Shown piece by piece: positions 1-64,000 of a stretch of DNA of 64,000 bases. Where the stretch lies: positions 534,130 through 598,129 of the forward strand of contig NZ_QGTR01000001.1 of the NCBI RefSeq assembly GCF_003182275.1, in the 5' to 3' direction. The position numbers and the translations under genes are program-made. The stretch's first letter is position 1, and each line of letters opens with the position of its first letter. The DNA comes from Hoeflea marina. Its GTDB lineage: Bacteria > Pseudomonadota > Alphaproteobacteria > Rhizobiales > Rhizobiaceae. The notes beneath the pieces were generated by a model that worked only from the letters and a program-made list of their open reading frames with translations, ran no database searches and was not told the DNA's origin.

Positions 1-164
1 TCCACTCAACGTGGTCACTGCCCGGTCAGCCGCCGCTGATCTCGATCTCGCTGGCGGCAACGTCTCTATCCACTCAACGTGGTCACTGTCCGGTCAGCGA
101 AACACCAGACACCGATGCGGAGCCCTCCCTGTCTCTATCCACTCAACGTGGTCACTGCCCGGTC
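1..164 (-). CRISPR. CRISPR array A (left part cut off by window edge)
   Basis: Three copies of a 37-nt repeat are visible: 1-30 (its first 7 nt lie outside the window), 62-98 and 131-164. Spacers lie at 31-61 (31 nt) and 99-130 (32 nt). On the + strand a full repeat begins GTCTCTATCC and ends CCCGGTCAGC. The third copy lacks its last three bases (AGC) exactly where the leader-like sequence begins. I assign the minus strand as the transcribed strand because the leader-like sequence lies on the right and because the reverse complement has a small hairpin followed by an 8-nt 3' end. The array may continue to the left of the window. Confidence 0.85.
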
Positions 165-223
165 CTACCCCTCCGCAACCGCCTGTCAAGATCGGGCTTT
201 TCGCCGCGGCTTCCAGCGTAGGG
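165..223 (-). repeat. Leader-like sequence, copy A
   Basis: This 59-nt stretch follows array A directly. Its first 32 bases are identical to the sequence that follows array C (1479-1537), and it is also clearly related to the one that follows array B (794-853). A conserved sequence that always sits on the same side of the array is what a leader (promoter and integration anchor) looks like. Beyond about 223 the similarity fades. Confidence 0.7.
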
Positions 224-451
224 GTCACCGCGTTGCTGTGGCGCGGAACGGATGCGGAACAACGATGCTCGGCATCGGCCGATAGCCTCGTCCGTTCAGT
301 AGGTTGGCGGAGATTCCAACATGGAATAGCCCTTTCGCCATGCCTGGGCCGCGTGCGCGGCGGTGCCGATGCCATCGCCCGCGGGCGATGAGGCGACGGA
401 TGCCGCGCGGGGTGCGGCATGACGGCAGTGAGAGCTGCCGCTCCGGGCTTC
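224..451. other. Non-coding interval between leader A and array B
   Basis: No convincing gene is seen here; the open frames are short and run through repeats. The interval holds the palindrome at 400-420. It also holds the string TTCCAACATGGA near 315, which recurs near 940 to the right of leader B, so the duplicated block may be longer than the 60-bp leader core. Confidence 0.5.
400..420. repeat. REP-like palindrome
   Basis: ATGCCGC at 400-406 and GCGGCAT at 414-420 form a perfect 7-bp stem with a 7-nt loop, followed by GACGGCAG. A close relative lies at 642-663. Small GC-rich palindromes followed by ATGACG are common dispersed elements in alphaproteobacteria. Their presence inside a CRISPR locus suggests insertion or decay of old array material. 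Confidence 0.5.
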
Positions 452-793
452 GAGTCAACATGGTCACTGCCCGGTCAGCCTGTATTACGGCGAAGGGGAG
501 ATTGCGGAAGTTCTCGTCTCTATCCACTCAACTTGGTCACTGCCCGGTCAGCCCGGAAACTTGCGCCCAATGGGTGCAATAGCAGTCTCTATCCACTCAA
601 CGTGGTCGCTGCCCGGCTAGCCTGAGCACCAAATCCGCTGGATGCCGGCTCGGGGGCCGGCATGACGAAGGAGCGGCTGCCGACCTTGGCATCGACTCAA
701 CTTGGTCACTGTCCGGCCAGCGGCCCGGTCCTGCTGCAGGTCACCACGCGCCAAGCCTCTCTATCCACTCAACGTGGTCACTGCCCGGCCAGC
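452..793 (-). CRISPR. CRISPR array B, degenerate
   Basis: Repeats are at 452-479 (truncated, leader-distal), 516-552, 585-621, about 691-721 (truncated and diverged) and 757-793. Spacers are at 480-515 (36 nt), 553-584 (32 nt) and 722-756 (35 nt). The interval 622-690 is about twice the usual spacer length and contains a REP-like palindrome. Several repeats carry changes (CTTGGTC for CGTGGTC, GGCTAGC and GGCCAGC for GGTCAGC). Decay is strongest away from the leader-like copy at 794, as expected for the old end of an array transcribed leftward. Confidence 0.85.
642..663. repeat. REP-like palindrome inside array B
   Basis: ATGCCGGC at 642-649 and GCCGGCAT at 656-663 form an 8-bp perfect stem with a 6-nt loop, followed by GACGAAGG. 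It lies between two repeats of array B in a gap too long for one normal spacer. The same layout occurs at 400-420. Confidence 0.55.
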
Positions 794-853
794 CTACCCC
801 TCCGCAACCGCCATTCAAGGTCGGAGGTTTTCGTCGCGTTTTCCAGCCTAGGG
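794..853 (-). repeat. Leader-like sequence, copy B
   Basis: This 60-nt stretch follows repeat 757-793 and begins CTACCCCTCCGCAACCGCC like copies A and C. It is the most diverged of the three copies (CATTCAAGG against CTGTCAAG). Confidence 0.7.
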
Positions 854-1117
854 CCTGCATCGGCCAGCCGCGGCGAAACAAAGGCGAAACCGCTTTGGCA
901 GCCGGGCTGGATTTTTTGTGTTTCAGTGCGTTGACTACTTCCAACATGGAGATGCGGTTTCCGCATGCCGCGACCGTAGCGCGCGAAGCCGGACGTCGGG
1001 CGCCCACCGGACTGCCGGACGCTGGTGACGGATCATGTGCCCGCCTCTGGGGGCCGTTTGCTCTAACCACCGTCTGCGACCTCGGGCTCTGCGCCCAAAG
1101 CGAACCGTCCCCCGACC
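854..1117. other. Non-coding interval between leader B and array C
   Basis: I see no gene. The stretch contains a short perfect hairpin, ATGCGG at 952-957 and CCGCAT at 961-966, near the shared string TTCCAACATGGA. The rest is GC-rich and unremarkable. Open frames through it continue into repeats and are not believable proteins. Confidence 0.5.
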
Positions 1118-1478
1118 TGCGGTCACTGCCGGCCCAGCCTTGGCGACAAGGTGAACGAGCTGAGCTGCGTCTCTATCCACTCAACGTGATTGCTGGCAGA
1201 CAGCGGTGCCTGTTCTTCGGCGCCGACAATGTGATGTCTCTATCCACTCAACGTGGTCACTGCCCTGTCAGCAGACCACGTTGGTCTTGCCGGAGAAGCT
1301 CGCGTCTCTATCCACTCAACGTGGTCACTGCGCGGTCAGCGGCGCGATCATCGGGACACTTGCCGACGAGGCGTCTCTATCCTCAACGTGGTCACTGCCC
1401 GGTCAGCCAATTGCATCTAATCACCCAGATGTTCCTCGAAGGTCTCTATCCACTCAACGTGGTCACTGCTCGGTCAGC
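1118..1478 (-). CRISPR. CRISPR array C, proximal to RT-cas1
   Basis: A repeat remnant lies at 1118-1138 and a half-degenerate repeat at 1169-1204. Full repeats follow at 1236-1272, 1304-1340, 1373-1407 (two bases missing) and 1442-1478. Spacers are 1205-1235, 1273-1303, 1341-1372 and 1408-1441 (31, 31, 32 and 34 nt). This is the best preserved of the three arrays and sits next to the adaptation genes. In minus-strand orientation each repeat contains CCAC, a GTTGA loop and GTGG, followed by ATAGAGAC, which fits Cas6 cleavage leaving an 8-nt 5' tag. Confidence 0.9.
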
Positions 1479-1664
1479 CTACCCCTCCGCAACCGCCTGT
1501 CAAGATCGGGGTTTTCTGCGCGCTTTCCAGCATAGAGTAAAAATACATCTGTACGGACAGACAGAAAGTGAACATATTGCAGATGCTGTGATCATATACT
1601 GTTGAATGAAAATATAAAAACACCGATTCCAGCGTAAAACCGCAATTTTCGGGCGGAGGGGTGC
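1479..1664 (-). promoter_or_regulatory. Leader C and RT-cas1 upstream region
   Basis: The core at 1479-1537 is the third copy of the leader-like sequence. From about 1538 to 1650 the DNA turns A/T-rich, the usual character of a CRISPR leader. It lies between array C (read leftward) and the RT-cas1 start codon (read rightward), so it should hold both promoters. I could not settle on -35/-10 boxes. A clear ribosome-binding site, GGAGG at 1655-1659, serves the ATG at 1665. Confidence 0.65.
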
Positions 1665-3710
1665 ATGGTTCGCAGGATCAACCCGGCGCCGGCGGCGCCG
1701 CATGACGGGAGCCTGCTGTTCCAGCGGCTGGCGTCCCCGGCCGGGCTTGCGGCGGGCTGGGAGGAGGTGCGCGAGAATGGCGGCGCCTCGGGCGGCGACC
1801 GGGTGACATGCGAGCATTTCGGCATCGGCTCGGACCAAAGGCTGGCCGAGCTCGGGTGCGACCTGCATGCGGGCAGCTACCGGCCGGGGCCGCTGCGTCG
1901 GGTCGACATCCCCAAGCCCGCGGGCGGCGTCCGCACCTTGATGATCCCCTGCGTGCGCGACCGGGTGGCGCAAAGCTCCGCCGCGCAGGTGCTGACGCCG
2001 CTGTTCGAGGCGGAATTCGAGGATGTGAGCTTCGGCTACCGGCCGGGGCGGTCGGTCAAGCAGGCGCTGCTGCGGGTGCAGACGCTGCGCGACGAGGGCT
2101 GGCGCTACACGCTGGACGCCGACATAGAGGCCTATTTCGACAATGTCTCCCATGACCTGCTGCTGGAGCGCCTCTACCGTTCCGTGTCGGAAAGCCCGCT
2201 GACGGAACTCATTTCGTTGTGGCTTGAGACCGGCGGCGAGTTCGGCAAGGGCCTTGCCCAGGGCTCGCCGCTGTCGCCGCTGCTGGCGAACCTGTTTCTC
2301 GACGATCTCGACGAGGCCCTGTTGAAGACGCCGCTGCGGATGGTGAGGTTCGCCGATGACTTCGTGGTGCTGGCCAGGCGCGCGGTGGACGCGGAGAAGG
2401 CGCTGGCCAAGGTCGCGGATCTGCTGGCCGGCTTCGGCCTGCGGCTCAACCCGCGCAAGACGGCGGTGCGCGGCTTCGACGACAGCGTCAGATATCTGGG
2501 CGCGGTCTTCGTGCGCAGCATGGTGATCCGTGACACGCCGGATCTCGCCGCATACGGTCCCGACAGACTGTTGCGCGAGATCGCCGAGCGGGACCGGAAG
2601 GAAGAAGAGGGGCAGAAGCGGCAGGAGGCGGGAGATGCGGCGCTGGCCGCCGCCGGCTACGATCGCGGTGTGCGGACGCTGTATCTGCAGACACCGGGCC
2701 GCGAACTGGGGTTGAAGAACCTGGCTTTTGCCGTGCGTGACCGGTCGCCCGGCGACGAGCCAACCGGAAAGCGTCGCGGTAGCGGCACGGAACGGCTGGT
2801 CGCGGCCATTCATCCCACTCGCATCGACCGGATCGAGGTGGGCCCGGATGCCGATGTCAGCACCGAGGCGATGCGCAACGCCCTGTCGTTCGGTGTCGAG
2901 ATGGCTTTCGTCAACGGGCACGGGGAAACCCTGGGGACACTGGCGGCTCCGCTGCCGCCGCGGGCAAGGCGACATCTGGCGCAGGCGCGGCATGTGCTCG
3001 ACCCGTCGCTCCGGCTCGAGCTGGCGCGCCTGTTCGTGACTGCACGGCTCAAGAACCAGCGGGCGCTGTTGCGGCGGCTCAACCAGCGCCGCGGGTTCGA
3101 CCAGGTCGATCAGATCTGCAGCCAATTCGCCCGGCCGCTCAGGGCTGTCGCCCATGCCCCGGACACCGCCAGCCTGATGGGCTTCGAGGGCGAGGCGACG
3201 GCGAAATTCTGGCGTGGCTGGGCGGCGCTGCTGATGCACGGCTGGACCCTGCCGGCGCGGAGGCGAAAACCCGCGCCGGACGCTGTCAATATCGCGCTCA
3301 ATATCGCGGCGCATCTGCTCGGCCGCGACACGCGCTGCGTGCTGCTGACGGCCGGTCTGCATCCGGGCTTCGGTGTGCTGCACGGCATCGACGACGGCCG
3401 CGACGCGCTGGTCTTCGATTTCATGGAGATCTTTCGCGCGGCGCTGGTCGAGAGCGTGGTGCTGGAGGCCTTCAACACCAGGGCGCTGCGCCCCGAGCAC
3501 TTCCAGAGCCACGAGGGCGGCGCGCGAATCCACAATTCGGGTTACGCGGCGCTGATCGGGGCCTATGAGGAGAGGGCGGCCCGGCTTGTGTCCTCGCCGC
3601 GCGGTGGCCGGCGGATGACCTGGCGCCGGCTGATGCTCGAGCAGGCGCAGGATTTTGCCGCCCATGTTGAATCGGGCCGGTCTTTCCTGCCCCATCTGAT
3701 GAATTACTGA
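1665..3710 (+). CDS. cas1: Reverse transcriptase-Cas1 fusion protein
   Basis: This 681-residue fusion joins a group II intron-like reverse transcriptase to the CRISPR integrase Cas1. In studied relatives such fusions let type III systems take up spacers from RNA as well as DNA. The RT half (about residues 60-290) shows RPGRSVKQALL, DADIEAYFDN, QGSPLSPLLANLFLDDLD and the catalytic FADD near residue 229. The Cas1 half (about 340-681) keeps the metal-binding triad as Glu in GFEGEA (near 509), His in LHPGFG (near 566) and Asp in LVFDFM (near 585). There is no Cas6 domain fused at the N-terminus, unlike some family members. Start at 1665 is supported by GGAGG six bases upstream. cas2 begins 7 bp downstream. 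Confidence 0.95.
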   Translation: MVRRINPAPAAPHDGSLLFQRLASPAGLAAGWEEVRENGGASGGDRVTCEHFGIGSDQRLAELGCDLHAGSYRPGPLRRVDIPKPAGGVRTLMIPCVRDRVAQSSAAQVLTPLFEAEFEDVSFGYRPGRSVKQALLRVQTLRDEGWRYTLDADIEAYFDNVSHDLLLERLYRSVSESPLTELISLWLETGGEFGKGLAQGSPLSPLLANLFLDDLDEALLKTPLRMVRFADDFVVLARRAVDAEKALAKVADLLAGFGLRLNPRKTAVRGFDDSVRYLGAVFVRSMVIRDTPDLAAYGPDRLLREIAERDRKEEEGQKRQEAGDAALAAAGYDRGVRTLYLQTPGRELGLKNLAFAVRDRSPGDEPTGKRRGSGTERLVAAIHPTRIDRIEVGPDADVSTEAMRNALSFGVEMAFVNGHGETLGTLAAPLPPRARRHLAQARHVLDPSLRLELARLFVTARLKNQRALLRRLNQRRGFDQVDQICSQFARPLRAVAHAPDTASLMGFEGEATAKFWRGWAALLMHGWTLPARRRKPAPDAVNIALNIAAHLLGRDTRCVLLTAGLHPGFGVLHGIDDGRDALVFDFMEIFRAALVESVVLEAFNTRALRPEHFQSHEGGARIHNSGYAALIGAYEERAARLVSSPRGGRRMTWRRLMLEQAQDFAAHVESGRSFLPHLMNY

Positions 3711-3717
3711 GGCGCCC

Positions 3718-4005
3718 ATGGCGGGGCACAGGCAGTTGATCGTCATCAGCTACGACATCAGCCGGGACAGCCTGAGAAACCGGGTCTCCGGCATGCTCGA
3801 AAAGCTCGGCGTCCGGGTGCAGTACTCGGTCTTCGAGCTGAGGCTGACGCAGGCCGCCGCCGATGCGCTGTTCTCGAGGCTTGACCTGCTGCGCGACCCC
3901 GGCGACAGTCTGCGCATGTATGTGCTGCCCGAGGATGGCCGCAAGAATTCGAAGAGCGCCGGCGGCGCTCCCATCTCTCCGGCCGAGGACTATTTTCTTC
4001 TATGA
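3718..4005 (+). CDS. cas2: CRISPR-associated endonuclease Cas2
   Basis: This 95-residue protein has normal Cas2 length. The N-terminal beta strand LIVISYDIS carries the conserved Asp13, followed by the typical helix DSLRNRVSGMLEKLG and the strand VQYSVFEL. Cas2 dimers bridge two Cas1 dimers to form the integrase that inserts spacers at the leader end. It starts 7 bp after RT-cas1, with the RT-cas1 stop codon contributing to the purine-rich TGAGG before the ATG. Its own stop overlaps the start of the next gene (ATGA), so all three genes should be co-translated. Confidence 0.95.
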   Translation: MAGHRQLIVISYDISRDSLRNRVSGMLEKLGVRVQYSVFELRLTQAAADALFSRLDLLRDPGDSLRMYVLPEDGRKNSKSAGGAPISPAEDYFLL

Positions 4006-4955
4006 GTGCTGTTGAGTCCGATATCGCCGGGCCGGACGGAACCGGCGGCGCCGCGCGACGGAGGCTTATGGCTCCGGCCGCAATCGTCGATCTGGACGGG
4101 CTGGCGGAGGCATGGTTCGAGACCGACATCATCTGGACGATTGCCGGCTCAAGCGCGGCGATCGGAGATCCCGGCTTTCCCGGACGCGTCCGGGGCGCCT
4201 TCGGCGCGGAACTGATGGATGGGGCATCTCCCGAGGCGCTGGCGGGCCAACCATGCCCCTGGGAGCCGCCCTGCGCGTTCGGCGTGATCTTCCAGAAGCA
4301 GGGGCGCATGGACCCCGGGCTGGAATTTCCGGGACCATGGGTGATCGAGGTCGATGCCGAGGGCGCCGATCTTCTGGTCACCTTGCGGCTTTTCGGATTT
4401 GCCACCGATTATGCAGGGGCCGCCGCCGAGGCGATGGGCAAGGCGCTGACGGCACGGCTCGACTATGCCGGATCGTCGGGCCAGTTCTTTCCAAGGCCGC
4501 ATGTGATCGCCCGCACCATCCTGGCCCGGCCGGGACTGGCGCTCTCGCCGCCATCCGCTCCGGTGCTCGATTTTCTCTCGCCCGTGCTGCTGACCTCGAT
4601 CGATGTTATCGAGCATCCGCGCAGCCTGCTGACCACGGCGGCGGCCCGGATTGCCGGCCTGGCGCGCTGGCACGATCTCGAGCTCAGCCTCGACCGCGCG
4701 GCGCTGGTCGATCTCAGCCACCGGCTCGACTTCTTCTGGCTCGACGCAGTCGGCCTGCGCTGGAAGAGGCGGTCGCGGAAGCAGAACCGGGAGATCCGCA
4801 TGGCGGGAACGATCGGCCGTCTCGCGATCGATGGTTCCGAGCCCGACCTGCATCTGGCCGGCCGCATCTTCGCCTTCGGCCAGCGCTGCCACATCGGCGC
4901 CGACGCCGCCTATGGCTGCGGCCGCTTCGATTTCCAACGCGAACACGGCACTTGA
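4002..4955 (+). CDS. cas6: Probable Cas6-family CRISPR RNA endoribonuclease
   Basis: A 317-residue protein overlaps cas2 by 4 bases. Cas6 cuts pre-crRNA within the repeat. Two features support the call. The N-terminal half contains GAFGAELMD and CPWEPPCAFGVIF, resembling the first ferredoxin-like unit of Cas6. The C-terminus, GRIFAFGQRCHIGADAAYGC then GRF, looks like the glycine-rich loop that closes the Cas6 fold. The repeat in the adjacent array has a small hairpin and an 8-nt tail suited to Cas6 cleavage. I could not assign a catalytic histidine with certainty. It could be another repeat-associated protein of the RAMP fold, but its place in a cas1-cas2 operon makes Cas6 the best reading. 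Confidence 0.7.
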   Translation: MSAVESDIAGPDGTGGAARRRLMAPAAIVDLDGLAEAWFETDIIWTIAGSSAAIGDPGFPGRVRGAFGAELMDGASPEALAGQPCPWEPPCAFGVIFQKQGRMDPGLEFPGPWVIEVDAEGADLLVTLRLFGFATDYAGAAAEAMGKALTARLDYAGSSGQFFPRPHVIARTILARPGLALSPPSAPVLDFLSPVLLTSIDVIEHPRSLLTTAAARIAGLARWHDLELSLDRAALVDLSHRLDFFWLDAVGLRWKRRSRKQNREIRMAGTIGRLAIDGSEPDLHLAGRIFAFGQRCHIGADAAYGCGRFDFQREHGT

Positions 4956-5052
4956 GCGTCCGTGCGGTGGTCGCCGAGCGTGGCGGCAGGCAAAGCCCTT
5001 GAATTCAAGTGTCGAGAGCGGCGACGCCAAGCCGAAACAGGTCGAGACGGAT

Positions 5053-6255
5053 CTAGAATTTTGCCGTCAGCCCGATGGTAATATCATCCACGCTTTGGCG
5101 GGTCTTTGGCAGGTTCCCGGTGCGATATTTTGCCGTTAGTGCCAGATGCCCCTTTTCATCCAGTCCCCAGTTTGCCCCAACTTCAAAATAGTGAAAATCG
5201 GGAATGTCGCCGCCCAGGTCGAACATTTGCCAATAGGTTGCATTGAAAAACAGTCTCTCCAGTGCTCCGCCAAGATACAGTTCGCCGGTAATGACCGGGC
5301 CGCCAAATGCAATATCCGGCTGGCTCTCCAGCACGGCCGACCCGCCGGTATCCGCGACATGCTGATACTCGATATGCGCGACCGGGCGCCAACGATAATA
5401 CAAAGGAAGGCCGCCGATCTGACGCGCCACGCCGATGCCAAGATCCAGACTGACGGGCTCATATTCCAGCGACCCGCCGATGACATGTGAATTCAGTTCA
5501 AAATCACTTGAGTCGAACAGATCAGCCCTGATGTAGTGGCTCCAGTACGGTCCGCCGAATTCAGCCTCGCCACCGGCTTTGAAAACGAGCGAATTGATGT
5601 CGCGGCTCGGATTGGAGCGGTTGACCTTCCTGTCGAACTCTATGCCCACATGTGCCGCCGCGCCGGTCAGAAAGTTGCCTGCGCCAGGGGGCTGTTCAGA
5701 GTTGAATCCGGACAGGCCGTTCAGATCCCAGTGCCCGTACACCATCAATGCGCCGGTACCGGACGCTGTGTAATTGTCGGTCAGTCTGTCATGGCTGAAT
5801 GTGAAGCTGGCGCCGGCGACCTTTGCAAGGTTTTCTGTCGGCGCCAGTATGACACTTGGCGCCTGATACGCGTTCCGCAGCAGAATGCCGCTCTTGGTAT
5901 TGAAGCGATCCTTGCTCGGGGGCTCCGGTTTCGCCGCTGCCTGTGGCTTGATACCCCTTCTTGAGCCCAGCTCATCCGCCGTATCAACAGACAGCGTGAC
6001 AAAATCAGCGGATTTTCGAACCCCTGCCTCCAAATCGGCGAGTTCGTTTCCATCGATCACTCCATTCAGATTGCGGTCGAACGTCCGATGAACCGATGAC
6101 GTCTGGTGCAGAATGCAGATGTCGATTTCTTTTCCGATCTCCACGGTTCCATTCGAGTTGATGTCGAACTTGGCGGAACACTTCAGTTCGGCCCGGGATT
6201 CGACAAGTCCACCAAGGAGCAATGCGGCGCAGGTGATTGAAAGGGCATTTTTCAT
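5053..6255 (-). CDS. Outer-membrane beta-barrel protein with N-terminal EF-hand
   Basis: A 400-residue protein opens with a signal peptide (MKNALSITCAALLLGGLVES, then RAE). The mature N-terminus has two calcium-loop-like sequences, DINSNGTVEIGKE and DRNLNGVIDGNEL, the second a good EF-hand loop. From about residue 130 on, alternating aromatic and hydrophobic strands run to a C-terminal TIGLTAKF that ends in Phe, the usual signature of an outer-membrane barrel. The substrate and role are unknown. It runs leftward, converging on cas6 and following the small gene at 6269-6550 by 13 bp, so those two are probably one transcript. Confidence 0.65.
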   Translation of the reverse strand: MKNALSITCAALLLGGLVESRAELKCSAKFDINSNGTVEIGKEIDICILHQTSSVHRTFDRNLNGVIDGNELADLEAGVRKSADFVTLSVDTADELGSRRGIKPQAAAKPEPPSKDRFNTKSGILLRNAYQAPSVILAPTENLAKVAGASFTFSHDRLTDNYTASGTGALMVYGHWDLNGLSGFNSEQPPGAGNFLTGAAAHVGIEFDRKVNRSNPSRDINSLVFKAGGEAEFGGPYWSHYIRADLFDSSDFELNSHVIGGSLEYEPVSLDLGIGVARQIGGLPLYYRWRPVAHIEYQHVADTGGSAVLESQPDIAFGGPVITGELYLGGALERLFFNATYWQMFDLGGDIPDFHYFEVGANWGLDEKGHLALTAKYRTGNLPKTRQSVDDITIGLTAKF

Positions 6256-6268
6256 CGCAACTGATCTT

Positions 6269-6550
6269 TCATTTGGTCCGTGATGCTATCAACACGTACA
6301 GATCCTTCACCTTGGTGGCGCCTTGGGTATCGGAGGGAACCAGCGGAGGAGACAATGGGTGACCGAGCCCGGCGAAATGAGGGTTTATTCGGTGCGACAG
6401 TTGTCGAAGACCGGGATCAGTGAAACCCAATCCGTCCGGGGGGCGGTCTCTCAAAGACATTTCGGCGGTGATGTCCGGTCGTGGCCTGTTCGTGATCTGG
6501 GAAAGCAAATCCTTCAGAATCGCGTATACAGTGTTGGAATGTAAGGCCAT
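6269..6550 (-). CDS. Small acyl-carrier-protein-like protein
   Basis: A 93-residue protein whose layout recalls an acyl carrier protein: helix VYAILKDLLSQI, loop ITAEMSLRD, then LGFTDPGLRQLSHRINPHF, and a final helix TKVKDLYVLIAS. The serine that carries phosphopantetheine (usually Asp-Ser-Leu) is not evident, so it may be a degenerate or regulatory member, or merely similar in pattern. AGAGG lies a few bases upstream of the ATG, which supports translation. It is probably co-transcribed with the EF-hand barrel protein. The family call is inference. Confidence 0.45.
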   Translation of the reverse strand: MALHSNTVYAILKDLLSQITNRPRPDITAEMSLRDRPPDGLGFTDPGLRQLSHRINPHFAGLGHPLSPPLVPSDTQGATKVKDLYVLIASRTK

Positions 6551-7090
6551 CGTTGCCTCTATGATTGCGTTAAATATTACTAATCTAATGCGGATGACAA
6601 ATTTATGTCAAGTATAAATCAGTTTTCGCATAGATTATCTCAAATTGATATAATTTGGATTTGCGAAATTAGAGGTAAATGCATTGAATGTATTCACATT
6701 TCGCGTTCTGGCTCATTGCTGTCAGATGTGATGGCTGGAGCGCCGATTATACCGATATATAAAGAGAGATTAGAATAATTGGAGAGGCCTGTTTGTGGAG
6801 CGCCACGTCATTGGATGAATGCGTCCGATGTTTCTCGAAGCTGATACGAGCTCGATGTTTTCATGCTTCGTCGGATGTATGCTTTGGTGTGGCTGGCGGC
6901 AAACTGGCTGTGGCCGGGATCTCGCCTGACTGTGAATCCTGTTGGCTCGACAACGTGCAATCCATCTTCAAAAACCTGTTGCTCCCGGCGACTGTGTGAT
7001 TGAAAACCCGTCGGGCGTATCCAGCGTCTGGACCAGTTTGAAATGGGATGCCATGTCAGTGCGAAGTCGATTGAACCTGCGGCGGGCCGA
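6551..7090. other. A/T-rich intergenic region upstream of the BREX operon
   Basis: Six hundred bases separate the leftward small gene from brxA. The part 6551-6790 is strikingly A/T-rich for this genome and probably contains divergent promoters. I could not fix -35/-10 elements. Open frames at 6793-6999 (+) and on the minus strand over the same bases lack ribosome-binding sites or recognisable content. No regulator gene (such as BrxR) is present. Confidence 0.5.
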
Positions 7091-7702
7091 ATGGTGAGTG
7101 TTGCCCGGAACCCCGGATATCTGATGTCGTTCTCCACGGGCGGGCTTCTCATCAACGAGAGCGTCGAGCTTGCCCGCCTCCATCGCGAGGGCGAGGCCTG
7201 GGACCTGACGCTCGCCCGCGCCATGCAGGACGGTCTGGCGTCGCTGCCAAAGGCCGCCTCGAACCGGAGAACGCTTCGCGAGATCCGCAATCGGATCGCC
7301 TGCCTGTCGGCCGCCGAGCGGGAATTCCTGACCGACCTGGCCGACCGCCAGGAACAGCACGCGCTGCTCTGGGTCGCCGCCTGCAGGGCCTACCGGTTCG
7401 TTCGCGAATTCGCCGTCGAGGTGCTTGGCGAAAGATACCTGTCGTGGCGGCTTGACCTGGGGCAGCAAGCTTTCGAGGTCCAGTTCGCGGCCAAGGCGGA
7501 ATGGGACGAAGGCCTGGCTGCGATAAGCCCGTCTACGCGGCGGAAACTCGGTCAGGTGCTGTACCGGATGATGCGCGAAGCCGGGTTGTTAAGCGCTGAC
7601 GGGCGTATCCAAACCGTATATTTGTCGCCGCGACTTAAATCATTGATTGTGGAAGGCGATCCGGACGGGCTAGAAGTCTTTCCGGGAGGGGACACCGGAT
7701 GA
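7091..7702 (+). CDS. brxA: BREX protein BrxA
   Basis: A 203-residue protein of the DUF1819 family, first gene of a type I BREX operon. BREX blocks phage DNA replication and marks host DNA by adenine methylation; BrxA is a small DNA-binding protein. The diagnostic N-terminus is YLMSFSTGGLLINESVELA, and the C-terminus has RRKLGQVLYRMMREAGLL. An earlier in-frame ATG at 7043 would add 16 residues. I prefer 7091 because family members begin close to the SFSTGG motif, but neither start has a strong ribosome-binding site. The stop overlaps the brxB start. Confidence 0.85.
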   Translation: MVSVARNPGYLMSFSTGGLLINESVELARLHREGEAWDLTLARAMQDGLASLPKAASNRRTLREIRNRIACLSAAEREFLTDLADRQEQHALLWVAACRAYRFVREFAVEVLGERYLSWRLDLGQQAFEVQFAAKAEWDEGLAAISPSTRRKLGQVLYRMMREAGLLSADGRIQTVYLSPRLKSLIVEGDPDGLEVFPGGDTG

Positions 7703-8301
7703 ATCACGTCATGAGCCGCCGCGAGCGCGTCGAACACCTGTTCAGGGTGGTTGCCAGCGCCCGGTTCCTGAACAAGGCGGGCCTCGGCAACGAGGTGCCT
7801 TTCTTCATCTGTCCGTTTCCGCCCGAGGACGGCTTGGTGATGAACGATGACCGGAGCGATCTGGTCACGCGTCTGGCGCATGCCGGGATCCGCGTGCTCG
7901 ACCTCAGCCTCTATGATCTGGCTCTCGACATCCTGCGCGAGCGCGGCATTCTCGATCAGCTGATCGAACGGGAGGCCGACACCGACAAGGCGCAGATCCG
8001 GGAACTGCTGCAGGGCATTCTCGACCCCGAGAGCCATCTGATCCCGAAGATCGGCGAAGCGATCGGTTCCACGCCCCATGACGTCATCTTCCTGTCCGGG
8101 GTGGGCGAGGTCTATCCCTTCATCCGTTCCCACAATGTCTTGAACAATCTGCAAAGCACGGCAAAGGATCGCCCTACGGTCCTCTTCTTTCCGGGCACCT
8201 ATACGCACGCGCTGGCCACGGGGGCTTCGCTGGAGCTCTTCGGCCAACGGCAGGAAGATCGATACTACCGCGCCTTCAACATCATGAACTACGAGGTCTG
8301 A
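7699..8301 (+). CDS. brxB: BREX protein BrxB
   Basis: A 200-residue DUF1788 protein. The N-terminal pattern RERVEHLFRVV followed by EVPFFICPFPPEDG is typical of BrxB, as is the late segment DVIFLSGVGEVYPFIRSHNV. It starts in an ATGA overlap with brxA, preceded by GGGAGGGG. BrxB is required for BREX activity in characterised type I systems, although its biochemical role is not firmly established. Confidence 0.9.
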   Translation: MNHVMSRRERVEHLFRVVASARFLNKAGLGNEVPFFICPFPPEDGLVMNDDRSDLVTRLAHAGIRVLDLSLYDLALDILRERGILDQLIEREADTDKAQIRELLQGILDPESHLIPKIGEAIGSTPHDVIFLSGVGEVYPFIRSHNVLNNLQSTAKDRPTVLFFPGTYTHALATGASLELFGQRQEDRYYRAFNIMNYEV

Positions 8302-8304
8302 CCC

Positions 8305-11300
8305 ATGGGCACCAAGCTACGCGAAATCTTTGCCAAGCCTGTGGACCGCTCGATCGACGGCGTTATCAAGGCCGACGACATGTCGAGCTTGCTCGTCGAG
8401 CTGGACGAGTACGTTATCACCAAGGAGATCGGGCAGCGGCTTGAGCGCTTCCTTGATGCCTACAACAATTACGAAACCGCGAATGGTGTTTGGATCTCCG
8501 GCTTTTTCGGATCGGGGAAATCCCATCTGCTGAAAATGCTGGCTCTTCTGCTTGAGAACGATGAAGTCGACGGCAAGCGCGCGCTCGAAATTTTCGAGAC
8601 CAAACTTGGGGACGACCCGATGCTGGCCGGCGCGCTGCGCAAAGCGGTGTCGATCGCGTCGAAATCGATCCTCTTCAACATCGATCAGAAGGCCGACGTG
8701 ATTTCCAAGACGGATGTGGATGCTCTGCTTTCCGTCTTTCAAAAGGTCTTCGACGAGATGTGCGGCTATTACGGCAAGCAGCCGCATATCGCGCAGTTCG
8801 AGCGCGACCTCGACAGTCGCGGCCAGCTCGATGCCTTCAAGCAGGCCTTCGAACGCACCTCCGGAAAGCCCTGGGAGCGCGGACGCGAACAGGTCCTGTT
8901 TGAGGAGAAGAACATAGCGACCGCCTTTGCGGAAGCGACCGGCGGAGAGGTGGCCGCAGATGTTCTGACCAGGTATCGCAACGACACGCGTGTGTCGATC
9001 GAGGACTTCGCCAACACCGTCAAAGCCTGGATCGATTCGCAAGGCCCGAAATTCCGGTTGAACTTCTTCGTGGACGAGGTCGGCCAGTTCATCGCCAACA
9101 ACGTCAAGCTGATGACCAATCTGCAGACCATCGCCGAAAGCCTCAACACCAAATGCAAGGGGCAGGCCTGGATCATTGTCACTGCCCAGCAGGACATGGG
9201 CGCGGTCATTGGCGATAGAACCCAGCAGCAGGAAAATGACTTCTCCAAAATCCAGGCCCGTTTTGCAAACCGGATGCCGCTCAATTCTCAGGACGTGGCC
9301 GAGGTGATCCAGAAGCGGTTGCTGGCCAAGACCGATGAGGGCCAGATCACGTTGGGCAACATCTATGCCCACGAGGAAAACAATCTCCGCACCCTTTTCG
9401 ATTTCGGCGACGGTTCATTCCGCTTCAAGAACTTCAGCGGCAAAGACCAGTTCGTCGCCAGCTATCCGTTTCCAAACTATCAATATGATCTGTTTCAGCG
9501 CGCGATCCAGGGGCTTTCTGATCACAACGCGTTCGAGGGCAAGCACAGTTCGGTGGGTGAGCGCTCGATGCTGGGCGTCTTCCAGGACGTCGCGAAGAAA
9601 ATTGCGGATAACGAGATAGGCAGCATCGCCACTTTCGATCTCATGTTCGAGGGCATTCGCACGGCTCTGAAATCATCGGTCCAGCAGTCGATCCAGTTGG
9701 CCGAACGGAACCTCGGCGATGAATTCGCGCTACGCGTCCTTAAGTCGCTTTTCCTGGTCAAATACGTCAAGGAGTTCAAACCCACCGTTCGCAACATCTC
9801 CATTCTTCTGTTGTCAGCGTTTGACGCCGATCAGACCGAGCAGCGGCGCAGAATCGAGGAAGCGCTGTCGCGGCTGGAGCGCGAGACGCTGATCCAGCGC
9901 AATGGCGATGTCTATGAGTTCCTCACGCTGGAGGAAAAGGATGTCGAGGCCGAGATCAAGAGCCTAACCGTTGACACGTCCGAGCTCACCAAGGTCATGG
10001 AGGAGCTGGCCTTCGACGAAATCCTCCGTCACCGGAAAATCAAGCACGTGTCGACCGGCATCGAGTATCCGTTCGGACGCAAGCTTGACGACCATCTCCA
10101 AGGGCGGGACTACGAAGTGGCAATCAATCTGATTTCGCCGTTCAACGATGATTCCGAAACGCCTGATGCCGTTCGGATGCGCAGCATGGGCCGCGATGAA
10201 CTCGCCGTGGTCCTTGGTCGTGACATCCGGTTCATGCAGGACCTGCGGCTCTGGAAACAGACCGACAAGTTCGCGCGGCAGGCTCGAACCGGTTCGGAGC
10301 AACCAGGCCGCGATCGCATCATCGCCGAGAAAGGCCAGCAAAACGCGCGACGCCACAAGGACATCACGGTTCGCCTGCGCAAGCTGATCGGGGATGCCAA
10401 GCTCTTTGTCCGCGGTGTCGAGCTGGAGATTGCCGGCGATGACCCGCAGGAGCGTCTGACCAAGGGTTTCCAGCAGCTTGTTGACAAGGTCTACACCAAT
10501 CTGCCGATGCTGCGGTCCACCTACAACGAGGCCGATCTGGTGCGGGCCTGTCAGCCGAATGGGGATCTGTTCGGGGCCGAAGGCAGTGGCTTGACCGAGC
10601 CGGAACATGAAGTACTGAATTTCGCGCAATCCCAGCGTGGCCTCGGCAGCAGAACGACGGCGAAACAGCTCACCGAGCGCTTTGGCTCCAAACCCTATGG
10701 CTGGCCGGCCCTCGCCATCCTCTGCCTGACAGGAAGCCTGGTCACGCGTGGCAAGCTTGAGGCCCGGCTCGATGGCGATCTGCTAGAGGAAAAGCGCCTG
10801 GCCCAGGCCTTGAACAACAGCAATGCCCTTGCCAATATCCTGTTGTCTCCGCAGATCGAGTTTTCCGCAGCCCAGGTCCGCGCCTCACGACAGGTGTTCA
10901 ACGATCTGTTTGGCGTGCCGGCCGAAAGCAATGATGCACGGGCGCTGGGGGCCGAATGGCTTGCCGCCGTTCGCACCCTGCTTGCCGACCTCGAAACATT
11001 TGCACGGCAGACCTCTGAATATCCGTTCCTGGCAGCGCTTGAGCCGCTGCGGCAGCGGATGTCGGACATGCGTGATCAGCAACCGGTCTGGTTCATCACC
11101 GAGCCGGTCGAGCAACAGGATGCGCTGATCGATGCCAAGGAGGATATCCTCGACAAGATCCGCAGCTTCATGAGCGGGCCGCAACGAAAGATCTATGACG
11201 AGGTGCGGGCCTTCCTCGCCACCCAGGATGCCAACCTCTCCTATATCGATCCGCAGGCCGGCCAGAAGATCCGCGAGGCCCTGGCCGATCCGGATTGCTA

Positions 11301-11826
11301 TAAGGGCAGTTCCATCCAGGAACTGAAGACCAGCTTCTACCAGCTCAAGGAGACCATCGAGCAGCAGGTGCTGGCGGAGCGCAAGGAGGTGGTGAAGGCG
11401 ATTGATGAGGTGGCGGACAAGGTGTCGACCACCAGTGAGTTCCAGGCCCTGACCTCGGACCAGCAGGCGCAGATCCGGCGCAGCATCGAGGCGCACAAGG
11501 ATCGGCTGGACAGTCAGACCATCATTGCGGTCCTGCGTGATCGGGCCAATGGGGTTCGGACCAACTCCTTGTCGGCGATCATGCGAGAGGTCGTTTCGCT
11601 GAGCTCGCCCCCGGCGCAACCGGTTCCACCAAGAACACTGGATGGCATGGGAGAACGCGGTGCGGCACCCCGTCCGCGCCCGCCGGAATTCGCCAATGCG
11701 CGCGAACTCTACATCCCGTTCTCGAAGACCTATCTGGAGAACGAGAACGACGTGGACCAGTATCTCGATGAAATGAAAAAGGCCCTGCTGACGACGATCG
11801 GCAGCGGCAAGAAAGTGTTGATCTGA
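8305..11826 (+). CDS. brxC: BREX P-loop ATPase BrxC
   Basis: A 1173-residue protein of the DUF499/BrxC type, the large ATPase core of BREX. The N-terminus MGTKLREIFAKPVDRSIDGV is family-typical. A Walker A motif GFFGSGKS is at residues 66-73. A Walker B-like strand, LNFFVDEVGQF, lies near residue 255, followed by IIVTAQQDM, a sensor-like segment. The long C-terminal half is helical and charged. Only 3 bp separate it from brxB, and its stop codon overlaps the pglX start (TGATG). Composition resembles the rest of the operon. Confidence 0.95.
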   Translation: MGTKLREIFAKPVDRSIDGVIKADDMSSLLVELDEYVITKEIGQRLERFLDAYNNYETANGVWISGFFGSGKSHLLKMLALLLENDEVDGKRALEIFETKLGDDPMLAGALRKAVSIASKSILFNIDQKADVISKTDVDALLSVFQKVFDEMCGYYGKQPHIAQFERDLDSRGQLDAFKQAFERTSGKPWERGREQVLFEEKNIATAFAEATGGEVAADVLTRYRNDTRVSIEDFANTVKAWIDSQGPKFRLNFFVDEVGQFIANNVKLMTNLQTIAESLNTKCKGQAWIIVTAQQDMGAVIGDRTQQQENDFSKIQARFANRMPLNSQDVAEVIQKRLLAKTDEGQITLGNIYAHEENNLRTLFDFGDGSFRFKNFSGKDQFVASYPFPNYQYDLFQRAIQGLSDHNAFEGKHSSVGERSMLGVFQDVAKKIADNEIGSIATFDLMFEGIRTALKSSVQQSIQLAERNLGDEFALRVLKSLFLVKYVKEFKPTVRNISILLLSAFDADQTEQRRRIEEALSRLERETLIQRNGDVYEFLTLEEKDVEAEIKSLTVDTSELTKVMEELAFDEILRHRKIKHVSTGIEYPFGRKLDDHLQGRDYEVAINLISPFNDDSETPDAVRMRSMGRDELAVVLGRDIRFMQDLRLWKQTDKFARQARTGSEQPGRDRIIAEKGQQNARRHKDITVRLRKLIGDAKLFVRGVELEIAGDDPQERLTKGFQQLVDKVYTNLPMLRSTYNEADLVRACQPNGDLFGAEGSGLTEPEHEVLNFAQSQRGLGSRTTAKQLTERFGSKPYGWPALAILCLTGSLVTRGKLEARLDGDLLEEKRLAQALNNSNALANILLSPQIEFSAAQVRASRQVFNDLFGVPAESNDARALGAEWLAAVRTLLADLETFARQTSEYPFLAALEPLRQRMSDMRDQQPVWFITEPVEQQDALIDAKEDILDKIRSFMSGPQRKIYDEVRAFLATQDANLSYIDPQAGQKIREALADPDCYKGSSIQELKTSFYQLKETIEQQVLAERKEVVKAIDEVADKVSTTSEFQALTSDQQAQIRRSIEAHKDRLDSQTIIAVLRDRANGVRTNSLSAIMREVVSLSSPPAQPVPPRTLDGMGERGAAPRPRPPEFANARELYIPFSKTYLENENDVDQYLDEMKKALLTTIGSGKKVLI

Positions 11827-14800
11827 TGGACACCGGTGCCCTCAGGAAATTCGCGCAGTCTGCGCGCAATCTGCTGATCAGTCAGGTCGCGGCCAAGCTC
11901 GATCTGGTGCTCGATCCGTCGTCCGCAGCAAGGCGTGAGCACCCAAGTGCCGTCAGGGAGCTGGAGAATGCGATCCGCTCCAGCGATCGCAAACAGGTGA
12001 TCGAGCAGGTGGCCTATACCTGGTTCAACCGCTTCACGGCGCTGCGCTTCATGGATGCCTGCGGCTACACCAATCCGCGCGTCGTCTCGCCGGCCGACGG
12101 CCAGACCCGGCCGGAAATCCTGTCGGAAGCGATGAGCGGCAGTGTTCCGGATGGCGCATCGCCGCAGATCGCCGCTCTGCTCAGCGGTCGGTCGCCTTCG
12201 AACGATCCGCAGGCCGAGGCCTATCGCTTGTTGCTGGTTCAGGCCTGCAACCAGTGGCACGGGCCGATGCCGTTCATGTTCGAGGAGATCGACGACTACA
12301 CCGAACTTCTGATGCCCGAGGATCTGCTTAGCCAGACGTCGATACTTGCCCAACTGCGCAAGGTGATGAACGAGGAGGCCTGTCAGGATGTCGAGATCAT
12401 TGGTTGGCTCTACCAGTTCTACATTTCGGAAAAGAAGGATCAAGTTTTCGCAGGGCTGAAGAAGAACCAGAAGATCACGGCCGAGAACATCCCCGCAGCG
12501 ACGCAACTGTTCACGCCGCACTGGATCGTCCGCTATCTGGTCGAGAACTCGCTTGGGCGGCTGTGGCTGCTCAACCGTCCGCAGTCGAAACTGGCGGCGC
12601 GGATGGATTACTACATCGCGCCTGAAGAGGCCGAGACGGACTTTCTGAAGATCAGGAGGCCCGAAGATATCCGCATCTGCGATCCGGCTTGCGGCTCGGG
12701 GCACATGCTGACCTATGCCTTCGACCTGCTCTATGCGATCTACGAGGAAGAGGGCTACGAGGCGACGGAAATTCCCGGCCTAATCCTGACCCACAACCTC
12801 ACCGGCATCGAGATCGATGACCGCGCCGGTGCGCTGGCGGCGTTTGCGTTGGCGATGAAAGCAGCGGCGAAGCTAGGGCGGCGGCGGTTCCTGCGGATGG
12901 AGGCGAAGCCCGACATCTGTGTGTTGCAGAACGTGACCTTTACAGATGCCGAGATGCAGGACGTGGCCGCCGTGGTGGGGCGCGACATGTTCACGGATGA
13001 GTTGCGCGTGTCGCTTCAGCAATTCGAGCAGGCCAAGAACTTCGGCTCGCTGATCGTGCCGAAGTTGCGCGATCCGGCCGAGACGTTGCGGGTGGTGGAG
13101 GCGCGGGATCTCGGCTCCGACCTGCTGTTGAAAGAAGTACAGGCGCGCGTGGTGGCCGTGTTGCGCATGGCCGAGACACTGTTGCCGAAGTATCACGTGG
13201 TGGTGGCCAACCCACCGTATATGGGTAGCGCGGGAATGAATGCCGTATTGAAGAGCTGGATCGAGAAGCACTTCAAAGCCGCAAAACTTGACGCAATGAC
13301 CTGCTTCATGGATCGCGCCACTAAACTCACGAAGCCGAAAGGGGCGTGGGGAATGATAAATCTCCCAAGCTGGCTGTTCTTGGGATCATATTCAAAGTTT
13401 AGAACTGCATTCTTGCTGCAAAACAGAATCTCCTCGTTCCTTCACCTCGGACGAGGAGTGTTCGGTCCGGATTTTGGATCGGTAGCTTTCGTGGCCAGCC
13501 GGATTCAAGACAAACCGCAGCATCGAGGATGTTATTTGAAACTGTATGAACAGCATTCACTTGTTCGGACGCCCGAAGAAATTCAAAGAAAATTTTTGGA
13601 GCGGGACTGTGAAATTTATCTAAGCGATCAAAATAACTTCCTAAAGATCCCAGGTGCTCCCGTAGCTTATTGGCACAACTCGGCTGTCTATGAAGCATTT
13701 GAGGGGCGACAAGTCTCTCAAGTTGCGCGCCCGATGATTGGCATCCAGAGCGGCGACAACGACCGGTTTTATCGTCAATGGCAAGAGGTATGTCGCGCCG
13801 ATATTTCAACCTCGATACATTCTATGGAAGACACTTCCGACAGGTTGGTCTGGGCTCCGCTTCAACGTGGTGGGGATGCGAGAAAATGGTATGGAAACAA
13901 CTCATACGTGGTAAATTTATCGAACTCTGCGAGCGATATTAAAAGCGTTGAGAATAGCTCTCTGAGGAATTCTTCAGAGTATTTTCAAGAATGTGTTTCT
14001 TGGAACCGTTTATCCAATGGGCGTTTCTATCCTCGTCACGTGGATAAGGGGTTCGCCTTCGACGATGTCAGCCCTTTTCTGACGACCACTCAAGAGGCAA
14101 CCACCGCGGATCTTCTGGCTTGCCTCGGCAGTTCTGCATCCCAATTCTTCGTTCGCTCATTTTCCACAGGTTACAAGACCGAGGTAGGTCATGTTGCGCC
14201 GTTGCCGCTGCCCAATGATGCGATCGGCGCAAGAGACTGGAATAGGCAGATTCGACGGGCAGTTCATATTGCCCGCTCCGACTGGGACGCCTACGAAACC
14301 TCCTGGGATTTCTCCACGCACCCGCTGCTCCGAACCGACCGCCGGGCCGAGACGCTGGAGGACAGCTATGCCGCCCTCCGCACCTATTGGCAGGGCATAA
14401 CGGTCGAGATGCAGCGGCTGGAGGAAGAGAACAACCGCATCTTCATCGATGCCTATGGCCTGCAGGATGAACTCACCCCTGAGGTACCCGTCGAGGAGAT
14501 CACCCTCATCTGCAACCCCGCCCATCGCTATGGCGGCAAGGCCAACCAAGAAGAGCTTGAAGCCCGTCTGCGGGCCGACACGATGGCCGAGTTTCTGTCC
14601 TACGCCGTGGGCTGCATGTTCGGCCGCTACAGCCTCGACGGGCCGGGCCTGATCCTCGCCAACCAGGGCGAGACGCTGGCGGATTACCTCGCTCGCGTGC
14701 CGCAACCGAGCTTCATGCCGGACGAGGACAATGTCATCCCTGTGCTCGATGGTGACTGGTTCCCCGACGACATCACCGAGCGTTTCCGCCTTTTCCTCTC

Positions 14801-15308
14801 CACCACCTTCGGGGCGGAGAAGCTGCAGGAAAATCTGCGCTTTATCGAGAAGGCTCTGGACAAGGATGTCCGCAAATATTTCACCCGCGATTTCTACAAT
14901 GACCATGTCAGGCGCTACAAGAAGCGCCCGATCTACTGGATGTTTTCAAGCCCCAAAGGCTCGTTCAACGCGCTGATCTACATGCACCGTTATCGCCCTG
15001 ACACGGTGTCGGTGGTGCTCAACGAGTATCTGCGCGAATTCATCACCAAGCTCGAAACCGAGCGGGCGCGACTCGAACAACTGGCGGACGATGCAAGCGC
15101 CAGCCAGAGCCAGCGAACCAAGGCGCTGAAGGATGTGACGGGCATCATCATACAAATCGACGAGCTGACCAAATGGGAGCGCGAGGTGATGTTCCCACTC
15201 GCACAGAAACAGCTTGAGATCGATCTCGATGACGGTGTGAAGGCCAACTATCCGCTGTTTGGCGATGCGCTCAAGCCGATCAAGGGGCTGGAGGCTGCGG
15301 ATGAGTGA
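11826..15308 (+). CDS. pglX: BREX adenine-specific DNA methyltransferase PglX
   Basis: A 1160-residue N6-adenine methyltransferase that marks host DNA in BREX. The SAM-binding motif DPACGSGHMLTYAFDLL lies near residue 286 and the catalytic NPPY near 462. Residues about 475-785 (nt 13240-14180) form the presumed target-recognition part. They are visibly richer in A and T and use rarer codons (ATA, TTA, AGA) than the flanking sequence. The gene returns to GC-rich usage by about 14280. The frame is intact, so this looks like exchange of the specificity domain, not decay. It overlaps pglZ by 8 bases. Confidence 0.95.
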   Translation: MDTGALRKFAQSARNLLISQVAAKLDLVLDPSSAARREHPSAVRELENAIRSSDRKQVIEQVAYTWFNRFTALRFMDACGYTNPRVVSPADGQTRPEILSEAMSGSVPDGASPQIAALLSGRSPSNDPQAEAYRLLLVQACNQWHGPMPFMFEEIDDYTELLMPEDLLSQTSILAQLRKVMNEEACQDVEIIGWLYQFYISEKKDQVFAGLKKNQKITAENIPAATQLFTPHWIVRYLVENSLGRLWLLNRPQSKLAARMDYYIAPEEAETDFLKIRRPEDIRICDPACGSGHMLTYAFDLLYAIYEEEGYEATEIPGLILTHNLTGIEIDDRAGALAAFALAMKAAAKLGRRRFLRMEAKPDICVLQNVTFTDAEMQDVAAVVGRDMFTDELRVSLQQFEQAKNFGSLIVPKLRDPAETLRVVEARDLGSDLLLKEVQARVVAVLRMAETLLPKYHVVVANPPYMGSAGMNAVLKSWIEKHFKAAKLDAMTCFMDRATKLTKPKGAWGMINLPSWLFLGSYSKFRTAFLLQNRISSFLHLGRGVFGPDFGSVAFVASRIQDKPQHRGCYLKLYEQHSLVRTPEEIQRKFLERDCEIYLSDQNNFLKIPGAPVAYWHNSAVYEAFEGRQVSQVARPMIGIQSGDNDRFYRQWQEVCRADISTSIHSMEDTSDRLVWAPLQRGGDARKWYGNNSYVVNLSNSASDIKSVENSSLRNSSEYFQECVSWNRLSNGRFYPRHVDKGFAFDDVSPFLTTTQEATTADLLACLGSSASQFFVRSFSTGYKTEVGHVAPLPLPNDAIGARDWNRQIRRAVHIARSDWDAYETSWDFSTHPLLRTDRRAETLEDSYAALRTYWQGITVEMQRLEEENNRIFIDAYGLQDELTPEVPVEEITLICNPAHRYGGKANQEELEARLRADTMAEFLSYAVGCMFGRYSLDGPGLILANQGETLADYLARVPQPSFMPDEDNVIPVLDGDWFPDDITERFRLFLSTTFGAEKLQENLRFIEKALDKDVRKYFTRDFYNDHVRRYKKRPIYWMFSSPKGSFNALIYMHRYRPDTVSVVLNEYLREFITKLETERARLEQLADDASASQSQRTKALKDVTGIIIQIDELTKWEREVMFPLAQKQLEIDLDDGVKANYPLFGDALKPIKGLEAADE

Positions 15309-17814
15309 CCGCATCACGGCGGGCCTCAAACGCCTGTTCGAGGATCAGGGGCACCGCATCGTCTTCTGGTATGATGCCGACCGTGACCTGCGCGGCGAAT
15401 TCGATGCGGTCGAGCTCGCCGGTGTCGCGAAACTCGAAATTGCCAACAATGAGTTCGGCCTGAAATACCGCATGCTGCGGCAGGAACCCAAAGCCCGATT
15501 CCTGCTTTATAAAGAAGGGGCTGAACCGGCAGCCGCAGACAACTGGCTGCTTGATGTCCAGCTAGCCAGCGCCGTGTTCAAGGCTGACCAGACGGCGATC
15601 TGGGTGGCCGAACTCGGCATCCCCGCAAAATACGAGGCAGCGGTGCGCGAGCACCCGGACTTCTATCGCTCACAGAAACGGCTGGAGCGGCTCCGGACCT
15701 TCGAACAGGACAAGCCGTCACGCTCGGAAAAGGATGTCCGGCGCAAGATGCTGGCGGTCTGTGCCGGTGCCGATGGTGATCTCGATACGGTGATCGAGGC
15801 GCTGCTCGGAGAGCTGGCGGACGGCCAGGATGAAAGCCTGCGGCTGATCGCCCGATCCGGACTGATGGCTTTCTTCTGGAAGGAAGTGGAGGCCGGTTTC
15901 GGCTATGCCGCCGATCAGCCGGACTTCCAGGATTTCGCCATCGCTCTGTTCGATTCCGCTTATCACCGCGCCCTTGGCGATGAGGGCCGGCTGAACGCCG
16001 AGGCGTCGCTGATGTTCCGGCGCTGGGCCAACAACAGGCATTGGGCCGGAGCCTTCGAGGCGCTGTCGCAGCAGTACCAGGAGCTCTTGAAGATCGAGGA
16101 TGATCTGCAGAAACGCGATTTCCGCCTTCTGATGCCCCATGATCATTTCGATGCGATGGACCGGCAGATCATCCGTTCCCTGGTCGAGGCGATGGCGACC
16201 CAGACGGTCAATTCCGCCGATGTGCTTCGATGGGTGCGGGAGCGCCGCCAGAGCCACTGGTACAAGACCTATGAGGACATCTACCAGGCAATTGGTTTTG
16301 CCACCGAATTCCAGCAGGCGCTGGCGGAAGCCAATCTGACCATGAACAGCGTCAGCGAAGGCGTGAAGCGCTATGCCGCCAGCTGGTACAAGCTCGACCA
16401 GCTCTATCGCAAATTCATCCACCACATGCAGAAGAGCGGCCAGGCAGGTCTTCTCAGGCCGCTCTACCAGTCAGTGGAAAAGCGCTACACGACGAACTTC
16501 GTCCTCGCCGTCAACGATGCCTGGCAGGATCAGGTCAACCGGCTGGAAGATTGGAAGATACCCGGCTATGTGCCGCAGCGAAGCTTCTATCGTGAGCACG
16601 CATCCGAATTCCGCCGCAAGGACCAGAAGGTCGTCGTCATCATCTCCGACGCGCTGCGCTATGAAGTGGCCGAGGAATGCCTGCGCAAGATCCGCGAACT
16701 GAACCGCTTCGATGCCGATCTCAAGCCGATGATCGCATCGCTGCCGAGCTACACCCAGCTCGGCATGGCTTCACTGCTTCCCAACAGCGATCTGTCGTTC
16801 AAGACGGACGGTAGTGACGGCATTCTATCAGGTGGCGAGAGCACCCAGGGCCTGCCGGCGCGGGAGAAAATTCTGGCCGCGGGACGCGCCGGCGACCGCG
16901 CCAAGGCTATGCGGGCGGAAGAGGCCATGAACATGGCTGTGTCGGAAGGCAAGGAGCTCTTCCGCGATCATGACATCATCTACATCTATCACAACCAGAT
17001 CGATGCTGTCGGCGACAAGGTCGCGACCGAAGGCAATCTCTGCCGCGCCGTAGAGGATGCGATAGACGATCTCGTGAAGCTGGTCCGCAAGCTCACTTCG
17101 GCCAATGTGACCAATATCCTGATCACCGCCGACCACGGCTTCCTCTATCAGCATCAGGCGCTGGACGAGAGTGACTTTGCCCTCGCCGATCCCCAAGGCG
17201 ACGAAATCCTGTCACGCAACCGACGTTTCGTCCTCGGACGTGGCCTGAAGCCGACCGCGGGCATGAAGAAATTCACATCCGCCCAACTGGGCATGAGCGG
17301 CGATGTCGAGGTGCTGATTCCGAACTCCATCAACCGTCTCCGGCGCCAGGGATCGGGCAGCCGCTATGTGCATGGCGGCGCGTCGCTGCAGGAAGTCGTC
17401 ATTCCCGTCCTGCGCGTGGGCAAGCAGCGCACCGCCGACATCAGCCAGGTCAGCGTCCAGATCATTGCTCCGGGAAAGAGCCTGATCACGTCGGGCCAGA
17501 TTGCCGTTTCGCTCTATCAGGCCGAGCCCGTGTCGGAGAAGATGCAGGGCAGGATGCTTCTTGCCGGCCTGTATGCCGAGGACGGGACGGCGATTTCCGA
17601 CGAGCACGAGCTGCAGTTCGATTTCGCATCGGAGAATGCGCGCGAACGGGAAATGCCAAGAAGCTTCCTGCTCAACCGGGCCGCCGATGGCTACAATGGC
17701 AAGACGGTCTATCTGAAGTTGCGCGAACGGATTGGCAAGACGAGCCGCCATCAGGATTACGCGAGCCATCCCTTCCAGCTGAAGCGCAACACCAGCATCG
17801 ATTTGGATTTCTGA
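15301..17814 (+). CDS. pglZ: BREX alkaline-phosphatase-fold protein PglZ
   Basis: An 837-residue PglZ. The alkaline phosphatase superfamily core is visible: VVVIISDALRYEVAEECL near residue 443 (the metal-binding Asp region) and ILITADHGFLYQ near 610, the second metal site. A histidine-containing segment, SRYVHGGASLQEVVIPVL, follows. The ATG at 15301 is chosen over the ORF start at 15259 because MSDRITAGLKRLF matches PglZ N-termini and gives an 8-base overlap with pglX. PglZ is essential for BREX and in one studied system has nuclease-like phosphodiesterase activity. A further gene, brxL, starts 7 bp on. Confidence 0.95.
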   Translation: MSDRITAGLKRLFEDQGHRIVFWYDADRDLRGEFDAVELAGVAKLEIANNEFGLKYRMLRQEPKARFLLYKEGAEPAAADNWLLDVQLASAVFKADQTAIWVAELGIPAKYEAAVREHPDFYRSQKRLERLRTFEQDKPSRSEKDVRRKMLAVCAGADGDLDTVIEALLGELADGQDESLRLIARSGLMAFFWKEVEAGFGYAADQPDFQDFAIALFDSAYHRALGDEGRLNAEASLMFRRWANNRHWAGAFEALSQQYQELLKIEDDLQKRDFRLLMPHDHFDAMDRQIIRSLVEAMATQTVNSADVLRWVRERRQSHWYKTYEDIYQAIGFATEFQQALAEANLTMNSVSEGVKRYAASWYKLDQLYRKFIHHMQKSGQAGLLRPLYQSVEKRYTTNFVLAVNDAWQDQVNRLEDWKIPGYVPQRSFYREHASEFRRKDQKVVVIISDALRYEVAEECLRKIRELNRFDADLKPMIASLPSYTQLGMASLLPNSDLSFKTDGSDGILSGGESTQGLPAREKILAAGRAGDRAKAMRAEEAMNMAVSEGKELFRDHDIIYIYHNQIDAVGDKVATEGNLCRAVEDAIDDLVKLVRKLTSANVTNILITADHGFLYQHQALDESDFALADPQGDEILSRNRRFVLGRGLKPTAGMKKFTSAQLGMSGDVEVLIPNSINRLRRQGSGSRYVHGGASLQEVVIPVLRVGKQRTADISQVSVQIIAPGKSLITSGQIAVSLYQAEPVSEKMQGRMLLAGLYAEDGTAISDEHELQFDFASENAREREMPRSFLLNRAADGYNGKTVYLKLRERIGKTSRHQDYASHPFQLKRNTSIDLDF

Positions 17815-17821
17815 GGATCAC

Positions 17822-19915
17822 ATGACCACACTGGACGCCAGGATCAACGAACACTTCGCCGGCTACGTGGTCCGAAAGGACCTGGTGAAGGCCGTCAAGG
17901 GCAACGCCATCGTCCCGACCTATGTGCTCGAATATCTTCTCGGGCAATATTGCGCCACCGACGACGAGGCCTCGATCGCCACCGGCATCGAGACGGTCAA
18001 GGAAATCCTGCGCAAGCACTATGTCCACCGCAGCGAAGCCCGGCTGGTGCAGTCGACGATCAAGGAGCAGGGCCGCTACAAGGTCATCGATCAGGTCAGC
18101 GTTGCGCTGAACGAGAAGACGGACAGCTACGAGGCCACGTTCGAAAACCTCGGCATCAAGAAGGTCGCCGTCGACAGCGGCACGGTGAGGGCGCATCCCA
18201 AGCTGCTCGTCACCGGTGTCTGGTGCATCGCCGATGTCCAGTACGAGTTCAGCGACGACGCCCGCATCTCGCCCTGGATACTCGAAAGCATCAAGCCGAT
18301 CCAGGTCGCGCGGGTTGACTTCGACAGCTATCTTGCCGCCCGCGACGCCTTCACCACGGAAGAGTGGATCGATCTCCTGATGCAGAGCATCGGCTTCGAG
18401 CCTGGCGTGTTCGGCCGCCGCAGCAAGTTGCTGCAGCTGATGCGCCTGGTTCCCTTTGTCGAGCGCAACTACAACATCATCGAGCTCGGCCCGAAGGGCA
18501 CGGGCAAGTCGCACATCTATTCCGAGTTCTCGCCCCACGGCCAGTTGATCTCGGGCGGCGAGGTCTCCGTGCCGAAGCTGTTCGTGAACAATTCCAACGG
18601 GCGCATCGGCCTCGTCGGCTACTGGGATGTCGTGGCCTTTGACGAATTCGCCGGCCGCGAAAAGACGGCGAACAAGGCGCTCGTCGACATCATGAAGAAC
18701 TACATGGCCAACAAGAGCTTCTCCCGCGGCGTCAATCCGATGGGGGCGGAGGCGAGTTTCGCCTTCGTCGGCAACACCGACCACAATGTTCCCTATATGC
18801 TGAAGAACAGCGATCTGTTCGAAGCGCTGCCCGCCCAGTTCCACGACTCCGCCTTCATCGATCGCCTGCATGCCTATCTGCCGGGCTGGGAGGTGGATGT
18901 CATCCGCAGCGAGATGTTCACCTCCGGCTACGGCTTCATCGTCGACTACCTGGCCGAGATCCTGCGCCACCTTCGCGCGCAGGATTTCTCGCACCGGCCC
19001 GACCGGTTCTTCACGGTCAGCAGCAAGATGTCCACCCGTGACCGCGACGCCATCTACAAGACGATGTCGGGGCTGCTGAAGATCATTTTTCCCAACGGCG
19101 GCGAAACCGAACAGGAGGTCGAGGAGCTTCTGCGGATCGCCATGGAAAGCCGCAAGCGGGTCAAGGATCAGCTCTTCCGCATCGACAGCACCTATCCGGC
19201 CGTCGACTTCCATTACACGGCGAGCGATGGACGAAAGATCCCGGTCACAACGGTCGAGGAAGAGGAGTTCCCGCAATTCTACCGCCATGGCAAGCAGGCT
19301 GATGCCGGAGAGGACGAAGCAGGCGACACCGCCGACCGGACGCCGGACGCCCGGCCGCTCCCGGCGCCCGCCGCTCCGTCCGGAGCGGCAGCGCCCCGGC
19401 CGCAGGACGGCCATGTCGTCTTTGCCGAGAACCGGAAGGGCATCGGCTACGACAAGCTCTTCGGACCCTATCTCGACGGTGCCAGACGCATCGTCGTGAC
19501 CGACCCCTACATCCGGATCTTCTACCAGATCAAGAACATGATGGAGCTTGTCGAGATGGTTATCCGGCGCAAGGCGCCGGAGGATCAGGTCTCGATCCAT
19601 CTGGTGACCGGCCCGGATGACGGCAACATCGAGACACAGCGCGAGCTTCTGGATTCGATAACGGAGGCCTGCATCGGCACGGGAGTGGACTTCACCTGGG
19701 CCTTTGACACCACGGGCAGCGTTCACGCCCGCGACATCACCGCCGACACAGGCTGGAAGATCGTCCTTGATCGCGGTCTGGACATCTTCCAGCCGCCGCT
19801 GCGCAAGGCCAACGGCTTCTCGCTGAGTGACCGCATGCAGGAACACCGGATGATCAAGGGCTTCTACGTGACCTATGTCCGGCATGCCGATGCTGGTTCC
19901 GAGGTCCGGGAGTGA
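17822..19915 (+). CDS. brxL: BREX AAA+ protein BrxL with MIT_C-like C-terminal domain
   Basis: A 697-residue protein that completes the type I set. The N-terminal half matches BrxL, with Walker A GPKGTGKS near residue 225, Walker B-like VVAFDEFAG near 277 and sensor AFVGNTD near 317. BrxL proteins of the Lon-like class carry a C-terminal protease-like domain. Here, after a Pro/Ala/Asp-rich linker (about 495-535), residues 540-690 read like the C-terminal phospholipase-D-fold domain of MIT-domain proteins (MIT_C): RRIVVTDPYIRIFYQIKN, then SIHLVTGPDD, then DTGWKIVLDRGLDIF. I see no Lon-type Ser-Lys active site. The MIT_C call is from memory of the family pattern. Confidence 0.88.
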   Translation: MTTLDARINEHFAGYVVRKDLVKAVKGNAIVPTYVLEYLLGQYCATDDEASIATGIETVKEILRKHYVHRSEARLVQSTIKEQGRYKVIDQVSVALNEKTDSYEATFENLGIKKVAVDSGTVRAHPKLLVTGVWCIADVQYEFSDDARISPWILESIKPIQVARVDFDSYLAARDAFTTEEWIDLLMQSIGFEPGVFGRRSKLLQLMRLVPFVERNYNIIELGPKGTGKSHIYSEFSPHGQLISGGEVSVPKLFVNNSNGRIGLVGYWDVVAFDEFAGREKTANKALVDIMKNYMANKSFSRGVNPMGAEASFAFVGNTDHNVPYMLKNSDLFEALPAQFHDSAFIDRLHAYLPGWEVDVIRSEMFTSGYGFIVDYLAEILRHLRAQDFSHRPDRFFTVSSKMSTRDRDAIYKTMSGLLKIIFPNGGETEQEVEELLRIAMESRKRVKDQLFRIDSTYPAVDFHYTASDGRKIPVTTVEEEEFPQFYRHGKQADAGEDEAGDTADRTPDARPLPAPAAPSGAAAPRPQDGHVVFAENRKGIGYDKLFGPYLDGARRIVVTDPYIRIFYQIKNMMELVEMVIRRKAPEDQVSIHLVTGPDDGNIETQRELLDSITEACIGTGVDFTWAFDTTGSVHARDITADTGWKIVLDRGLDIFQPPLRKANGFSLSDRMQEHRMIKGFYVTYVRHADAGSEVRE

Positions 19916-19978
19916 TGACCCTGATCACTTTGGCGGTGAGAGGAACTCACCCGGCGCGGCGCAAATCGGAGATTTAGC

Positions 19979-21310
19979 ATGAAGGTCTATTGGGGCATGC
20001 TGGCGCCTGAAAACGTCAAACCTTCGCGCAGAAGACTAACATTGGGGCTCGGCAGGGCAGTAATGCTCTACAACGAAGCGGCTGTTCCAGGGCTCGGCGG
20101 CTTGTGGTTCATTCGCCAGGCGGCGCTGGCGCTCATTGGCATTCAAGTGGCGGAAGAGTTCCCCTCTGCCGGAAGCAAGATAGAGGTCGCCAACGCCATA
20201 GAGGCGCTGGCCTGCTGGGTCGGCTACCAAGAAAGAGACTGGAGCCGAGGAGACTGGAGACTGCGCGGGCCACTCAAGCTCAAGTCCCTGGATGACAGGA
20301 AGCTGGAGCGGACGTTCCGTCGGCTAAAGTCGCCCTCTTCCTACGTCACTCAGCCCATGCGCATGGGCTGTGTCGAAGCTCTTCCGGGGATGGGCTTTGT
20401 TGACGCGAACGGGTCTCGATTTAACAGCTTTTCGGTCAACGCTCGTGGACACGAACTCATCGAGGCAGTTTTTGGCGAAAAGGGGCAAGGTCGGCGTTAT
20501 GTGCCGGCTTACCTCCGCGACTGGGTGCGCGGTGAACCGGACAACTTCACGACCTCCCTGCGTCAAAAACTCAACCCAACTAGCGATGCCGGACAGAATG
20601 CGCGCAAGGTTATGCGTGAGGCGTTGGCGTTTCCGGGGCCTGATGCCGAGCGTCGTCGGAATGCCTTAGCTTGGGTGGAGAGAATCGATGCCGGGGGGAA
20701 ATTCGGCGTAAATCCTCACACCCACTGGACAAACCGACCCGAGGAGATTGACGATCACCACTGGAAAGATATGCGGGCCGGGGCGGTGCTTGTTCAGACC
20801 CGCAGCGCTGCTATCGGAGTGTTGGCCCACATCGAACAAGAAATTGTCGTGCATTCTCGTCTCAACCTGACACGCCCACTTCCCGAAGGCGTATCGGCCT
20901 CATTGAGATTATGGCGCAAGGAAGCGCAGGGTTTTCTGGCGCTTGATGGTCACGGGCCTAGCGAGGCGGCCGCAGCTGCGCGGGAGTTCTGTAACGAGTC
21001 ACTCCAATCCGACGTCCAGGCAATCACGAAACTCGTGAACCGCGAGAACCACACGTTGCGGGTAACAGGTAATGCCGTAGTTCCAACTGCTGCATGGCGG
21101 ACAGACGCCGTTCTTACTGTAGACGACGGAGAGGGTAACGCGTCTGGCATCGATACGGCCGCCGAGGGGGCGGAGGACGGGGCCCTGGTGCCCGCAGAGC
21201 GTGACGTCCTGCCGCTCGCGATTTCCCCGCGCCTGGTATATCTGCGGCGCCTGGCGCTTGATCTCAACGGACAGCTTGGCATGTTCATTGAAGCGCAGGG
21301 GCGGAACTGA
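19979..21310 (+). CDS. Unknown protein, first gene of BREX-linked five-gene cluster
   Basis: A 443-residue protein that I do not recognise. It has no signal peptide, no clear membrane segment and no nucleotide-binding loop. The N-terminal part (residues 20-110) is helical, with PGLGGLWFIRQAALALIGIQ and a short tryptophan-rich stretch, GYQERDWSRGDWRLRG; a middle segment has RRLKSPSSYVTQPMRMG. The last 100 residues include an acidic linker. It begins 63 bp after brxL and its stop overlaps the next start (TGATG), so it is likely translated with the TDP1-like gene. The position, at the head of a nuclease/helicase cluster, suggests a sensor or adaptor role, but this is inference only. Confidence 0.75.
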   Translation: MKVYWGMLAPENVKPSRRRLTLGLGRAVMLYNEAAVPGLGGLWFIRQAALALIGIQVAEEFPSAGSKIEVANAIEALACWVGYQERDWSRGDWRLRGPLKLKSLDDRKLERTFRRLKSPSSYVTQPMRMGCVEALPGMGFVDANGSRFNSFSVNARGHELIEAVFGEKGQGRRYVPAYLRDWVRGEPDNFTTSLRQKLNPTSDAGQNARKVMREALAFPGPDAERRRNALAWVERIDAGGKFGVNPHTHWTNRPEEIDDHHWKDMRAGAVLVQTRSAAIGVLAHIEQEIVVHSRLNLTRPLPEGVSASLRLWRKEAQGFLALDGHGPSEAAAAAREFCNESLQSDVQAITKLVNRENHTLRVTGNAVVPTAAWRTDAVLTVDDGEGNASGIDTAAEGAEDGALVPAERDVLPLAISPRLVYLRRLALDLNGQLGMFIEAQGRN

Positions 21311-23373
21311 TGATCCATCCACATCTGCCCATTTCCCTTGTTGAGCACGCAGGCCCCCCGGAGGGCATGACCGGCCATGCGGGATGGATTTGCGGCTTTT
21401 CTGCCGACGCAGATTTCATGGAGGCGTTCGTTGAGCGTTTTACCGGTCAGGGCCGATCGGCGCGTGCCGATCTTGGCCGCACGTTCATAGGCCTCTGCCT
21501 TGACCGTTCGCAGGCACAAATCCCACCAGGCGAAGTGCCAGGCGTCCTTCATCTGCCCGCTCGTGATGACTCACCGCCTTATCGCCTCATGCATGCGAAA
21601 GTTGCACTCCTTGCATTTCGCAGCGCGGCTGATGATAAAGACTGGGCTCTGCGGCTTCTTGTTACCACCGGCAATTGGACCCGGCAGACCACCGAGGACA
21701 GTATCGATCTTGTCTGGCGGCTGGATCTTGCCGCACAAGATCTTTTGGCGCGCGAGCCGGTTGATGCGCTCGAGCAATGTCGGGTCGACATCGTTGCGGC
21801 GCGCGACTTTTGGCGCGGGTTGCGGCAGCATTACCAGAGCCGGCTCCTCGAAGTGGATGCAAAAGCCGAGAAGGCACAGAAGACGCAAGCTGCCGCATTT
21901 CTAGAATTGGAGCACTGGTTGAGCCGGCTGAAGGGAAATACAGTTGTGACGCCCCGCTTCATCCATACCCAGCAACAGGCCTTGATCAACCAACTGGCCC
22001 ACCGTGTCAAAGCACACGCCGGCTCCCAGCGGAGGAACAATCTCGTTCTTGGCTCGGGGTTTTGGGAGGGGGAGCCGATCACAGGTCTGCCGAAGGTTCC
22101 CAGCAAGATCGCCAAAGCGTTGGTAGACGCATCGCTCCTGACACAATCGGCAAAGATTACTCTGGTCCTTGAGAGTCAAGGCTGCGCCGCGCTGGCAGAT
22201 AAGGGCGTCTTTGATAGCATTAAAGCAGCGAAATGGACGCTTCTCCATCCATTTAAGGTGGAGGGCGACGTGCGGCGTCTTCATGCTAAGTTCCTGTTCT
22301 CGGCAAACAGGCAAGGAGACAGCGAGAATTGCGCCTCGGCCTGGGTTTACCTCGGCTCTGGCAATCTCACGCCTGCCGGTTTTCTCAATCCGCCCAACCG
22401 TGGCGGTAATCTCGAGGCTGGCGTCATAATGGCGGCAGATGGACTTTGCTGGAAATTGGGGACCAAGTCCCCCCTTCTTCCGGTTGCCAAGGTCCTTCCT
22501 ATCGACTGGAACGCTGATATCTCAGACGTTTCGGTGCTTTCCTCAGGAGATGGCCCACCGGAGCGCGACCCGCTCTTTATGGCTGCGTCAGTCTCCCATA
22601 TGTTGTGGGTACCCGAAGACACTTTCAATTTCTTATCGGTTCCTGAAGGCGAGGATGCCACGAGGATTGTAATTCTGGGACCCAACAATGAGGCGCTGAT
22701 AGAAGACGCATGTGGACGGTTCCCTTGGGATGGCGAGCAGCCGGCGTATGTAGGGACGCGTCCCATAGATCAAGATGACAGTGCCTCGGTTGTCTTGGTT
22801 CCTGTATTGGACCGCTATGGAAGGCTTGCTGCGCGCCGATTGGACCCAATCGACCTAGAGCAGGCCATTGAACTTCTGGCCGGCTTTCCTGCAGTGCCGG
22901 AGGAAGGTGATACCCGAGGCGCTGAAGATACGCCTGCGCCGCCAGACACGAATATTCTGGCTGCAGCGTCCAGACGATCAATGCCGGACGCGCGCTATGC
23001 AATTCGGCGAACGATGCAGCTAATAGAAGCAATCGCCCAACGCCAGACGATGGTGCCTGGGGCAGATTGGACACGTTGGACCCAGCGCCTGCAATGTGTG
23101 CTCACACAACTGGGCAGTCTGCCCCAACACGGAGGCAATGGCGAAGAGCGCGCGGCCAGCAAAGGGATGACGAGAGGAATATTGGTCGAAGCCTTGCTCC
23201 CACTGGAGATCAATCCCCTTTCCTGCCTGCGCGAACGGCCTTTCCTGCCGGACCACGTCAAGCGCGGCAGCACGGAGTTCCTCGCTCTGGACGAGGCGTT
23301 GCGCGCGGTGGAGGCCAATTGGGGTGTGACCGAATTCGTTGGACTGGAATGTGGAGTATCGGATGCCGGTTAA
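21310..23373 (+). CDS. TDP1-like phospholipase D superfamily protein
   Basis: A 687-residue protein with two PLD half-sites. The first is MHAKVALLAF (His95, Lys97) followed by LLVTTGNWT (Asn122). The second is LHAKFLF (His325, Lys327) followed by YLGSGNLTPAGF (Asn352). Neither His-x-Lys is followed by the Asp of the usual HKD motif. His-Lys-Asn sites of this sort characterise tyrosyl-DNA phosphodiesterase 1, which removes proteins stuck to DNA 3' ends. The remaining ~300 residues are unassigned. It overlaps both neighbours and lies between the unknown protein and an SNF2 helicase. A DISARM DrmC-like nuclease is the alternative reading. Confidence 0.75.
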   Translation: MIHPHLPISLVEHAGPPEGMTGHAGWICGFSADADFMEAFVERFTGQGRSARADLGRTFIGLCLDRSQAQIPPGEVPGVLHLPARDDSPPYRLMHAKVALLAFRSAADDKDWALRLLVTTGNWTRQTTEDSIDLVWRLDLAAQDLLAREPVDALEQCRVDIVAARDFWRGLRQHYQSRLLEVDAKAEKAQKTQAAAFLELEHWLSRLKGNTVVTPRFIHTQQQALINQLAHRVKAHAGSQRRNNLVLGSGFWEGEPITGLPKVPSKIAKALVDASLLTQSAKITLVLESQGCAALADKGVFDSIKAAKWTLLHPFKVEGDVRRLHAKFLFSANRQGDSENCASAWVYLGSGNLTPAGFLNPPNRGGNLEAGVIMAADGLCWKLGTKSPLLPVAKVLPIDWNADISDVSVLSSGDGPPERDPLFMAASVSHMLWVPEDTFNFLSVPEGEDATRIVILGPNNEALIEDACGRFPWDGEQPAYVGTRPIDQDDSASVVLVPVLDRYGRLAARRLDPIDLEQAIELLAGFPAVPEEGDTRGAEDTPAPPDTNILAAASRRSMPDARYAIRRTMQLIEAIAQRQTMVPGADWTRWTQRLQCVLTQLGSLPQHGGNGEERAASKGMTRGILVEALLPLEINPLSCLRERPFLPDHVKRGSTEFLALDEALRAVEANWGVTEFVGLECGVSDAG

Positions 23374-25999
23374 TATGAGCCAGTTCGCAGGATGGGAAGC
23401 GGTTTGCGCGTGCATCGGTGGATCGCAAGAACCGGAATTATTTCCACAAGACTATCTCGATGAGGGCCAGATCGACGGCTTGAATGCTCTGGCTGCGTCC
23501 ATGAAAAAGCACGGTGCAGTGCTCGCCGACGAGGTCGGTATGGGCAAGACGCGGATCGCCGTCGCGCTGGCCCTTGCGGTCAAGCGGAGCGGCGGCAGGG
23601 TAGCCATCGTTGTTCCACCGGTCGTCGCCCCACAATGGCGCGACGAGATCATCAAGGCCGGCGAGAGTTCCAAAGACATGCTGCGCAGCTTCGACGGCTT
23701 GATGCGTGACTATGAAACCGATGGCGCGGCAAGAATGGATGACGCGCTCGTCATCCTCTCTCACCGTTTCGGTGACGTGCGTGCACAGACGTCCGGAAAG
23801 AGGTGGCGCGCCGATCTCCTAAAGCTGCTCGTCTGGAATGCGAACAGAAGAATTCGGAAGGGATGTACGCTCGCGGAACGGCAAATGCCGGGTGTCAAGT
23901 TGGCGGCCGGCGAGATCATTAGGCGGGCCGAGCATTGCCATCTCACTAAATCCGCCGTTGAGAAAATCGTCGAGCAGTTCCAGAACCTCGATAGTCGGGC
24001 TGAACTCGACGATTTAAATTCAAATTGCTTCAAAAACCAGTCGCCTGAACTCAAGTTGCTTGAACGCACACTTGGACTTGCACTTGGTCCGTTCGATCTG
24101 ATCATCATCGATGAGGCCCATAAATCTCGTGGTGAATATAAGAAACTCTCGGTGCTTATTGATCGCGTCATCCTTTCATCTGACAAGACGGGCCGACGAC
24201 TTGGCCTGACTGCGACCCCGGTCGAGCTTGACGTGTGGCAGTGGAAGAGCACGCTCATGCGCGTTTGCATGTCTGAGCCTGTTTGGATGTCGATCGAACC
24301 TGCTGTGCTGGAGTACCGCGAAGCTGCCGAAGCGGCACGCCGGCGCTGGCGTACCGACGAAACGGCACAAAGCCGTTACATGACGGCGGCGGCGAAGTTT
24401 CACGCAAGTCTTGCGCCTTGGGTTGTGCGCCGGGACAAGCGTCGTGATGTCACAACCATTCTGTTCAACGAGCACTCGCCAAGCGGAATGAGCTATCGAC
24501 GGCAGCACCCGATCGAAGTTCAAGCCGGTGATCTATCGCCAGGCTGGCTCCGGATCGTGTTTGCCGCCGAGGCACTCTCAGTCATCGGACAGGCGGCCGC
24601 TGACACGACTGCGGCTCGTGCACGGCTGACGATCAGCAACGGTCACGGAGTGGCCGGGATTATCGACAAGTTAGCGAGCCGGCGGGCTGGAAACAGTCGC
24701 CACGAAGATGACGAAGCCGATCGCCAGCAGTCTGCGGAAGACCGTGCGGAAGACGGTGTCAAAGCAAGCGCAGAGCTCTCATTCGAGGAATATGGCGTGC
24801 GCAAGCGAAAGCAACGTGCGGACTGGTGGAAAAAGGCGCTTTCGGCACCATTCGATAATGGCACCGAGAGCCTTCTTAATCATCCGGTGCTGTCGAAGGT
24901 CATTGTCGAGATCGAAAACTACACACGCACTGGCGAGAAGGTACTCGTGTTCGGTCGCTTCACGCGGCCCATGCGTGTCCTGACAGATCTTCTCAACGCC
25001 CGGGCGCTGTTGCGGGCAGTTCGAGATGGAACACCTTGGCCGCAGGAAAAGACCTCCGACGACGATCAGGGGGTGCTGCTCGCAGCTGCCAAGCAACTGG
25101 AATTTGATTATGACCGCAAGCATGTCGATGACATTCTGACCGATGCCTACAGAGCGTTCGAAACGCACCGTCAGGCACTGCGAAACCACATCTCGTCCTT
25201 GATCGAGAGCGGGGCAACTGACCAGACCGCCCTGTTGCAGGCCATTGCGAGGGACACGGACCCGTCGACGATAGTCACGCCGCTGGCCCGGGCTGCCGAG
25301 CCTTTCTTGCGCGAGGACACGTCGGGCTCGAAGATCTCACGCAAAGCGGTGATCGGAGCGCTCATCAATGTCACCGATGCCCTACGCGAACGCGGCGAGG
25401 GAAGCGCCCAAGACGATGATAAACTGGACGACCTCTCTGCGAATGCACTGTGGGCAAGGCTTCGTGAGGGCCTGATAGAGGAGTACGGTGCGCCTCGAGC
25501 CTCATTTGCACGGATGCTTTACGGCCAGACACTCCCTTCCACGCGACGTCTGGTTCAGCTTGCCTTCAATCGCTCGGAAAGCGAACCGCATGTGCTAATC
25601 GCCCAATCCATGGTCGGACGTGAAGGGCTCAACCTGCACGAAAGCTGCCGGATCGTCATTCTACTCCATCTCGAATGGAACCCCGGAGTCGTGGAGCAGC
25701 AGATCGGCCGCGTCGATCGCAAGAACAGCCATTGGTCGCGGCTTCTGCGGGAGGCAGTCGATGCCGGTAGCAGGGAGATGCCGCAGATAGAAATTCGACC
25801 CGTGATCTTTCGGGGTACATACGATGAGCATCATTGGTCAGTACTGTCACGGCGCTGGGACGAACTGCGCTCGCAACTGCACGGTTTCATTGCGTCGGGC
25901 AGCGATCGTGAGAGCCTGACAGAAGGTGACAGGCGGCTTCTTCAGTCGCTCGAGGAAGGGAGCCCAGACTTTTCGCCAGAACCATCATCAAAGACGTGA
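23363..25999 (+). CDS. SNF2-like superfamily 2 helicase/translocase
   Basis: An 878-residue protein with the complete set of SF2 motifs: DEVGMGKT (residues 56-63, Walker A), DEAH (about 250-253, Walker B), LGLTATPVE (motif III), a phosphoprotein-like inserted region around residues 430-480, then REGLNLHESCRIVILLHLEW and EQQIGRVDRKNS (motif VI). This is the SNF2/DISARM-DrmD style of helicase that moves on double-stranded DNA. The ATG at 23363 with GGAG seven bases upstream is preferred; the longer frame starts on TTG at 23339. It overlaps the TDP1-like gene by 11 bases. Confidence 0.85.
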   Translation: MPVNMSQFAGWEAVCACIGGSQEPELFPQDYLDEGQIDGLNALAASMKKHGAVLADEVGMGKTRIAVALALAVKRSGGRVAIVVPPVVAPQWRDEIIKAGESSKDMLRSFDGLMRDYETDGAARMDDALVILSHRFGDVRAQTSGKRWRADLLKLLVWNANRRIRKGCTLAERQMPGVKLAAGEIIRRAEHCHLTKSAVEKIVEQFQNLDSRAELDDLNSNCFKNQSPELKLLERTLGLALGPFDLIIIDEAHKSRGEYKKLSVLIDRVILSSDKTGRRLGLTATPVELDVWQWKSTLMRVCMSEPVWMSIEPAVLEYREAAEAARRRWRTDETAQSRYMTAAAKFHASLAPWVVRRDKRRDVTTILFNEHSPSGMSYRRQHPIEVQAGDLSPGWLRIVFAAEALSVIGQAAADTTAARARLTISNGHGVAGIIDKLASRRAGNSRHEDDEADRQQSAEDRAEDGVKASAELSFEEYGVRKRKQRADWWKKALSAPFDNGTESLLNHPVLSKVIVEIENYTRTGEKVLVFGRFTRPMRVLTDLLNARALLRAVRDGTPWPQEKTSDDDQGVLLAAAKQLEFDYDRKHVDDILTDAYRAFETHRQALRNHISSLIESGATDQTALLQAIARDTDPSTIVTPLARAAEPFLREDTSGSKISRKAVIGALINVTDALRERGEGSAQDDDKLDDLSANALWARLREGLIEEYGAPRASFARMLYGQTLPSTRRLVQLAFNRSESEPHVLIAQSMVGREGLNLHESCRIVILLHLEWNPGVVEQQIGRVDRKNSHWSRLLREAVDAGSREMPQIEIRPVIFRGTYDEHHWSVLSRRWDELRSQLHGFIASGSDRESLTEGDRRLLQSLEEGSPDFSPEPSSKT

Positions 26000-26189
26000 G
26001 CTACGAAAGTGTTCGCTCCATCAGGATAAGACGGGATTCCCAGCCGTCCTCAACATCATGGCAGCTGTACGTCAAATCCCGTATCCCGGTGCGACGCCGG
26101 TTCACGCATGGCGGGAATACGATTGTCGCTGAAACCGCTTTATCTACCCAAACTAGAAAGCTATGTGTTTGGCAATAGGGGGATTCTAA

Positions 26190-29100
26190 TTGAGCGACCA
26201 TATTCGATCTGACCAGAACCCTCAGTCCAAAATCGAGGGAGCTCGGTTCGCGGAGCTTTCCGAAGCTGCGCCGAAATCGGTAACAATTCCGTATCGAGCA
26301 AATCTACTTGGCAACATCGAACAGGCGCTGAAGGGGCTGCAAGGGTATGGCATCATGGCGCTGGAACTGATCCAGAACGCTGACGATGCCGGGGCCAACA
26401 GCTTATCCTTCGATGCACGCGATGATGCTTTGGTTGTCGGGAACGAGGGAGAGTTCACCAGTTGTGGGCTTGAGGACGCCGAATGTCCGTGGACCAAGTC
26501 CGGCGATCCTACCGGGTTGAGGCGTCCCTGCAACTTCCATGCGATCGCTGAGATGGGTAGCAGAAGCAAGCTGCACGCACCTGAGCAGACCGGGCGCTTC
26601 GGGATAGGTTTTGTATCGGTCTATCAGATCACTGACACGCCTATCGTCCGGTCGTCCGGCGTCGAGTTGCGCCTCAATCCGCAGACCCAAGAGGTGGTAA
26701 AGAGCGAGATCGCCCGTTTCGCCGGCACTCAGTTTGTGCTGCCGTGGGCCGCAGAGAATTCTGAAGTTAGGGCCGGTCTGAACGCCTCACCCACACCGGT
26801 GGATGTCGCGGACAAAGTGGTCGCGGAGATCGACCACGTTCTCGAGGGCAGTCTGCTTTTCCTTCGGCATATCCAACGTGTCGAATTGCGACGCAACGGC
26901 AGGCTTATCGTCAGCGTCGAGATTGATCGGTCCGCGGAAGCGGTGACACTTCGGTTCGATCCATCCGGGCACACTCAACGCTGGCTTGTCCTTCAACGAG
27001 AGGCCGATGACGTTGTTGCAGCTGCCAAGCTTTCCGAGCGGTTCGATGCTTTGGCGCGGCTTGACCGTTCGATGACGGTCAGCGTCGCTGTGCCGCTGAA
27101 CCTTGAGCAGATAGACGGTTTGCTTTACGCCTACCTGCCGACCCGCCAGTCGACCGGCATGCCCGTCCATGTGAACGCCGACTTCTTTCCCCATGCTAGC
27201 CGTCAGGCGATTGTGCTAGAGGGCGAACAACATGACCGATATTGGAACGAGGCGCTCATCGAGACGGCCGCGGCGGCATTAGCGGACAATTTCGTCCGCA
27301 TCCGCGATCTACTAGGTTCGGAGCGCTTCTGGGCGTTGGCTGAGGCCGCGTTTCACCGGCGGAGTGAGCCCGCGTTCAAGCCGTTTTGGGATAGACTGGG
27401 AAAAGCTGCGACCGAGGCGCCATCGATATGGACCACGCAGGGCGAATGGCGCCTGCCGAAAGAGACGGCCCTCCCGCCCGACACCATGACACCCCCTGAT
27501 CAGGCCGCGATCGCCGAATTTGGTCTCGCATTGATCCATCCCAAACTGCGTCGTCATTGGACCGTGCTATCTAGCATCGGTGTGCAGCATCTCCGGCTTG
27601 CGAATTTGGTCGCCGCGTTGGATGCCCGGGCGGACGAAGTAACAGCGGGCGAAAGCAAGCCTCTGCGGAGGCTTTGGTCAGCCATCGAACTGTTGATCGA
27701 CGTGTCCTCGGACAGAGCCGAGCTGCCCATGGTGCTTGCAAAGCTAAAAGCCATTTCCTTCATGCTGGACGCCGATGATCAACCAATCAGCCCAAATGAA
27801 GCTCGACGACTGCCCGCTAGCGTATCGGCGGCTGCGCTGCGACGTACGGTTCCAAATCGCATCCTTGTGAATTCCCACATTCTATCACTCCCACATCTTT
27901 CAAGCCTCGTCGCAGAATATTTGCTGGACGATCTCGCATCCGACCTTGCGGATGTGATCACCGACGACATGTCGGCCACCGCGGCGATAGGCGACACTGA
28001 CGCGGACGCCCGACGCTTTTACTCCCTACTGACATCGTTCCCGACGGATAGGAAGAGCGGCGCAGTTTCGGGCACACTGGCAGAAGTTCCTATGTTGCGG
28101 ACCGGCACTGGATTTGTCAGCCCGTCACGGGGCCAGTTGCCCGGCGACTTCCGTGATCCCATCGGGCACTTCCAGATCATCGACACCCGGCTGTTCGTCA
28201 CCGTCATGATGGATCTGGCGAGGGACGTGCTGCAGACAAACGTCCTAACGTTCCGCGATTACGTTGAGGAGCACCTCGAGCAGATTCTCGCTGGAGAGTT
28301 GACGCGGCAGCAGTATGGCGCGCTGCTTACCGAGATCTTGAACCACCGTTCCCAGCTCGACGAGGACGGCACCCTTGCGGCACTGGCCGGGATCGCCTTT
28401 GTTCGTACACGGGCCGGAGAATACGCGAGACCGAACGAATTGTATTTTTGGTCCGCGCCGTTGGCGGCGATTCTTGGCGAAGAACCGGCGAGATGGGTGG
28501 ATGAGACTTGGCTTCCGAGTGAGATAAACGCGCGGTCCCGCGATCTGTTCGAAAGGCTCGGCATGCCCATCACGGTCGCGGCAGAGCACATAGTCGAGCG
28601 CATCAACACCATCGCAGAGGCAGGCAATCTTGACAACATCGTTGCCGGAACAACGCCCATCATTCGTTACGTATTGGAGCGGTGGACTCGTTTCGATGAC
28701 GAAGACCGGATTGTGCTAAGCAGACTGCGGGAAGTGAAGTTCCTCTCCGCGATCGTGGATGGAGAGCGGAAGGAGGGGCTAAGATACTCACCGCGCGGGG
28801 TCTATCGGGCTGGTCGCGCGACCGGCTTCGCGTCCCAGGTGCCGGTTGTCGAGATGACGGCCCTGCGCCAGTCGACCTCGGTAGTTACAGAATTCCTGGA
28901 CCTCATAGAATTGCCAGCGGAGCCGCCGACAGAAAAGATCGTAGCTCATCTTGAACACTGCATGAGCTCAGGCACCGCTGTAAACGACCTAACCTATCAG
29001 ATGTTGAGCGAGCGTCTGGAGCGCTCTGACAATGCCGGATGTATCGATCGCCTTGAAGGAACAGACTTCATCTATTTTCCTGATGTCGGCTTCATCGGCG

Positions 29101-31184
29101 CCGGCGAGGTGTTCTGGATCCCGCCGGCCTTCGGTGGGCTTTGGCACACGGCAAGCGCGCGCATGCGACAGCGCGATCAGCTCTACCGTCGGCTTGGGGT
29201 CGCCGACTCCCCCGAGCCCCGCCACTTCGCCGCTCTGGCCTTGCGGATCGCGGGCAGTCCTTCACCAACAGCCACGGACATTGTCATTCATAGCCGCTGC
29301 CTCGCCGCTCTTGCCGAGGCGCTCGAGCGTGAGGACGCTGGCGCAGCGGAAGCTGTCGATCTCCTATCGGACGAGAGGGCATTTCTTGCCGTCAATGGCG
29401 ACCCGATTTCGACTAGGGATGCGATATGGCTGGACTCTGAACAATTGGCCGCACCGTTCGGTTCGGTTCTGGACGATCGTATCGTTCGATTGACCGACCT
29501 CAGTCGTTCGGCCGCGATCCGGTTCCTGTTTCGTCTGGATGTGCCTGCGCTGACCGACATTGCCCGGTTCCGCTTGGCAGATGAGCCCGATGGACGCCCC
29601 GCCATCGAAGCGACCTCTCTCTTGCAGTCAAGAGCCGATTTGATCCTTTGGCTTGCACCCAATCGTGCGACCCGGCAAGCTCTCATCGAAATTCTTCAGC
29701 GGCTTGATGTTAGCTTTTCCGCCCAGTTGATGGTGCATGCAGAAATCGACGCATTAAATCCGCCGGTGCGATCCCCAGCATCGTCCGCTAATGCCTACTT
29801 GGATCGTGAGGCAGGGCTGTTGCATGTACGCTCGACAACGAGTCGGGTGGACTGGGCTGCTGCCTTTCGCGTTGTGTTCTCCGAAATCGAACGATTTTGC
29901 CCATCCACTGACATTCCGCCGCTGTGTCTGACCGCCGCATACATCATGTCGCTGGAGGATCGGACGGAGGCTGAGCAGGCGCTCCTGGCATCGGACTTCA
30001 AAGCGCCTGCCGATGACAACCAGGGGATCCAAGTTGGCCGTGAGCTCGAGGACGAGCAAGTTGAGACTAGCGCCGATGTTGCGGCCGAGATCGAGGTCGT
30101 CGAGGATGGCCCTACCGACGACGACCCTATCGAAGATATAAATGAAAGTACTGTGGCAGAGGATGAAGCTTCGTCGGACAACAAAGACACACTCGACTCA
30201 GGGTCGAAGAGAACTGAGATCAGACAGAACGACGGAGCTGGTTGGGATGACAAAATTGGTTACGATACCGCCGGGGACCGATATGCTGCCGGGCCTGCCG
30301 ATGACCCTCAAACGGATGATGACGTTTCTCAAGACGGTGAAAACGATGACGTCGATCTCGATGATGAGGCCTATGGGTCCGCCTCCGGTCGCGGTGCTTT
30401 CGGTGCAGATCCAGGTGATGTTGCGACAACCGGAGTGACGGCAGCAGGTGGCAACGGGCGAGGCATCGCGACATCGAGTGGCGAGCCTCGCGGAACTGGC
30501 GCTTCGCTTAAGGCCGGAGGCAATCGGAAGCATGAAGCCATCGCGGAGAACCAAGTGCGTCGTTCGCGCATGCTCTCCTACGTGTTACGCAGTGGACCGA
30601 GCGGAAATGGCGATGCTGCGGTCGCGTCTGCAGGCGACGACATCTCGAAACTTATCGACGCGGCAGCAATAAAAGCGGCGCTCAGCTATGAGCAAACACG
30701 GGGATGGGCTCCCGAACAACAACCGCACTTCAACCCCGGTTTTGACATCGTATCGAGATCGCCGAGTGGCAGTCGTCGTCTCATTGAGGTAAAGGGCCTC
30801 GAAAGCGATTGGACCGAGCGGGGTATCAAGCTCAGCCATGTCCAGTTTGCGATGGCGCGTGAACACCTTGATGAGTTCTGGATATACGTCATCGAACATG
30901 CTCGTGACATGGAACGCCAACGTGTAAGTGCGATCTGCAATCCCTTCGGAAAGGTCGAGGAATACTGGTTCGACCATAATTGGCGTCAGGTTTCGGAAGA
31001 GCGAGCTTCGTCGCGCGACATTCATCTACGGGTAGGGCTAAAGGTCGAGCATCATCTCTGGGGCAAAGGAGTAGTGACCGAAATCGATTCGCGTGGTGCG
31101 ATCCCATTCGTCGTTGTCGACTTCGGCACCATAGAAGGACGGCGAGGGGTTCCATTCAACTCTTCGCTTAAGGTGCTCGGCTGA
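26190..31184 (+). CDS. Giant Hsp90/sacsin-type ATPase with DUF3883 and Tudor-like C-terminus
   Basis: A 1664-residue protein. Residues about 35-160 form a GHKL ATPase domain: ELIQNADDAGA (Asn63, Asp66) and GRFGIGFVSVYQ, as in sacsin and Hsp90. A very long helical middle follows. Residues about 1283-1440 are an Asp/Glu-rich low-complexity linker. About 1510-1600 is DUF3883, with NPGFDIVSRSPSG and RLIEVKGL, a restriction-endonuclease-like pattern. The last 50 residues (VEHHLWGKGVVTEI, VVVDFGTIEGRRGVPF) resemble the Tudor-like end of UvrD/PcrA helicases. The start is TTG with AGGGGGA seven bases before it. A gap of 190 bp separates it from the SNF2 gene. Confidence 0.8.
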   Translation: MSDHIRSDQNPQSKIEGARFAELSEAAPKSVTIPYRANLLGNIEQALKGLQGYGIMALELIQNADDAGANSLSFDARDDALVVGNEGEFTSCGLEDAECPWTKSGDPTGLRRPCNFHAIAEMGSRSKLHAPEQTGRFGIGFVSVYQITDTPIVRSSGVELRLNPQTQEVVKSEIARFAGTQFVLPWAAENSEVRAGLNASPTPVDVADKVVAEIDHVLEGSLLFLRHIQRVELRRNGRLIVSVEIDRSAEAVTLRFDPSGHTQRWLVLQREADDVVAAAKLSERFDALARLDRSMTVSVAVPLNLEQIDGLLYAYLPTRQSTGMPVHVNADFFPHASRQAIVLEGEQHDRYWNEALIETAAAALADNFVRIRDLLGSERFWALAEAAFHRRSEPAFKPFWDRLGKAATEAPSIWTTQGEWRLPKETALPPDTMTPPDQAAIAEFGLALIHPKLRRHWTVLSSIGVQHLRLANLVAALDARADEVTAGESKPLRRLWSAIELLIDVSSDRAELPMVLAKLKAISFMLDADDQPISPNEARRLPASVSAAALRRTVPNRILVNSHILSLPHLSSLVAEYLLDDLASDLADVITDDMSATAAIGDTDADARRFYSLLTSFPTDRKSGAVSGTLAEVPMLRTGTGFVSPSRGQLPGDFRDPIGHFQIIDTRLFVTVMMDLARDVLQTNVLTFRDYVEEHLEQILAGELTRQQYGALLTEILNHRSQLDEDGTLAALAGIAFVRTRAGEYARPNELYFWSAPLAAILGEEPARWVDETWLPSEINARSRDLFERLGMPITVAAEHIVERINTIAEAGNLDNIVAGTTPIIRYVLERWTRFDDEDRIVLSRLREVKFLSAIVDGERKEGLRYSPRGVYRAGRATGFASQVPVVEMTALRQSTSVVTEFLDLIELPAEPPTEKIVAHLEHCMSSGTAVNDLTYQMLSERLERSDNAGCIDRLEGTDFIYFPDVGFIGAGEVFWIPPAFGGLWHTASARMRQRDQLYRRLGVADSPEPRHFAALALRIAGSPSPTATDIVIHSRCLAALAEALEREDAGAAEAVDLLSDERAFLAVNGDPISTRDAIWLDSEQLAAPFGSVLDDRIVRLTDLSRSAAIRFLFRLDVPALTDIARFRLADEPDGRPAIEATSLLQSRADLILWLAPNRATRQALIEILQRLDVSFSAQLMVHAEIDALNPPVRSPASSANAYLDREAGLLHVRSTTSRVDWAAAFRVVFSEIERFCPSTDIPPLCLTAAYIMSLEDRTEAEQALLASDFKAPADDNQGIQVGRELEDEQVETSADVAAEIEVVEDGPTDDDPIEDINESTVAEDEASSDNKDTLDSGSKRTEIRQNDGAGWDDKIGYDTAGDRYAAGPADDPQTDDDVSQDGENDDVDLDDEAYGSASGRGAFGADPGDVATTGVTAAGGNGRGIATSSGEPRGTGASLKAGGNRKHEAIAENQVRRSRMLSYVLRSGPSGNGDAAVASAGDDISKLIDAAAIKAALSYEQTRGWAPEQQPHFNPGFDIVSRSPSGSRRLIEVKGLESDWTERGIKLSHVQFAMAREHLDEFWIYVIEHARDMERQRVSAICNPFGKVEEYWFDHNWRQVSEERASSRDIHLRVGLKVEHHLWGKGVVTEIDSRGAIPFVVVDFGTIEGRRGVPFNSSLKVLG

Positions 31185-32896
31185 TGGCGAAGTGCTTCCC
31201 CGAGCCGTATGATGCGGTATCCGAATCCAAGGCAGAACTCCTGCTGTATAAGGCCCTCGCTGAACAGCTCGGACCCGACTATGTTATCTTACATTCTGTG
31301 GCTTGGATATCACGGCCCGGCGGTAGTGGGCCGCGTGAAGGAGAAACCGACATCCTCATAGCCCACCCCGTGCGCGGTTTGCTCGCATTGGAGGTAAAGG
31401 GTGGACGCGTCTCGCTCGATTATCGCACGCGGACTTGGGTATCAATCGACGCGAACGGCGTCGCCCATGACATCAAGAATCCCTTCGATCAGGCCCGGCG
31501 CGGAAAGTTTGCCCTATTAGAGAAACTCAAGGAAAGTCCGGCTTGGAAGAAGCTGGGCATTGGGCGTTTCAACATTGGATATGCGGTGTTCGTCCCGAAT
31601 GTCGGGGACGGCGACCGACTTCGCGGACCTGATGCCCCCGCCGAAATGATCGGCGACCGGCGTGATCTCTCCGATCTGGGCGCATGGGTAGGGCAGGTGT
31701 TGGACTACTGGTCAGGCCAAGAAGGGGCTGGTCAGCAGATCGGCACGCGCGGTGTGGATGCCCTCGTCGCGCTCTTCGCTCGTTCTGTTTCAACGCGACC
31801 ATTGCTCTCTGCCCGTATTGCTGATGAAGAGGATGTTCGGTTTTCACTAACGATCCGCCAAGCCGCAATCCTTGATATTTTGAGGCGCCAGAGAAGAGTC
31901 GTTATTGCCGGTGGCGCTGGCACGGGGAAGACCCTGATCGCACGAGAGAAAGCCGTGCGACTGGCTTCTGAAGGCATGCGCACGTTATTGCTTTGCTACA
32001 ACCGCGGACTTGCCGATCATCTCCGCGAGCAGTGCACTACAATCGGAGGTTTGGATGTCGCAACCTTTCATCAGGTCTGCCACAGATGGATCGAGCGGGT
32101 GAAGGCAAAGAATGGCAGGGACCTGCTATCCGAAGCGCGCGCCAACCTGCCGCGAGGCGACGAGTTTGATCATCACATGCCTATGGCTCTCGCTAACGCG
32201 GTAGACACTTTGGGTCCAATCTATGACGCAATCGTGGTTGACGAAGCTCAGGATTTCGGTGACGAGTTCTGGCTCCCGGTCGAGATGCTCTTGACGCGAC
32301 CCGACGAAGCCATGCTCTACGTCTTCTTGGATGAGAATCAGGACATCTACCGCCGTTCCGCGGAAATACCGGTGCAGGGTGAGCCGATGGTGCTCGACCG
32401 CAATTGTCGGAACACCGATGCGATCCATGCGGCAGCTTACAGTCATTACCGTGGTGCTGTCGTCGAGCCGCCTCAGATCAGTGGTGTCGAGGTTAACCGT
32501 CTCCTTGCTTCTGGGATTGAAAAGCAGGCGGCGTTGATCGGAACGTTGGTGACCAAGCTCGTCGTTGAGGAGGGCGTAGCTCCTCACGAAATCGCAATCT
32601 TGCTCTGTGATCCCGCCGATCGGCCCGCGCGCGAGCGAGCCCTTCAGACGTTACCTCTGCCTGCCACGGTGAAACTCGGTCGGGTCGAAGACTTCAGCCG
32701 CGGGGGACTGACCGTTGATACGGTCGCTCGTTTCAAGGGGCTCGAGCGTGCCGTGGTGATACTCTGGGCTTTCGACCGGTGTGATGTGGGCAAAGATCGC
32801 GAAACGCTATATGTAGGCATGTCACGTGCCAAATCTCTGCTTTATGTTGTTGGGTCGCGCGAGGCCTGTGACCATATCTTAGCAGCTCAGACATAA
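31184..32896 (+). CDS. NERD-domain superfamily 1 (UvrD-like) DNA helicase
   Basis: A 570-residue protein. The N-terminal 200 residues are a NERD nuclease-related domain (EGETDILIAHPVRGLLALEV with KGG next, the Asp and Glu-x-Lys core of the PD-(D/E)XK fold). An SF1 helicase follows: GGAGTGKT at 243-250, VVDEAQDF near 353, VLDRNCRNTDAI, TVARFKGLERAVVILW and LYVGMSRAKSLLYV. It lacks the accessory 2B bulk of true UvrD and has no C-terminal Tudor domain, whereas its neighbour ends in one. The start overlaps the stop of the giant ATPase (TGATG), so the two proteins are probably made in concert. It is the last gene before the tRNA. Confidence 0.88.
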   Translation: MAKCFPEPYDAVSESKAELLLYKALAEQLGPDYVILHSVAWISRPGGSGPREGETDILIAHPVRGLLALEVKGGRVSLDYRTRTWVSIDANGVAHDIKNPFDQARRGKFALLEKLKESPAWKKLGIGRFNIGYAVFVPNVGDGDRLRGPDAPAEMIGDRRDLSDLGAWVGQVLDYWSGQEGAGQQIGTRGVDALVALFARSVSTRPLLSARIADEEDVRFSLTIRQAAILDILRRQRRVVIAGGAGTGKTLIAREKAVRLASEGMRTLLLCYNRGLADHLREQCTTIGGLDVATFHQVCHRWIERVKAKNGRDLLSEARANLPRGDEFDHHMPMALANAVDTLGPIYDAIVVDEAQDFGDEFWLPVEMLLTRPDEAMLYVFLDENQDIYRRSAEIPVQGEPMVLDRNCRNTDAIHAAAYSHYRGAVVEPPQISGVEVNRLLASGIEKQAALIGTLVTKLVVEEGVAPHEIAILLCDPADRPARERALQTLPLPATVKLGRVEDFSRGGLTVDTVARFKGLERAVVILWAFDRCDVGKDRETLYVGMSRAKSLLYVVGSREACDHILAAQT

Positions 32897-33002
32897 GTTC
32901 GTCGGCATTCTTTGAAAGTTGCGTGGCGATTTGGCACCGCTCAACGCGAAACCAGCCTGACGCGCGCATTCACCGGATGGCACTGATACTCATCGAAACG
33001 AA

Positions 33003-33024
33003 AGTGCACACAAGAGTGCACACA
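33003..33024. repeat. Direct repeat near tRNA-Ser, possible integrase arm sites
   Basis: AGTGCACACA occurs at 33003-33012 and again at 33015-33024, a 12-bp period. It sits in the 180 bp between the last defence gene and the 3' end of tRNA-Ser, where attachment-site arms of a tyrosine integrase would lie. No integrase gene is present, so this is suggestive only. The rest of 32897-33076 is non-coding. Confidence 0.35.
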
Positions 33025-33076
33025 GTCAAAATTCATTCCATATTATCATTTAAATACAACTATATGCTCGATTAGG

Positions 33077-33166
33077 TGGCGGAGGAGGTGGGATTCGAAC
33101 CCACGGTACGGTTTCCCGCACGCCGGTTTTCAAGACCGGTGCCTTCAACCGCTCGGCCACTCCTCC
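33077..33166 (-). tRNA. tRNA-Ser(UGA)
   Basis: Read on the minus strand, the gene starts GGAGGAGTGGCCGAG, has anticodon loop CTTGAAA (anticodon TGA) between matching CCGGT/ACCGG arms, a long variable arm CGTGCGGGAAACCGTACC, the T-loop GGTTCGAATCC and a closing CTCCTCC with discriminator G. The terminal CCA is encoded (33077-33079). The length of 90 nt suits a class II tRNA. The 3' end faces the defence region, as when a mobile island has inserted into a tRNA gene. Confidence 0.97.
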
Positions 33167-33458
33167 GCTGGCCTCGGGGTCAGGGCCGGGCCGTAGCGGG
33201 TGGCGCCCGGTTGACGGCGCTCTCCACGGCTTGGCTGCCCGGGGCAGGTGGCGCATCTCTACAGCGCGGCCGGCGCCGGCGTCAACCGGATTGCGCGCCG
33301 CATCGCTTGCGGAAGCGGCCGCGGCGAGAGTGCTTCGGCCGGCGCGGGCCGCCCGATCGCGGGCTTTCGTCCGCACCCGAGCAGCCGCAATCGGCTGCCG
33401 CAGCGGGCCGCGCACCCGACCGGTGCCGCGGGGCCGTTTCGGCTGGGCCGCTCGCGCC

Positions 33459-34703
33459 TCAGTCCGGGTCGCGGCCGTCGTCTGCGGCGGGCGGGCTCCG
33501 CCAGCGGCTCAGCATCTCCGCGGCCGTGGCGGCCGATTGCGGGCGGATGGCCGAGGGCGTGCGGCCGAAGCGCGGGGCAGGGGCCGGCTGGAGCAACCCG
33601 CCCGCCGCCGCCCGGCCCGATTCATCGCCCGGTTCACCGTCGGGTCCCTCACTTGTTTCAGCGTGCGATTGACGGCCCGTTACGTCGCCGGGTCCGCTTT
33701 CCGCGTCGGCGCCCTGTTCCGGGCCCGGCGCCGGGCCGCGGACGAAGCTGGCGCGGGCGCTGTTGTGCGGGTGCTCCGCCGCCTCCGCCATCGACAGCAC
33801 CGGCGTCACGCAGGCGTCGCTGCCGGCGAAGGCTGCGGCCCAGTCGTCGCGGCCGCGGCTCAGAAACGCGCCGGCGAAGTCCGCCTCCATCGCCGGCCAG
33901 CCGGCGCGGTCGTGCTGGCGGTAGCGGCCGGGGTCGAGCCCCAGCCCGGCGACAAGCCGGGCGAAGAACTGCGGCTCGAGCGCGCCGACCGCGACATGGC
34001 CGCCGCCGGCGCAGGAATAGCAGCGGTAGAACGGCGCGCCGCCATCAAGCAGGTTCGAGCCGCGCTCTTCGCGCCAGCCGCCGGACTGGCGCAGCGCGTG
34101 AAACAGGCTCATCAGCACCGGCACGCCGTCGCTCATGGCGGCGTCGACCACCTGGCCGTGGCCGGTCCGCCGCGACGAGATCTGCGCCGCCAGCACGCCG
34201 GCGAGCAGGAACATGGCGCCGCCGCCATAGTCGGCCACCAGGTTGAGCGGCGGCACCGGCGCGCCGCCGGCCTCGCCGATGGCGCCGAGCGCGCCGGAGA
34301 TGGCGAGATAGTTGATGTCGTGGCCGGCGCGCGGCGACAGCGGCCCGGACTGGCCCCAGCCGGTCATGCGGCCGTAGACGAGCGCCGGGTTGCGCGCGAG
34401 GCAGACATCGGGCCCGAGGCCGAGCCGCTCCATCACGCCGGGGCGGAACCCCTCGATGACGATGTCGGCCATCTCCACCAGCGCCAGCGCCGCCTCCCGG
34501 TCCGCCGCCTGCTTGAGGTCGAGCTCCACGCCGGCACGGCCGCGGTGCAGGATCGCCTCGCCGAGATCCTCGAAGGCCGCCTGGCCGCCGGGGCGGGCGA
34601 TGCGGACGATGTCGGCGCCCATGTCGGCGAGCAGCATGGCGCAGAGCGGCACCGGCCCGATGGCGTCGAACTCGACGACGCGGATGCCTTCAAGCGGTCC
34701 CAT
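33459..34703 (-). CDS. CaiB/BaiF family CoA transferase (alpha-methylacyl-CoA racemase-like)
   Basis: A 414-residue class III CoA transferase-fold protein. MGPLEGIRVVEFDAIGPVPL, then LCAMLLADMGADIVRI and the segment ADIVIEGFRPGVMERLGLGP are typical of the AMACR branch, as are YGRMTGWGQSGPL and the catalytic-Asp region GHDINYLAISGAL. Such enzymes invert the 2-methyl centre of acyl-CoA thioesters or move CoA between acids. The last 70 residues are low-complexity and Pro/Gly/Glu-rich. It sits alone between tRNA-Ser and the cell-wall genes, on the opposite strand. Confidence 0.88.
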   Translation of the reverse strand: MGPLEGIRVVEFDAIGPVPLCAMLLADMGADIVRIARPGGQAAFEDLGEAILHRGRAGVELDLKQAADREAALALVEMADIVIEGFRPGVMERLGLGPDVCLARNPALVYGRMTGWGQSGPLSPRAGHDINYLAISGALGAIGEAGGAPVPPLNLVADYGGGAMFLLAGVLAAQISSRRTGHGQVVDAAMSDGVPVLMSLFHALRQSGGWREERGSNLLDGGAPFYRCYSCAGGGHVAVGALEPQFFARLVAGLGLDPGRYRQHDRAGWPAMEADFAGAFLSRGRDDWAAAFAGSDACVTPVLSMAEAAEHPHNSARASFVRGPAPGPEQGADAESGPGDVTGRQSHAETSEGPDGEPGDESGRAAAGGLLQPAPAPRFGRTPSAIRPQSAATAAEMLSRWRSPPAADDGRDPD

Positions 34704-34907
34704 GCAATTCCTCCCCGATGCGGCTCTCCCATCGGCAAGGTGTAGCGCGCTTTTGCGCCAGCGCCATCCTCAATCGGGCAGGGGTGCCCGGCACTGTGGG
34801 CCGGGGGGCAGGGCGGCGGTGAAACTTTTTCCGCTGCAGACCGTTTCCCGTCGGGAAGCGCGGCCGGGCCGGCCGTGCCACGCCGCCTGATTTTGAAAGG
34901 ACGTCCC

Positions 34908-35297
34908 ATGCGCCTGCCGCTCGCCGCATCCGCCCTCGCGCTCGGCCTCATGCTGCCGATGCAGCCCGGCCTGGCCGAAGACCTCGCCGGAGACGCGCTG
35001 CGCGCGCTCGTCACCGGCAAGCGGGTCTATCTCGCCACGCCGCTCGGCGGCGAATTTCCGCTCAACTACCGCTCCTCGGGCGAGGTCACCGGCGACGGCT
35101 CGGCGCTCGGGCTCGGCCGGCTGATGGCGCCGCGGGAAAGCGGCCGCTGGTGGGTCAAGGGCGGCCGGCTGTGCCAGCAGTGGCCCACCTGGTATGACGG
35201 CAAGGTCACCTGCTTCCGCATCTCGAAGACCGGCGAGCGGTCGATCAACTGGGTCCGCGACGACGGCGCTGAGGGCAGGGCGCGCATCGAGGGCTGA
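34908..35297 (+). CDS. Small secreted protein of unknown function
   Basis: A 129-residue protein with a signal peptide (MRLPLAASALALGLMLPMQP, cleavage near GLAED). The mature part has a regular beta-rich look with two cysteines (LCQQWPTWYDGKVTCFRI) that could form a disulphide, and ends INWVRDDGAEGRARIEG. Rhizobial genomes carry many such small periplasmic proteins; I do not recognise the family. The ATG at 34908 with GAAAGGA upstream is preferred over an in-frame ATG at 34875. Confidence 0.7.
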   Translation: MRLPLAASALALGLMLPMQPGLAEDLAGDALRALVTGKRVYLATPLGGEFPLNYRSSGEVTGDGSALGLGRLMAPRESGRWWVKGGRLCQQWPTWYDGKVTCFRISKTGERSINWVRDDGAEGRARIEG

Positions 35298-35581
35298 GTC
35301 CCGGGCGGCCGAATCAGCCGCCGCCGACTGACCGATGCGGGCCGGCGTTGGCGCCAAGGTGCATGCGCGGGCCGGCGCAGGCGCCTTCCGGGCGCGGAGT
35401 TTACCGTCTGTTCACCATGAATTCGGCTTTGTGGCGCTCCTTGGCGCGGCCAAACGCATTTTCGCCATCTTGCCGGTGGACTTAAGGCTTCGACAAGGCC
35501 GATAGGGTCTCATTGTGGTGCGGACGGCCCGGGACGGGGCATTCCGGAAGTGACGGGGCCATTGGGCGTGAAGTGGGGCAA

Positions 35582-36622
35582 ATGATTTCTGCGGTATCCA
35601 ACAGATGGGCGCGCCAGGCGCTGGGGCTCGGGCTCCTGACCTTGGCCTGCGCCTCCATGGCGGGCTGCAGCTCGACCTCCAAATCCGGCTCTGGCACGCC
35701 GAGCTACATCAACACCAAGACGAAGTTCTCGGTCGCCGAATACGGCGTCGCCGCCAGTCCGCGGGTGACGATGTCGAAGAACGTGCCCAAGGGCGGCGGC
35801 CGCGACATGGTCGGCAAGCCCTACAAGGTGCGCGGCAAGTGGTACACGCCGAAGGAAGAGCCGGGCTATGACAAGGCGGGCATTGCCTCCTGGTACGGGC
35901 CCAACTTCCACGGCCGGCTGACCGCCAACGGCGAGATCTACGACCAGTTCCATCTCTCCGGCGCCCATCCGACCTTCCCGCTGCCGAGCTATGCGCGGGT
36001 GACCAACAAGAAGAACGGCCATTCGGTCATCGTCCGCATCAACGACCGCGGCCCCTATTCGCCCGGCCGCATCGTCGATGTCTCCAGCAAGGCGGCGGAA
36101 CTCCTGGAAATGAAGCGCGACGGCATCGCCGCCGTCCGGGTCGAATATGTCGGCCGCGCTCCCGTCCACGGCGACGACATGTCCTATCTGATGGCCTCCT
36201 ACCGCACCAACGGCATGCCCGGCGATCCCAACCGCGACATGCCGGGCGGGGTGATGATGGCCATGAACGGTCCTTCGCCGTCGGGCGGCCCGTCGCTTCC
36301 GGGCGTGGGCGCGGTTGCAGCCGTGGCGCCGCCGGCAGGCATCACCGCCGCCGCGCCGGCGGTCGAGACCGCCTCCGTGGCGATGATCCCGCAATCGGGC
36401 TACGCCGCCGGCTACAGCGCCGACACCAGCCTGATCCCGGCTTCCTTCCGCCTTCCCGACATCGGCCCCGTGCCGCCGGACCGGCCGTCGGTCCTGGCCG
36501 CCGCCGGCGTCACCCTTGCCAGCGGCTATGCCGATGTCGGCCTCGCCTATCGGGGCGGCCGCGTCACCCGCATCAGCCAGGCCTTCGACCATCTGCTGGC
36601 ACCCGGGCCCTCCAGGCCCTGA
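35582..36622 (+). CDS. rlpA: Septal ring lytic transglycosylase RlpA family lipoprotein
   Basis: A 346-residue protein. A lipoprotein signal ends in MAGC (Cys29), so it should be anchored to the outer membrane. The double-psi beta-barrel RlpA domain lies at about residues 95-190: GIASWYGPNFHGRLTANGE, then YDQFHLSGAHPTFPLPSYAR and VRINDRGPYSPGRIVDVS. The rest is Ala/Pro-rich, and no SPOR domain is evident. RlpA cuts denuded glycan strands during division. The ATG at 35582 is chosen because it starts the signal peptide; the frame remains open upstream to 35513. The next gene is a carboxypeptidase, so this is a cell-wall locus. Confidence 0.9.
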   Translation: MISAVSNRWARQALGLGLLTLACASMAGCSSTSKSGSGTPSYINTKTKFSVAEYGVAASPRVTMSKNVPKGGGRDMVGKPYKVRGKWYTPKEEPGYDKAGIASWYGPNFHGRLTANGEIYDQFHLSGAHPTFPLPSYARVTNKKNGHSVIVRINDRGPYSPGRIVDVSSKAAELLEMKRDGIAAVRVEYVGRAPVHGDDMSYLMASYRTNGMPGDPNRDMPGGVMMAMNGPSPSGGPSLPGVGAVAAVAPPAGITAAAPAVETASVAMIPQSGYAAGYSADTSLIPASFRLPDIGPVPPDRPSVLAAAGVTLASGYADVGLAYRGGRVTRISQAFDHLLAPGPSRP

Positions 36623-36670
36623 CCGCTCCGGCCCTGCGGCGGCGTCGCGATTGATCGCACCGCGGCGCGC

Positions 36671-36687
36671 GGAATGCTTTGCATTCC
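36671..36687. terminator. Small hairpin between rlpA and the carboxypeptidase gene
   Basis: GGAATGC at 36671-36677 and GCATTCC at 36681-36687 form a perfect 7-bp stem with a TTT loop. There is no T-run after it, so it could be an attenuating hairpin or a dispersed palindrome instead of a true rho-independent terminator. Confidence 0.35.
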
Positions 36688-36750
36688 GGTGCGGTTGCTC
36701 TAGGGTCCGCGCATGAACTCCCTCGTCATGCACCAGATTTGGAGGCCCCG

Positions 36751-37923
36751 ATGCCGCGGCGCCTGTCCCGTTTCCTGATCGCCCTTCTGGCGGCCGTGCT
36801 CGTCGCGGCGCCGGCCGCAAGGGCGCAGCTGTTCGAGACCAAGGCCACCGAGGCCTATCTGATCGAGGCCGACACCGGCACGGTGCTGTTTGCCAAGAAC
36901 GAAAACCGCCCGGTGCCGCCGGCCTCGCTGGCCAAGCTCATGACCATGGAGGTGGTGTTCAACGCCATCAAGAGCGGCCGGCTGACGCTCGATGACCAGT
37001 TTGTGGTCTCCGAAAACGCCTGGCGCACCGGCGGCGCGCCCTCGCGCACCTCGACGATGTTCGCCGAGCTCAAGTCGTCGATCCGGCTCGAGGACCTCAT
37101 CCGCGGCGTCGTCGTGCAGCAGGCCAATGACGGCTGCATCATCATCGCCGAGGGCATGGCCGGCTCGGAGGAGAACTTTGCCCGCGAGATGACCGAGCGG
37201 GCCAAGCTGCTGGGACTGTCCGGCTCGGTGTTCGCCAACGCCACCGGCCTGCCCGAGTCGGTGTCGCCCGAGCCGGTGTCGAAGGTGACGATGCGCGACC
37301 TGGTGACGCTCGCCCGCCACATGCAGGCGACCTATCCCGACTTCTACCGCTACTACGCCGAGGCGGAATTCTCCTGGAACAAGATCCTGCAACGCAACCG
37401 CAATCCGCTGCTTGCGATGGACATCGGCGCCGAGGGCCTGGCCACCGGCTATGCCGAGGAGTCGGGCTATGCCATCGTCGCCTCGGTTAACCGCGAGGGC
37501 CGCCGGCTGTTCCTGGCCATGAGCGGGCTCGACAGCGAGCGGGCGAGGGCGGAGGAGGCGCGCAGGATTCTCGACTGGGGCCTCCGCGCCTTCGAGAAGA
37601 AGCCGCTCTATGCCGATGGCGAGATCGTCGGCCAAGCCAGCGTCTATGGCGGCGACCCCTCCTCGGTGCCGCTGAAGGCGGCGGGACCTGTCGAGATCTT
37701 CCTGCCGATCACCAGCCCGGAGAAACTCACGGCGCGAATCACCTACCGGTGGCCGCTCAAGCCGCCCGTCGCCGAGGGCGACCAGCTCGGCACGCTGAAG
37801 ATCTGGATCGGCGACAATCTCAGCCGCGAGGAGCCGCTCTATGCCGCCGCCGCCGCGACCCGGGGGCCGCTGCACCGCCGGGCGCTGGACGCGCTGGTGG
37901 AATTGGTCCAGTTCTGGCACTGA
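36751..37923 (+). CDS. dacA: D-alanyl-D-alanine carboxypeptidase family protein (PBP5/6-like)
   Basis: A 390-residue low-molecular-weight penicillin-binding protein of the S11 family, which trims the terminal D-Ala of peptidoglycan stem peptides in the periplasm. There is a signal peptide (LIALLAAVLVAAPAARAQ). SxxK is intact as SLAK (59-62). The other two motifs are unusual: the SxN site reads Gln124-Ala-Asn126 and the KTG site reads Ala231-Thr-Gly233. A C-terminal PBP5-like domain and amphipathic tail (RRALDALVELVQFWH) follow. The ATG at 36751 begins the signal peptide; upstream in-frame starts are less likely. Confidence 0.9.
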   Translation: MPRRLSRFLIALLAAVLVAAPAARAQLFETKATEAYLIEADTGTVLFAKNENRPVPPASLAKLMTMEVVFNAIKSGRLTLDDQFVVSENAWRTGGAPSRTSTMFAELKSSIRLEDLIRGVVVQQANDGCIIIAEGMAGSEENFAREMTERAKLLGLSGSVFANATGLPESVSPEPVSKVTMRDLVTLARHMQATYPDFYRYYAEAEFSWNKILQRNRNPLLAMDIGAEGLATGYAEESGYAIVASVNREGRRLFLAMSGLDSERARAEEARRILDWGLRAFEKKPLYADGEIVGQASVYGGDPSSVPLKAAGPVEIFLPITSPEKLTARITYRWPLKPPVAEGDQLGTLKIWIGDNLSREEPLYAAAAATRGPLHRRALDALVELVQFWH

Positions 37924-37933
37924 GCGGTTCCAC

Positions 37934-38023
37934 TGCATGTCGCCCGAAACTGCGCAGCGGTTTCGGAACCACGACATGCATAATTATGGAAAACTAAAGC
38001 ACATCGCGTGCGATGTGCTTTAG
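37934..38023. repeat. Rhizobial palindromic intergenic repeat
   Basis: TGCATGTCG (37934-37942) pairs with CGACATGCA (37972-37980), and inside it CCGAAAC (37944-37950) pairs with GTTTCGG (37960-37966). Next, CTAAAGCACATCGC (37994-38007) pairs perfectly with GCGATGTGCTTTAG (38010-38023). Paired palindromes of this wording are scattered between genes in many Rhizobiales genomes. The second could end dacA transcription. The gap 37924-38144 has no gene. Confidence 0.7.
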
Positions 38024-38144
38024 GACCTGAATCTTCGCTCCACGCGTTCACCTCACCGCCGAAATGCTCTAAGGCATCTGAGGGGATGGGCGCCGTGCGG
38101 ACGCGGGCGCCGCCGGCGGCCAGGCATCAACCGGAAGGACGGAC

Positions 38145-38828
38145 GTGAGCGAGACCAGGGGCAGGTTCATTACATTCGAGGGCGGCGAGGGGGTGGGCAA
38201 GTCGACCCAGATCCGCCGGCTCGCCGATATCCTGCGCCGCCGCGGCCTCGATGTGCTGGTGACCCGCGAGCCCGGCGGCTCGCCGGGCGCCGAGGCGGTG
38301 CGCCACGTGCTGTTGTCCGGCCATGCCGAGGATTACGGCGTGCGCATGGAGGCGCTGCTGTTTGCCGCCGCGCGCAGCGACCATGTCGAGCAGGTCATCC
38401 GCCCGGCGATCGACGACAACACCATCGTGCTCTGCGACCGCTTCATGGATTCCTCGCGCATCTACCAGGGCGTGACCGGCAATCTGGAGCCGGATTTCGT
38501 CCGCAATCTCGAGCGCGTCGCCGTCAACGGCCTGGTCCCGGACCTGACGCTGATCATCGACCTGCCGGCCGAGATAGGCCTGCGCCGGGCGCGAAGCCGG
38601 GGCGGCGCCACAGCGGGCGCGCCCGACCGTTTCGAGCGCGAGGAGGTCGCCACCCACGAGAAGCGCCGCGAGGGCTTTCGCGATCTCGCCCAGAGCGAGC
38701 CGCGGCGCTGCCGGCTGATCGACGGCCAGCAGAGCGAGGACGCGGTGGCGCTGGCCATCCTGACGGCGGTCGAGCCGATCCTGCCCGCCGCCGCGGGGGG
38801 CCGGAGCGGCGGCCAGGGCGCGTCCTGA
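38145..38828 (+). CDS. tmk: Thymidylate kinase
   Basis: A 227-residue dTMP kinase, making dTDP for DNA synthesis in the cytosol. The P-loop [12 protein letters not shown], the [14 protein letters not shown] segment, the [13 protein letters not shown] motif (Asp-Arg) and the LID region with [16 protein letters not shown] are all present. The start codon is GTG at 38145 with GGAAGGA ten bases upstream. It ends in an ATGA-type junction with holB, the usual rhizobial gene order. Confidence 0.96.
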
Positions 38829-39844
38829 TGAGCGACAGTCCCGGCCTTCTCGACGGCGCCGTCGCGCCCGCCGAAAACACCCGGCTGTTCGGCCACGGGG
38901 CGGCCGAGCAGTTCCTCGCCGACGCCTACCGCTCCGGCCGCATGCACCATGCCCTGCTGATCGAGGGACCCGAGGGCATCGGCAAGGCGACGCTGGCCTT
39001 CCGCTTCGCCAATCATGTGCTCAGCCACCCCGACCCGGCCTCGGCGCCGGCGCGGATGGCCGACCCCGATCCGCAATCCCCGGCCTTCCGCCAGATCATG
39101 TCCGGCGCCTCCCACAATCTCATGCACATCGACCGCCCGGTGGACGCCAAGACCGGCAAGGCCAAGTCGGTCATCACTGTCGACGAGGTGCGCAAGGCCG
39201 CGCGCTTCTTCGGCCAGACCTCGGGCACCGGCAACTGGCGCATCGCCATCATCGATCCCGCCGACGACCTCAACCGCAACGCCGCCAACGCCATCCTGAA
39301 GATCCTCGAGGAGCCGCCGAAGCGGGCGCTGTTCTTCGTGCTGTCGCACGCGCCCGGCAAGCTGTTGCCCACCATCCGCTCGCGCTGCCTGCCGCTCAGG
39401 CTCAAGCCGCTGTCGGAGGCCGATCTCGGCCGGGCGCTCGGCCATCTCGGGGTGCCGGGCGCCGACCCGGCGGCGCTGTCGCGCCTGAGCGAGGGCAGCG
39501 TGGCGCGCGCCCTGATGCTGATCAATTACGGCGGCGCCGACATCGCCAATGCCTTCGACGCCATCTTCGACAGCGGCCGCGCCGACGACCGCGCCGCCGT
39601 CTACGCCATTGCCGACACGCTGTCGGCGCGCGACCGCGACGTCGCCTACCAGTTCTTCACCGGCCACGTCATCGACCGGGTGCGGGGAGCGGCGGGCGCG
39701 GCGGCCTCGGCCGGCGATCTCGGCGCCGCCGCGCACTGGGCGGAGCTGGCCGGCGAGATCGTCGCGCATTTCGACACCGCCGAAGCCTACAATCTCGACC
39801 GCAAGCAGACGGTGCTGAGCCTGTTCACGATGCTGTTCGGCTGA
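38828..39844 (+). CDS. holB: DNA polymerase III subunit delta'
   Basis: A 338-residue clamp-loader subunit. The N-terminal AAA+ fold has LIEGPEGIGKATLAFRFANH; the lysine of a P-loop is kept, which is common in the alphaproteobacterial form. ATFAxx-type residues are replaced, and the conserved LNRNAANAILKILEEPPKRA with the following LFFVLSHAPGKLLPTIRSRC is the delta' signature including the SRC motif. The Zn-binding cysteines of E. coli delta' are not seen. It overlaps the tmk stop and is followed by metG after 95 bp. Confidence 0.95.
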   Translation: MSDSPGLLDGAVAPAENTRLFGHGAAEQFLADAYRSGRMHHALLIEGPEGIGKATLAFRFANHVLSHPDPASAPARMADPDPQSPAFRQIMSGASHNLMHIDRPVDAKTGKAKSVITVDEVRKAARFFGQTSGTGNWRIAIIDPADDLNRNAANAILKILEEPPKRALFFVLSHAPGKLLPTIRSRCLPLRLKPLSEADLGRALGHLGVPGADPAALSRLSEGSVARALMLINYGGADIANAFDAIFDSGRADDRAAVYAIADTLSARDRDVAYQFFTGHVIDRVRGAAGAAASAGDLGAAAHWAELAGEIVAHFDTAEAYNLDRKQTVLSLFTMLFG

Positions 39845-39939
39845 CATAGGCATGGCATCGGCGAACATAATCGCTTATGACGACGGCCTGAGGCCGGTGC
39901 AGCGATGGCACCCGCATAGCATTGTTCCTGAAGGCCCCC

Positions 39940-41496
39940 ATGACTCGCGAGCGCTACTACATCACCACGCCGATCTTCTATCCCAACGGCAATCCCCATA
40001 TCGGCCACGCCTACACGGCGATCGCCACCGACGTGCTGGCGCGGTTCCAGCGGCTTGACGGCAAGGATGTCTTCTTCCTGTCGGGCACCGACGAGCACGG
40101 CCAGAAGATGCAGCGCACCGCCGAGGCCGAAGGCATTGCGCCCATCGAGCTCGCCGACAAGAATTCGGCCGTCTTTCGCGACATGCTGGCGCGGCTCAAC
40201 TGCTCCAACGACGATTTCATCCGCACCACCGAGGAGCGCCACAAGGTCTCGGTGCAGGAGCTCTGGCGGCGGATGCAGGCCAATGGCGACATCTATCTGA
40301 GCAAGTATGGCGGCTGGTACTCGGTGCGCCAGGAGGCCTATTTCGACGAGGGCGAAACGAAGCTCGGCGAGGACGGCGTGCGCCGCGAGCCGCTCGGCTC
40401 GCCGGTCGAATGGGTGGAGGAGGAAAGCTACTATTTCCGCCTGTCGGCCTATGGCGACAGGCTGCTGGCGCTCTACGAGGGCAACCCCGATTTCGTAATG
40501 CCGGCCGAGCGCCGCAACGAGGTGGCGAGCTTCGTCAAGTCCGGGCTCAGGGACCTGTCGATCTCGCGCACCACCTTCGACTGGGGCATTCCGGTGCCTG
40601 GCGACGACAAGCATGTGATGTATGTCTGGGTCGACGCGCTGACCAACTACATCACCGCCGCGGGCTTCCCTGACGAGAGCACCGAAAAGTGGAGCTACTG
40701 GCCGGCGCTGCACATCATCGGCAAGGACATCGTCCGCTTCCACGCCGTCTACTGGCCGGCCTTCCTGATGTCGGCGGGGCTCGAGCTGCCGGCCCGCGTC
40801 TATGCGCACGGCTTTCTCAACAACAAGGGCGAGAAGATGTCGAAGTCGGTCGGCAACGTCATCGACCCCTTCGCGATGATCGACCGCTACGGACTCGACC
40901 AGGTGCGCTATTTCTTCATGCGCGAGGTGCCCTTCGGCCAGGACGGCAGCTACAGCCACGACGCCATCGTCACCCGCACCAATGCGGATCTCGCCAACGA
41001 TCTCGGCAATCTGGCGCAGCGTTCGCTGTCGATGATCAACAAGAACTGCGAGGGCCGCGTCCCCGAACCCGGCGCGCTTGGCGATGCAGACAAGGCCATC
41101 CTGGCCATGGCCGATGCACTGCTCGCGCCGACGCGCGAGGCGATGGACCGTCAGGCGCTGCACCAGGCTCTGGCGCTGGTCTTCGACGTGGTGGCGGAAA
41201 CCAACCGCTATTTCGCCGGCCAGGAGCCCTGGGCCTTGAAGAAGACCGATCCTGCGCGGATGCAGACGGTGCTCTACGTCACCGCCGAGGTCATCCGCCA
41301 GGTGGCGATCCTGTGCCAGCCGATCATGCCGGATTCCGCGGCGAAATTCCTTGATGCTCTGGCGCTGCCTGCCGAGGCGCGCGATTTTGCCCGGCTCGGC
41401 GCGGGCCACCGGCTGGTGGCGGGCACCGAGCTGCCGAAACCCGAACCGGTCTTCCCCCGTTATGTGGAGGCGGACAAGGAGGCTCCGGGCGCATGA
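39940..41496 (+). CDS. metG: Methionine-tRNA ligase
   Basis: A 518-residue class I synthetase that charges tRNA-Met. It has [17 protein letters not shown] (HIGH), [10 protein letters not shown] and [11 protein letters not shown] (KMSKS). It is the short MetG type without the C-terminal dimerisation/tRNA-binding extension and lacks the four-cysteine zinc knuckle. The ATG at 39940 ([17 protein letters not shown]) is preferred over an upstream TTG at 39922. The last bases overlap tatD (ATGA). Confidence 0.97.
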
Positions 41497-42299
41497 CCGA
41501 TCTCGCCCGCACCCATCCGGTGATCGACACCCATTGCCATCTCGACTTCGACGATTTCGCGCCGGAGCGCGACTTGATCGTCGAGCGGGCGCGCGCCGCC
41601 GGCGTCGTCCGCATGATCACGATCTGCACCCGCGTGCGCCGCTTCGACCGCATCCGTGCCGTGGCCGAGGCCCACGCGGACGTGTTCTGCTCGGTCGGCA
41701 CCCATCCCGGCAATGCGGGCGAGGAGCCCGACATCACCGCGGCGGAAATCGTCGAGCTGGCGCGGCACCCCAAATGCGTCGCCATCGGCGAGGCGGGGCT
41801 CGACTTCCACTATCCGGACAATGCGCCGCGCGACGTACAGCTCGCGGTGTTCCGCGCCAACATCGAGGCGAGCCGCATCACGCAGCTGCCGCTGGTCATC
41901 CACTCGCGCGATGCCGACGCCGACATGATCGCGATCCTGGAAGAGGAAACGGGGAAGGGGGCCTTCCCCTTCATCCTGCACTGCTTTTCCGCCGGTCCGG
42001 AGCTGGCGGCAATCGGCGTGAAGCTCGGCGGCCATGTCTCGTTCTCGGGGATTCTCACCTTCAAGAACTCGCTCGAACTGCGCGAGATCGCCGCCTCGGT
42101 TCCCCGTGACCGGCTGCTGGTGGAAACCGACGCGCCGTATCTGGCGCCGATGCCCTATCGCGGCAAGCGCAACGAGCCGTCCTATGTGGTCAACACGGCG
42201 CGCGTGCTGGGCGAGACGATTGGCGTCGGCGAGACGGAGATCCGCGACATCACCACCGCCAATGCCTACCGGCTGTTTTCGAAGATGACCCGACCCTGA
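41493..42299 (+). CDS. tatD: TatD family metal-dependent hydrolase
   Basis: A 268-residue TIM-barrel hydrolase, DNase-type, acting in the cytosol. Metal ligands are visible in [10 protein letters not shown] (His-x-His), [11 protein letters not shown] (Glu), [11 protein letters not shown] (His) and the C-terminal [20 protein letters not shown]. The family acts as a 3'-5' nuclease or D-aminoacyl-tRNA deacylase. It sits in the conserved metG-tatD-MBL string and abuts the next start codon. Confidence 0.95.
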
Positions 42300-43120
42300 T
42301 GCCGCGCGTCCGCCGCCAGTTCACCGTTTTGGGCTGTGCCTCCTCGCCGGGCGTGCCGCGGATCAACGGCGACTGGGGCGCCTGCGACCCGACGAATCCG
42401 AGGAACCGCCGCTCGCGCGCCGCCTTCATGCTGCGCCAGACCGGCGCCGACGGCGGCGTCACCACGGTGGTCATCGACACCGGTCCGGATTTCCGCGAGC
42501 AGATGATCGCCAACCGGGTGACCTCGATTGACGCGGTGCTCTACACCCATTCCCATGCCGACCATGTCCATGGCATCGACGATCTGCGCGGCTTCGCGCT
42601 GAGCCAGCGCCGGCAGATGCCGATCCATGCCGATCCCGAGACCATGTCCCGCATCCGTGCCGGCTTCGGCTATGTCATGACCACGCCGGAGGGCAGCGAC
42701 TATCCGCCGATCGTCGCGCCGCAGCTCATCGAGTCGCTTGACAAGCCGATCCTCATAGACGGAGCAGGGGGCCCGGTCTCGATTCAGCCGCTCGACCAGA
42801 TCCATGGCGGCATCCGCTCGCTCGGCTACCGCATCGGCGATGTCGCCTATTGCTGCGACGTCAGCGATTTTCCCGGCGCCACCATCGACCGGCTGTCGGG
42901 CCTCGATCTGCTGATTATCGACTGCCTGCAATACAAGCACCATCCGAGCCATCTGTCGCTCGACCAGGCGCTGGGATGGATCGGGACACTGGCTCCCAGG
43001 CGCGCGGTGCTCACCCACATGCACGTGCCGCTCGATTACCGGACGGTGCTGGACGAGACGCCGGCGCATGTCGAGCCGGGCTACGACGGAATGACGATCG
43101 AATTCGAGGTCGAGCTGTGA
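42299..43120 (+). CDS. MBL-fold metallohydrolase, PhnP-like
   Basis: A 273-residue metallo-beta-lactamase-fold protein. The signature LYTHSHADHVHGIDDLR supplies His and Asp ligands; VVIDTGPDFREQM, DVAYCCDVSDFP and VLTHMHVPLDY give further sites. The closest general class is PhnP/RNase Z-like phosphodiesterases. Substrate unknown. It overlaps tatD by one base at its start and the deacylase start at its end. Confidence 0.9.
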   Translation: MPRVRRQFTVLGCASSPGVPRINGDWGACDPTNPRNRRSRAAFMLRQTGADGGVTTVVIDTGPDFREQMIANRVTSIDAVLYTHSHADHVHGIDDLRGFALSQRRQMPIHADPETMSRIRAGFGYVMTTPEGSDYPPIVAPQLIESLDKPILIDGAGGPVSIQPLDQIHGGIRSLGYRIGDVAYCCDVSDFPGATIDRLSGLDLLIIDCLQYKHHPSHLSLDQALGWIGTLAPRRAVLTHMHVPLDYRTVLDETPAHVEPGYDGMTIEFEVEL

Positions 43121-43632
43121 GCCGCAGCGAAGTTCAGGCGGCCGATATACCGGCTGGATCCAGCATGGCGCGCGTGGCGGACGCGGCGCGAACGCTCGGC
43201 CTCGATATCTCGATCTGGCGCATGGCGGACTCGACCCGCACCGCCGAGGAAGCCGCCAGCGCCTGCGGCTGTGCCACGGGCCAGATCGTCAAGTCGCTGA
43301 TCTTTGAAAATGCCGACACCCGCAGCCTGGCACTGCTGCTGGTGGCCGGAAACCAAAACGCTGATATGGATTATCTGTCCGCGCGTTATGGGCTCAACTT
43401 CGCGCGATGCGATGCCCGGCGGGTGCGCGACGAGACCGGCTTTGCCATCGGCGGCGTGGCGCCGTTCGGCCATCGGGCGCCGCTCGGCGTCCACATCGAC
43501 CGGACGCTGCTCGACCATGCCATCGTCTGGGCCGCCGCCGGACGGCCCGACAGCGTGTTCAGCGTCGAGCCCAAGGCTCTGGCGCGGGCCATTGGCGCCG
43601 TCGTCATCGACATGCGCGATCCGGTCGGCTGA
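43117..43632 (+). CDS. YbaK/EbsC-family aminoacyl-tRNA deacylase
   Basis: A 171-residue protein of the prolyl-tRNA editing fold. It shows TAEEAASACGCATGQIVKSL, LALLLVAGNQNAD and the late signature TGFAIGGVAPFGH, typical of family members that remove wrongly attached amino acids from tRNA. The start is GTG at 43117, overlapping the upstream stop by 4 bases (GTGA), which shows the true start of a frame that is open far upstream. It is the last core gene before the CBASS insert. Confidence 0.92.
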   Translation: MSRSEVQAADIPAGSSMARVADAARTLGLDISIWRMADSTRTAEEAASACGCATGQIVKSLIFENADTRSLALLLVAGNQNADMDYLSARYGLNFARCDARRVRDETGFAIGGVAPFGHRAPLGVHIDRTLLDHAIVWAAAGRPDSVFSVEPKALARAIGAVVIDMRDPVG

Positions 43633-44254
43633 CGCGTCGGAGAAGCCTGCGAGCGGGCCGACCGGCACCGCCGCAGCCGACCGCGCAGCCATATCAGGCA
43701 CATGCATCAGTTCCATAATCTATCTTATGCGATCTTCGGATTGACCTGTGCGGATGCGTGCTTTCAGTTCGGCAGGCTGAGCGTAGCTAGAGAACTTAGA
43801 TTCAATTCCCCCTACTCGAGCGCCTGGCCACGAGCGAAAAGCAGTAGGCCAATTCACTTACATGTTCGTAGTCCTAGAACTGATAGAGAGTTTGCGTACC
43901 TACGCTGTTGGTCCTGTGGTCGATGAGACCCCCTCACGGCTGCCCTCAAGATCAAAATACAAAACCAAGAGACAGCGGGCGAGCGCAGAGCGCGCCAGCG
44001 TCGGTGCATTTAACGATATTTTTTGGCTCAGAACGAATAAAGAACGCACGCAGCGGTGTCAATCAATCGTGTAGCGCGAAGAGCTATTTCGGGTGATAAC
44101 TGAAAGTGACACTGGCGACCATTTCTATTTTCAGCCAGAATGAAACTTACTGCATTTTAGAGGCTCTATTATCTGGTCTATCAACCGAATTTGAATTTGG
44201 GCGGCTATCCCACACGGCGGGACGAACAGGGTCTAATCCTAGAAGGAAAAGTGA
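43633..44254. other. Intergenic region before the CBASS operon
   Basis: No gene is evident in these 622 bp. The composition drops to A/T-richer DNA from about 43700 onward, which marks the left edge of the CBASS insert. Open frames here (for example 43702-43926 and 43862-44074) lack ribosome-binding sites and family features. The last bases hold AAGGAAAA ahead of capV. No repeat matching the right side (48635-49059) was noticed. Confidence 0.5.
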
Positions 44255-45385
44255 ATGACTGACACGACGCCCGTCCCCGACCGTCCCTATCGGGTGCTTT
44301 GCATTGATGGTGGCGGGATGCGGGGTATTTATACTGCTGCACTTTTGGACAAGCTCACAAACTACTACGCTCGCCTAAGAAATGTGGAGGCACTTGATGT
44401 CGGTAAAGGATTTGACCTTATTGCAGGTACCAGTACTGGGGCTATCCTCGGATGTGCCGCTGCAATCGGACGTCCGATGTCCTCCGTTGTCGCCCTGTAC
44501 GAGGAGCACGGCGCTGCGATCTTTCCCCACCGAATCAAAGATGGCATTCTGAGCCCGTTGTGGAGAGCAGTGGTGAAGGGCGGACGTATCGTTCGCGCTG
44601 GCGATTTCGCGCTGCAGGCGGCGCTGCGTCGCGAGCTACAAAACGTCACCATGAAGCAGGTTCTTGACCTCCGCGGTATCAGTCTTTCGGTTCCTGCAGT
44701 ATCGATGGAGAAACATCGCTCTTGGGTTTTTAAAAAGACGCCGAGGAGCGGTGTCCGCGATGATAATTATCAGCTTGCTGATGTGTGTCTCGCATCAAGT
44801 GCAGCACCGATTTATCGTTCGCTGGCAGCGGTGCGCGATCCCGATAACGGCTCTGATAACTTTCGAGTGTTTGCCGACGGAGGTCTGTGGGCGAATAACC
44901 CGGTTCTTGTCGCGATGATCGACGCTCTCTCTTGCGCCGAGCCAGACCAACCAATCGAGATCTTCTCCATTGGGAACGTTTCGCGGCCGGCGGGATCACA
45001 GATTCAACCCAAAGAAGTCCATCGTGGAATGCTCTCTTGGAAGCTCGGGGCTGAAATTGGGCCATTGGCGATCGACGTGCAGGAGTTCGCATACGACCAA
45101 ATGGCACGGTTCTTTGCCGGGCACATCTCGAAGCTCGGTCGCTCAGTTACCCATATACGCCTTCCACAGCAGGAAGCCTCGAGCACCATGCTCCGATATC
45201 TGAGCTTGGACGAGACCCGCCCCGAGGCACTGAAGGCTTTGATCGCCCACGGATACGATGATGCCGACATGGTGAAGAGCCTTTGTGATCGGCCAGGTCA
45301 TCCTGAGGGCCGAATGATTCACCGTCTGTTCAATGAGGTGCCGCCGATGCCGAAAGCGGGTATCCCGATGGAGGTATTTCAATGA
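44255..45385 (+). CDS. capV: CBASS effector: patatin-like phospholipase CapV
   Basis: A 376-residue patatin-like lipase that, in characterised type II CBASS, is switched on by a cyclic dinucleotide and destroys the inner membrane. It has the oxyanion-hole motif DGGGMRG (18-24), the nucleophile elbow GTSTG (Ser60) and the second catalytic Asp in FADGGLWANNP. No signal peptide or membrane segment is seen. AAGGAAAA sits 9 bases before the ATG. The stop codon overlaps the next start (ATGA), so effector and cyclase are co-translated. Confidence 0.95.
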   Translation: MTDTTPVPDRPYRVLCIDGGGMRGIYTAALLDKLTNYYARLRNVEALDVGKGFDLIAGTSTGAILGCAAAIGRPMSSVVALYEEHGAAIFPHRIKDGILSPLWRAVVKGGRIVRAGDFALQAALRRELQNVTMKQVLDLRGISLSVPAVSMEKHRSWVFKKTPRSGVRDDNYQLADVCLASSAAPIYRSLAAVRDPDNGSDNFRVFADGGLWANNPVLVAMIDALSCAEPDQPIEIFSIGNVSRPAGSQIQPKEVHRGMLSWKLGAEIGPLAIDVQEFAYDQMARFFAGHISKLGRSVTHIRLPQQEASSTMLRYLSLDETRPEALKALIAHGYDDADMVKSLCDRPGHPEGRMIHRLFNEVPPMPKAGIPMEVFQ

Positions 45386-46431
45386 AGAACTGCGACGCTC
45401 AAGTCCTGAAATATCAGCGGGATATGGTGAAACTGTCCGATGATGAGCGCATGGACATCAAGGATAAGGCAGACACCAACCGCGAACGTCTCAAGGGAGG
45501 TCTTGCTGCGGACAACAAGCCTGCACCCATTGGCCTGCACACCCAGGGATCGTACTCCATGAAGACCATGATCCAAGAGGAGGACGGGGACTATGACATA
45601 GATGACGGCGTCTATTTTAAGAAGGAGGATCTCGTCGGACCCAACGGGGGCGAAATGTCAGCATTGGCAGTACGAAAGATGATTTGCGATGCACTCCAGG
45701 ACAAGCGCTTCAAGACCGCGCCAGAAGTCCGGAAAAACTGCGTCCGCGTTTACTACGATCAGGGATTCCATGTCGACGTGCCCTCCTACCGCAAGATAGA
45801 GATCAAGGATCCGATATCGGGAGAAATGAAGCCAGCGTGGGAGCTTGCAGGATCGGATTGGAAACGGTCCGATGCGCGATCCGTAACAAAATGGTTCAAG
45901 ACCGCCAACAGCACTCGATGCTCGGATGCAAGTGCGGGGGGGGACCGCGGCCAGTTCGTCCGCATGACTCGGCTGATGAAGAAATTCGCAAAGAGCCGGA
46001 TATCTTGGAAATCCAAGACAACTTCCGGATTTGCAATCTCGCGGCTCGTAGAGGAAAGCTATCTTGAAATAAAGGGCCGGAATGACGAGGCCTTTCGGGA
46101 GCTCATGCGGCAAATCTGTGATCGCTTGGAATACAATGACGAAATCGGGCACCCCACACTAACGGGCGAGAATATTGTCAGTTCCGGCAACCCCAAGGTT
46201 GCTTTCTTTAAGGATTGCCTTGAGGAGAATCTCGTTCATCTTGAGGTACTTGACCATCCCGATTGCACGCACGAGCAGGCGATGAAGGCATGGGATAAGG
46301 TATTCAACTCGGACTGGTTCCGCAGCCAGCCAGATCCCGACGCGGAAAAGAAGATTGACGCCCGAACTACCGCGCCTGTCATCAAAGGTGGTGAAACCCG
46401 CTATGCGACCGACGACGGACGCTTCGCATAG
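45382..46431 (+). CDS. CBASS cyclic dinucleotide synthase (DncV-like CD-NTase)
   Basis: A 349-residue nucleotidyltransferase. The catalytic core is HTQGSYSMKT (residues 53-62) and GDYDIDDG (69-76, the Asp-x-Asp metal site), with the third carboxylate in FHVDVPSY near 131. In DncV this fold makes 3',3'-cGAMP after phage infection. It is shorter than Vibrio DncV (about 436 residues). The chain ends in DDGRFA; a small C-terminal residue suits conjugation by the Cap2 enzyme next door. Exact product unknown. Confidence 0.92.
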   Translation: MKNCDAQVLKYQRDMVKLSDDERMDIKDKADTNRERLKGGLAADNKPAPIGLHTQGSYSMKTMIQEEDGDYDIDDGVYFKKEDLVGPNGGEMSALAVRKMICDALQDKRFKTAPEVRKNCVRVYYDQGFHVDVPSYRKIEIKDPISGEMKPAWELAGSDWKRSDARSVTKWFKTANSTRCSDASAGGDRGQFVRMTRLMKKFAKSRISWKSKTTSGFAISRLVEESYLEIKGRNDEAFRELMRQICDRLEYNDEIGHPTLTGENIVSSGNPKVAFFKDCLEENLVHLEVLDHPDCTHEQAMKAWDKVFNSDWFRSQPDPDAEKKIDARTTAPVIKGGETRYATDDGRFA

Positions 46432-46439
46432 CTTTATTG

Positions 46440-48119
46440 ATGACATATTCTGCAGAAGAAATCGACGCATGGTTTGAATCCTTAGAAGAGGCTTTTCAGG
46501 GAAAGCTCCCTGACGACCATCCGGCCAATAGATTCTATGGCGGAATGGCGTGGCGGGTCCGGACGATGGGGAAGGATATCCTCATTCTAATCGACAGCAA
46601 CTTCCCCTACTCCAAGCCTCAAGCATTTATCGAGCAATACGATGTGTCGCACCCGCAGCCGCATATCGAGCCGTTGCCCAGGTTTGGCGATATGGCGCGG
46701 ATATGTTTGCTGCCCCCAACCATTCCCAGCCATCCTCTTCAAGCCATACAGTCGGCCTTGCGCGATGCTCGAGACCTTCTGAAGGCTAACGAGCGCGGAG
46801 ATGAGGATTATGACTTCGAGGCCGATTTCGGTGCATACTGGAGGCACTACCTGCCTGCAGGATTTCGAGAAGCGAAACTTCATGGTTTTTCCGTCGCTCC
46901 CGCCGGGTCCGGGGTCTTCTTTTATCGTGGCGGATCCTATTTCTGCTTCCCGAACAAATTTTCCATCCGTCGCTGGCATGGGCATCTGACCGGCGAATAC
47001 ATGCGAGATCTGCTGCACTTCCCTATCGTTGAACTCACGAAGCTACCGAGGCCAGACAGGTACCCTCGTGACCTCGCCTCGCTGCTCATGATGCTCAAGC
47101 GGAATACCTTGAATGGAGTGGCAATCGTGGGGGAGAAACTCCGCGCGTGCCCGTCGAGGTTGCCTGTCCTCTTTTCGGGAACGAAGCCGGACGGTGCCGC
47201 TGTAAAGGTCGCCGTGGAACTGGTTATCCGCCGCGATAATAGTGGGCGACCGCTTTCTAAAGCCCATGTCCAATCAAAACTCGCGAACGACGACGTTATC
47301 GCGCTCTACGACATCGCTCCGTTGAACACCCAACACCTCGACGCGGCCCTCACCCGCCTCCCTGGTGCTGCACCTGGACCGATGCATAAAAAGGTAGCGA
47401 TCATCGGATGCGGAGCGCTTGGGTCTGGCATCGCGGTAATGCTCGCGAAGGCGGGCGTGTCCCGCTTCATCTTGGTCGATCAAGATCTTCTAGGCTGGGA
47501 GAATATCCGAAGACACGAACTCGGCGCCGAATGGGTCGGTGTATCCAAGACCGCAGCGATCAAGGCCAGAATCGAGAAGTCGCTTCCTGATATCGAGCAG
47601 GTGGGCGCGTATGCCTGTGGTATACAAGGCCTTCTAGCCTCAAGTCCGAAGCTCCTCGATGATGTCGATCTTGTCATATCCGCGACCGGAGACTGGGCTG
47701 CCGATGTGTTCATTAGTGACAGCGTCACGCTCCCGACCCTCTACTCTTGGGTCGAAGCTTATGCCCTTGCCGGCCATTCTGTAGCCATCTCGGGCAAAGA
47801 GGGCCGTTTCACCGACGGATTTGATGAGGTCGGCAACTTCAAGGGTCGGGCTTCCGTGGCAGGATTGAAAATGCCGCTTGAATGCGGCAACGCAACTTCT
47901 CCATTCGGCGCAATTGAACTAGCTCAGTCGCAGGCTGTGGCCAGTAGGCTCGCGCTTGAAGTCCTTGCCGGTCGACACGACGGGGATGTCTGGAGAACGT
48001 GGACGGCAGAAGAAATCGTCGTGCAACAGGCCGAAGGTCGATGGACTAACTACTGGCTGGAGACGCGCGGCAAACCACCAGTGCTTGGTGGCGTTACCGA
48101 ATGGAAGTGGGCATTCTGA
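46440..48119 (+). CDS. cap2: CBASS E1/E2-like conjugating enzyme Cap2
   Basis: A 559-residue fusion. The N-terminal third resembles an E2 ubiquitin-conjugating domain (FPYSKPQAFIEQYD, with a Cys in ARICLLPP). The C-terminal half is an E1/ThiF adenylation domain with VAIIGCGALGSGIAVML, LVDQDLLGWENIRRHELG and a late Cys in LECGNATSPFG. Cap2 joins the C-terminus of the CD-NTase to target proteins and so primes it. The ATG at 46440 is preferred to the TTG one codon earlier. The stop overlaps cap3 (TGATG). Confidence 0.93.
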   Translation: MTYSAEEIDAWFESLEEAFQGKLPDDHPANRFYGGMAWRVRTMGKDILILIDSNFPYSKPQAFIEQYDVSHPQPHIEPLPRFGDMARICLLPPTIPSHPLQAIQSALRDARDLLKANERGDEDYDFEADFGAYWRHYLPAGFREAKLHGFSVAPAGSGVFFYRGGSYFCFPNKFSIRRWHGHLTGEYMRDLLHFPIVELTKLPRPDRYPRDLASLLMMLKRNTLNGVAIVGEKLRACPSRLPVLFSGTKPDGAAVKVAVELVIRRDNSGRPLSKAHVQSKLANDDVIALYDIAPLNTQHLDAALTRLPGAAPGPMHKKVAIIGCGALGSGIAVMLAKAGVSRFILVDQDLLGWENIRRHELGAEWVGVSKTAAIKARIEKSLPDIEQVGAYACGIQGLLASSPKLLDDVDLVISATGDWAADVFISDSVTLPTLYSWVEAYALAGHSVAISGKEGRFTDGFDEVGNFKGRASVAGLKMPLECGNATSPFGAIELAQSQAVASRLALEVLAGRHDGDVWRTWTAEEIVVQQAEGRWTNYWLETRGKPPVLGGVTEWKWAF

Positions 48120-48634
48120 TGACAGGGTGTGTGTACAAATTCGAAGGTCTGGAGGTCGAAATTGCCTCAGAGGCATTAATTACGATGATGGCAAATCGTC
48201 AAAAGGGAATTTTTTCCCGGGAAACGGGTGGCCAGATGTTTGCACGACTGGCATCCGGAAAATGGACCATCGAAGTGGCAACGGGTGCGCGCCCGGGAGA
48301 TAGGCGAGGTCGGCTTCATTTTTGGCCGGACAGAAAGGCCGAGCAGGACGAAATCAACGAGTTCTATAGGAAAGGCCTCGATTTCGTTGGTGATTGGCAC
48401 ACTCATCCTGAGGATATACCTCGCCCCTCGCCGCAAGATTCAAGAAGTATCGAGAACATGGTTCGCCAATCCGTCCACGAACTCCCTGGCATGCTGATGT
48501 GCATAGTGGGTAGGGCCGAACCTCCCCACGGCCTCTGGCTGTCATTCCACCTACGAGATGGTCGAGTAGCTGCTGTCGGACGGCCTGTTGTGACAGAGGA
48601 AAAGAGATCCTATCGTCGGCGGAGGTTTATCTAA
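48119..48634 (+). CDS. cap3: CBASS JAB/JAMM deconjugating peptidase Cap3
   Basis: A 171-residue zinc isopeptidase that reverses Cap2 conjugation. The JAMM site is complete: Glu35 in RETGGQMF, His94-x-His96 in GDWHTHPEDIPRPSPQD, Ser104 and Asp107. It shares its start with the last bases of cap2. An in-frame ATG at 48101 would add 6 residues and is less likely. As the last gene it closes the four-gene type II operon. Confidence 0.93.
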   Translation: MTGCVYKFEGLEVEIASEALITMMANRQKGIFSRETGGQMFARLASGKWTIEVATGARPGDRRGRLHFWPDRKAEQDEINEFYRKGLDFVGDWHTHPEDIPRPSPQDSRSIENMVRQSVHELPGMLMCIVGRAEPPHGLWLSFHLRDGRVAAVGRPVVTEEKRSYRRRRFI

Positions 48635-48637
48635 AAT

Positions 48638-48679
48638 TTAGCTGGACGGGGCGAATACCGCGTCGCGATTTCCAGCTAA
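48638..48679. terminator. Possible hairpin after cap3
   Basis: TTAGCTGG (48638-48645) pairs with CCAGCTAA (48672-48679), starting 4 bases after the cap3 stop. The loop is long (26 nt) and there is no T-run, so this is only a weak terminator candidate. Confidence 0.3.
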
Positions 48680-49059
48680 TGTGCGAATTCGCAGCTCGGA
48701 CGGCATGAAACACGTGTGGCGCAAATTGGTCTCTCTCCGCAAGTCCTCAGCCTCACATTTTATCAAGCCGGATTCTCAGCCGGTGATGGTGGCCAATATC
48801 AGTGCCCCTAGCCTGCCCGCTCGGGCACGGGTCCTGTGTGCCGACGCTGCGCCTGTGCGGTAAGCGCATCGTTGCCTGGGCAGAGGATGCGCCCGGACAT
48901 GCAGTGCGACCCTGAACTCCACTTCAGCGCGCAGATACCCGAGGCGCTCAATGCGATCCTGCGCGATCTCATCGACGACTGCCGCCGGGCATGACCCTGG
49001 AGGACGCCCTGCCCGGCGGCAGCCGTCGAACTCGGACCGCGTCGCGCGCGCGGCGGCCG
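48680..49059. other. Intergenic right flank of CBASS, with one very small frame
   Basis: Mostly without features. A short frame at 48887-48994 (+) would encode 35 residues (ending DLIDDCRRA) that look protein-like (ALNAILRDLIDDCRR) but have no good ribosome-binding site. It may be a fragment of a gene left at the insertion point. It lies downstream of CBASS and converges with tonB. Confidence 0.3.
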
Positions 49060-50055
49060 TCAGCGGTTGAAGGCCACCGGCACGCTGAACGGCCAGGAGG
49101 ATCGGCCGGCTCCGCCGGGTATCGGCGGAAACGGCGCGGCGCGGCGCACGGTCTCGATCGCCGCGGTGTCGAGCAGCGACGATCCGGACGAGCGCACCAG
49201 GCGCACGCCGCTCACCGAGCCGCTGGAGGCCACCACGAAGCCGACGACGGCTTCGCCGCGGATGCGCTGCGAGCGGGCTTCCGCCGGATAGCGCAGCGCG
49301 CGCCGGAGTTTTGACGCAACCTTGCCGGGATAGTTCGACACCGCTGCGTTGCCGGCACGTGCACTGTTGCCGCTGGCGGCGCGGGCGCCGCCCCTGGTCG
49401 CATTGGCGTTGGACTGGCCACCGTTGCCGGCCTGGGCTTTCGGCTTGGCGGGTGGCTTGGGCCTTGCCTTCGCGGGCTTTGCCTTGACCGGCCGCGGCTT
49501 CTCGGCGGCGCTGGCTGTCTTCGGCTCGGGCTCCGGCACCGGGCGTGCCACCGGCAGCGGGATTTCCATCTCGGCGACGGGATCGGGCTCGGCCTCCACG
49601 ACCGTGGCGGCCGGCGCCGCGATGGCGACATCGGCGGCGATCGCGGCCACTTCGGCCACCGGCTCGGCCTCCACGGCGACCTCAGGCTGCACCGGCGTTG
49701 CCGTCTCGACGGCCTGCGTCTCGGGTGGCGCCGGCGCGGCCTCTATGACCGCGCTCGCCGCGGCCACGTCCACCGGCTCTGCGGCCTCGACCGCCTCTGC
49801 AGTCACCGGCTCGGCCGGCTCGTCGACGGCGACGGCCTCCTCGGCGGAAGGCTCCGTCACCGCCTCGAGCGTCTCGACGGCCTCGCCGGAGGCCATCATG
49901 TCGGAGAACGAATTGCCGGCCAGAGACAGCACCACCGGACTGCCGCCGGCGATCTCGACCGCAGGCTCCACCGGCTCGAACAGGCCGGCGACCGCCACAT
50001 GGGCGATGGCCGACAGTGCCAGGGCCGCGGTCCATTGCTTGTAGCCGAGCTTCAT
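49060..50055 (-). CDS. tonB: TonB family energy transducer
   Basis: A 331-residue protein. One N-terminal membrane anchor (AALALSAIAHVAVAGLF) is followed by a long Pro/Ala/Glu-rich periplasm-spanning region and a C-terminal TonB domain (YPGKVASKLRRALRYPAEAR, then GEAVVGFVVASSG and AIETVRRAAPFPPIP). It passes energy from ExbB-ExbD to outer-membrane receptors, here most likely for heme. It is last in a leftward operon, overlapping the second exbD by 4 bases. No receptor gene lies in the window. Confidence 0.9.
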   Translation of the reverse strand: MKLGYKQWTAALALSAIAHVAVAGLFEPVEPAVEIAGGSPVVLSLAGNSFSDMMASGEAVETLEAVTEPSAEEAVAVDEPAEPVTAEAVEAAEPVDVAAASAVIEAAPAPPETQAVETATPVQPEVAVEAEPVAEVAAIAADVAIAAPAATVVEAEPDPVAEMEIPLPVARPVPEPEPKTASAAEKPRPVKAKPAKARPKPPAKPKAQAGNGGQSNANATRGGARAASGNSARAGNAAVSNYPGKVASKLRRALRYPAEARSQRIRGEAVVGFVVASSGSVSGVRLVRSSGSSLLDTAAIETVRRAAPFPPIPGGAGRSSWPFSVPVAFNR

Positions 50056-50456
50056 GCCCCTGCTCTCCTTGTGATCACCAGCACCTTGCCCGCGCCAAGG
50101 CTGCGGAATTCCTCTAGAATTTCCAGGAGCCGGCGGGCCGGAAGATCCTTGTCGGCCACCAGCTTGATGTCCGGCGCCCCGCCGTCGCCACCGCTTTCGG
50201 CGCTGCGGGTCTCAAGAAAGGCGGCGGCGGTGACCGGCTCGCCGCGGTAATAGAGTTGCCCGTCACGCCGTGCCGAGACGGCGTCGGGCGGACCGCTGGC
50301 GTCGGCCTGGCTGGTCTCGACCATGCTGACATCGCCGTCGAGCGGCGGCGTCAGCGAACCGGCGATGAGGAAGAAGATCAGCAGCAGGAACACCACGTTG
50401 ATCAGCGCGATGGTGCCTTCGGGGCGGCGTCTGGGAACCGGGCGGGCGATTTTCAT
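50052..50456 (-). CDS. exbD: Biopolymer transport protein ExbD (second copy)
   Basis: A 134-residue protein with one membrane helix (TIALINVVFLLLIFFLIAGSL, interrupted here in reading by none of the usual charges except the proximal Asp variant) and a small periplasmic domain (LLEILEEFRSLGAGKVLVIT). The N-terminal PRRRPEGTIALINVVFLLL matches ExbD/TolR, though the membrane Asp that normally carries protons appears as Asn in ALINVVF. The adjacent paralogue keeps the Asp. It overlaps tonB at its end. Confidence 0.85.
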   Translation of the reverse strand: MKIARPVPRRRPEGTIALINVVFLLLIFFLIAGSLTPPLDGDVSMVETSQADASGPPDAVSARRDGQLYYRGEPVTAAAFLETRSAESGGDGGAPDIKLVADKDLPARRLLEILEEFRSLGAGKVLVITRRAGA

Positions 50457-50464
50457 GATCGGTC

Positions 50465-50845
50465 CTAACGGGCGACGGATACGTCGAGGCCGGCGGCGCG
50501 GAATGCCTCCAGCGCGCTGACCAGGTCCTGCGACAGCCCCTCAACGCCGACCAGCACCAGGCCGGACGTGGCACCGGTCTGTTTCAGCAGCGCCAGCCGG
50601 TCTTCAAGCCCGTCGGCATCGGTGATCTCGCCGTTGACCTCGAAACCCGCCGCCGTCAGCCGCAGCAGCACGCCGGGCTTGCCGGCGGCGACAGCCCCGC
50701 CCTGCCCGGCCATCGCCACGTCCACCTGGGCGAAGCGGGTGAAGGTGGATGTCAGCATGAAAAACAGCAGCAGCAGGAAGATGACGTCGATGAGCGATGT
50801 CAGCGACAGGCGTCTGGCCCGGCGCGGACCGGCGTCAATGCGCAT
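50465..50845 (-). CDS. exbD: Biopolymer transport protein ExbD (first copy)
   Basis: A 126-residue ExbD with cytoplasmic RRARRLSLTSLIDVIFLLLL, where the Asp in LIDVIF is the proton-carrying membrane residue. The periplasmic part (FEVNGEITDADGLEDRLALL) is short. ExbD and ExbB form the proton-driven motor that feeds TonB. It overlaps exbB by 11 bases, which argues for coupled translation. Confidence 0.9.
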   Translation of the reverse strand: MRIDAGPRRARRLSLTSLIDVIFLLLLFFMLTSTFTRFAQVDVAMAGQGGAVAAGKPGVLLRLTAAGFEVNGEITDADGLEDRLALLKQTGATSGLVLVGVEGLSQDLVSALEAFRAAGLDVSVAR

Positions 50846-51536
50846 GGCGCAGCTCCATCAGGCTGGTTCCGCCGGCCCGGGCCGCGCCGGCGTCGTCCGG
50901 CTGCGCCGGCCGTCCGGCCGAGAGCACCTGGGTGATGGTGGTTTCGATCGCCACCCGCTCGTCCTCGATCCGGGTCTCGAACCAGGTCAGCACCACAGAG
51001 ACCGGCATGGCGATGGCAAGCCCGACCGCGGTGGTCAGCAAAGCCACCCAGATGCCGCCGGCGAGGATCGACGGATCGACGACGGCGCCGGCGCCCTGCA
51101 GCTTGCGGAACGCCTCGATCATGCCGAGGACCGTGCCGAAAAGGCCGAGCAGCGGCGACAGCTGCACGACGGTGTCGAGGAAGGCCATGCCGCCGCGCAG
51201 CTCGTGCAGCTTGTGCATGGCCAGCGACGCCACCTGCTCCTCGATCTCCGATTTGCTGGCGCGGCCGTTGGAGGACAGCGAGAAGGTCAGCGCCACGCAA
51301 CTGGCGAGCGCGCCGCGCGCGGGGGCGACGAGCGCCCTCGCCTCGGGCCGGTTGCCGTGAACCCAGGCCATCACCGCGGCCTCCGCCGTCTTGCGCCGGC
51401 CGACGCCCGCGCGGACGAACTGCAGCAGCTTCAATGCGATGACCGCCACAGCCAGCACGGAGACGAGAAACAGCACGGCGACAACCGGGCCGCCGAGATC
51501 GAGGATGGATTTGAGTTGGTCTATACCGGACTGCAT
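50835..51536 (-). CDS. exbB: MotA/TolQ/ExbB proton channel protein
   Basis: A 233-residue inner-membrane protein with three membrane segments (AVLFLVSVLAVAVIALKLL, LLGLFGTVLGMIEAF and WVALLTTAVGLAIAMPVSVV). The motif LSPLLGLFGTVLGMIEAF is the ExbB/TolQ signature. CAGGAG lies six bases ahead of the ATG. It follows the small secreted protein gene by 11 bp and overlaps exbD. Confidence 0.94.
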   Translation of the reverse strand: MQSGIDQLKSILDLGGPVVAVLFLVSVLAVAVIALKLLQFVRAGVGRRKTAEAAVMAWVHGNRPEARALVAPARGALASCVALTFSLSSNGRASKSEIEEQVASLAMHKLHELRGGMAFLDTVVQLSPLLGLFGTVLGMIEAFRKLQGAGAVVDPSILAGGIWVALLTTAVGLAIAMPVSVVLTWFETRIEDERVAIETTITQVLSAGRPAQPDDAGAARAGGTSLMELRHAH

Positions 51537-51547
51537 GGGAGCTCCTG

Positions 51548-52045
51548 TCAGCGGCCGAAGAGGATGGACGTGCGGCTTGCGGTCTTAAGGCCGGCCAGGC
51601 AGGCCTGCGGCTCGACGCCGTCGCCCTTGCAGGCAGCCGCGTCGTTGACCAGCAGCCGGCCGACGGCGCCGCAGGACAGGCCGGGCAGGTCGAAGCGCTT
51701 GACGGTGGTCTTGTCGGCGGCCATGGCGCCGAAATCAAAGCGAACCAGCCTGTCGACCAGACCGTCGCCGTCAAAGACGACGATCTCGTAGGCGAGCTCG
51801 TCCAGCGCCCCGCCCAGCCGATTGACGGCAACGAAGGTCGTGCGGCAGGCGCCCGCCTCGTCGCCGGCCTTGTTGAGCTCGAGACTGATGCTTCCGGCCG
51901 GTGCGGCCGGGGTGGTGTCCTGCGCCGAGGCAGTCGTTCCGGCCGCCGCCAGCGCCAGCGCCGCCAGCCACACGGAGGCCTGCCGGCGCGACGGCGAAGC
52001 CGCGGCTGGTCTCATGATTCCGGGTGTGTTTTCCGTCAGCCCCAT
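51548..52045 (-). CDS. Periplasmic protein of unknown function at head of tonB operon
   Basis: A 165-residue protein with a signal-like N-terminus (VWLAALALAAAGTTASAQ). The mature part is beta-rich with four cysteines (GACRTTFVAVNRLGGALDEL, LSCGAVGRLL, AACKG, QACLAG), which suggests two disulphides. It has the look of a Tat/periplasmic helper of unknown task; similar genes accompany rhizobial exbB-exbD-tonB clusters. The ATG at 52045 with GGGAGA before it is chosen over a longer open frame to 52120. Confidence 0.65.
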   Translation of the reverse strand: MGLTENTPGIMRPAAASPSRRQASVWLAALALAAAGTTASAQDTTPAAPAGSISLELNKAGDEAGACRTTFVAVNRLGGALDELAYEIVVFDGDGLVDRLVRFDFGAMAADKTTVKRFDLPGLSCGAVGRLLVNDAAACKGDGVEPQACLAGLKTASRTSILFGR

Positions 52046-52154
52046 TGCCGTCTCCCTGCAGTCAGTGTGTCCGTATCGGCCGGCCGAGGCTGGCATGCTC
52101 GACCGGAGCAAAAATAACATGAGTGGTTCACTCCGGTATTGCCTCCGCTACAAA

Positions 52155-52172
52155 ACATGACTATTCATGTCA
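52155..52172. promoter_or_regulatory. Iron-responsive box candidate (TGA-N9-TCA)
   Basis: TGA at 52158-52160 and TCA at 52170-52172 are nine bases apart, the spacing described for the RirA-type iron-responsive operator of Rhizobiales. The same place is a perfect inverted repeat, ACATGA then CTAT then TCATGT (52155-52170). It lies between the divergent tonB-side and hemP-side operons and could repress both when iron is plentiful. Not tested; ~1 match per few hundred bases is expected for the bare TGA-N9-TCA, so the palindrome is the better evidence. Confidence 0.5.
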
Positions 52173-52245
52173 AGTATTATCGACGAATTTGCGGCCCAGC
52201 CAGCATGATCTGCCAGCCCGGTGCACCCAGAGAGACCCCCTTGCT

Positions 52246-52449
52246 ATGAAAGACACCAGCACGGCCAGCGGACCGGGCCAGCGAACCGCTGGGGACATCC
52301 CGCCTGCTGGCACCGACCGCCGCACCGACAGCTATGTCTATTCGACGGACATCCTGTTTCGTGGCCGGGGTGAAATCACCATCCGGCATGAGGACACCTT
52401 TTACCGGCTGAAGATCACCCGGCAGGGCAAACTGATTCTGAACAAATGA
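52246..52449 (+). CDS. hemP: Hemin uptake protein HemP
   Basis: A 67-residue HemP/HmuP-type protein. The C-terminal half, YSTDILFRGRGEITIRHEDT then FYRLKITRQGKLILNK, is the family signature. HmuP has been described as a regulator of heme receptor expression in rhizobia. The ATG at 52246 is internal to a longer open frame; it is preferred because family members begin close to this point. Confidence 0.9.
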   Translation: MKDTSTASGPGQRTAGDIPPAGTDRRTDSYVYSTDILFRGRGEITIRHEDTFYRLKITRQGKLILNK

Positions 52450-52463
52450 AAGGGCTTGCAGCC

Positions 52464-53519
52464 ATGACGACACGACTTTCCCCGGCCCGGATCCGTGCCG
52501 AGCAACTCGACAACCCGAAGATGCGAGCCCGCGACCTCGCCGGCCAGCTCGGCATTTCCGAAGCGGCCCTGGTTGCCGCCGGCTGCGGCGCCGGCACGGT
52601 CCGCCTCGACGCGCCGATGCCGACGATTTTCCCGCTGCTCGAATCGCTCGGCGAAGTCATGGCGCTGACCCGCAACGAGTCGGCCGTGCACGAGAAGATC
52701 GGCGTCTATGACAATTTCATCGCCGGCAAGCACGCCTCGATGATGCTGGGCGCCGAGATCGACATGCGGATGTTTCCCGGGCACTGGGCGCATGCCTTCT
52801 CGGTCGAGACGACGACCGCCGAGGGCGAGACCCGGCGCAGCCTGCAGTTCTTCGACAAGGCGGGCGATGCCCTGCACAAGATCCACCTGCGCGCCGCTTC
52901 CAGTGACGAAGCCTGGGCGGGCATCACCCGATCGCTGGCGCATACGGACCAGTCCTGCGAATTCGAGGCCGAGATCATCGCGGCTCCCGCGGCTGCCGAG
53001 AATGACGACAACGTGCCGCTCGACGACCTGCGCCGCCGCTGGCAGTCGATGACCGACACTCATCAGTTCGTCTCCATCCTCAAGGTCCTCAAGCTCTCGC
53101 GTCTGCGCGCGCTCGAAAGCATCGGCCCGGAATTTGCCGAGCGCATCCTGGCCGGGAGCGTCGCCACCATGATGCTTGCCGCCGCCGATGCCGCCGTGCC
53201 GATCATGGTCTTCGTCGGCAATCGCGGCTGCATCCAGATCCATTCCGGCCCGATAAAGTCGATCAGGAGCATGGGCCCGTGGCTCAATGTGATGGACGCC
53301 GATTTCCATCTGCATCTGCGCACCGACCGCATCGCCGGTGCCTGGCTGGTGCGCAAGCCCACCGACAAGGGCTATGTCACCTCGCTGGAAGCCTATGATC
53401 AGGCCGGCGAACTCATCATCCAGTTCTTCGGCAAGCGCATAGAGGGCCAGGACGAACGCACCGAGTGGCGCACCGTCATGGAAAGCCTGCCGCGCCTGGA
53501 ACTGGCAGGTGCGGCATGA
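52464..53519 (+). CDS. hmuS: Heme-degrading/heme-trafficking protein HmuS
   Basis: A 351-residue ChuX/HemS-fold protein with two tandem repeats, each with a pattern such as RNESAVHEKIGVYDN and LRTDRIAGAWLVRKPT. HmuS carries or breaks down heme in the cytosol. The ATG at 52464 is preceded by AAAGGG; an upstream ATG at 52446 overlaps the hemP stop but has no clear ribosome-binding site. It overlaps hmuT by 4 bases. Confidence 0.92.
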   Translation: MTTRLSPARIRAEQLDNPKMRARDLAGQLGISEAALVAAGCGAGTVRLDAPMPTIFPLLESLGEVMALTRNESAVHEKIGVYDNFIAGKHASMMLGAEIDMRMFPGHWAHAFSVETTTAEGETRRSLQFFDKAGDALHKIHLRAASSDEAWAGITRSLAHTDQSCEFEAEIIAAPAAAENDDNVPLDDLRRRWQSMTDTHQFVSILKVLKLSRLRALESIGPEFAERILAGSVATMMLAAADAAVPIMVFVGNRGCIQIHSGPIKSIRSMGPWLNVMDADFHLHLRTDRIAGAWLVRKPTDKGYVTSLEAYDQAGELIIQFFGKRIEGQDERTEWRTVMESLPRLELAGAA

Positions 53520-54409
53520 GGCCGGGACCGGGCATGTTCGCATTCATGCGGGCGGTCCTCCGGGTGGGCCTGTTCGTCGCCGCGGCCCTGGCGCTCGCAT
53601 CCCAGGCGCGGGCCGGCGAGGCCCCTGCCCGCATCATCGCCATCGGCGGCTCGGTGACCGAGATCGTCTATGCGCTCGGCGGTCAGGAGCGGCTGGTGGC
53701 GCGCGACACCACCAGCACGTTCCCGCCCGAGGCCTTGGATCTGCCGGATGTGGGCTACATCCGGGCGCTGTCGGCCGAGGGGGTCATCGGCCTCGCGCCG
53801 GACCTGATCATCGCGCTCGAAGGCGCCGGTCCGCCGGAAGTGATGGCGGTCATCCGCGAATCCGGAATTGCGCTGGCGGAAATCCCCGACGGCTACGACG
53901 CGGCGGCGATCTCCACCAAGATCCGGGCCGTCGGCCGGGCGCTCGGCCTGGAGGCAAAGGCCGAGATCCTCGCCTGCACGGTCGATGCCGCCATCGCCAG
54001 GGCGGCCGGCGCGGCGGCTTCGGCGGACCGGCCGCGGGCGCTGTTCATCCTGTCGATGCAGGGCGGGCGGATCATGGCGGCGGGCGCCGACACCCATGCG
54101 GACGGCATCATCCGGCTGGCCGGCGGCGACAATGTGATGGCCGGGATCAGCGGATACAAGCCGGTGAGCGACGAGGCGGTGATGGCCGCCGCTCCCGATG
54201 TCGTGGTGATGATGGATCGCACCGGTGACCACGCCATCAGCGACGAGATGCTGTTCGCCCACCCGGCGCTGAGCTCCTCGCCCGCCGCCTCAGCCCATGC
54301 GGTCGTGCGGCTCGACGGCATGAAGCTTCTGGGTTTTGGCCCGCGCACCGCGGAGGCCATCGCGGAATTGAGCGACAAGATGCGGCTCGCCGCGCGGGTG
54401 GCCAACTGA
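53516..54409 (+). CDS. hmuT: Heme ABC transporter substrate-binding protein HmuT
   Basis: A 297-residue periplasmic heme-binding protein. Signal peptide near residues 11-34 (RAVLRVGLFVAAALALASQA). The mature start RIIAIGGSVTEIVYALGGQE and the later DLIIALEGAGPPEVMAVIRE are typical of cluster-A binding proteins, which hold heme between two lobes joined by one helix. The ATG at 53516 overlaps the hmuS stop and suits the signal peptide. Confidence 0.93.
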   Translation: MRPGPGMFAFMRAVLRVGLFVAAALALASQARAGEAPARIIAIGGSVTEIVYALGGQERLVARDTTSTFPPEALDLPDVGYIRALSAEGVIGLAPDLIIALEGAGPPEVMAVIRESGIALAEIPDGYDAAAISTKIRAVGRALGLEAKAEILACTVDAAIARAAGAAASADRPRALFILSMQGGRIMAAGADTHADGIIRLAGGDNVMAGISGYKPVSDEAVMAAAPDVVVMMDRTGDHAISDEMLFAHPALSSSPAASAHAVVRLDGMKLLGFGPRTAEAIAELSDKMRLAARVAN

Positions 54410-54410
54410 G

Positions 54411-55511
54411 ATGTCGATGGCGTCCTTCACCCTGCCGGCTTTGCGCCGGCGGTCCACCGCCGCCGCGGGTGACCGGTCGGCCCGGGCCCGCCTGACCATC
54501 GGGCTGCTGGTGCTGCTGCTCGCCGCCACGGCGGCCGTCTGCCTTGCCCAGGGCGCTTCGGAGGCCTCGCTGCGGGCGGTGATGCTCGGATGGGCCGGCA
54601 TCGGCGATCCTGCCTCGGTCAAGGCCAGCGACAGGCTGGTGATCGAGGCCATCCGGCTGCCGCGCGTCGTCCTCGGCATGCTGATCGGCGCCGCTTTGGC
54701 GGTTTCCGGCGCGCTGATGCAGGGACTGTTCCGCAATCCGCTGGCCGATCCCGGCATCGTCGGCGTGTCCGGCGGCGCCGGGCTGGCGGCGGCTTGCGCC
54801 ATCGTGCTCGGCTCCGGCGTCCTCGCCCCGGCCATGGCGGTGGCCGGGCTGTTCGCCCTGCCGCTGGCGGCCTTTGCCGGCGGGCTGGCAAGCACCATGC
54901 TGCTCTACCGCATCGCCACCCGCCAGGGCCGGACCTCCGTGGCCACCATGCTGCTGGCCGGCATCGCCATGGCGGCCTTTGCCGGCGCCGGCACCGGCAT
55001 CCTGGTGTTCATGGCCGATGACGCGCAACTGCGCGACCTCACCTTCTGGAACATGGGATCGCTCGCCGGCGCCACCTGGCCGAAGGTGATCTCGATCGCC
55101 CCGCCGATCCTGCTGGTGCTGGTCTCGATGCGGTTTCTCGCGCGCGGACTCAACGCCCTCGCCCTCGGCGAGGGCCCCGCCCGGCACGTGGGAATTCCCG
55201 TCGAGCGGCTCAAGCAGACGGCCATTGTCGCCGTGGCGCTGGCCACCGGCGCATCGGTGGCGGTCGCCGGCACCATCGGCTTTGTCGGCATTGTCGTGCC
55301 CCACCTGCTGCGGCTTTCCATCGGCCCGGACAACCGCTACCTGCTGCCGGCCTCGGCACTGCTCGGCGCCAGCCTGCTGCTGGCCGCCGATGCCGTCAGC
55401 CGCACCATCGTTGCGCCGGCCGAACTGCCGATCGGCATCGTCACCGCCGTCATCGGCGCCCCCTTCTTTCTCTGGATCCTGATGCGCAAGCGCGGGATGC
55501 TCGATCTGTGA
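54411..55511 (+). CDS. hmuU: Heme ABC transporter permease HmuU
   Basis: A 366-residue FecCD-type permease, with about ten membrane segments, beginning after a cytosolic N-terminus. The signature RLPRVVLGMLIGAALAVSGA followed by MQGLFRNPLADPGIVGVSGG is the FecCD pattern, and GTIGFVGIVVPHLLR the coupling-helix region that contacts the ATPase. It follows hmuT by one base and overlaps hmuV. Confidence 0.95.
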   Translation: MSMASFTLPALRRRSTAAAGDRSARARLTIGLLVLLLAATAAVCLAQGASEASLRAVMLGWAGIGDPASVKASDRLVIEAIRLPRVVLGMLIGAALAVSGALMQGLFRNPLADPGIVGVSGGAGLAAACAIVLGSGVLAPAMAVAGLFALPLAAFAGGLASTMLLYRIATRQGRTSVATMLLAGIAMAAFAGAGTGILVFMADDAQLRDLTFWNMGSLAGATWPKVISIAPPILLVLVSMRFLARGLNALALGEGPARHVGIPVERLKQTAIVAVALATGASVAVAGTIGFVGIVVPHLLRLSIGPDNRYLLPASALLGASLLLAADAVSRTIVAPAELPIGIVTAVIGAPFFLWILMRKRGMLDL

Positions 55512-56317
55512 CGGACACGGCCATGCGGGTAGTCGCAAAATCCCTTTCGGTCGCGCTGGGCGGCCGGACCATCCTTGCCGATGTCGATCTGGTCGCCGAG
55601 GCAGGCGCGGTGACCGTCGTCGCCGGCCCCAACGGTTCGGGCAAGACGACGATGCTGCGCGCCCTCTGCGGCGACATCGCCTATGCCGGCAAGGCGTTCA
55701 TCAACGGCAATCCGGTGGCCGACCTTCCGCCCTGGCGGCTGGCGGAGCTGCGCGCCGTGCTGCCGCAGGACACGGCCCTCGCCTTTCCGTTCACCGTGGG
55801 CGAGGTGGTGCGCATCGGGCTCAGGGATGCCGCCGTGCTGTCTTTCACCCAGGCAGCCGACCGGGTGGGAGAGGCGCTGCGCAAGGTCGATCTCGCCGGG
55901 TTTTCCGAGCGCATGTACCAGGAGCTTTCGGGCGGCGAGCGCCAGCGGGTGCAACTGGCCCGGGTGCTCTGCCAGATCTGGCAGCCGCGCCTTCCCGATG
56001 GACCGCGCTGGCTCTTCCTTGACGAGCCGGTCTCCAGCCTCGACATCCGCCACCAGCTGGCGATCATGGCGCTGGCGCGTGATTTCGCCGACCGGGGCGG
56101 CGGCGTCATTGCCGTCATGCATGATCTCAATCTGTCCGCCATGTTTGCCGACCGGATCGTGCTGCTGCGCGACGGCGGCATGGAGGCGGCCGGAGAGCCC
56201 GCCGCGACGCTCACCGATCGGGTGCTGGAAAAGGTCTATGGCTGCCCGCTGCGCGTCGGCGCGGTCCCGGCCGACAGTCTGTTCGTCCTGCCGCAATCGG
56301 TGGCCCGCCGGGTCTGA
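55508..56317 (+). CDS. hmuV: Heme ABC transporter ATP-binding protein HmuV
   Basis: A 269-residue ATPase. Walker A GPNGSGKTTML, the Q-loop LPQDTALAFPFTV, the signature ELSGGERQRVQLARVL and Walker B WLFLDEPVSSLDI are all present. The start codon is GTG at 55508 in overlap with hmuU (GTGA). It is the last gene of the hemP-hmuSTUV operon and converges on the GntR gene with 15 bp between. Confidence 0.95.
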   Translation: MTDTAMRVVAKSLSVALGGRTILADVDLVAEAGAVTVVAGPNGSGKTTMLRALCGDIAYAGKAFINGNPVADLPPWRLAELRAVLPQDTALAFPFTVGEVVRIGLRDAAVLSFTQAADRVGEALRKVDLAGFSERMYQELSGGERQRVQLARVLCQIWQPRLPDGPRWLFLDEPVSSLDIRHQLAIMALARDFADRGGGVIAVMHDLNLSAMFADRIVLLRDGGMEAAGEPAATLTDRVLEKVYGCPLRVGAVPADSLFVLPQSVARRV

Positions 56318-56332
56318 CGGTTTGGCGCGCCT

Positions 56333-57067
56333 TCAGGTCTTCGAGCCCGGATCGCCGGAGAAGACGGCGGCCAGCGTCGGTTCGGCGGCCGGCCGCTCCA
56401 CCAGGTCGAGGCCTGAATGCAGGTCGACGATGTGGCTCTTCATCACCTCCTCGGCGGCGAAGGGATCGCGCGCGGCAAATGCCTTCATCAGCGCCTCGTG
56501 AGAATGGCTCTCGCAGGTGGTGTCCGGTCGGCGCCAGTAGAGCGCTATGATCAGCGACGAGCGCGAGATCAGCGGCCGCATGATCTGCGTCAGCACCTGC
56601 TGGTTGGCGACCTCGGCGATGGCGAGGTGAAAGGCGCCCGACAGCGACAGCGCCTGCCCCTTGTTGCCGGAGTGCACCGCGCTGTGCTCGTTCTCGATGT
56701 GCGCGCGCAGCATCGTCAGGTCGTCATCGCTCATGGCGCGTGCCGCCATGCGGGCGATGCGCGGCTCGATCAGCGCGCGGGCCTCGAACACGTCGTGCGC
56801 CTCGCGGATGCTCGGCCGCGAGACGAAGGCGCCGCGGTTTCGCTCGATGGTCACCAGGCCGCTGTGGGCGAGCGCCTGCAGCGCGCTGCGCGCCACCGTG
56901 CGGCTCGCGCCGAAGGTCTCGCCGACCTCGTCCTCGTTCAATTTCATGCCCGGCAGGATCCGGTGCTCGAGGATCGCCATTTCCAGCTGCCGGCAGATCT
57001 CCAGCGCCCGCCCAGGCGGCAGCGAGAACGCGCCCTGCTGGTCTTGCGGTTGGTCGATCAGCGCCAT
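56333..57067 (-). CDS. GntR family transcriptional regulator, FCD domain
   Basis: A 244-residue regulator. The winged helix-turn-helix (LNEDEVGETFGASRTVARSA then LQALAHSGLVTIERNRGAF) is followed by an FCD ligand-binding domain (ARALIEPRIARMAARAM, then FHLAIAEVANQQVL and SHSHEALMKAFAARD, with metal-ligand histidines). It reads away from a polyamine-type ABC operon that it most likely controls. The ATG at 57067 is preferred; the frame is open to a TTG at 57151. Confidence 0.88.
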   Translation of the reverse strand: MALIDQPQDQQGAFSLPPGRALEICRQLEMAILEHRILPGMKLNEDEVGETFGASRTVARSALQALAHSGLVTIERNRGAFVSRPSIREAHDVFEARALIEPRIARMAARAMSDDDLTMLRAHIENEHSAVHSGNKGQALSLSGAFHLAIAEVANQQVLTQIMRPLISRSSLIIALYWRRPDTTCESHSHEALMKAFAARDPFAAEEVMKSHIVDLHSGLDLVERPAAEPTLAAVFSGDPGSKT

Positions 57068-57141
57068 GGGGAGATCCGTTTCGATGCCTGTTTTCCGAGA
57101 GCCATGACTACGCCCGCTTTGTCCATCAATCAAGCTCAGGA

Positions 57142-57174
57142 TCGTATACAATCCTTGTGCATTGCGTATCCAAT
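57142..57174. promoter_or_regulatory. Operator-like palindromes between gntR and the ABC operon
   Basis: TCGTATACAAT (57142-57152) contains the palindrome GTATAC, and ATTGCGTATCCAAT (57161-57174) is an inverted repeat (ATTG and CAAT around CGTATC). FCD-type GntR proteins commonly bind TNGTA-like palindromes in such divergent regions. The spacing of about 20 bp suggests two dimers on one face of the helix. The remaining intergenic DNA (to 57310) is A/T-richer and likely holds the promoters. Confidence 0.4.
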
Positions 57175-57310
57175 GTGCCCGTTAATTGGGCACGATACAA
57201 GCGCGCATCTGCATATCCGGAAAATAATCCAGTTATTTCATAACTCTAATGGGCGGCACGGAATTGGCACGTCGATTGCATTCTCCCTTTTAGATAACCG
57301 GGAGACGGCC

Positions 57311-58297
57311 ATGTCGAGGCAAAATGCCCTGGAGCTCGCGCAGCTCACCAAGAAATACGGCGAGACCATTGCGGTTGACGGGATCAACCAGCTGATCGCC
57401 AGCGGCACCTATACCTGCCTGCTCGGCCCGTCGGGCTGCGGCAAGTCCTCGACGCTGCGGATGATTGCCGGCCATGAAACGGTGTCCTCCGGCGACATCG
57501 TTCTTGCCGGCACCAACATCACCGACCTGCCCCCTGCCCGGCGCGGCACCGCGATGATGTTCCAGAACTATGCGCTGTTTCCGCATCTCAGCGTCATCGA
57601 CAATGTTGCCTTCAGCCTGAAGATGAAGGGCATCGCCCGCGACGAGCGCCGCGCCCAGGCGCGCACACTGCTCGAGCTCGTCGACATGGCGAGCTACGGC
57701 GACCGGCTGCCGGCGCAGCTGTCGGGCGGCCAGCAGCAGCGCATCGCGCTCGCCCGCGCGCTGATCACCTCGCCGCAGATCCTGCTGCTCGACGAGCCGC
57801 TCTCGGCGCTCGACCCGTTCCTCAGGCTCAGGATGCGCTCCGAGTTGAAGCGCCTGCAATTGAGCCTCGGCATCTCCTTCATCCATGTCACCCACAGCCA
57901 GGACGAGGCGATGGCGCTCGCCGACCAGATCATCGTCATGAATGGCGGCCGCATCGAGCAGGCCGGCACCCCGCACGAGATCTTCGACGCGCCGCGCACC
58001 GAATTCGTCGCCCGCTTCATGGGCGGCCACAACATCATCGCGCTCGACGGCGCCAAATACGCCGTCCGCGCCGACCGCATCAGCCTGGCGAGCGTACCGC
58101 TGGCCGCCGGCCGCGACGCGGTGGTCAAGGCGATCGAATACCTCGGCACCACCGTCAATGTCAGCCTCGACATGGAGGGCGCGCCGGAGATAACCGCCAC
58201 CGTCAGCGACTCGGCGTTCTTCGCCGCACCGTTCGAGGCGGGCCAGTCCGTATCCGTCGCCTGGCAGCGGGCGGATGCCCATGAACTTGCGGCGTGA
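57311..58297 (+). CDS. ABC transporter ATP-binding protein (polyamine/Fe-type)
   Basis: A 328-residue importer ATPase of the PotA class: Walker A GPSGCGKSSTLR, Q-loop MFQNYALFPHLSV, signature QLSGGQQQRIALARAL, Walker B LLLDEPLSALDP, then a C-terminal TOBE-like domain. The ATG at 57311 follows GGGAGA at 57300-57305; the frame is open far upstream across the gntR gene but that part is not coding. It heads an operon with a binding protein and two permeases. Confidence 0.93.
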   Translation: MSRQNALELAQLTKKYGETIAVDGINQLIASGTYTCLLGPSGCGKSSTLRMIAGHETVSSGDIVLAGTNITDLPPARRGTAMMFQNYALFPHLSVIDNVAFSLKMKGIARDERRAQARTLLELVDMASYGDRLPAQLSGGQQQRIALARALITSPQILLLDEPLSALDPFLRLRMRSELKRLQLSLGISFIHVTHSQDEAMALADQIIVMNGGRIEQAGTPHEIFDAPRTEFVARFMGGHNIIALDGAKYAVRADRISLASVPLAAGRDAVVKAIEYLGTTVNVSLDMEGAPEITATVSDSAFFAAPFEAGQSVSVAWQRADAHELAA

Positions 58298-58355
58298 GCT
58301 GCAACAGCCGGCCGGGTCACGCCGGCTCCAACCAGAAGAAACAGGAGTGGGAACT

Positions 58356-59648
58356 ATGACGATCAGCAAGGAAAACAAAGGCCTGAGCCGCCGTTCGGTG
58401 CTCAGGGGCGCAGCCGCCGCTGTTGGCGCCGCCGCCGGCTCGGGGGTCATCACCGGCTTTCCGACCATCTGGGCGCAGAACATCAAGAACGTCACCCTGC
58501 GCCAGTTCGGCACCGGCGTGTCCAACCTCAATGACGTCGCCACCAAGGTGAAGGAGGATCTCGGCTTCACGCTGGAAATGACGGCGCTCGATTCCGACTC
58601 CGTTACCCAGCGCGCCGCCACCCAGCCCAAGAGCTTCGACATCGCCGACATCGAATACTGGATCTGCAAGAAGGTCTGGCCGACCGGCAACCTGCAGGCG
58701 ATGGACACCTCGAAGATCAAGTATTTCGACCAGATCTCGCCGATCTTCACCACCGGCAAGCTGACGCCGGAGAGCGTCGTGGCGCAAGGGACAGCGCCGA
58801 GCACGGTGGGCTTCGTCGATGGCGCCGACGGCACCAAGTTCGCCGATGAGGTGACCCGCTGGATGACGCTGATCCCGACCATCTACAATGCCGACACGCT
58901 CGGCATCCGCCCCGATCTCATCGGCCGCCCGATCGAAAGCTGGGCCGAGCTGCTCAATCCCGAATTCAAGGGCAAGGCCTCGATCCTCGACATCTCCTCG
59001 ATCGGCATCATGGACATGGCCATGGTCTGCGAAGCCATGGGCGCCATCCAGTATGGCGACAAGGGCAACATGACCAGGGAGGAGATCGACAAGACAATCG
59101 GCATATTCACCGAGGCCAAGAAGGCGGGCCAGTTCCGCGCCTTCTGGAAGTCCTTCGATGAATCCGTCAACCTGATGGCCTCGGGCGAAGTGGTGATCCA
59201 GTCGATGTGGTCGCCGGCAATCACGGCCGTCAAGTCCAAGGGCATCCCCTGCGTCTACCAGCCGCTCAAGGAAGGCTATCGCTCCTGGGGCGGCGGTCTC
59301 GGTCTGTCGAAGAACCTCTCGGGCATCGAACTCGACGCCGCCTATGAATACATCAACTGGTATCTCTCCGGCTGGGTCGGCGGCTACCTGATGCGCCAGG
59401 GCTACTACTCCGCCGTGCCCGAGACCTCGAAGGAATTCATGTCCGAGAACGAGTGGGGCTACTGGTACGAGGGCAAGCCGGCGACCGCAGAAATCGTCTC
59501 GCCCACCGGCGACGTGCTCGGCAAGGCCGGCGATGTCCGCGACGGCGGCTCCTACGACGAACGCATGGGCAAGGTCGCCTGCTGGAACGCCGTCATGGAC
59601 GAGAACCAGTACATGGTCCGCAAGTGGAACGAGTTCATCGCCGCATGA
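58356..59648 (+). CDS. ABC transporter substrate-binding protein, Tat-exported
   Basis: A 430-residue extracellular solute-binding protein of the PotD type. The N-terminus LSRRSVLRGAAAAVGAAAG is a twin-arginine (Tat) signal, so the protein probably folds before export. The mature part has the two-lobe binding-protein pattern (FDIADIEYWICKKVW, then IPTIYNADTLGIRPD and a late VIQSMWSPAITAV). Ligand unknown; a polyamine-like or amino-acid-derived solute is inferred from the family. CAGGAGTGG lies before the ATG at 58356. Confidence 0.9.
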   Translation: MTISKENKGLSRRSVLRGAAAAVGAAAGSGVITGFPTIWAQNIKNVTLRQFGTGVSNLNDVATKVKEDLGFTLEMTALDSDSVTQRAATQPKSFDIADIEYWICKKVWPTGNLQAMDTSKIKYFDQISPIFTTGKLTPESVVAQGTAPSTVGFVDGADGTKFADEVTRWMTLIPTIYNADTLGIRPDLIGRPIESWAELLNPEFKGKASILDISSIGIMDMAMVCEAMGAIQYGDKGNMTREEIDKTIGIFTEAKKAGQFRAFWKSFDESVNLMASGEVVIQSMWSPAITAVKSKGIPCVYQPLKEGYRSWGGGLGLSKNLSGIELDAAYEYINWYLSGWVGGYLMRQGYYSAVPETSKEFMSENEWGYWYEGKPATAEIVSPTGDVLGKAGDVRDGGSYDERMGKVACWNAVMDENQYMVRKWNEFIAA

Positions 59649-60583
59649 GCGTGATCCCGACCAGCGCATCCGGGGCGAAAGCCCCGGATCTTCCGCTCGC
59701 CGCTTCGGCCAGGTACCGGCTTGTCCGCAAGGCGCGCGATGGCGAACGCGCGAGCTGGCTCCTGTCGAGCCCGCTCGTCCTCGTGCTCGGCATCTTCCTA
59801 GTGCTGCCGATCCTCATGATCGTCGTCGTCAGCTTCTGGGGCGCCACCGAATTCTCGATCTATCCGGCCTTCGAGTTCGACAATTACCAATTCCTCTTTG
59901 GCTCCGCCGTCACCTATCAGGTGTTCTTCAAGACGTTCGTCTTCGCCGCCATCACCTGGGTGTTCACGCTGGCGATCGGCTTTACGGTCGCCTATTTCCT
60001 CGCCTTCCATGTCCGCAGCCTGACCTGGCAGATCGCGCTGTTCCTGCTCTGCACCATTCCGTTCTGGACCTCGAACATCATCCGGATGATCTCCTGGGTG
60101 CCGTTCCTGGGGCGCAACGGCATCGCCAATTCGGCGCTTCTGCAGATGGGGCTGATCGACCAGCCGCTGGAATGGCTCTTGTTCTCGGATTTCGCCGTGG
60201 TGCTGGCCTTCGTCCATCTCTACACTTTGTTCATGGTGGTGCCGATCTTCAACACCATGATGCGCATCGACAAGTCGCTGGTCGAAGCCGCGCGCGACGC
60301 CGGCGCCAGCGGGCTGCAGATCCTCACCAATGTCATCATCCCGCTCGCCAAGCCCGGCATCATGATCGGCTCGATCTTCGTCGTCACCCTGGTGATGGGC
60401 GATTTCATCACCGTGCGCTTCATGTCCGGCTCGCAATCGGCCAATGTCGGGCGGCTGATTTCCAACGACATCGCGCTTCTGCAATATCCCTCGGCCGCAG
60501 CCACCGCCGTGGTGCTGCTCGCCATGGTGCTGATCATGATCGCCATCATGCTGCGCTTCGTCGACATCCGGAAGGAACTCTGA
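59645..60583 (+). CDS. ABC transporter permease (PotB-like)
   Basis: A 312-residue inner-membrane protein with six membrane segments (for example SSPLVLVLGIFLVLPILMIV) and the coupling loop EAARDAGASGLQILTNVIIP, the EAA motif of binding-protein-dependent permeases. The ATG at 59645 overlaps the binding-protein stop (ATGA), which fixes the start inside a longer open frame. Confidence 0.93.
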   Translation: MSVIPTSASGAKAPDLPLAASARYRLVRKARDGERASWLLSSPLVLVLGIFLVLPILMIVVVSFWGATEFSIYPAFEFDNYQFLFGSAVTYQVFFKTFVFAAITWVFTLAIGFTVAYFLAFHVRSLTWQIALFLLCTIPFWTSNIIRMISWVPFLGRNGIANSALLQMGLIDQPLEWLLFSDFAVVLAFVHLYTLFMVVPIFNTMMRIDKSLVEAARDAGASGLQILTNVIIPLAKPGIMIGSIFVVTLVMGDFITVRFMSGSQSANVGRLISNDIALLQYPSAAATAVVLLAMVLIMIAIMLRFVDIRKEL

Positions 60584-61422
60584 TGGAACCGCGGTCGCGA
60601 TCCTTCTACCTGCTTGGCGCCTTTTTCGCGCTCTTCATCCTCTTCCTTTACGGCCCGACGATCACCATCGGCATCCTGTCGTTCCAGGGGCCCGGCGGCG
60701 GCCTCACCTTCCCCATGCGCGGCGTCTCTCTCAACTGGTACCGGGAACTGTTCCAGCAGCAGGCAGTCGGTGACATCTGGGGAGCGTTCTTTCGCTCGCT
60801 GGTGCTCGGCCTGATGGTCATGGTCACCACGGTGGTGGTCTCGGTGATGGGCGGGCTCGCCTTCCGGCGAAAGTTCCGCGGCTCGACGCCGCTGTTCTAT
60901 CTCATCATCACCAGCCTGACGATTCCGTCGATCCTGGTCTCGCTCGGCATCGGCCTGATCTTCAGCCAGTCCGGGCTCGACGTGCACTGGGCCACCTCCG
61001 GCTTCGGCGCGCAGCTGACCTGGACCCTGCCCTTCGGGCTGCTGATCATGTTCGCCGTCTTCAACCGCTTCGACAAATCCTACGAGGAGGCGGCGCGCGA
61101 TCTCGGCGCCACGCCGTGGCAGACATTGCAGCATGTGGTGCTGCCGATCATCGGCCCGAGCCTGATCGGGGTGGCGCTGTTCGGCTTCACGCTGTCCTAT
61201 GACGAGTTCGCCCGCACGCTGCTGACGGCCGGCTCCTACAACACGCTGCCGCTCGAAATCTTCGGCATGACCACCAATGTCACCTCACCGGTTCTCTATG
61301 CGCTCGGCACCATGACGACGCTGTTTTCCTTCATCATCATCGGCGTCTTCCTGCTGATCGCCAGGATCAGCCAGTCCCGGCGCGCGGCGATGGGATCCGA
61401 CGCAGGCAAGGGTCTGGTGTAG
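60583..61422 (+). CDS. ABC transporter permease (PotC-like)
   Basis: A 279-residue permease with six membrane segments. The N-terminal helix is FFALFILFLYGPTITIGIL and the EAA loop is EEAARDLGATPWQTLQHVVL. It pairs with the upstream permease to form the channel. The ATG at 60583 overlaps the upstream stop (TGATG). Confidence 0.93.
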   Translation: MEPRSRSFYLLGAFFALFILFLYGPTITIGILSFQGPGGGLTFPMRGVSLNWYRELFQQQAVGDIWGAFFRSLVLGLMVMVTTVVVSVMGGLAFRRKFRGSTPLFYLIITSLTIPSILVSLGIGLIFSQSGLDVHWATSGFGAQLTWTLPFGLLIMFAVFNRFDKSYEEAARDLGATPWQTLQHVVLPIIGPSLIGVALFGFTLSYDEFARTLLTAGSYNTLPLEIFGMTTNVTSPVLYALGTMTTLFSFIIIGVFLLIARISQSRRAAMGSDAGKGLV

Positions 61423-61426
61423 CTCC

Positions 61427-62128
61427 ATGCACATCCTCGTCATCAATCCCAATTCGACCGCGTCGATGACCCGGTCGATCGAAACCGCGGCCCGCCTCGC
61501 CGCCCGCCCGGGTACCCAAATCACCGCCATCAACCCCACCGACACGCCGGCCTCGATCCAGGGCCCCGAAGACGGGCTCGCCACCCTCCCCGGCCTGTTC
61601 TCGCTGTTCGAAAGCGCTGTCATGGCGCCCGGCGGCTACGACGCCTGCGTCATTGCCTGTTTCGACGACACCGGCTTGATGGAATTGCGCCGCCGCGCCG
61701 CCATCCCGGTCATTGGCATCGGCGAGGCCGCATTCCAGATGGCGATGCTCCTCGGGCAACGCTTCTCCGTCGTCACCACACTGTCGGTGTCGATCCCGGT
61801 GATCGAGGACAATCTCCGGGCCTATGGCTATGCCTCCCGCTGCATCCGGGTCCGTGCCTCGGAGGTGCCGGTGCTGGCGCTCGAATCCGATGCGGAAGCC
61901 TCCGCCGATGCGATCGCGGCGGAAATCGGCCGCGCCATGCGGGAAGACCGGCCCGACGCCATCGTGCTCGGCTGCGCCGGCATGGCCGGTCTTGCCGAAC
62001 GCATGTCCGACGCCTATCGTCTGCCGGTGATCGACGGCGTCGCCGCCGCCATCGCGCTCGCCGAAGCCACGGTGACGACAGGCAACGCCCGCCGGCTCAA
62101 ATCCGGCCTGGCACTGGTACCGGCATGA
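61427..62128 (+). CDS. Aspartate/glutamate/hydantoin racemase family protein
   Basis: A 233-residue protein with MHILVINPNSTASMTRSIE at the start, and the two catalytic cysteines of the family in ACFDDTGLMELRR and LGCAGMAGLAERM. HyuE-type enzymes racemise 5-substituted hydantoins. It starts 4 bp after the transporter operon, so the transported solute may be a hydantoin or related amide that this enzyme processes. It overlaps the GNAT gene by 4 bases. Confidence 0.9.
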   Translation: MHILVINPNSTASMTRSIETAARLAARPGTQITAINPTDTPASIQGPEDGLATLPGLFSLFESAVMAPGGYDACVIACFDDTGLMELRRRAAIPVIGIGEAAFQMAMLLGQRFSVVTTLSVSIPVIEDNLRAYGYASRCIRVRASEVPVLALESDAEASADAIAAEIGRAMREDRPDAIVLGCAGMAGLAERMSDAYRLPVIDGVAAAIALAEATVTTGNARRLKSGLALVPA

Positions 62129-62985
62129 CCGACATGCGCATCCGCCCGGCGGCTCTCGCCGAATTCTCGACAGCCATCGACTGGGCCGCCAGCGAGGGCT
62201 GGAATCCCGGCCTCGACGACCTTGCCGCCTTTCACGCCACCGATCCCGACGGCTTTCTCATGGGCTTCATCGATGACGAGCCGGTCGCCGCGATCTCGGT
62301 CGTGCGCTACTCACCCGATTTCGGCTTTCTCGGCTTCTACATCGTCCGCCCGGACCATCGCGGCACGGGCGCCGGGCTGAGGCTGTGGAACGCCGGCATG
62401 GCGCGCCTCGAGGGCTCCACCGTGGGCCTCGATGGTGTCGTCGCCCAGCAGGAGAACTACCGCAAGAGCGGCTTCGTGCTCGACGGCCGCAACATTCGCC
62501 ACACCGGCGTGCCCCAATTGGTAGACGCGGCGCCCTCCGGACTGTGTATGCGCTCCGTCGAACCCTTCGACATCCCTGCACTTGCCGATTTTGACCGCAC
62601 CCGTTTCGGCGCGGCGCGCGACAGCTTCCTGCGGCGGTGGCTGCTGCCTGATGCCCCGAACTCGCGCCAGGCGCTGATGGTCATCGCCGATAAAGGGCCG
62701 ATCGGCTTCGGCGCCATGCGGCGCTGCCGCAAGGGCTACAAGATCGGTCCGCTGTTTGCGCAGGGGCTGGAACCTGCGCGTGCGCTTTTCCAGGGACTCT
62801 GCGCACTCGTTCCGGCGGGCAGCGAAGTGACGCTTGATACGCCGGAAGACAATGTGCCGGCGGTGCAGCTGGCCCGCGAGGCAGGCCTCGCCCCGGTGTT
62901 CGAAACCGCCCGCATGTACAAGGGCAGGCCGCCTGAAATCGACCGTCCGTCGGTGTTCGGCATCACCAGCTTCGAGCTGGGGTGA
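62125..62985 (+). CDS. GNAT family N-acetyltransferase
   Basis: A 286-residue protein. The acetyl-CoA-binding motif lies at FYIVRPDHRGTGAGLRLWNA (residues about 72-91) and the end of the first domain is marked by YRKSGFVLDGRN. The C-terminal half is a second, weaker GNAT-like fold (DTPEDNVPAVQLAREAGLAP), as in two-domain family members. Substrate unknown. It ends the transporter operon. Confidence 0.88.
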   Translation: MTDMRIRPAALAEFSTAIDWAASEGWNPGLDDLAAFHATDPDGFLMGFIDDEPVAAISVVRYSPDFGFLGFYIVRPDHRGTGAGLRLWNAGMARLEGSTVGLDGVVAQQENYRKSGFVLDGRNIRHTGVPQLVDAAPSGLCMRSVEPFDIPALADFDRTRFGAARDSFLRRWLLPDAPNSRQALMVIADKGPIGFGAMRRCRKGYKIGPLFAQGLEPARALFQGLCALVPAGSEVTLDTPEDNVPAVQLAREAGLAPVFETARMYKGRPPEIDRPSVFGITSFELG

Positions 62986-62990
62986 ACCCG

Positions 62991-63001
62991 CCCCCCCCCC
63001 C
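62991..63001. repeat. Homopolymer C tract
   Basis: Eleven C in a row, four bases after the GNAT stop codon (stop at 62983-62985). Long G/C runs can vary by slippage, but this one is in non-coding DNA upstream of the efflux gene, and could also be a sequencing or assembly artefact. Confidence 0.7.
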
Positions 63002-63067
63002 GGCAACCGGCAAGCTGCCGCAATTGAGCCGCACGGTTCGACATGTTGCCGACAGGAAGTCAGCCTT

Positions 63068-63097
63068 TTGTACTTTTATCGGATGACATCGTATAAG
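63068..63097 (+). promoter_or_regulatory. Candidate promoter for the efflux gene
   Basis: TTGTAC (63068-63073) and TATAAG (63092-63097) are separated by 18 bases, a plausible sigma-70-type pair, 32 bases before the ATG at 63130. No regulator gene is adjacent within the window. Confidence 0.4.
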
Positions 63098-63129
63098 TGC
63101 GGCAGGCGAACTCGAAATTGGCGGTCAAG

Positions 63130-64000
63130 ATGCAGCAACAATTCCTCAGGCTCACGACACTGGCGATCCTGGCCCTGATGGCCGCTCACCCGGTGCTGGC
63201 CGCGGATACCGCCCCCGCTCCCGCAGCGGCAGCCGACCCCGCGGCGTCCTATGTCACCGTCTCGGAAGCGACCCGCTCGGAGATCGTGTCCAATATCCCG
63301 GTGTCCGGCACGCTGGTGCCGCGCGAGGAGGTGCTGGTCAACGCCCAGATCAGCGGCTACGCCATCGAAGAGATCAATGTCGATATCGGCGAGACGGTGG
63401 CAGAGGGCGACGTGCTGGCGGTGATCAACGATTCCACGCTGGCAGCGCAGCTGGCGCAGGCCAATTCCGAACTGGCGCGCGCCAACGCCGCAGTCAGCCA
63501 GGCCCGCAACCAGATTGCGTCAACCAGTTCGGCGCTGTCGGAAGCCCAGGCGCAGCTTGAGCGCACCGAGCAGCTCAAGGATTCCGGCAACACCACCCAG
63601 GCGCTGCTTGACCAGAGCAAGTCCGCCGCAGCCGCTGCCCGCGCCGCCGCCTCTTCGGCCGAGGACGGGCTGTCGATTGCCCAGGCGCAGGTGGCCCAGG
63701 CCCAGTCGCAACGCGATCTCGCCGACCTCAACCTGTCGCGCACCCGCATCAAGGCGCCGGTCTCCGGCGTGATCTCCGCCCGCAACGCCAAGATCGGCGC
63801 CATCGTCGCCGCCAGCGGCGAGCCGCTGTTCCGGATTGTCCGCGACGGGGAAATCGAGCTGGAGGCCGAAGTCATCGAGACGGCCCTCGGGCTCATAGAC
63901 GTGGGTGACCCGGTGCACGCCGCCGTGGCTGGCCATCAGGCGGACAAGCTCGACGGCAAGGTGCGGCTGATTTCACCCACCGTTGACCAGACCACCCGGC
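63130..64000 (+). CDS. RND efflux periplasmic adaptor (HlyD/AcrA family), partial
   Basis: The first 290 codons of a membrane-fusion protein; the gene runs off the right edge. A signal peptide (LRLTTLAILALMAAHPVLAA) is followed by the lipoyl/barrel segment ISGYAIEEINVDIGETVAEG, a long coiled-coil hairpin (about residues 105-205, rich in Ala, Gln and Ser) and the return strand RIKAPVSGVISARNAKIGAI. It would link an inner-membrane RND pump to an outer-membrane channel. The pump gene should lie just beyond the window. Confidence 0.9.
   Translation, partial: MQQQFLRLTTLAILALMAAHPVLAADTAPAPAAAADPAASYVTVSEATRSEIVSNIPVSGTLVPREEVLVNAQISGYAIEEINVDIGETVAEGDVLAVINDSTLAAQLAQANSELARANAAVSQARNQIASTSSALSEAQAQLERTEQLKDSGNTTQALLDQSKSAAAAARAAASSAEDGLSIAQAQVAQAQSQRDLADLNLSRTRIKAPVSGVISARNAKIGAIVAASGEPLFRIVRDGEIELEAEVIETALGLIDVGDPVHAAVAGHQADKLDGKVRLISPTVDQTTR

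Follow-up and report, generated by a model that had tools for sequence, protein, structure and literature searches.

A three-gene helicase-nuclease unit and a TmtA-NERD helicase gene pair located behind a type 1 BREX operon in Hoeflea marina

Layout and edges of the locus

The window, that is the whole stretch of 64,000 nucleotides of Hoeflea marina DNA that was analysed, contains a complete type 1 BREX operon and, directly 3' of it, five intact genes all carried by the plus strand between 19979 and 32896, in agreement with the coordinates of an initial annotation of this DNA. Each of the six genes of a type 1 BREX system (brxA, brxB, brxC, pglX, pglZ and brxL) is present, and the ORF check found no internal stop in any of the five frames behind brxL. 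Genes 1 to 3 are termed below the trio and genes 4 and 5 the duo.

7043-19915, plus strand: complete type 1 BREX operon (PADLOC models)
7043-7702, plus strand: brxA (PADLOC BrxA, 256 bits)
7699-8301, plus strand: brxB (PADLOC BrxB, 239 bits)
8305-11826, plus strand: brxC (PADLOC BrxC, 1759 bits)
11826-15308, plus strand: pglX (PADLOC PglX, 1358 bits)
15259-17814, plus strand: pglZ (PADLOC PglZ, 1049 bits)
17822-19915, plus strand: brxL (PADLOC BrxL, 1164 bits)
19979-21310, plus strand: gene 1 (trio gene 1), 443 aa, nearly all-helical protein without a family
21310-23373, plus strand: gene 2 (trio gene 2), 687 aa, TDP1-like phospholipase-D (PLD) nuclease (motifs, fold match)
23339-25999, plus strand: gene 3 (trio gene 3), 886 aa as called, SNF2/RapA-like DNA translocase (Pfam, motifs)
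26190-31184, plus strand: gene 4 (duo gene 1), 1664 aa, TmtA (Tiamat) (PADLOC, Pfam)
31184-32896, plus strand: gene 5 (duo gene 2), 570 aa, NERD nuclease fused to a UvrD-type helicase (Pfam, PADLOC)
33077-33166, minus strand: tRNA-Ser (tga) (ARAGORN)

The initial annotation had read the five products as an unknown protein, a TDP1-like PLD protein, an SNF2 helicase, a sacsin/Hsp90-type ATPase with DUF3883 and Tudor-like ends, and a NERD-helicase, and the domain and structure searches reported below bear out these assignments, the Tudor-like end of gene 4 being a weak, sub-threshold match (PcrA_UvrD_tudor). The starts had also been described as mostly overlapping. This holds for the junctions between genes 1 and 2 and between genes 4 and 5, but genes 3 and 4 are separated by 190 nt with a ribosome-site-like stretch ahead of gene 4. 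The probable start of gene 3 is near 23378 rather than at 23339, because its relatives begin at a M...F.GW motif. Terminator-like sites were found at chance level (11 against 11.3 expected) and, given the common strand and the short gaps, it is possible that BREX and the five genes lie on one transcript.

The G+C content is about 0.57-0.60 across BREX and the five-gene stretch versus 0.65-0.70 to the right of the tRNA-Ser gene, which is likely the right-hand edge of a defence island; at this gene the value climbs from about 0.58 to 0.68-0.70. A search for a second att copy over 73 kb leftward gave no convincing candidate, the best match to the tRNA-Ser end being 14 exact bases on the plus strand. 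A 17-base stretch matching this end with one mismatch sits within gene 3.

The trio and its likeness to Azaca and DISARM

The gene 1 protein of the window matched no family in Pfam, PADLOC, NCBIfam or PHROGs. Among 44 aligned gene-1 proteins (A4: the window, 40 of 67 genome loci and three of seven plasmids; A7 is A4 minus the three plasmids), one gave a single marginal PADLOC match (PDC-M26B, E 0.024). The predicted structure of the gene 1 protein is nearly all helical (pLDDT 86), and Foldseek returned no match to this model in the PDB at E ≤ 0.001. We propose that gene 1 encodes an adaptor or recogniser.

Gene 2 carries two HxK...N motifs (H95/K97/N122 and H325/K327/N352), a form that is that of TDP1, and the His, Lys and Asn of these motifs are invariant in 35/35 aligned sequences (A5: 34 of 63 loci and the window). 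While its PLDc_2 match falls under the Pfam cut-off, the best PDB matches of its AlphaFold model (pLDDT 85) are yeast TDP1 (1q32, E 2.7e-9) and human TDP1. The likeness to TDP1 thus lies in fold and motifs; gene 2 differs from it by a sequence identity of only ~12%, a longer C-terminal part and a partner helicase gene. Gene 3 contains the Pfam domains SNF2-rel_dom, ResIII and Helicase_C and the motifs GMGKT, DEAH, TATP and QQIGR, and its closest solved relatives are chromatin remodellers and RapA. The PADLOC models PDC-M27C, DrmD, BrxHI and ZacC all match gene 3 in 22/22 aligned proteins (A6: 21 of 57 loci and the window), with PDC-M27C and DrmD scoring above ZacC.

Scanning species genomes with a gene-1 profile yielded 67 loci, and genes 1, 2 and 3 follow one another in this order in all 57 of those with more than 3.5 kb past gene 1; the remaining ten run off their contigs and are too short for the order to be checked. 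In one of these ten (L076), a short gene-1 match leaves 843 bases of contig, and gene 2 is not seen in them. The trio was further found on seven plasmids, in a locus of the window's own genus (L012) and on one viral contig (L113), and the contigs that carry it, some of them metagenome-assembled, are assigned to Pseudomonadota, Planctomycetota, Acidobacteriota and Myxococcota. A viral origin of the trio was considered and rejected, gene 1 having been sought without success in 50,697 phage records and L113 being the single viral contig with the trio.

Within 10 kb of the trio or up to the contig end, TmtA was found in none of the 67 loci and a NERD-helicase in one, while 27 combine a WYL protein with a double-AAA ATPase that somewhat resembles IetA, 11 have an ADP-ribosylglycohydrolase, and all neighbour types tested are absent in 30. 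Genes 1 to 3 are therefore a conserved unit that travels independently of genes 4 and 5.

The gene order unknown protein, PLD, SNF2 helicase is common to the trio and to Azaca (ZacABC), a system reportedly due to Millman 2022. ZacB and ZacC models match genes 2 and 3 remotely, and three Azaca loci share the gene order of the trio with roughly similar sizes. These likenesses, together with the facts that ZacB is the only PADLOC family matched by gene 2 (35/35, albeit weakly: 1.1e-7, best member 1.6e-10) and that ZacC matches every aligned gene 3 protein, make it a real, if tentative, possibility that the trio is a divergent Azaca whose ZacA, gene 1, has changed too much to be recognised, and the N-terminal 'LGLG...PG' stretches of gene 1 and ZacA do align, in an hhalign output that is not significant. 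Several comparisons tell against this. ZacA is a DUF6361 protein (PF19888 in L101 and L103), and DUF6361 was matched by 0/44 gene-1 proteins with Pfam at E ≤ 0.1; hhalign comparisons of gene 1 with three and then six ZacA sequences gave no significant match (E 0.5, probability 0.1% with the six); the profile-profile match between gene 2 and ZacB (E 9.4e-5) is confined to roughly the N-terminal 140 residues of the 687; and gene 3 prefers PDC-M27C and DrmD over ZacC. As membership of DUF6361, the family of ZacA, could not be detected for gene 1, we call the trio Azaca-like and not Azaca. The equation of 'Zac' with Azaca follows PMC12278908.

The initial annotation had noted pieces reminiscent of DISARM, and the trio does share with it a PLD nuclease and an SNF2-type helicase, gene 3 being matched by DrmD models; gene 2, in contrast, matches ZacB and not DrmC, and the DrmA model is just weak on gene 3 (1.1e-10 over 78 residues only). 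Pfam and PADLOC scans found neither DrmB/DUF1998 nor a methyltransferase family among the five proteins, which excludes DISARM, as had been noted from the start. PDC-M27, although it provides the best PADLOC match of gene 3, was likewise rejected, since genes 1 and 2 match no M27 model. PADLOC-DB 2.0.0 reaches the trio only through remote Azaca- and DISARM-type matches. The YprA-helicase and CoCoNuT papers deal with other PLD-helicase combinations, and none of the titles and passages listed from open-licence literature contains a description of the trio. It is apparently a widespread and unnamed three-gene helicase-nuclease system.

The duo of TmtA and a NERD-UvrD helicase

Gene 4 matches the PADLOC TmtA model PDLC03969 nearly end to end (1226 bits, residues 29-1659 of 1664), and the window thus holds the gene of the system abbreviated 'Tmt' in PADLOC, which we take to be Tiamat. 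Tiamat is a single-gene system; here, by contrast, TmtA is partnered by a NERD-UvrD helicase. Pfam recognises SACS and NOV_C (DUF3883) in gene 4, the motifs ELIQNADD and GRFGIG are present along with C-terminal D1519...E1533xK1535, and the closest solved relatives are those of sacsin (5v44-5v47). DUF3883 is described in PMC3710099 as a novel REase domain, and in our own reading, taken with that description, the D...ExK residues of gene 4 would be nuclease-like.

Gene 5 combines NERD with UvrD-helicase and UvrD_C_2 domains and displays D56, E70xK72, GTGKT and DEAQ. It resembles the RT-associated NERD helicase in matching the PADLOC RTasNERD-Hel model (233 bits), and differs from that system in that no reverse transcriptase occurs among the eleven BREX, trio and duo genes. 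An RT-Cas1 fusion, the sole reverse transcriptase seen, lies at 1665-3710, about 27 kb from gene 5.

TmtA-like matches occurred in ten plasmid records, and the two neighbourhoods that were examined are those whose match spans 80% or more of gene 4. In one of them, from a plasmid of Sphingomonas naphthae (L013), a TmtA 39% identical to gene 4 is directly followed by a NERD-UvrD helicase 59% identical to gene 5, and neither BREX nor the trio is present within the 34.8 kb examined. The Microvirga TmtA has no same-strand NERD partner; a UvrD-type helicase is encoded 1.6 kb from it on the opposite strand. With L013 as the one other locus, genes 4 and 5 look like a second unit. With stringent E-value cut-offs (1e-20 and 1e-50), TmtA of the gene-4 family was found in 1/385 and 1/398 sampled genomes, in both cases that of the window itself, and the family is thus rare in these samples. 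A search of viral contigs using patterns taken from gene 4 itself, able to recover only close relatives, did not find the gene. The two-gene form of TmtA and NERD helicase bears on how the Tiamat ATPase works.

Association with BREX and reading of the locus

It had been suggested that the five genes form one defence system attached to BREX. Among the loci examined, all five genes together were seen only in this window, the trio and the duo each occur apart, and gene 4 is the known TmtA. Using the BREX proteins of the window as queries, a BREX gene was detected near the trio in 2/67 loci (within 10 kb or up to the contig end) and on 2/7 plasmids (20-kb flanks), numbers from which BREX may be hidden by the 10-kb flanks, short contigs or divergent BREX types. 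The trio is thus mostly found without BREX nearby. Conversely, BrxL was present in 10/385 sampled genomes of the window's class, and tblastn detected neither trio nor duo downstream of BREX at the nine other BrxL loci, eight of which offer about 11-14 kb and one 2-3 kb of downstream sequence. The dependence on PglX for self-marking that the initial annotation had put forward finds no support in the neighbourhoods searched, where the trio mostly lacks BREX; wherever the genome as a whole is also free of BREX, marking by PglX would be needless to the trio.

A tree of gene 1 (53 rows: 45 of 67 genome loci, six of seven plasmids, L012 and the window) includes five BREX-labelled rows. BREX and trio are close neighbours in the window and in L006/L008. 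The association is looser in L022 and L040, where BREX genes only 30-49% identical to those of the window are found a few kb from the trio, and these cases fall on separate branches. The label requires four gains or losses, all four forced by well-supported branches, and none (0%) of 200 bootstrap trees could be explained by one change. In a shuffle control, 48 of 500 permutations were as low as four changes (mean 4.9), so that the label is hardly clustered. The trio of the window branches from within a set of Rhodobacterales trios that are preceded by AddA-like genes, and that of plasmid locus L006 sits on a different branch, though the BREX genes of L006, annotated BREX-1, are 54-79% identical to those of the window; the histories of BREX and trio therefore differ. 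This argues against a fixed machine, while the repeated encounters of BREX and trio could mean that the two cooperate usefully.

We consider it probable that two independent defence modules have settled behind BREX in an island that ends at the tRNA-Ser gene. We infer for both an anti-phage activity, and the following steps are proposed in the same spirit. In module A (genes 1-3), the SNF2/RapA-type motor would translocate on invading double-stranded DNA and, by analogy with other helicase-nuclease defences, would deliver this foreign duplex to the PLD nuclease; the TDP1-type enzyme would cut DNA or process its ends via a phosphohistidine intermediate, and the helical gene 1 protein could recognise the target, act as a clamp or couple motor and nuclease. 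In module B (genes 4-5), the Hsp90/sacsin-type ATPase TmtA would sense some feature of infection and act via its nuclease-like DUF3883 domain, with the NERD-UvrD helicase-nuclease as its partner.

An unlikely alternative is that BREX has recruited both modules as accessory or backup effectors, which fire if PglZ is blocked, an idea drawn from a 2026 BREX survey (PMC12839542). This survey also lists auxiliary nucleases adjoining BREX, and its main text does not contain the terms AddAB, UvrD and ADP-ribosyl. The occurrence of BREX near trios from separate branches of the gene-1 tree, closely in the window and L006/L008 and less so in L022 and L040, is consistent with such recruitment, as are the AddAB-like pairs that likewise sit 3' of BREX in L006, L008 and L150. 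Against it, 65/67 trio loci have no BREX gene in reach, the distribution of the BREX label on the gene-1 tree is not unlike chance, and clustering of defence genes happens regardless.

We regard as quite improbable, albeit worth stating, that the trio is a widespread DNA-end-opening module feeding exchangeable helicase plus PD-(D/E)XK nuclease machines. The TDP1-chemistry nuclease, the SNF2 motor and the new-fold protein would then strip protein-capped or blocked phage DNA ends and feed partners such as an AddB/AddA-like pair or a NERD-UvrD helicase, here gene 5 behind Tiamat. A profile search of 75 trio loci (the 67 genome loci, the seven plasmids and L113, with L012 left out) detected an AddB/AddA-like pair at 21 and a NERD-UvrD helicase at two; that more than half have neither partner in reach tells against this idea. 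The pair follows the trio in L007, L067 and L113 and elsewhere precedes it or is on the opposite strand. Also against the idea, partner genes turn up among 14 unmatched control loci: one (L150, a BREX locus) has the AddB/AddA-like pair, two have an AddA-type match and two a NERD-helicase-type match, one of the latter being the S. naphthae duo.

That the five genes together with BREX constitute a single composite machine of 26 kb, in which PglX marks self DNA, is highly improbable: the common strand, the short or overlapping junctions and the lack of an excess of terminator-like sites are what it would predict, but the five-gene block is present in no other locus, 67/67 trio loci lack TmtA, the duo occurs without trio or BREX in S. 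naphthae, 9/9 other BrxL loci lack either unit, and the histories of trio and BREX differ. The reading as two independent modules corrects this tempting composite and isolates the three-gene helicase-nuclease unit as a better object of study, and trio and duo are each of a size that can be cloned and tested.

CRISPR-type genes ahead of BREX

The defence island that holds BREX and, behind it, the trio (genes for a helical protein, a TDP1-like PLD nuclease and an SNF2 protein) includes an additional module ahead of BREX, in which CRISPR-like repeats, many of them at ~67-73 nt spacing and degenerate in part, are followed by RT-Cas1, Cas2 and Cas6-like genes.

Window 1-4955: entire set, repeats to Cas6-like gene
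Window 1665-3710: RT-Cas1 fusion
Window 3718-4005: Cas2
Window 4002-4955: Cas6-like gene

Loci with AddB/AddA-like genes

In Rhodobacterales, the trio can be preceded by a conserved row encoding an AAA ATPase that resembles IetA, a WYL protein, an ADP-ribosylglycohydrolase, an AddB-like PD-(D/E)XK protein and an AddA-like UvrD protein; row and trio possibly form a larger defence locus without a name. In L150, a BREX locus from the window's class, an AddB/AddA-like pair lies 3' of brxL and the trio was not found. Two plasmids carry BREX, such a pair and the trio, in that order, with ~2.5 kb interrupting the match to the PLD nuclease gene in L008.

Row and trio: L015 9-9965; L018 142-9965; L070 123-9950; L073 123-9938
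BREX locus with pair: L150 6798-12706
BREX, pair and trio (plasmids): L006 1330-25551; L008 1258-28040

A gene outside the island

A patatin-like phospholipase gene sits outside the island, within the window's second low-G+C patch (44-48 kb, G+C 0.54-0.55).

Window 44255-45385: patatin-like phospholipase gene
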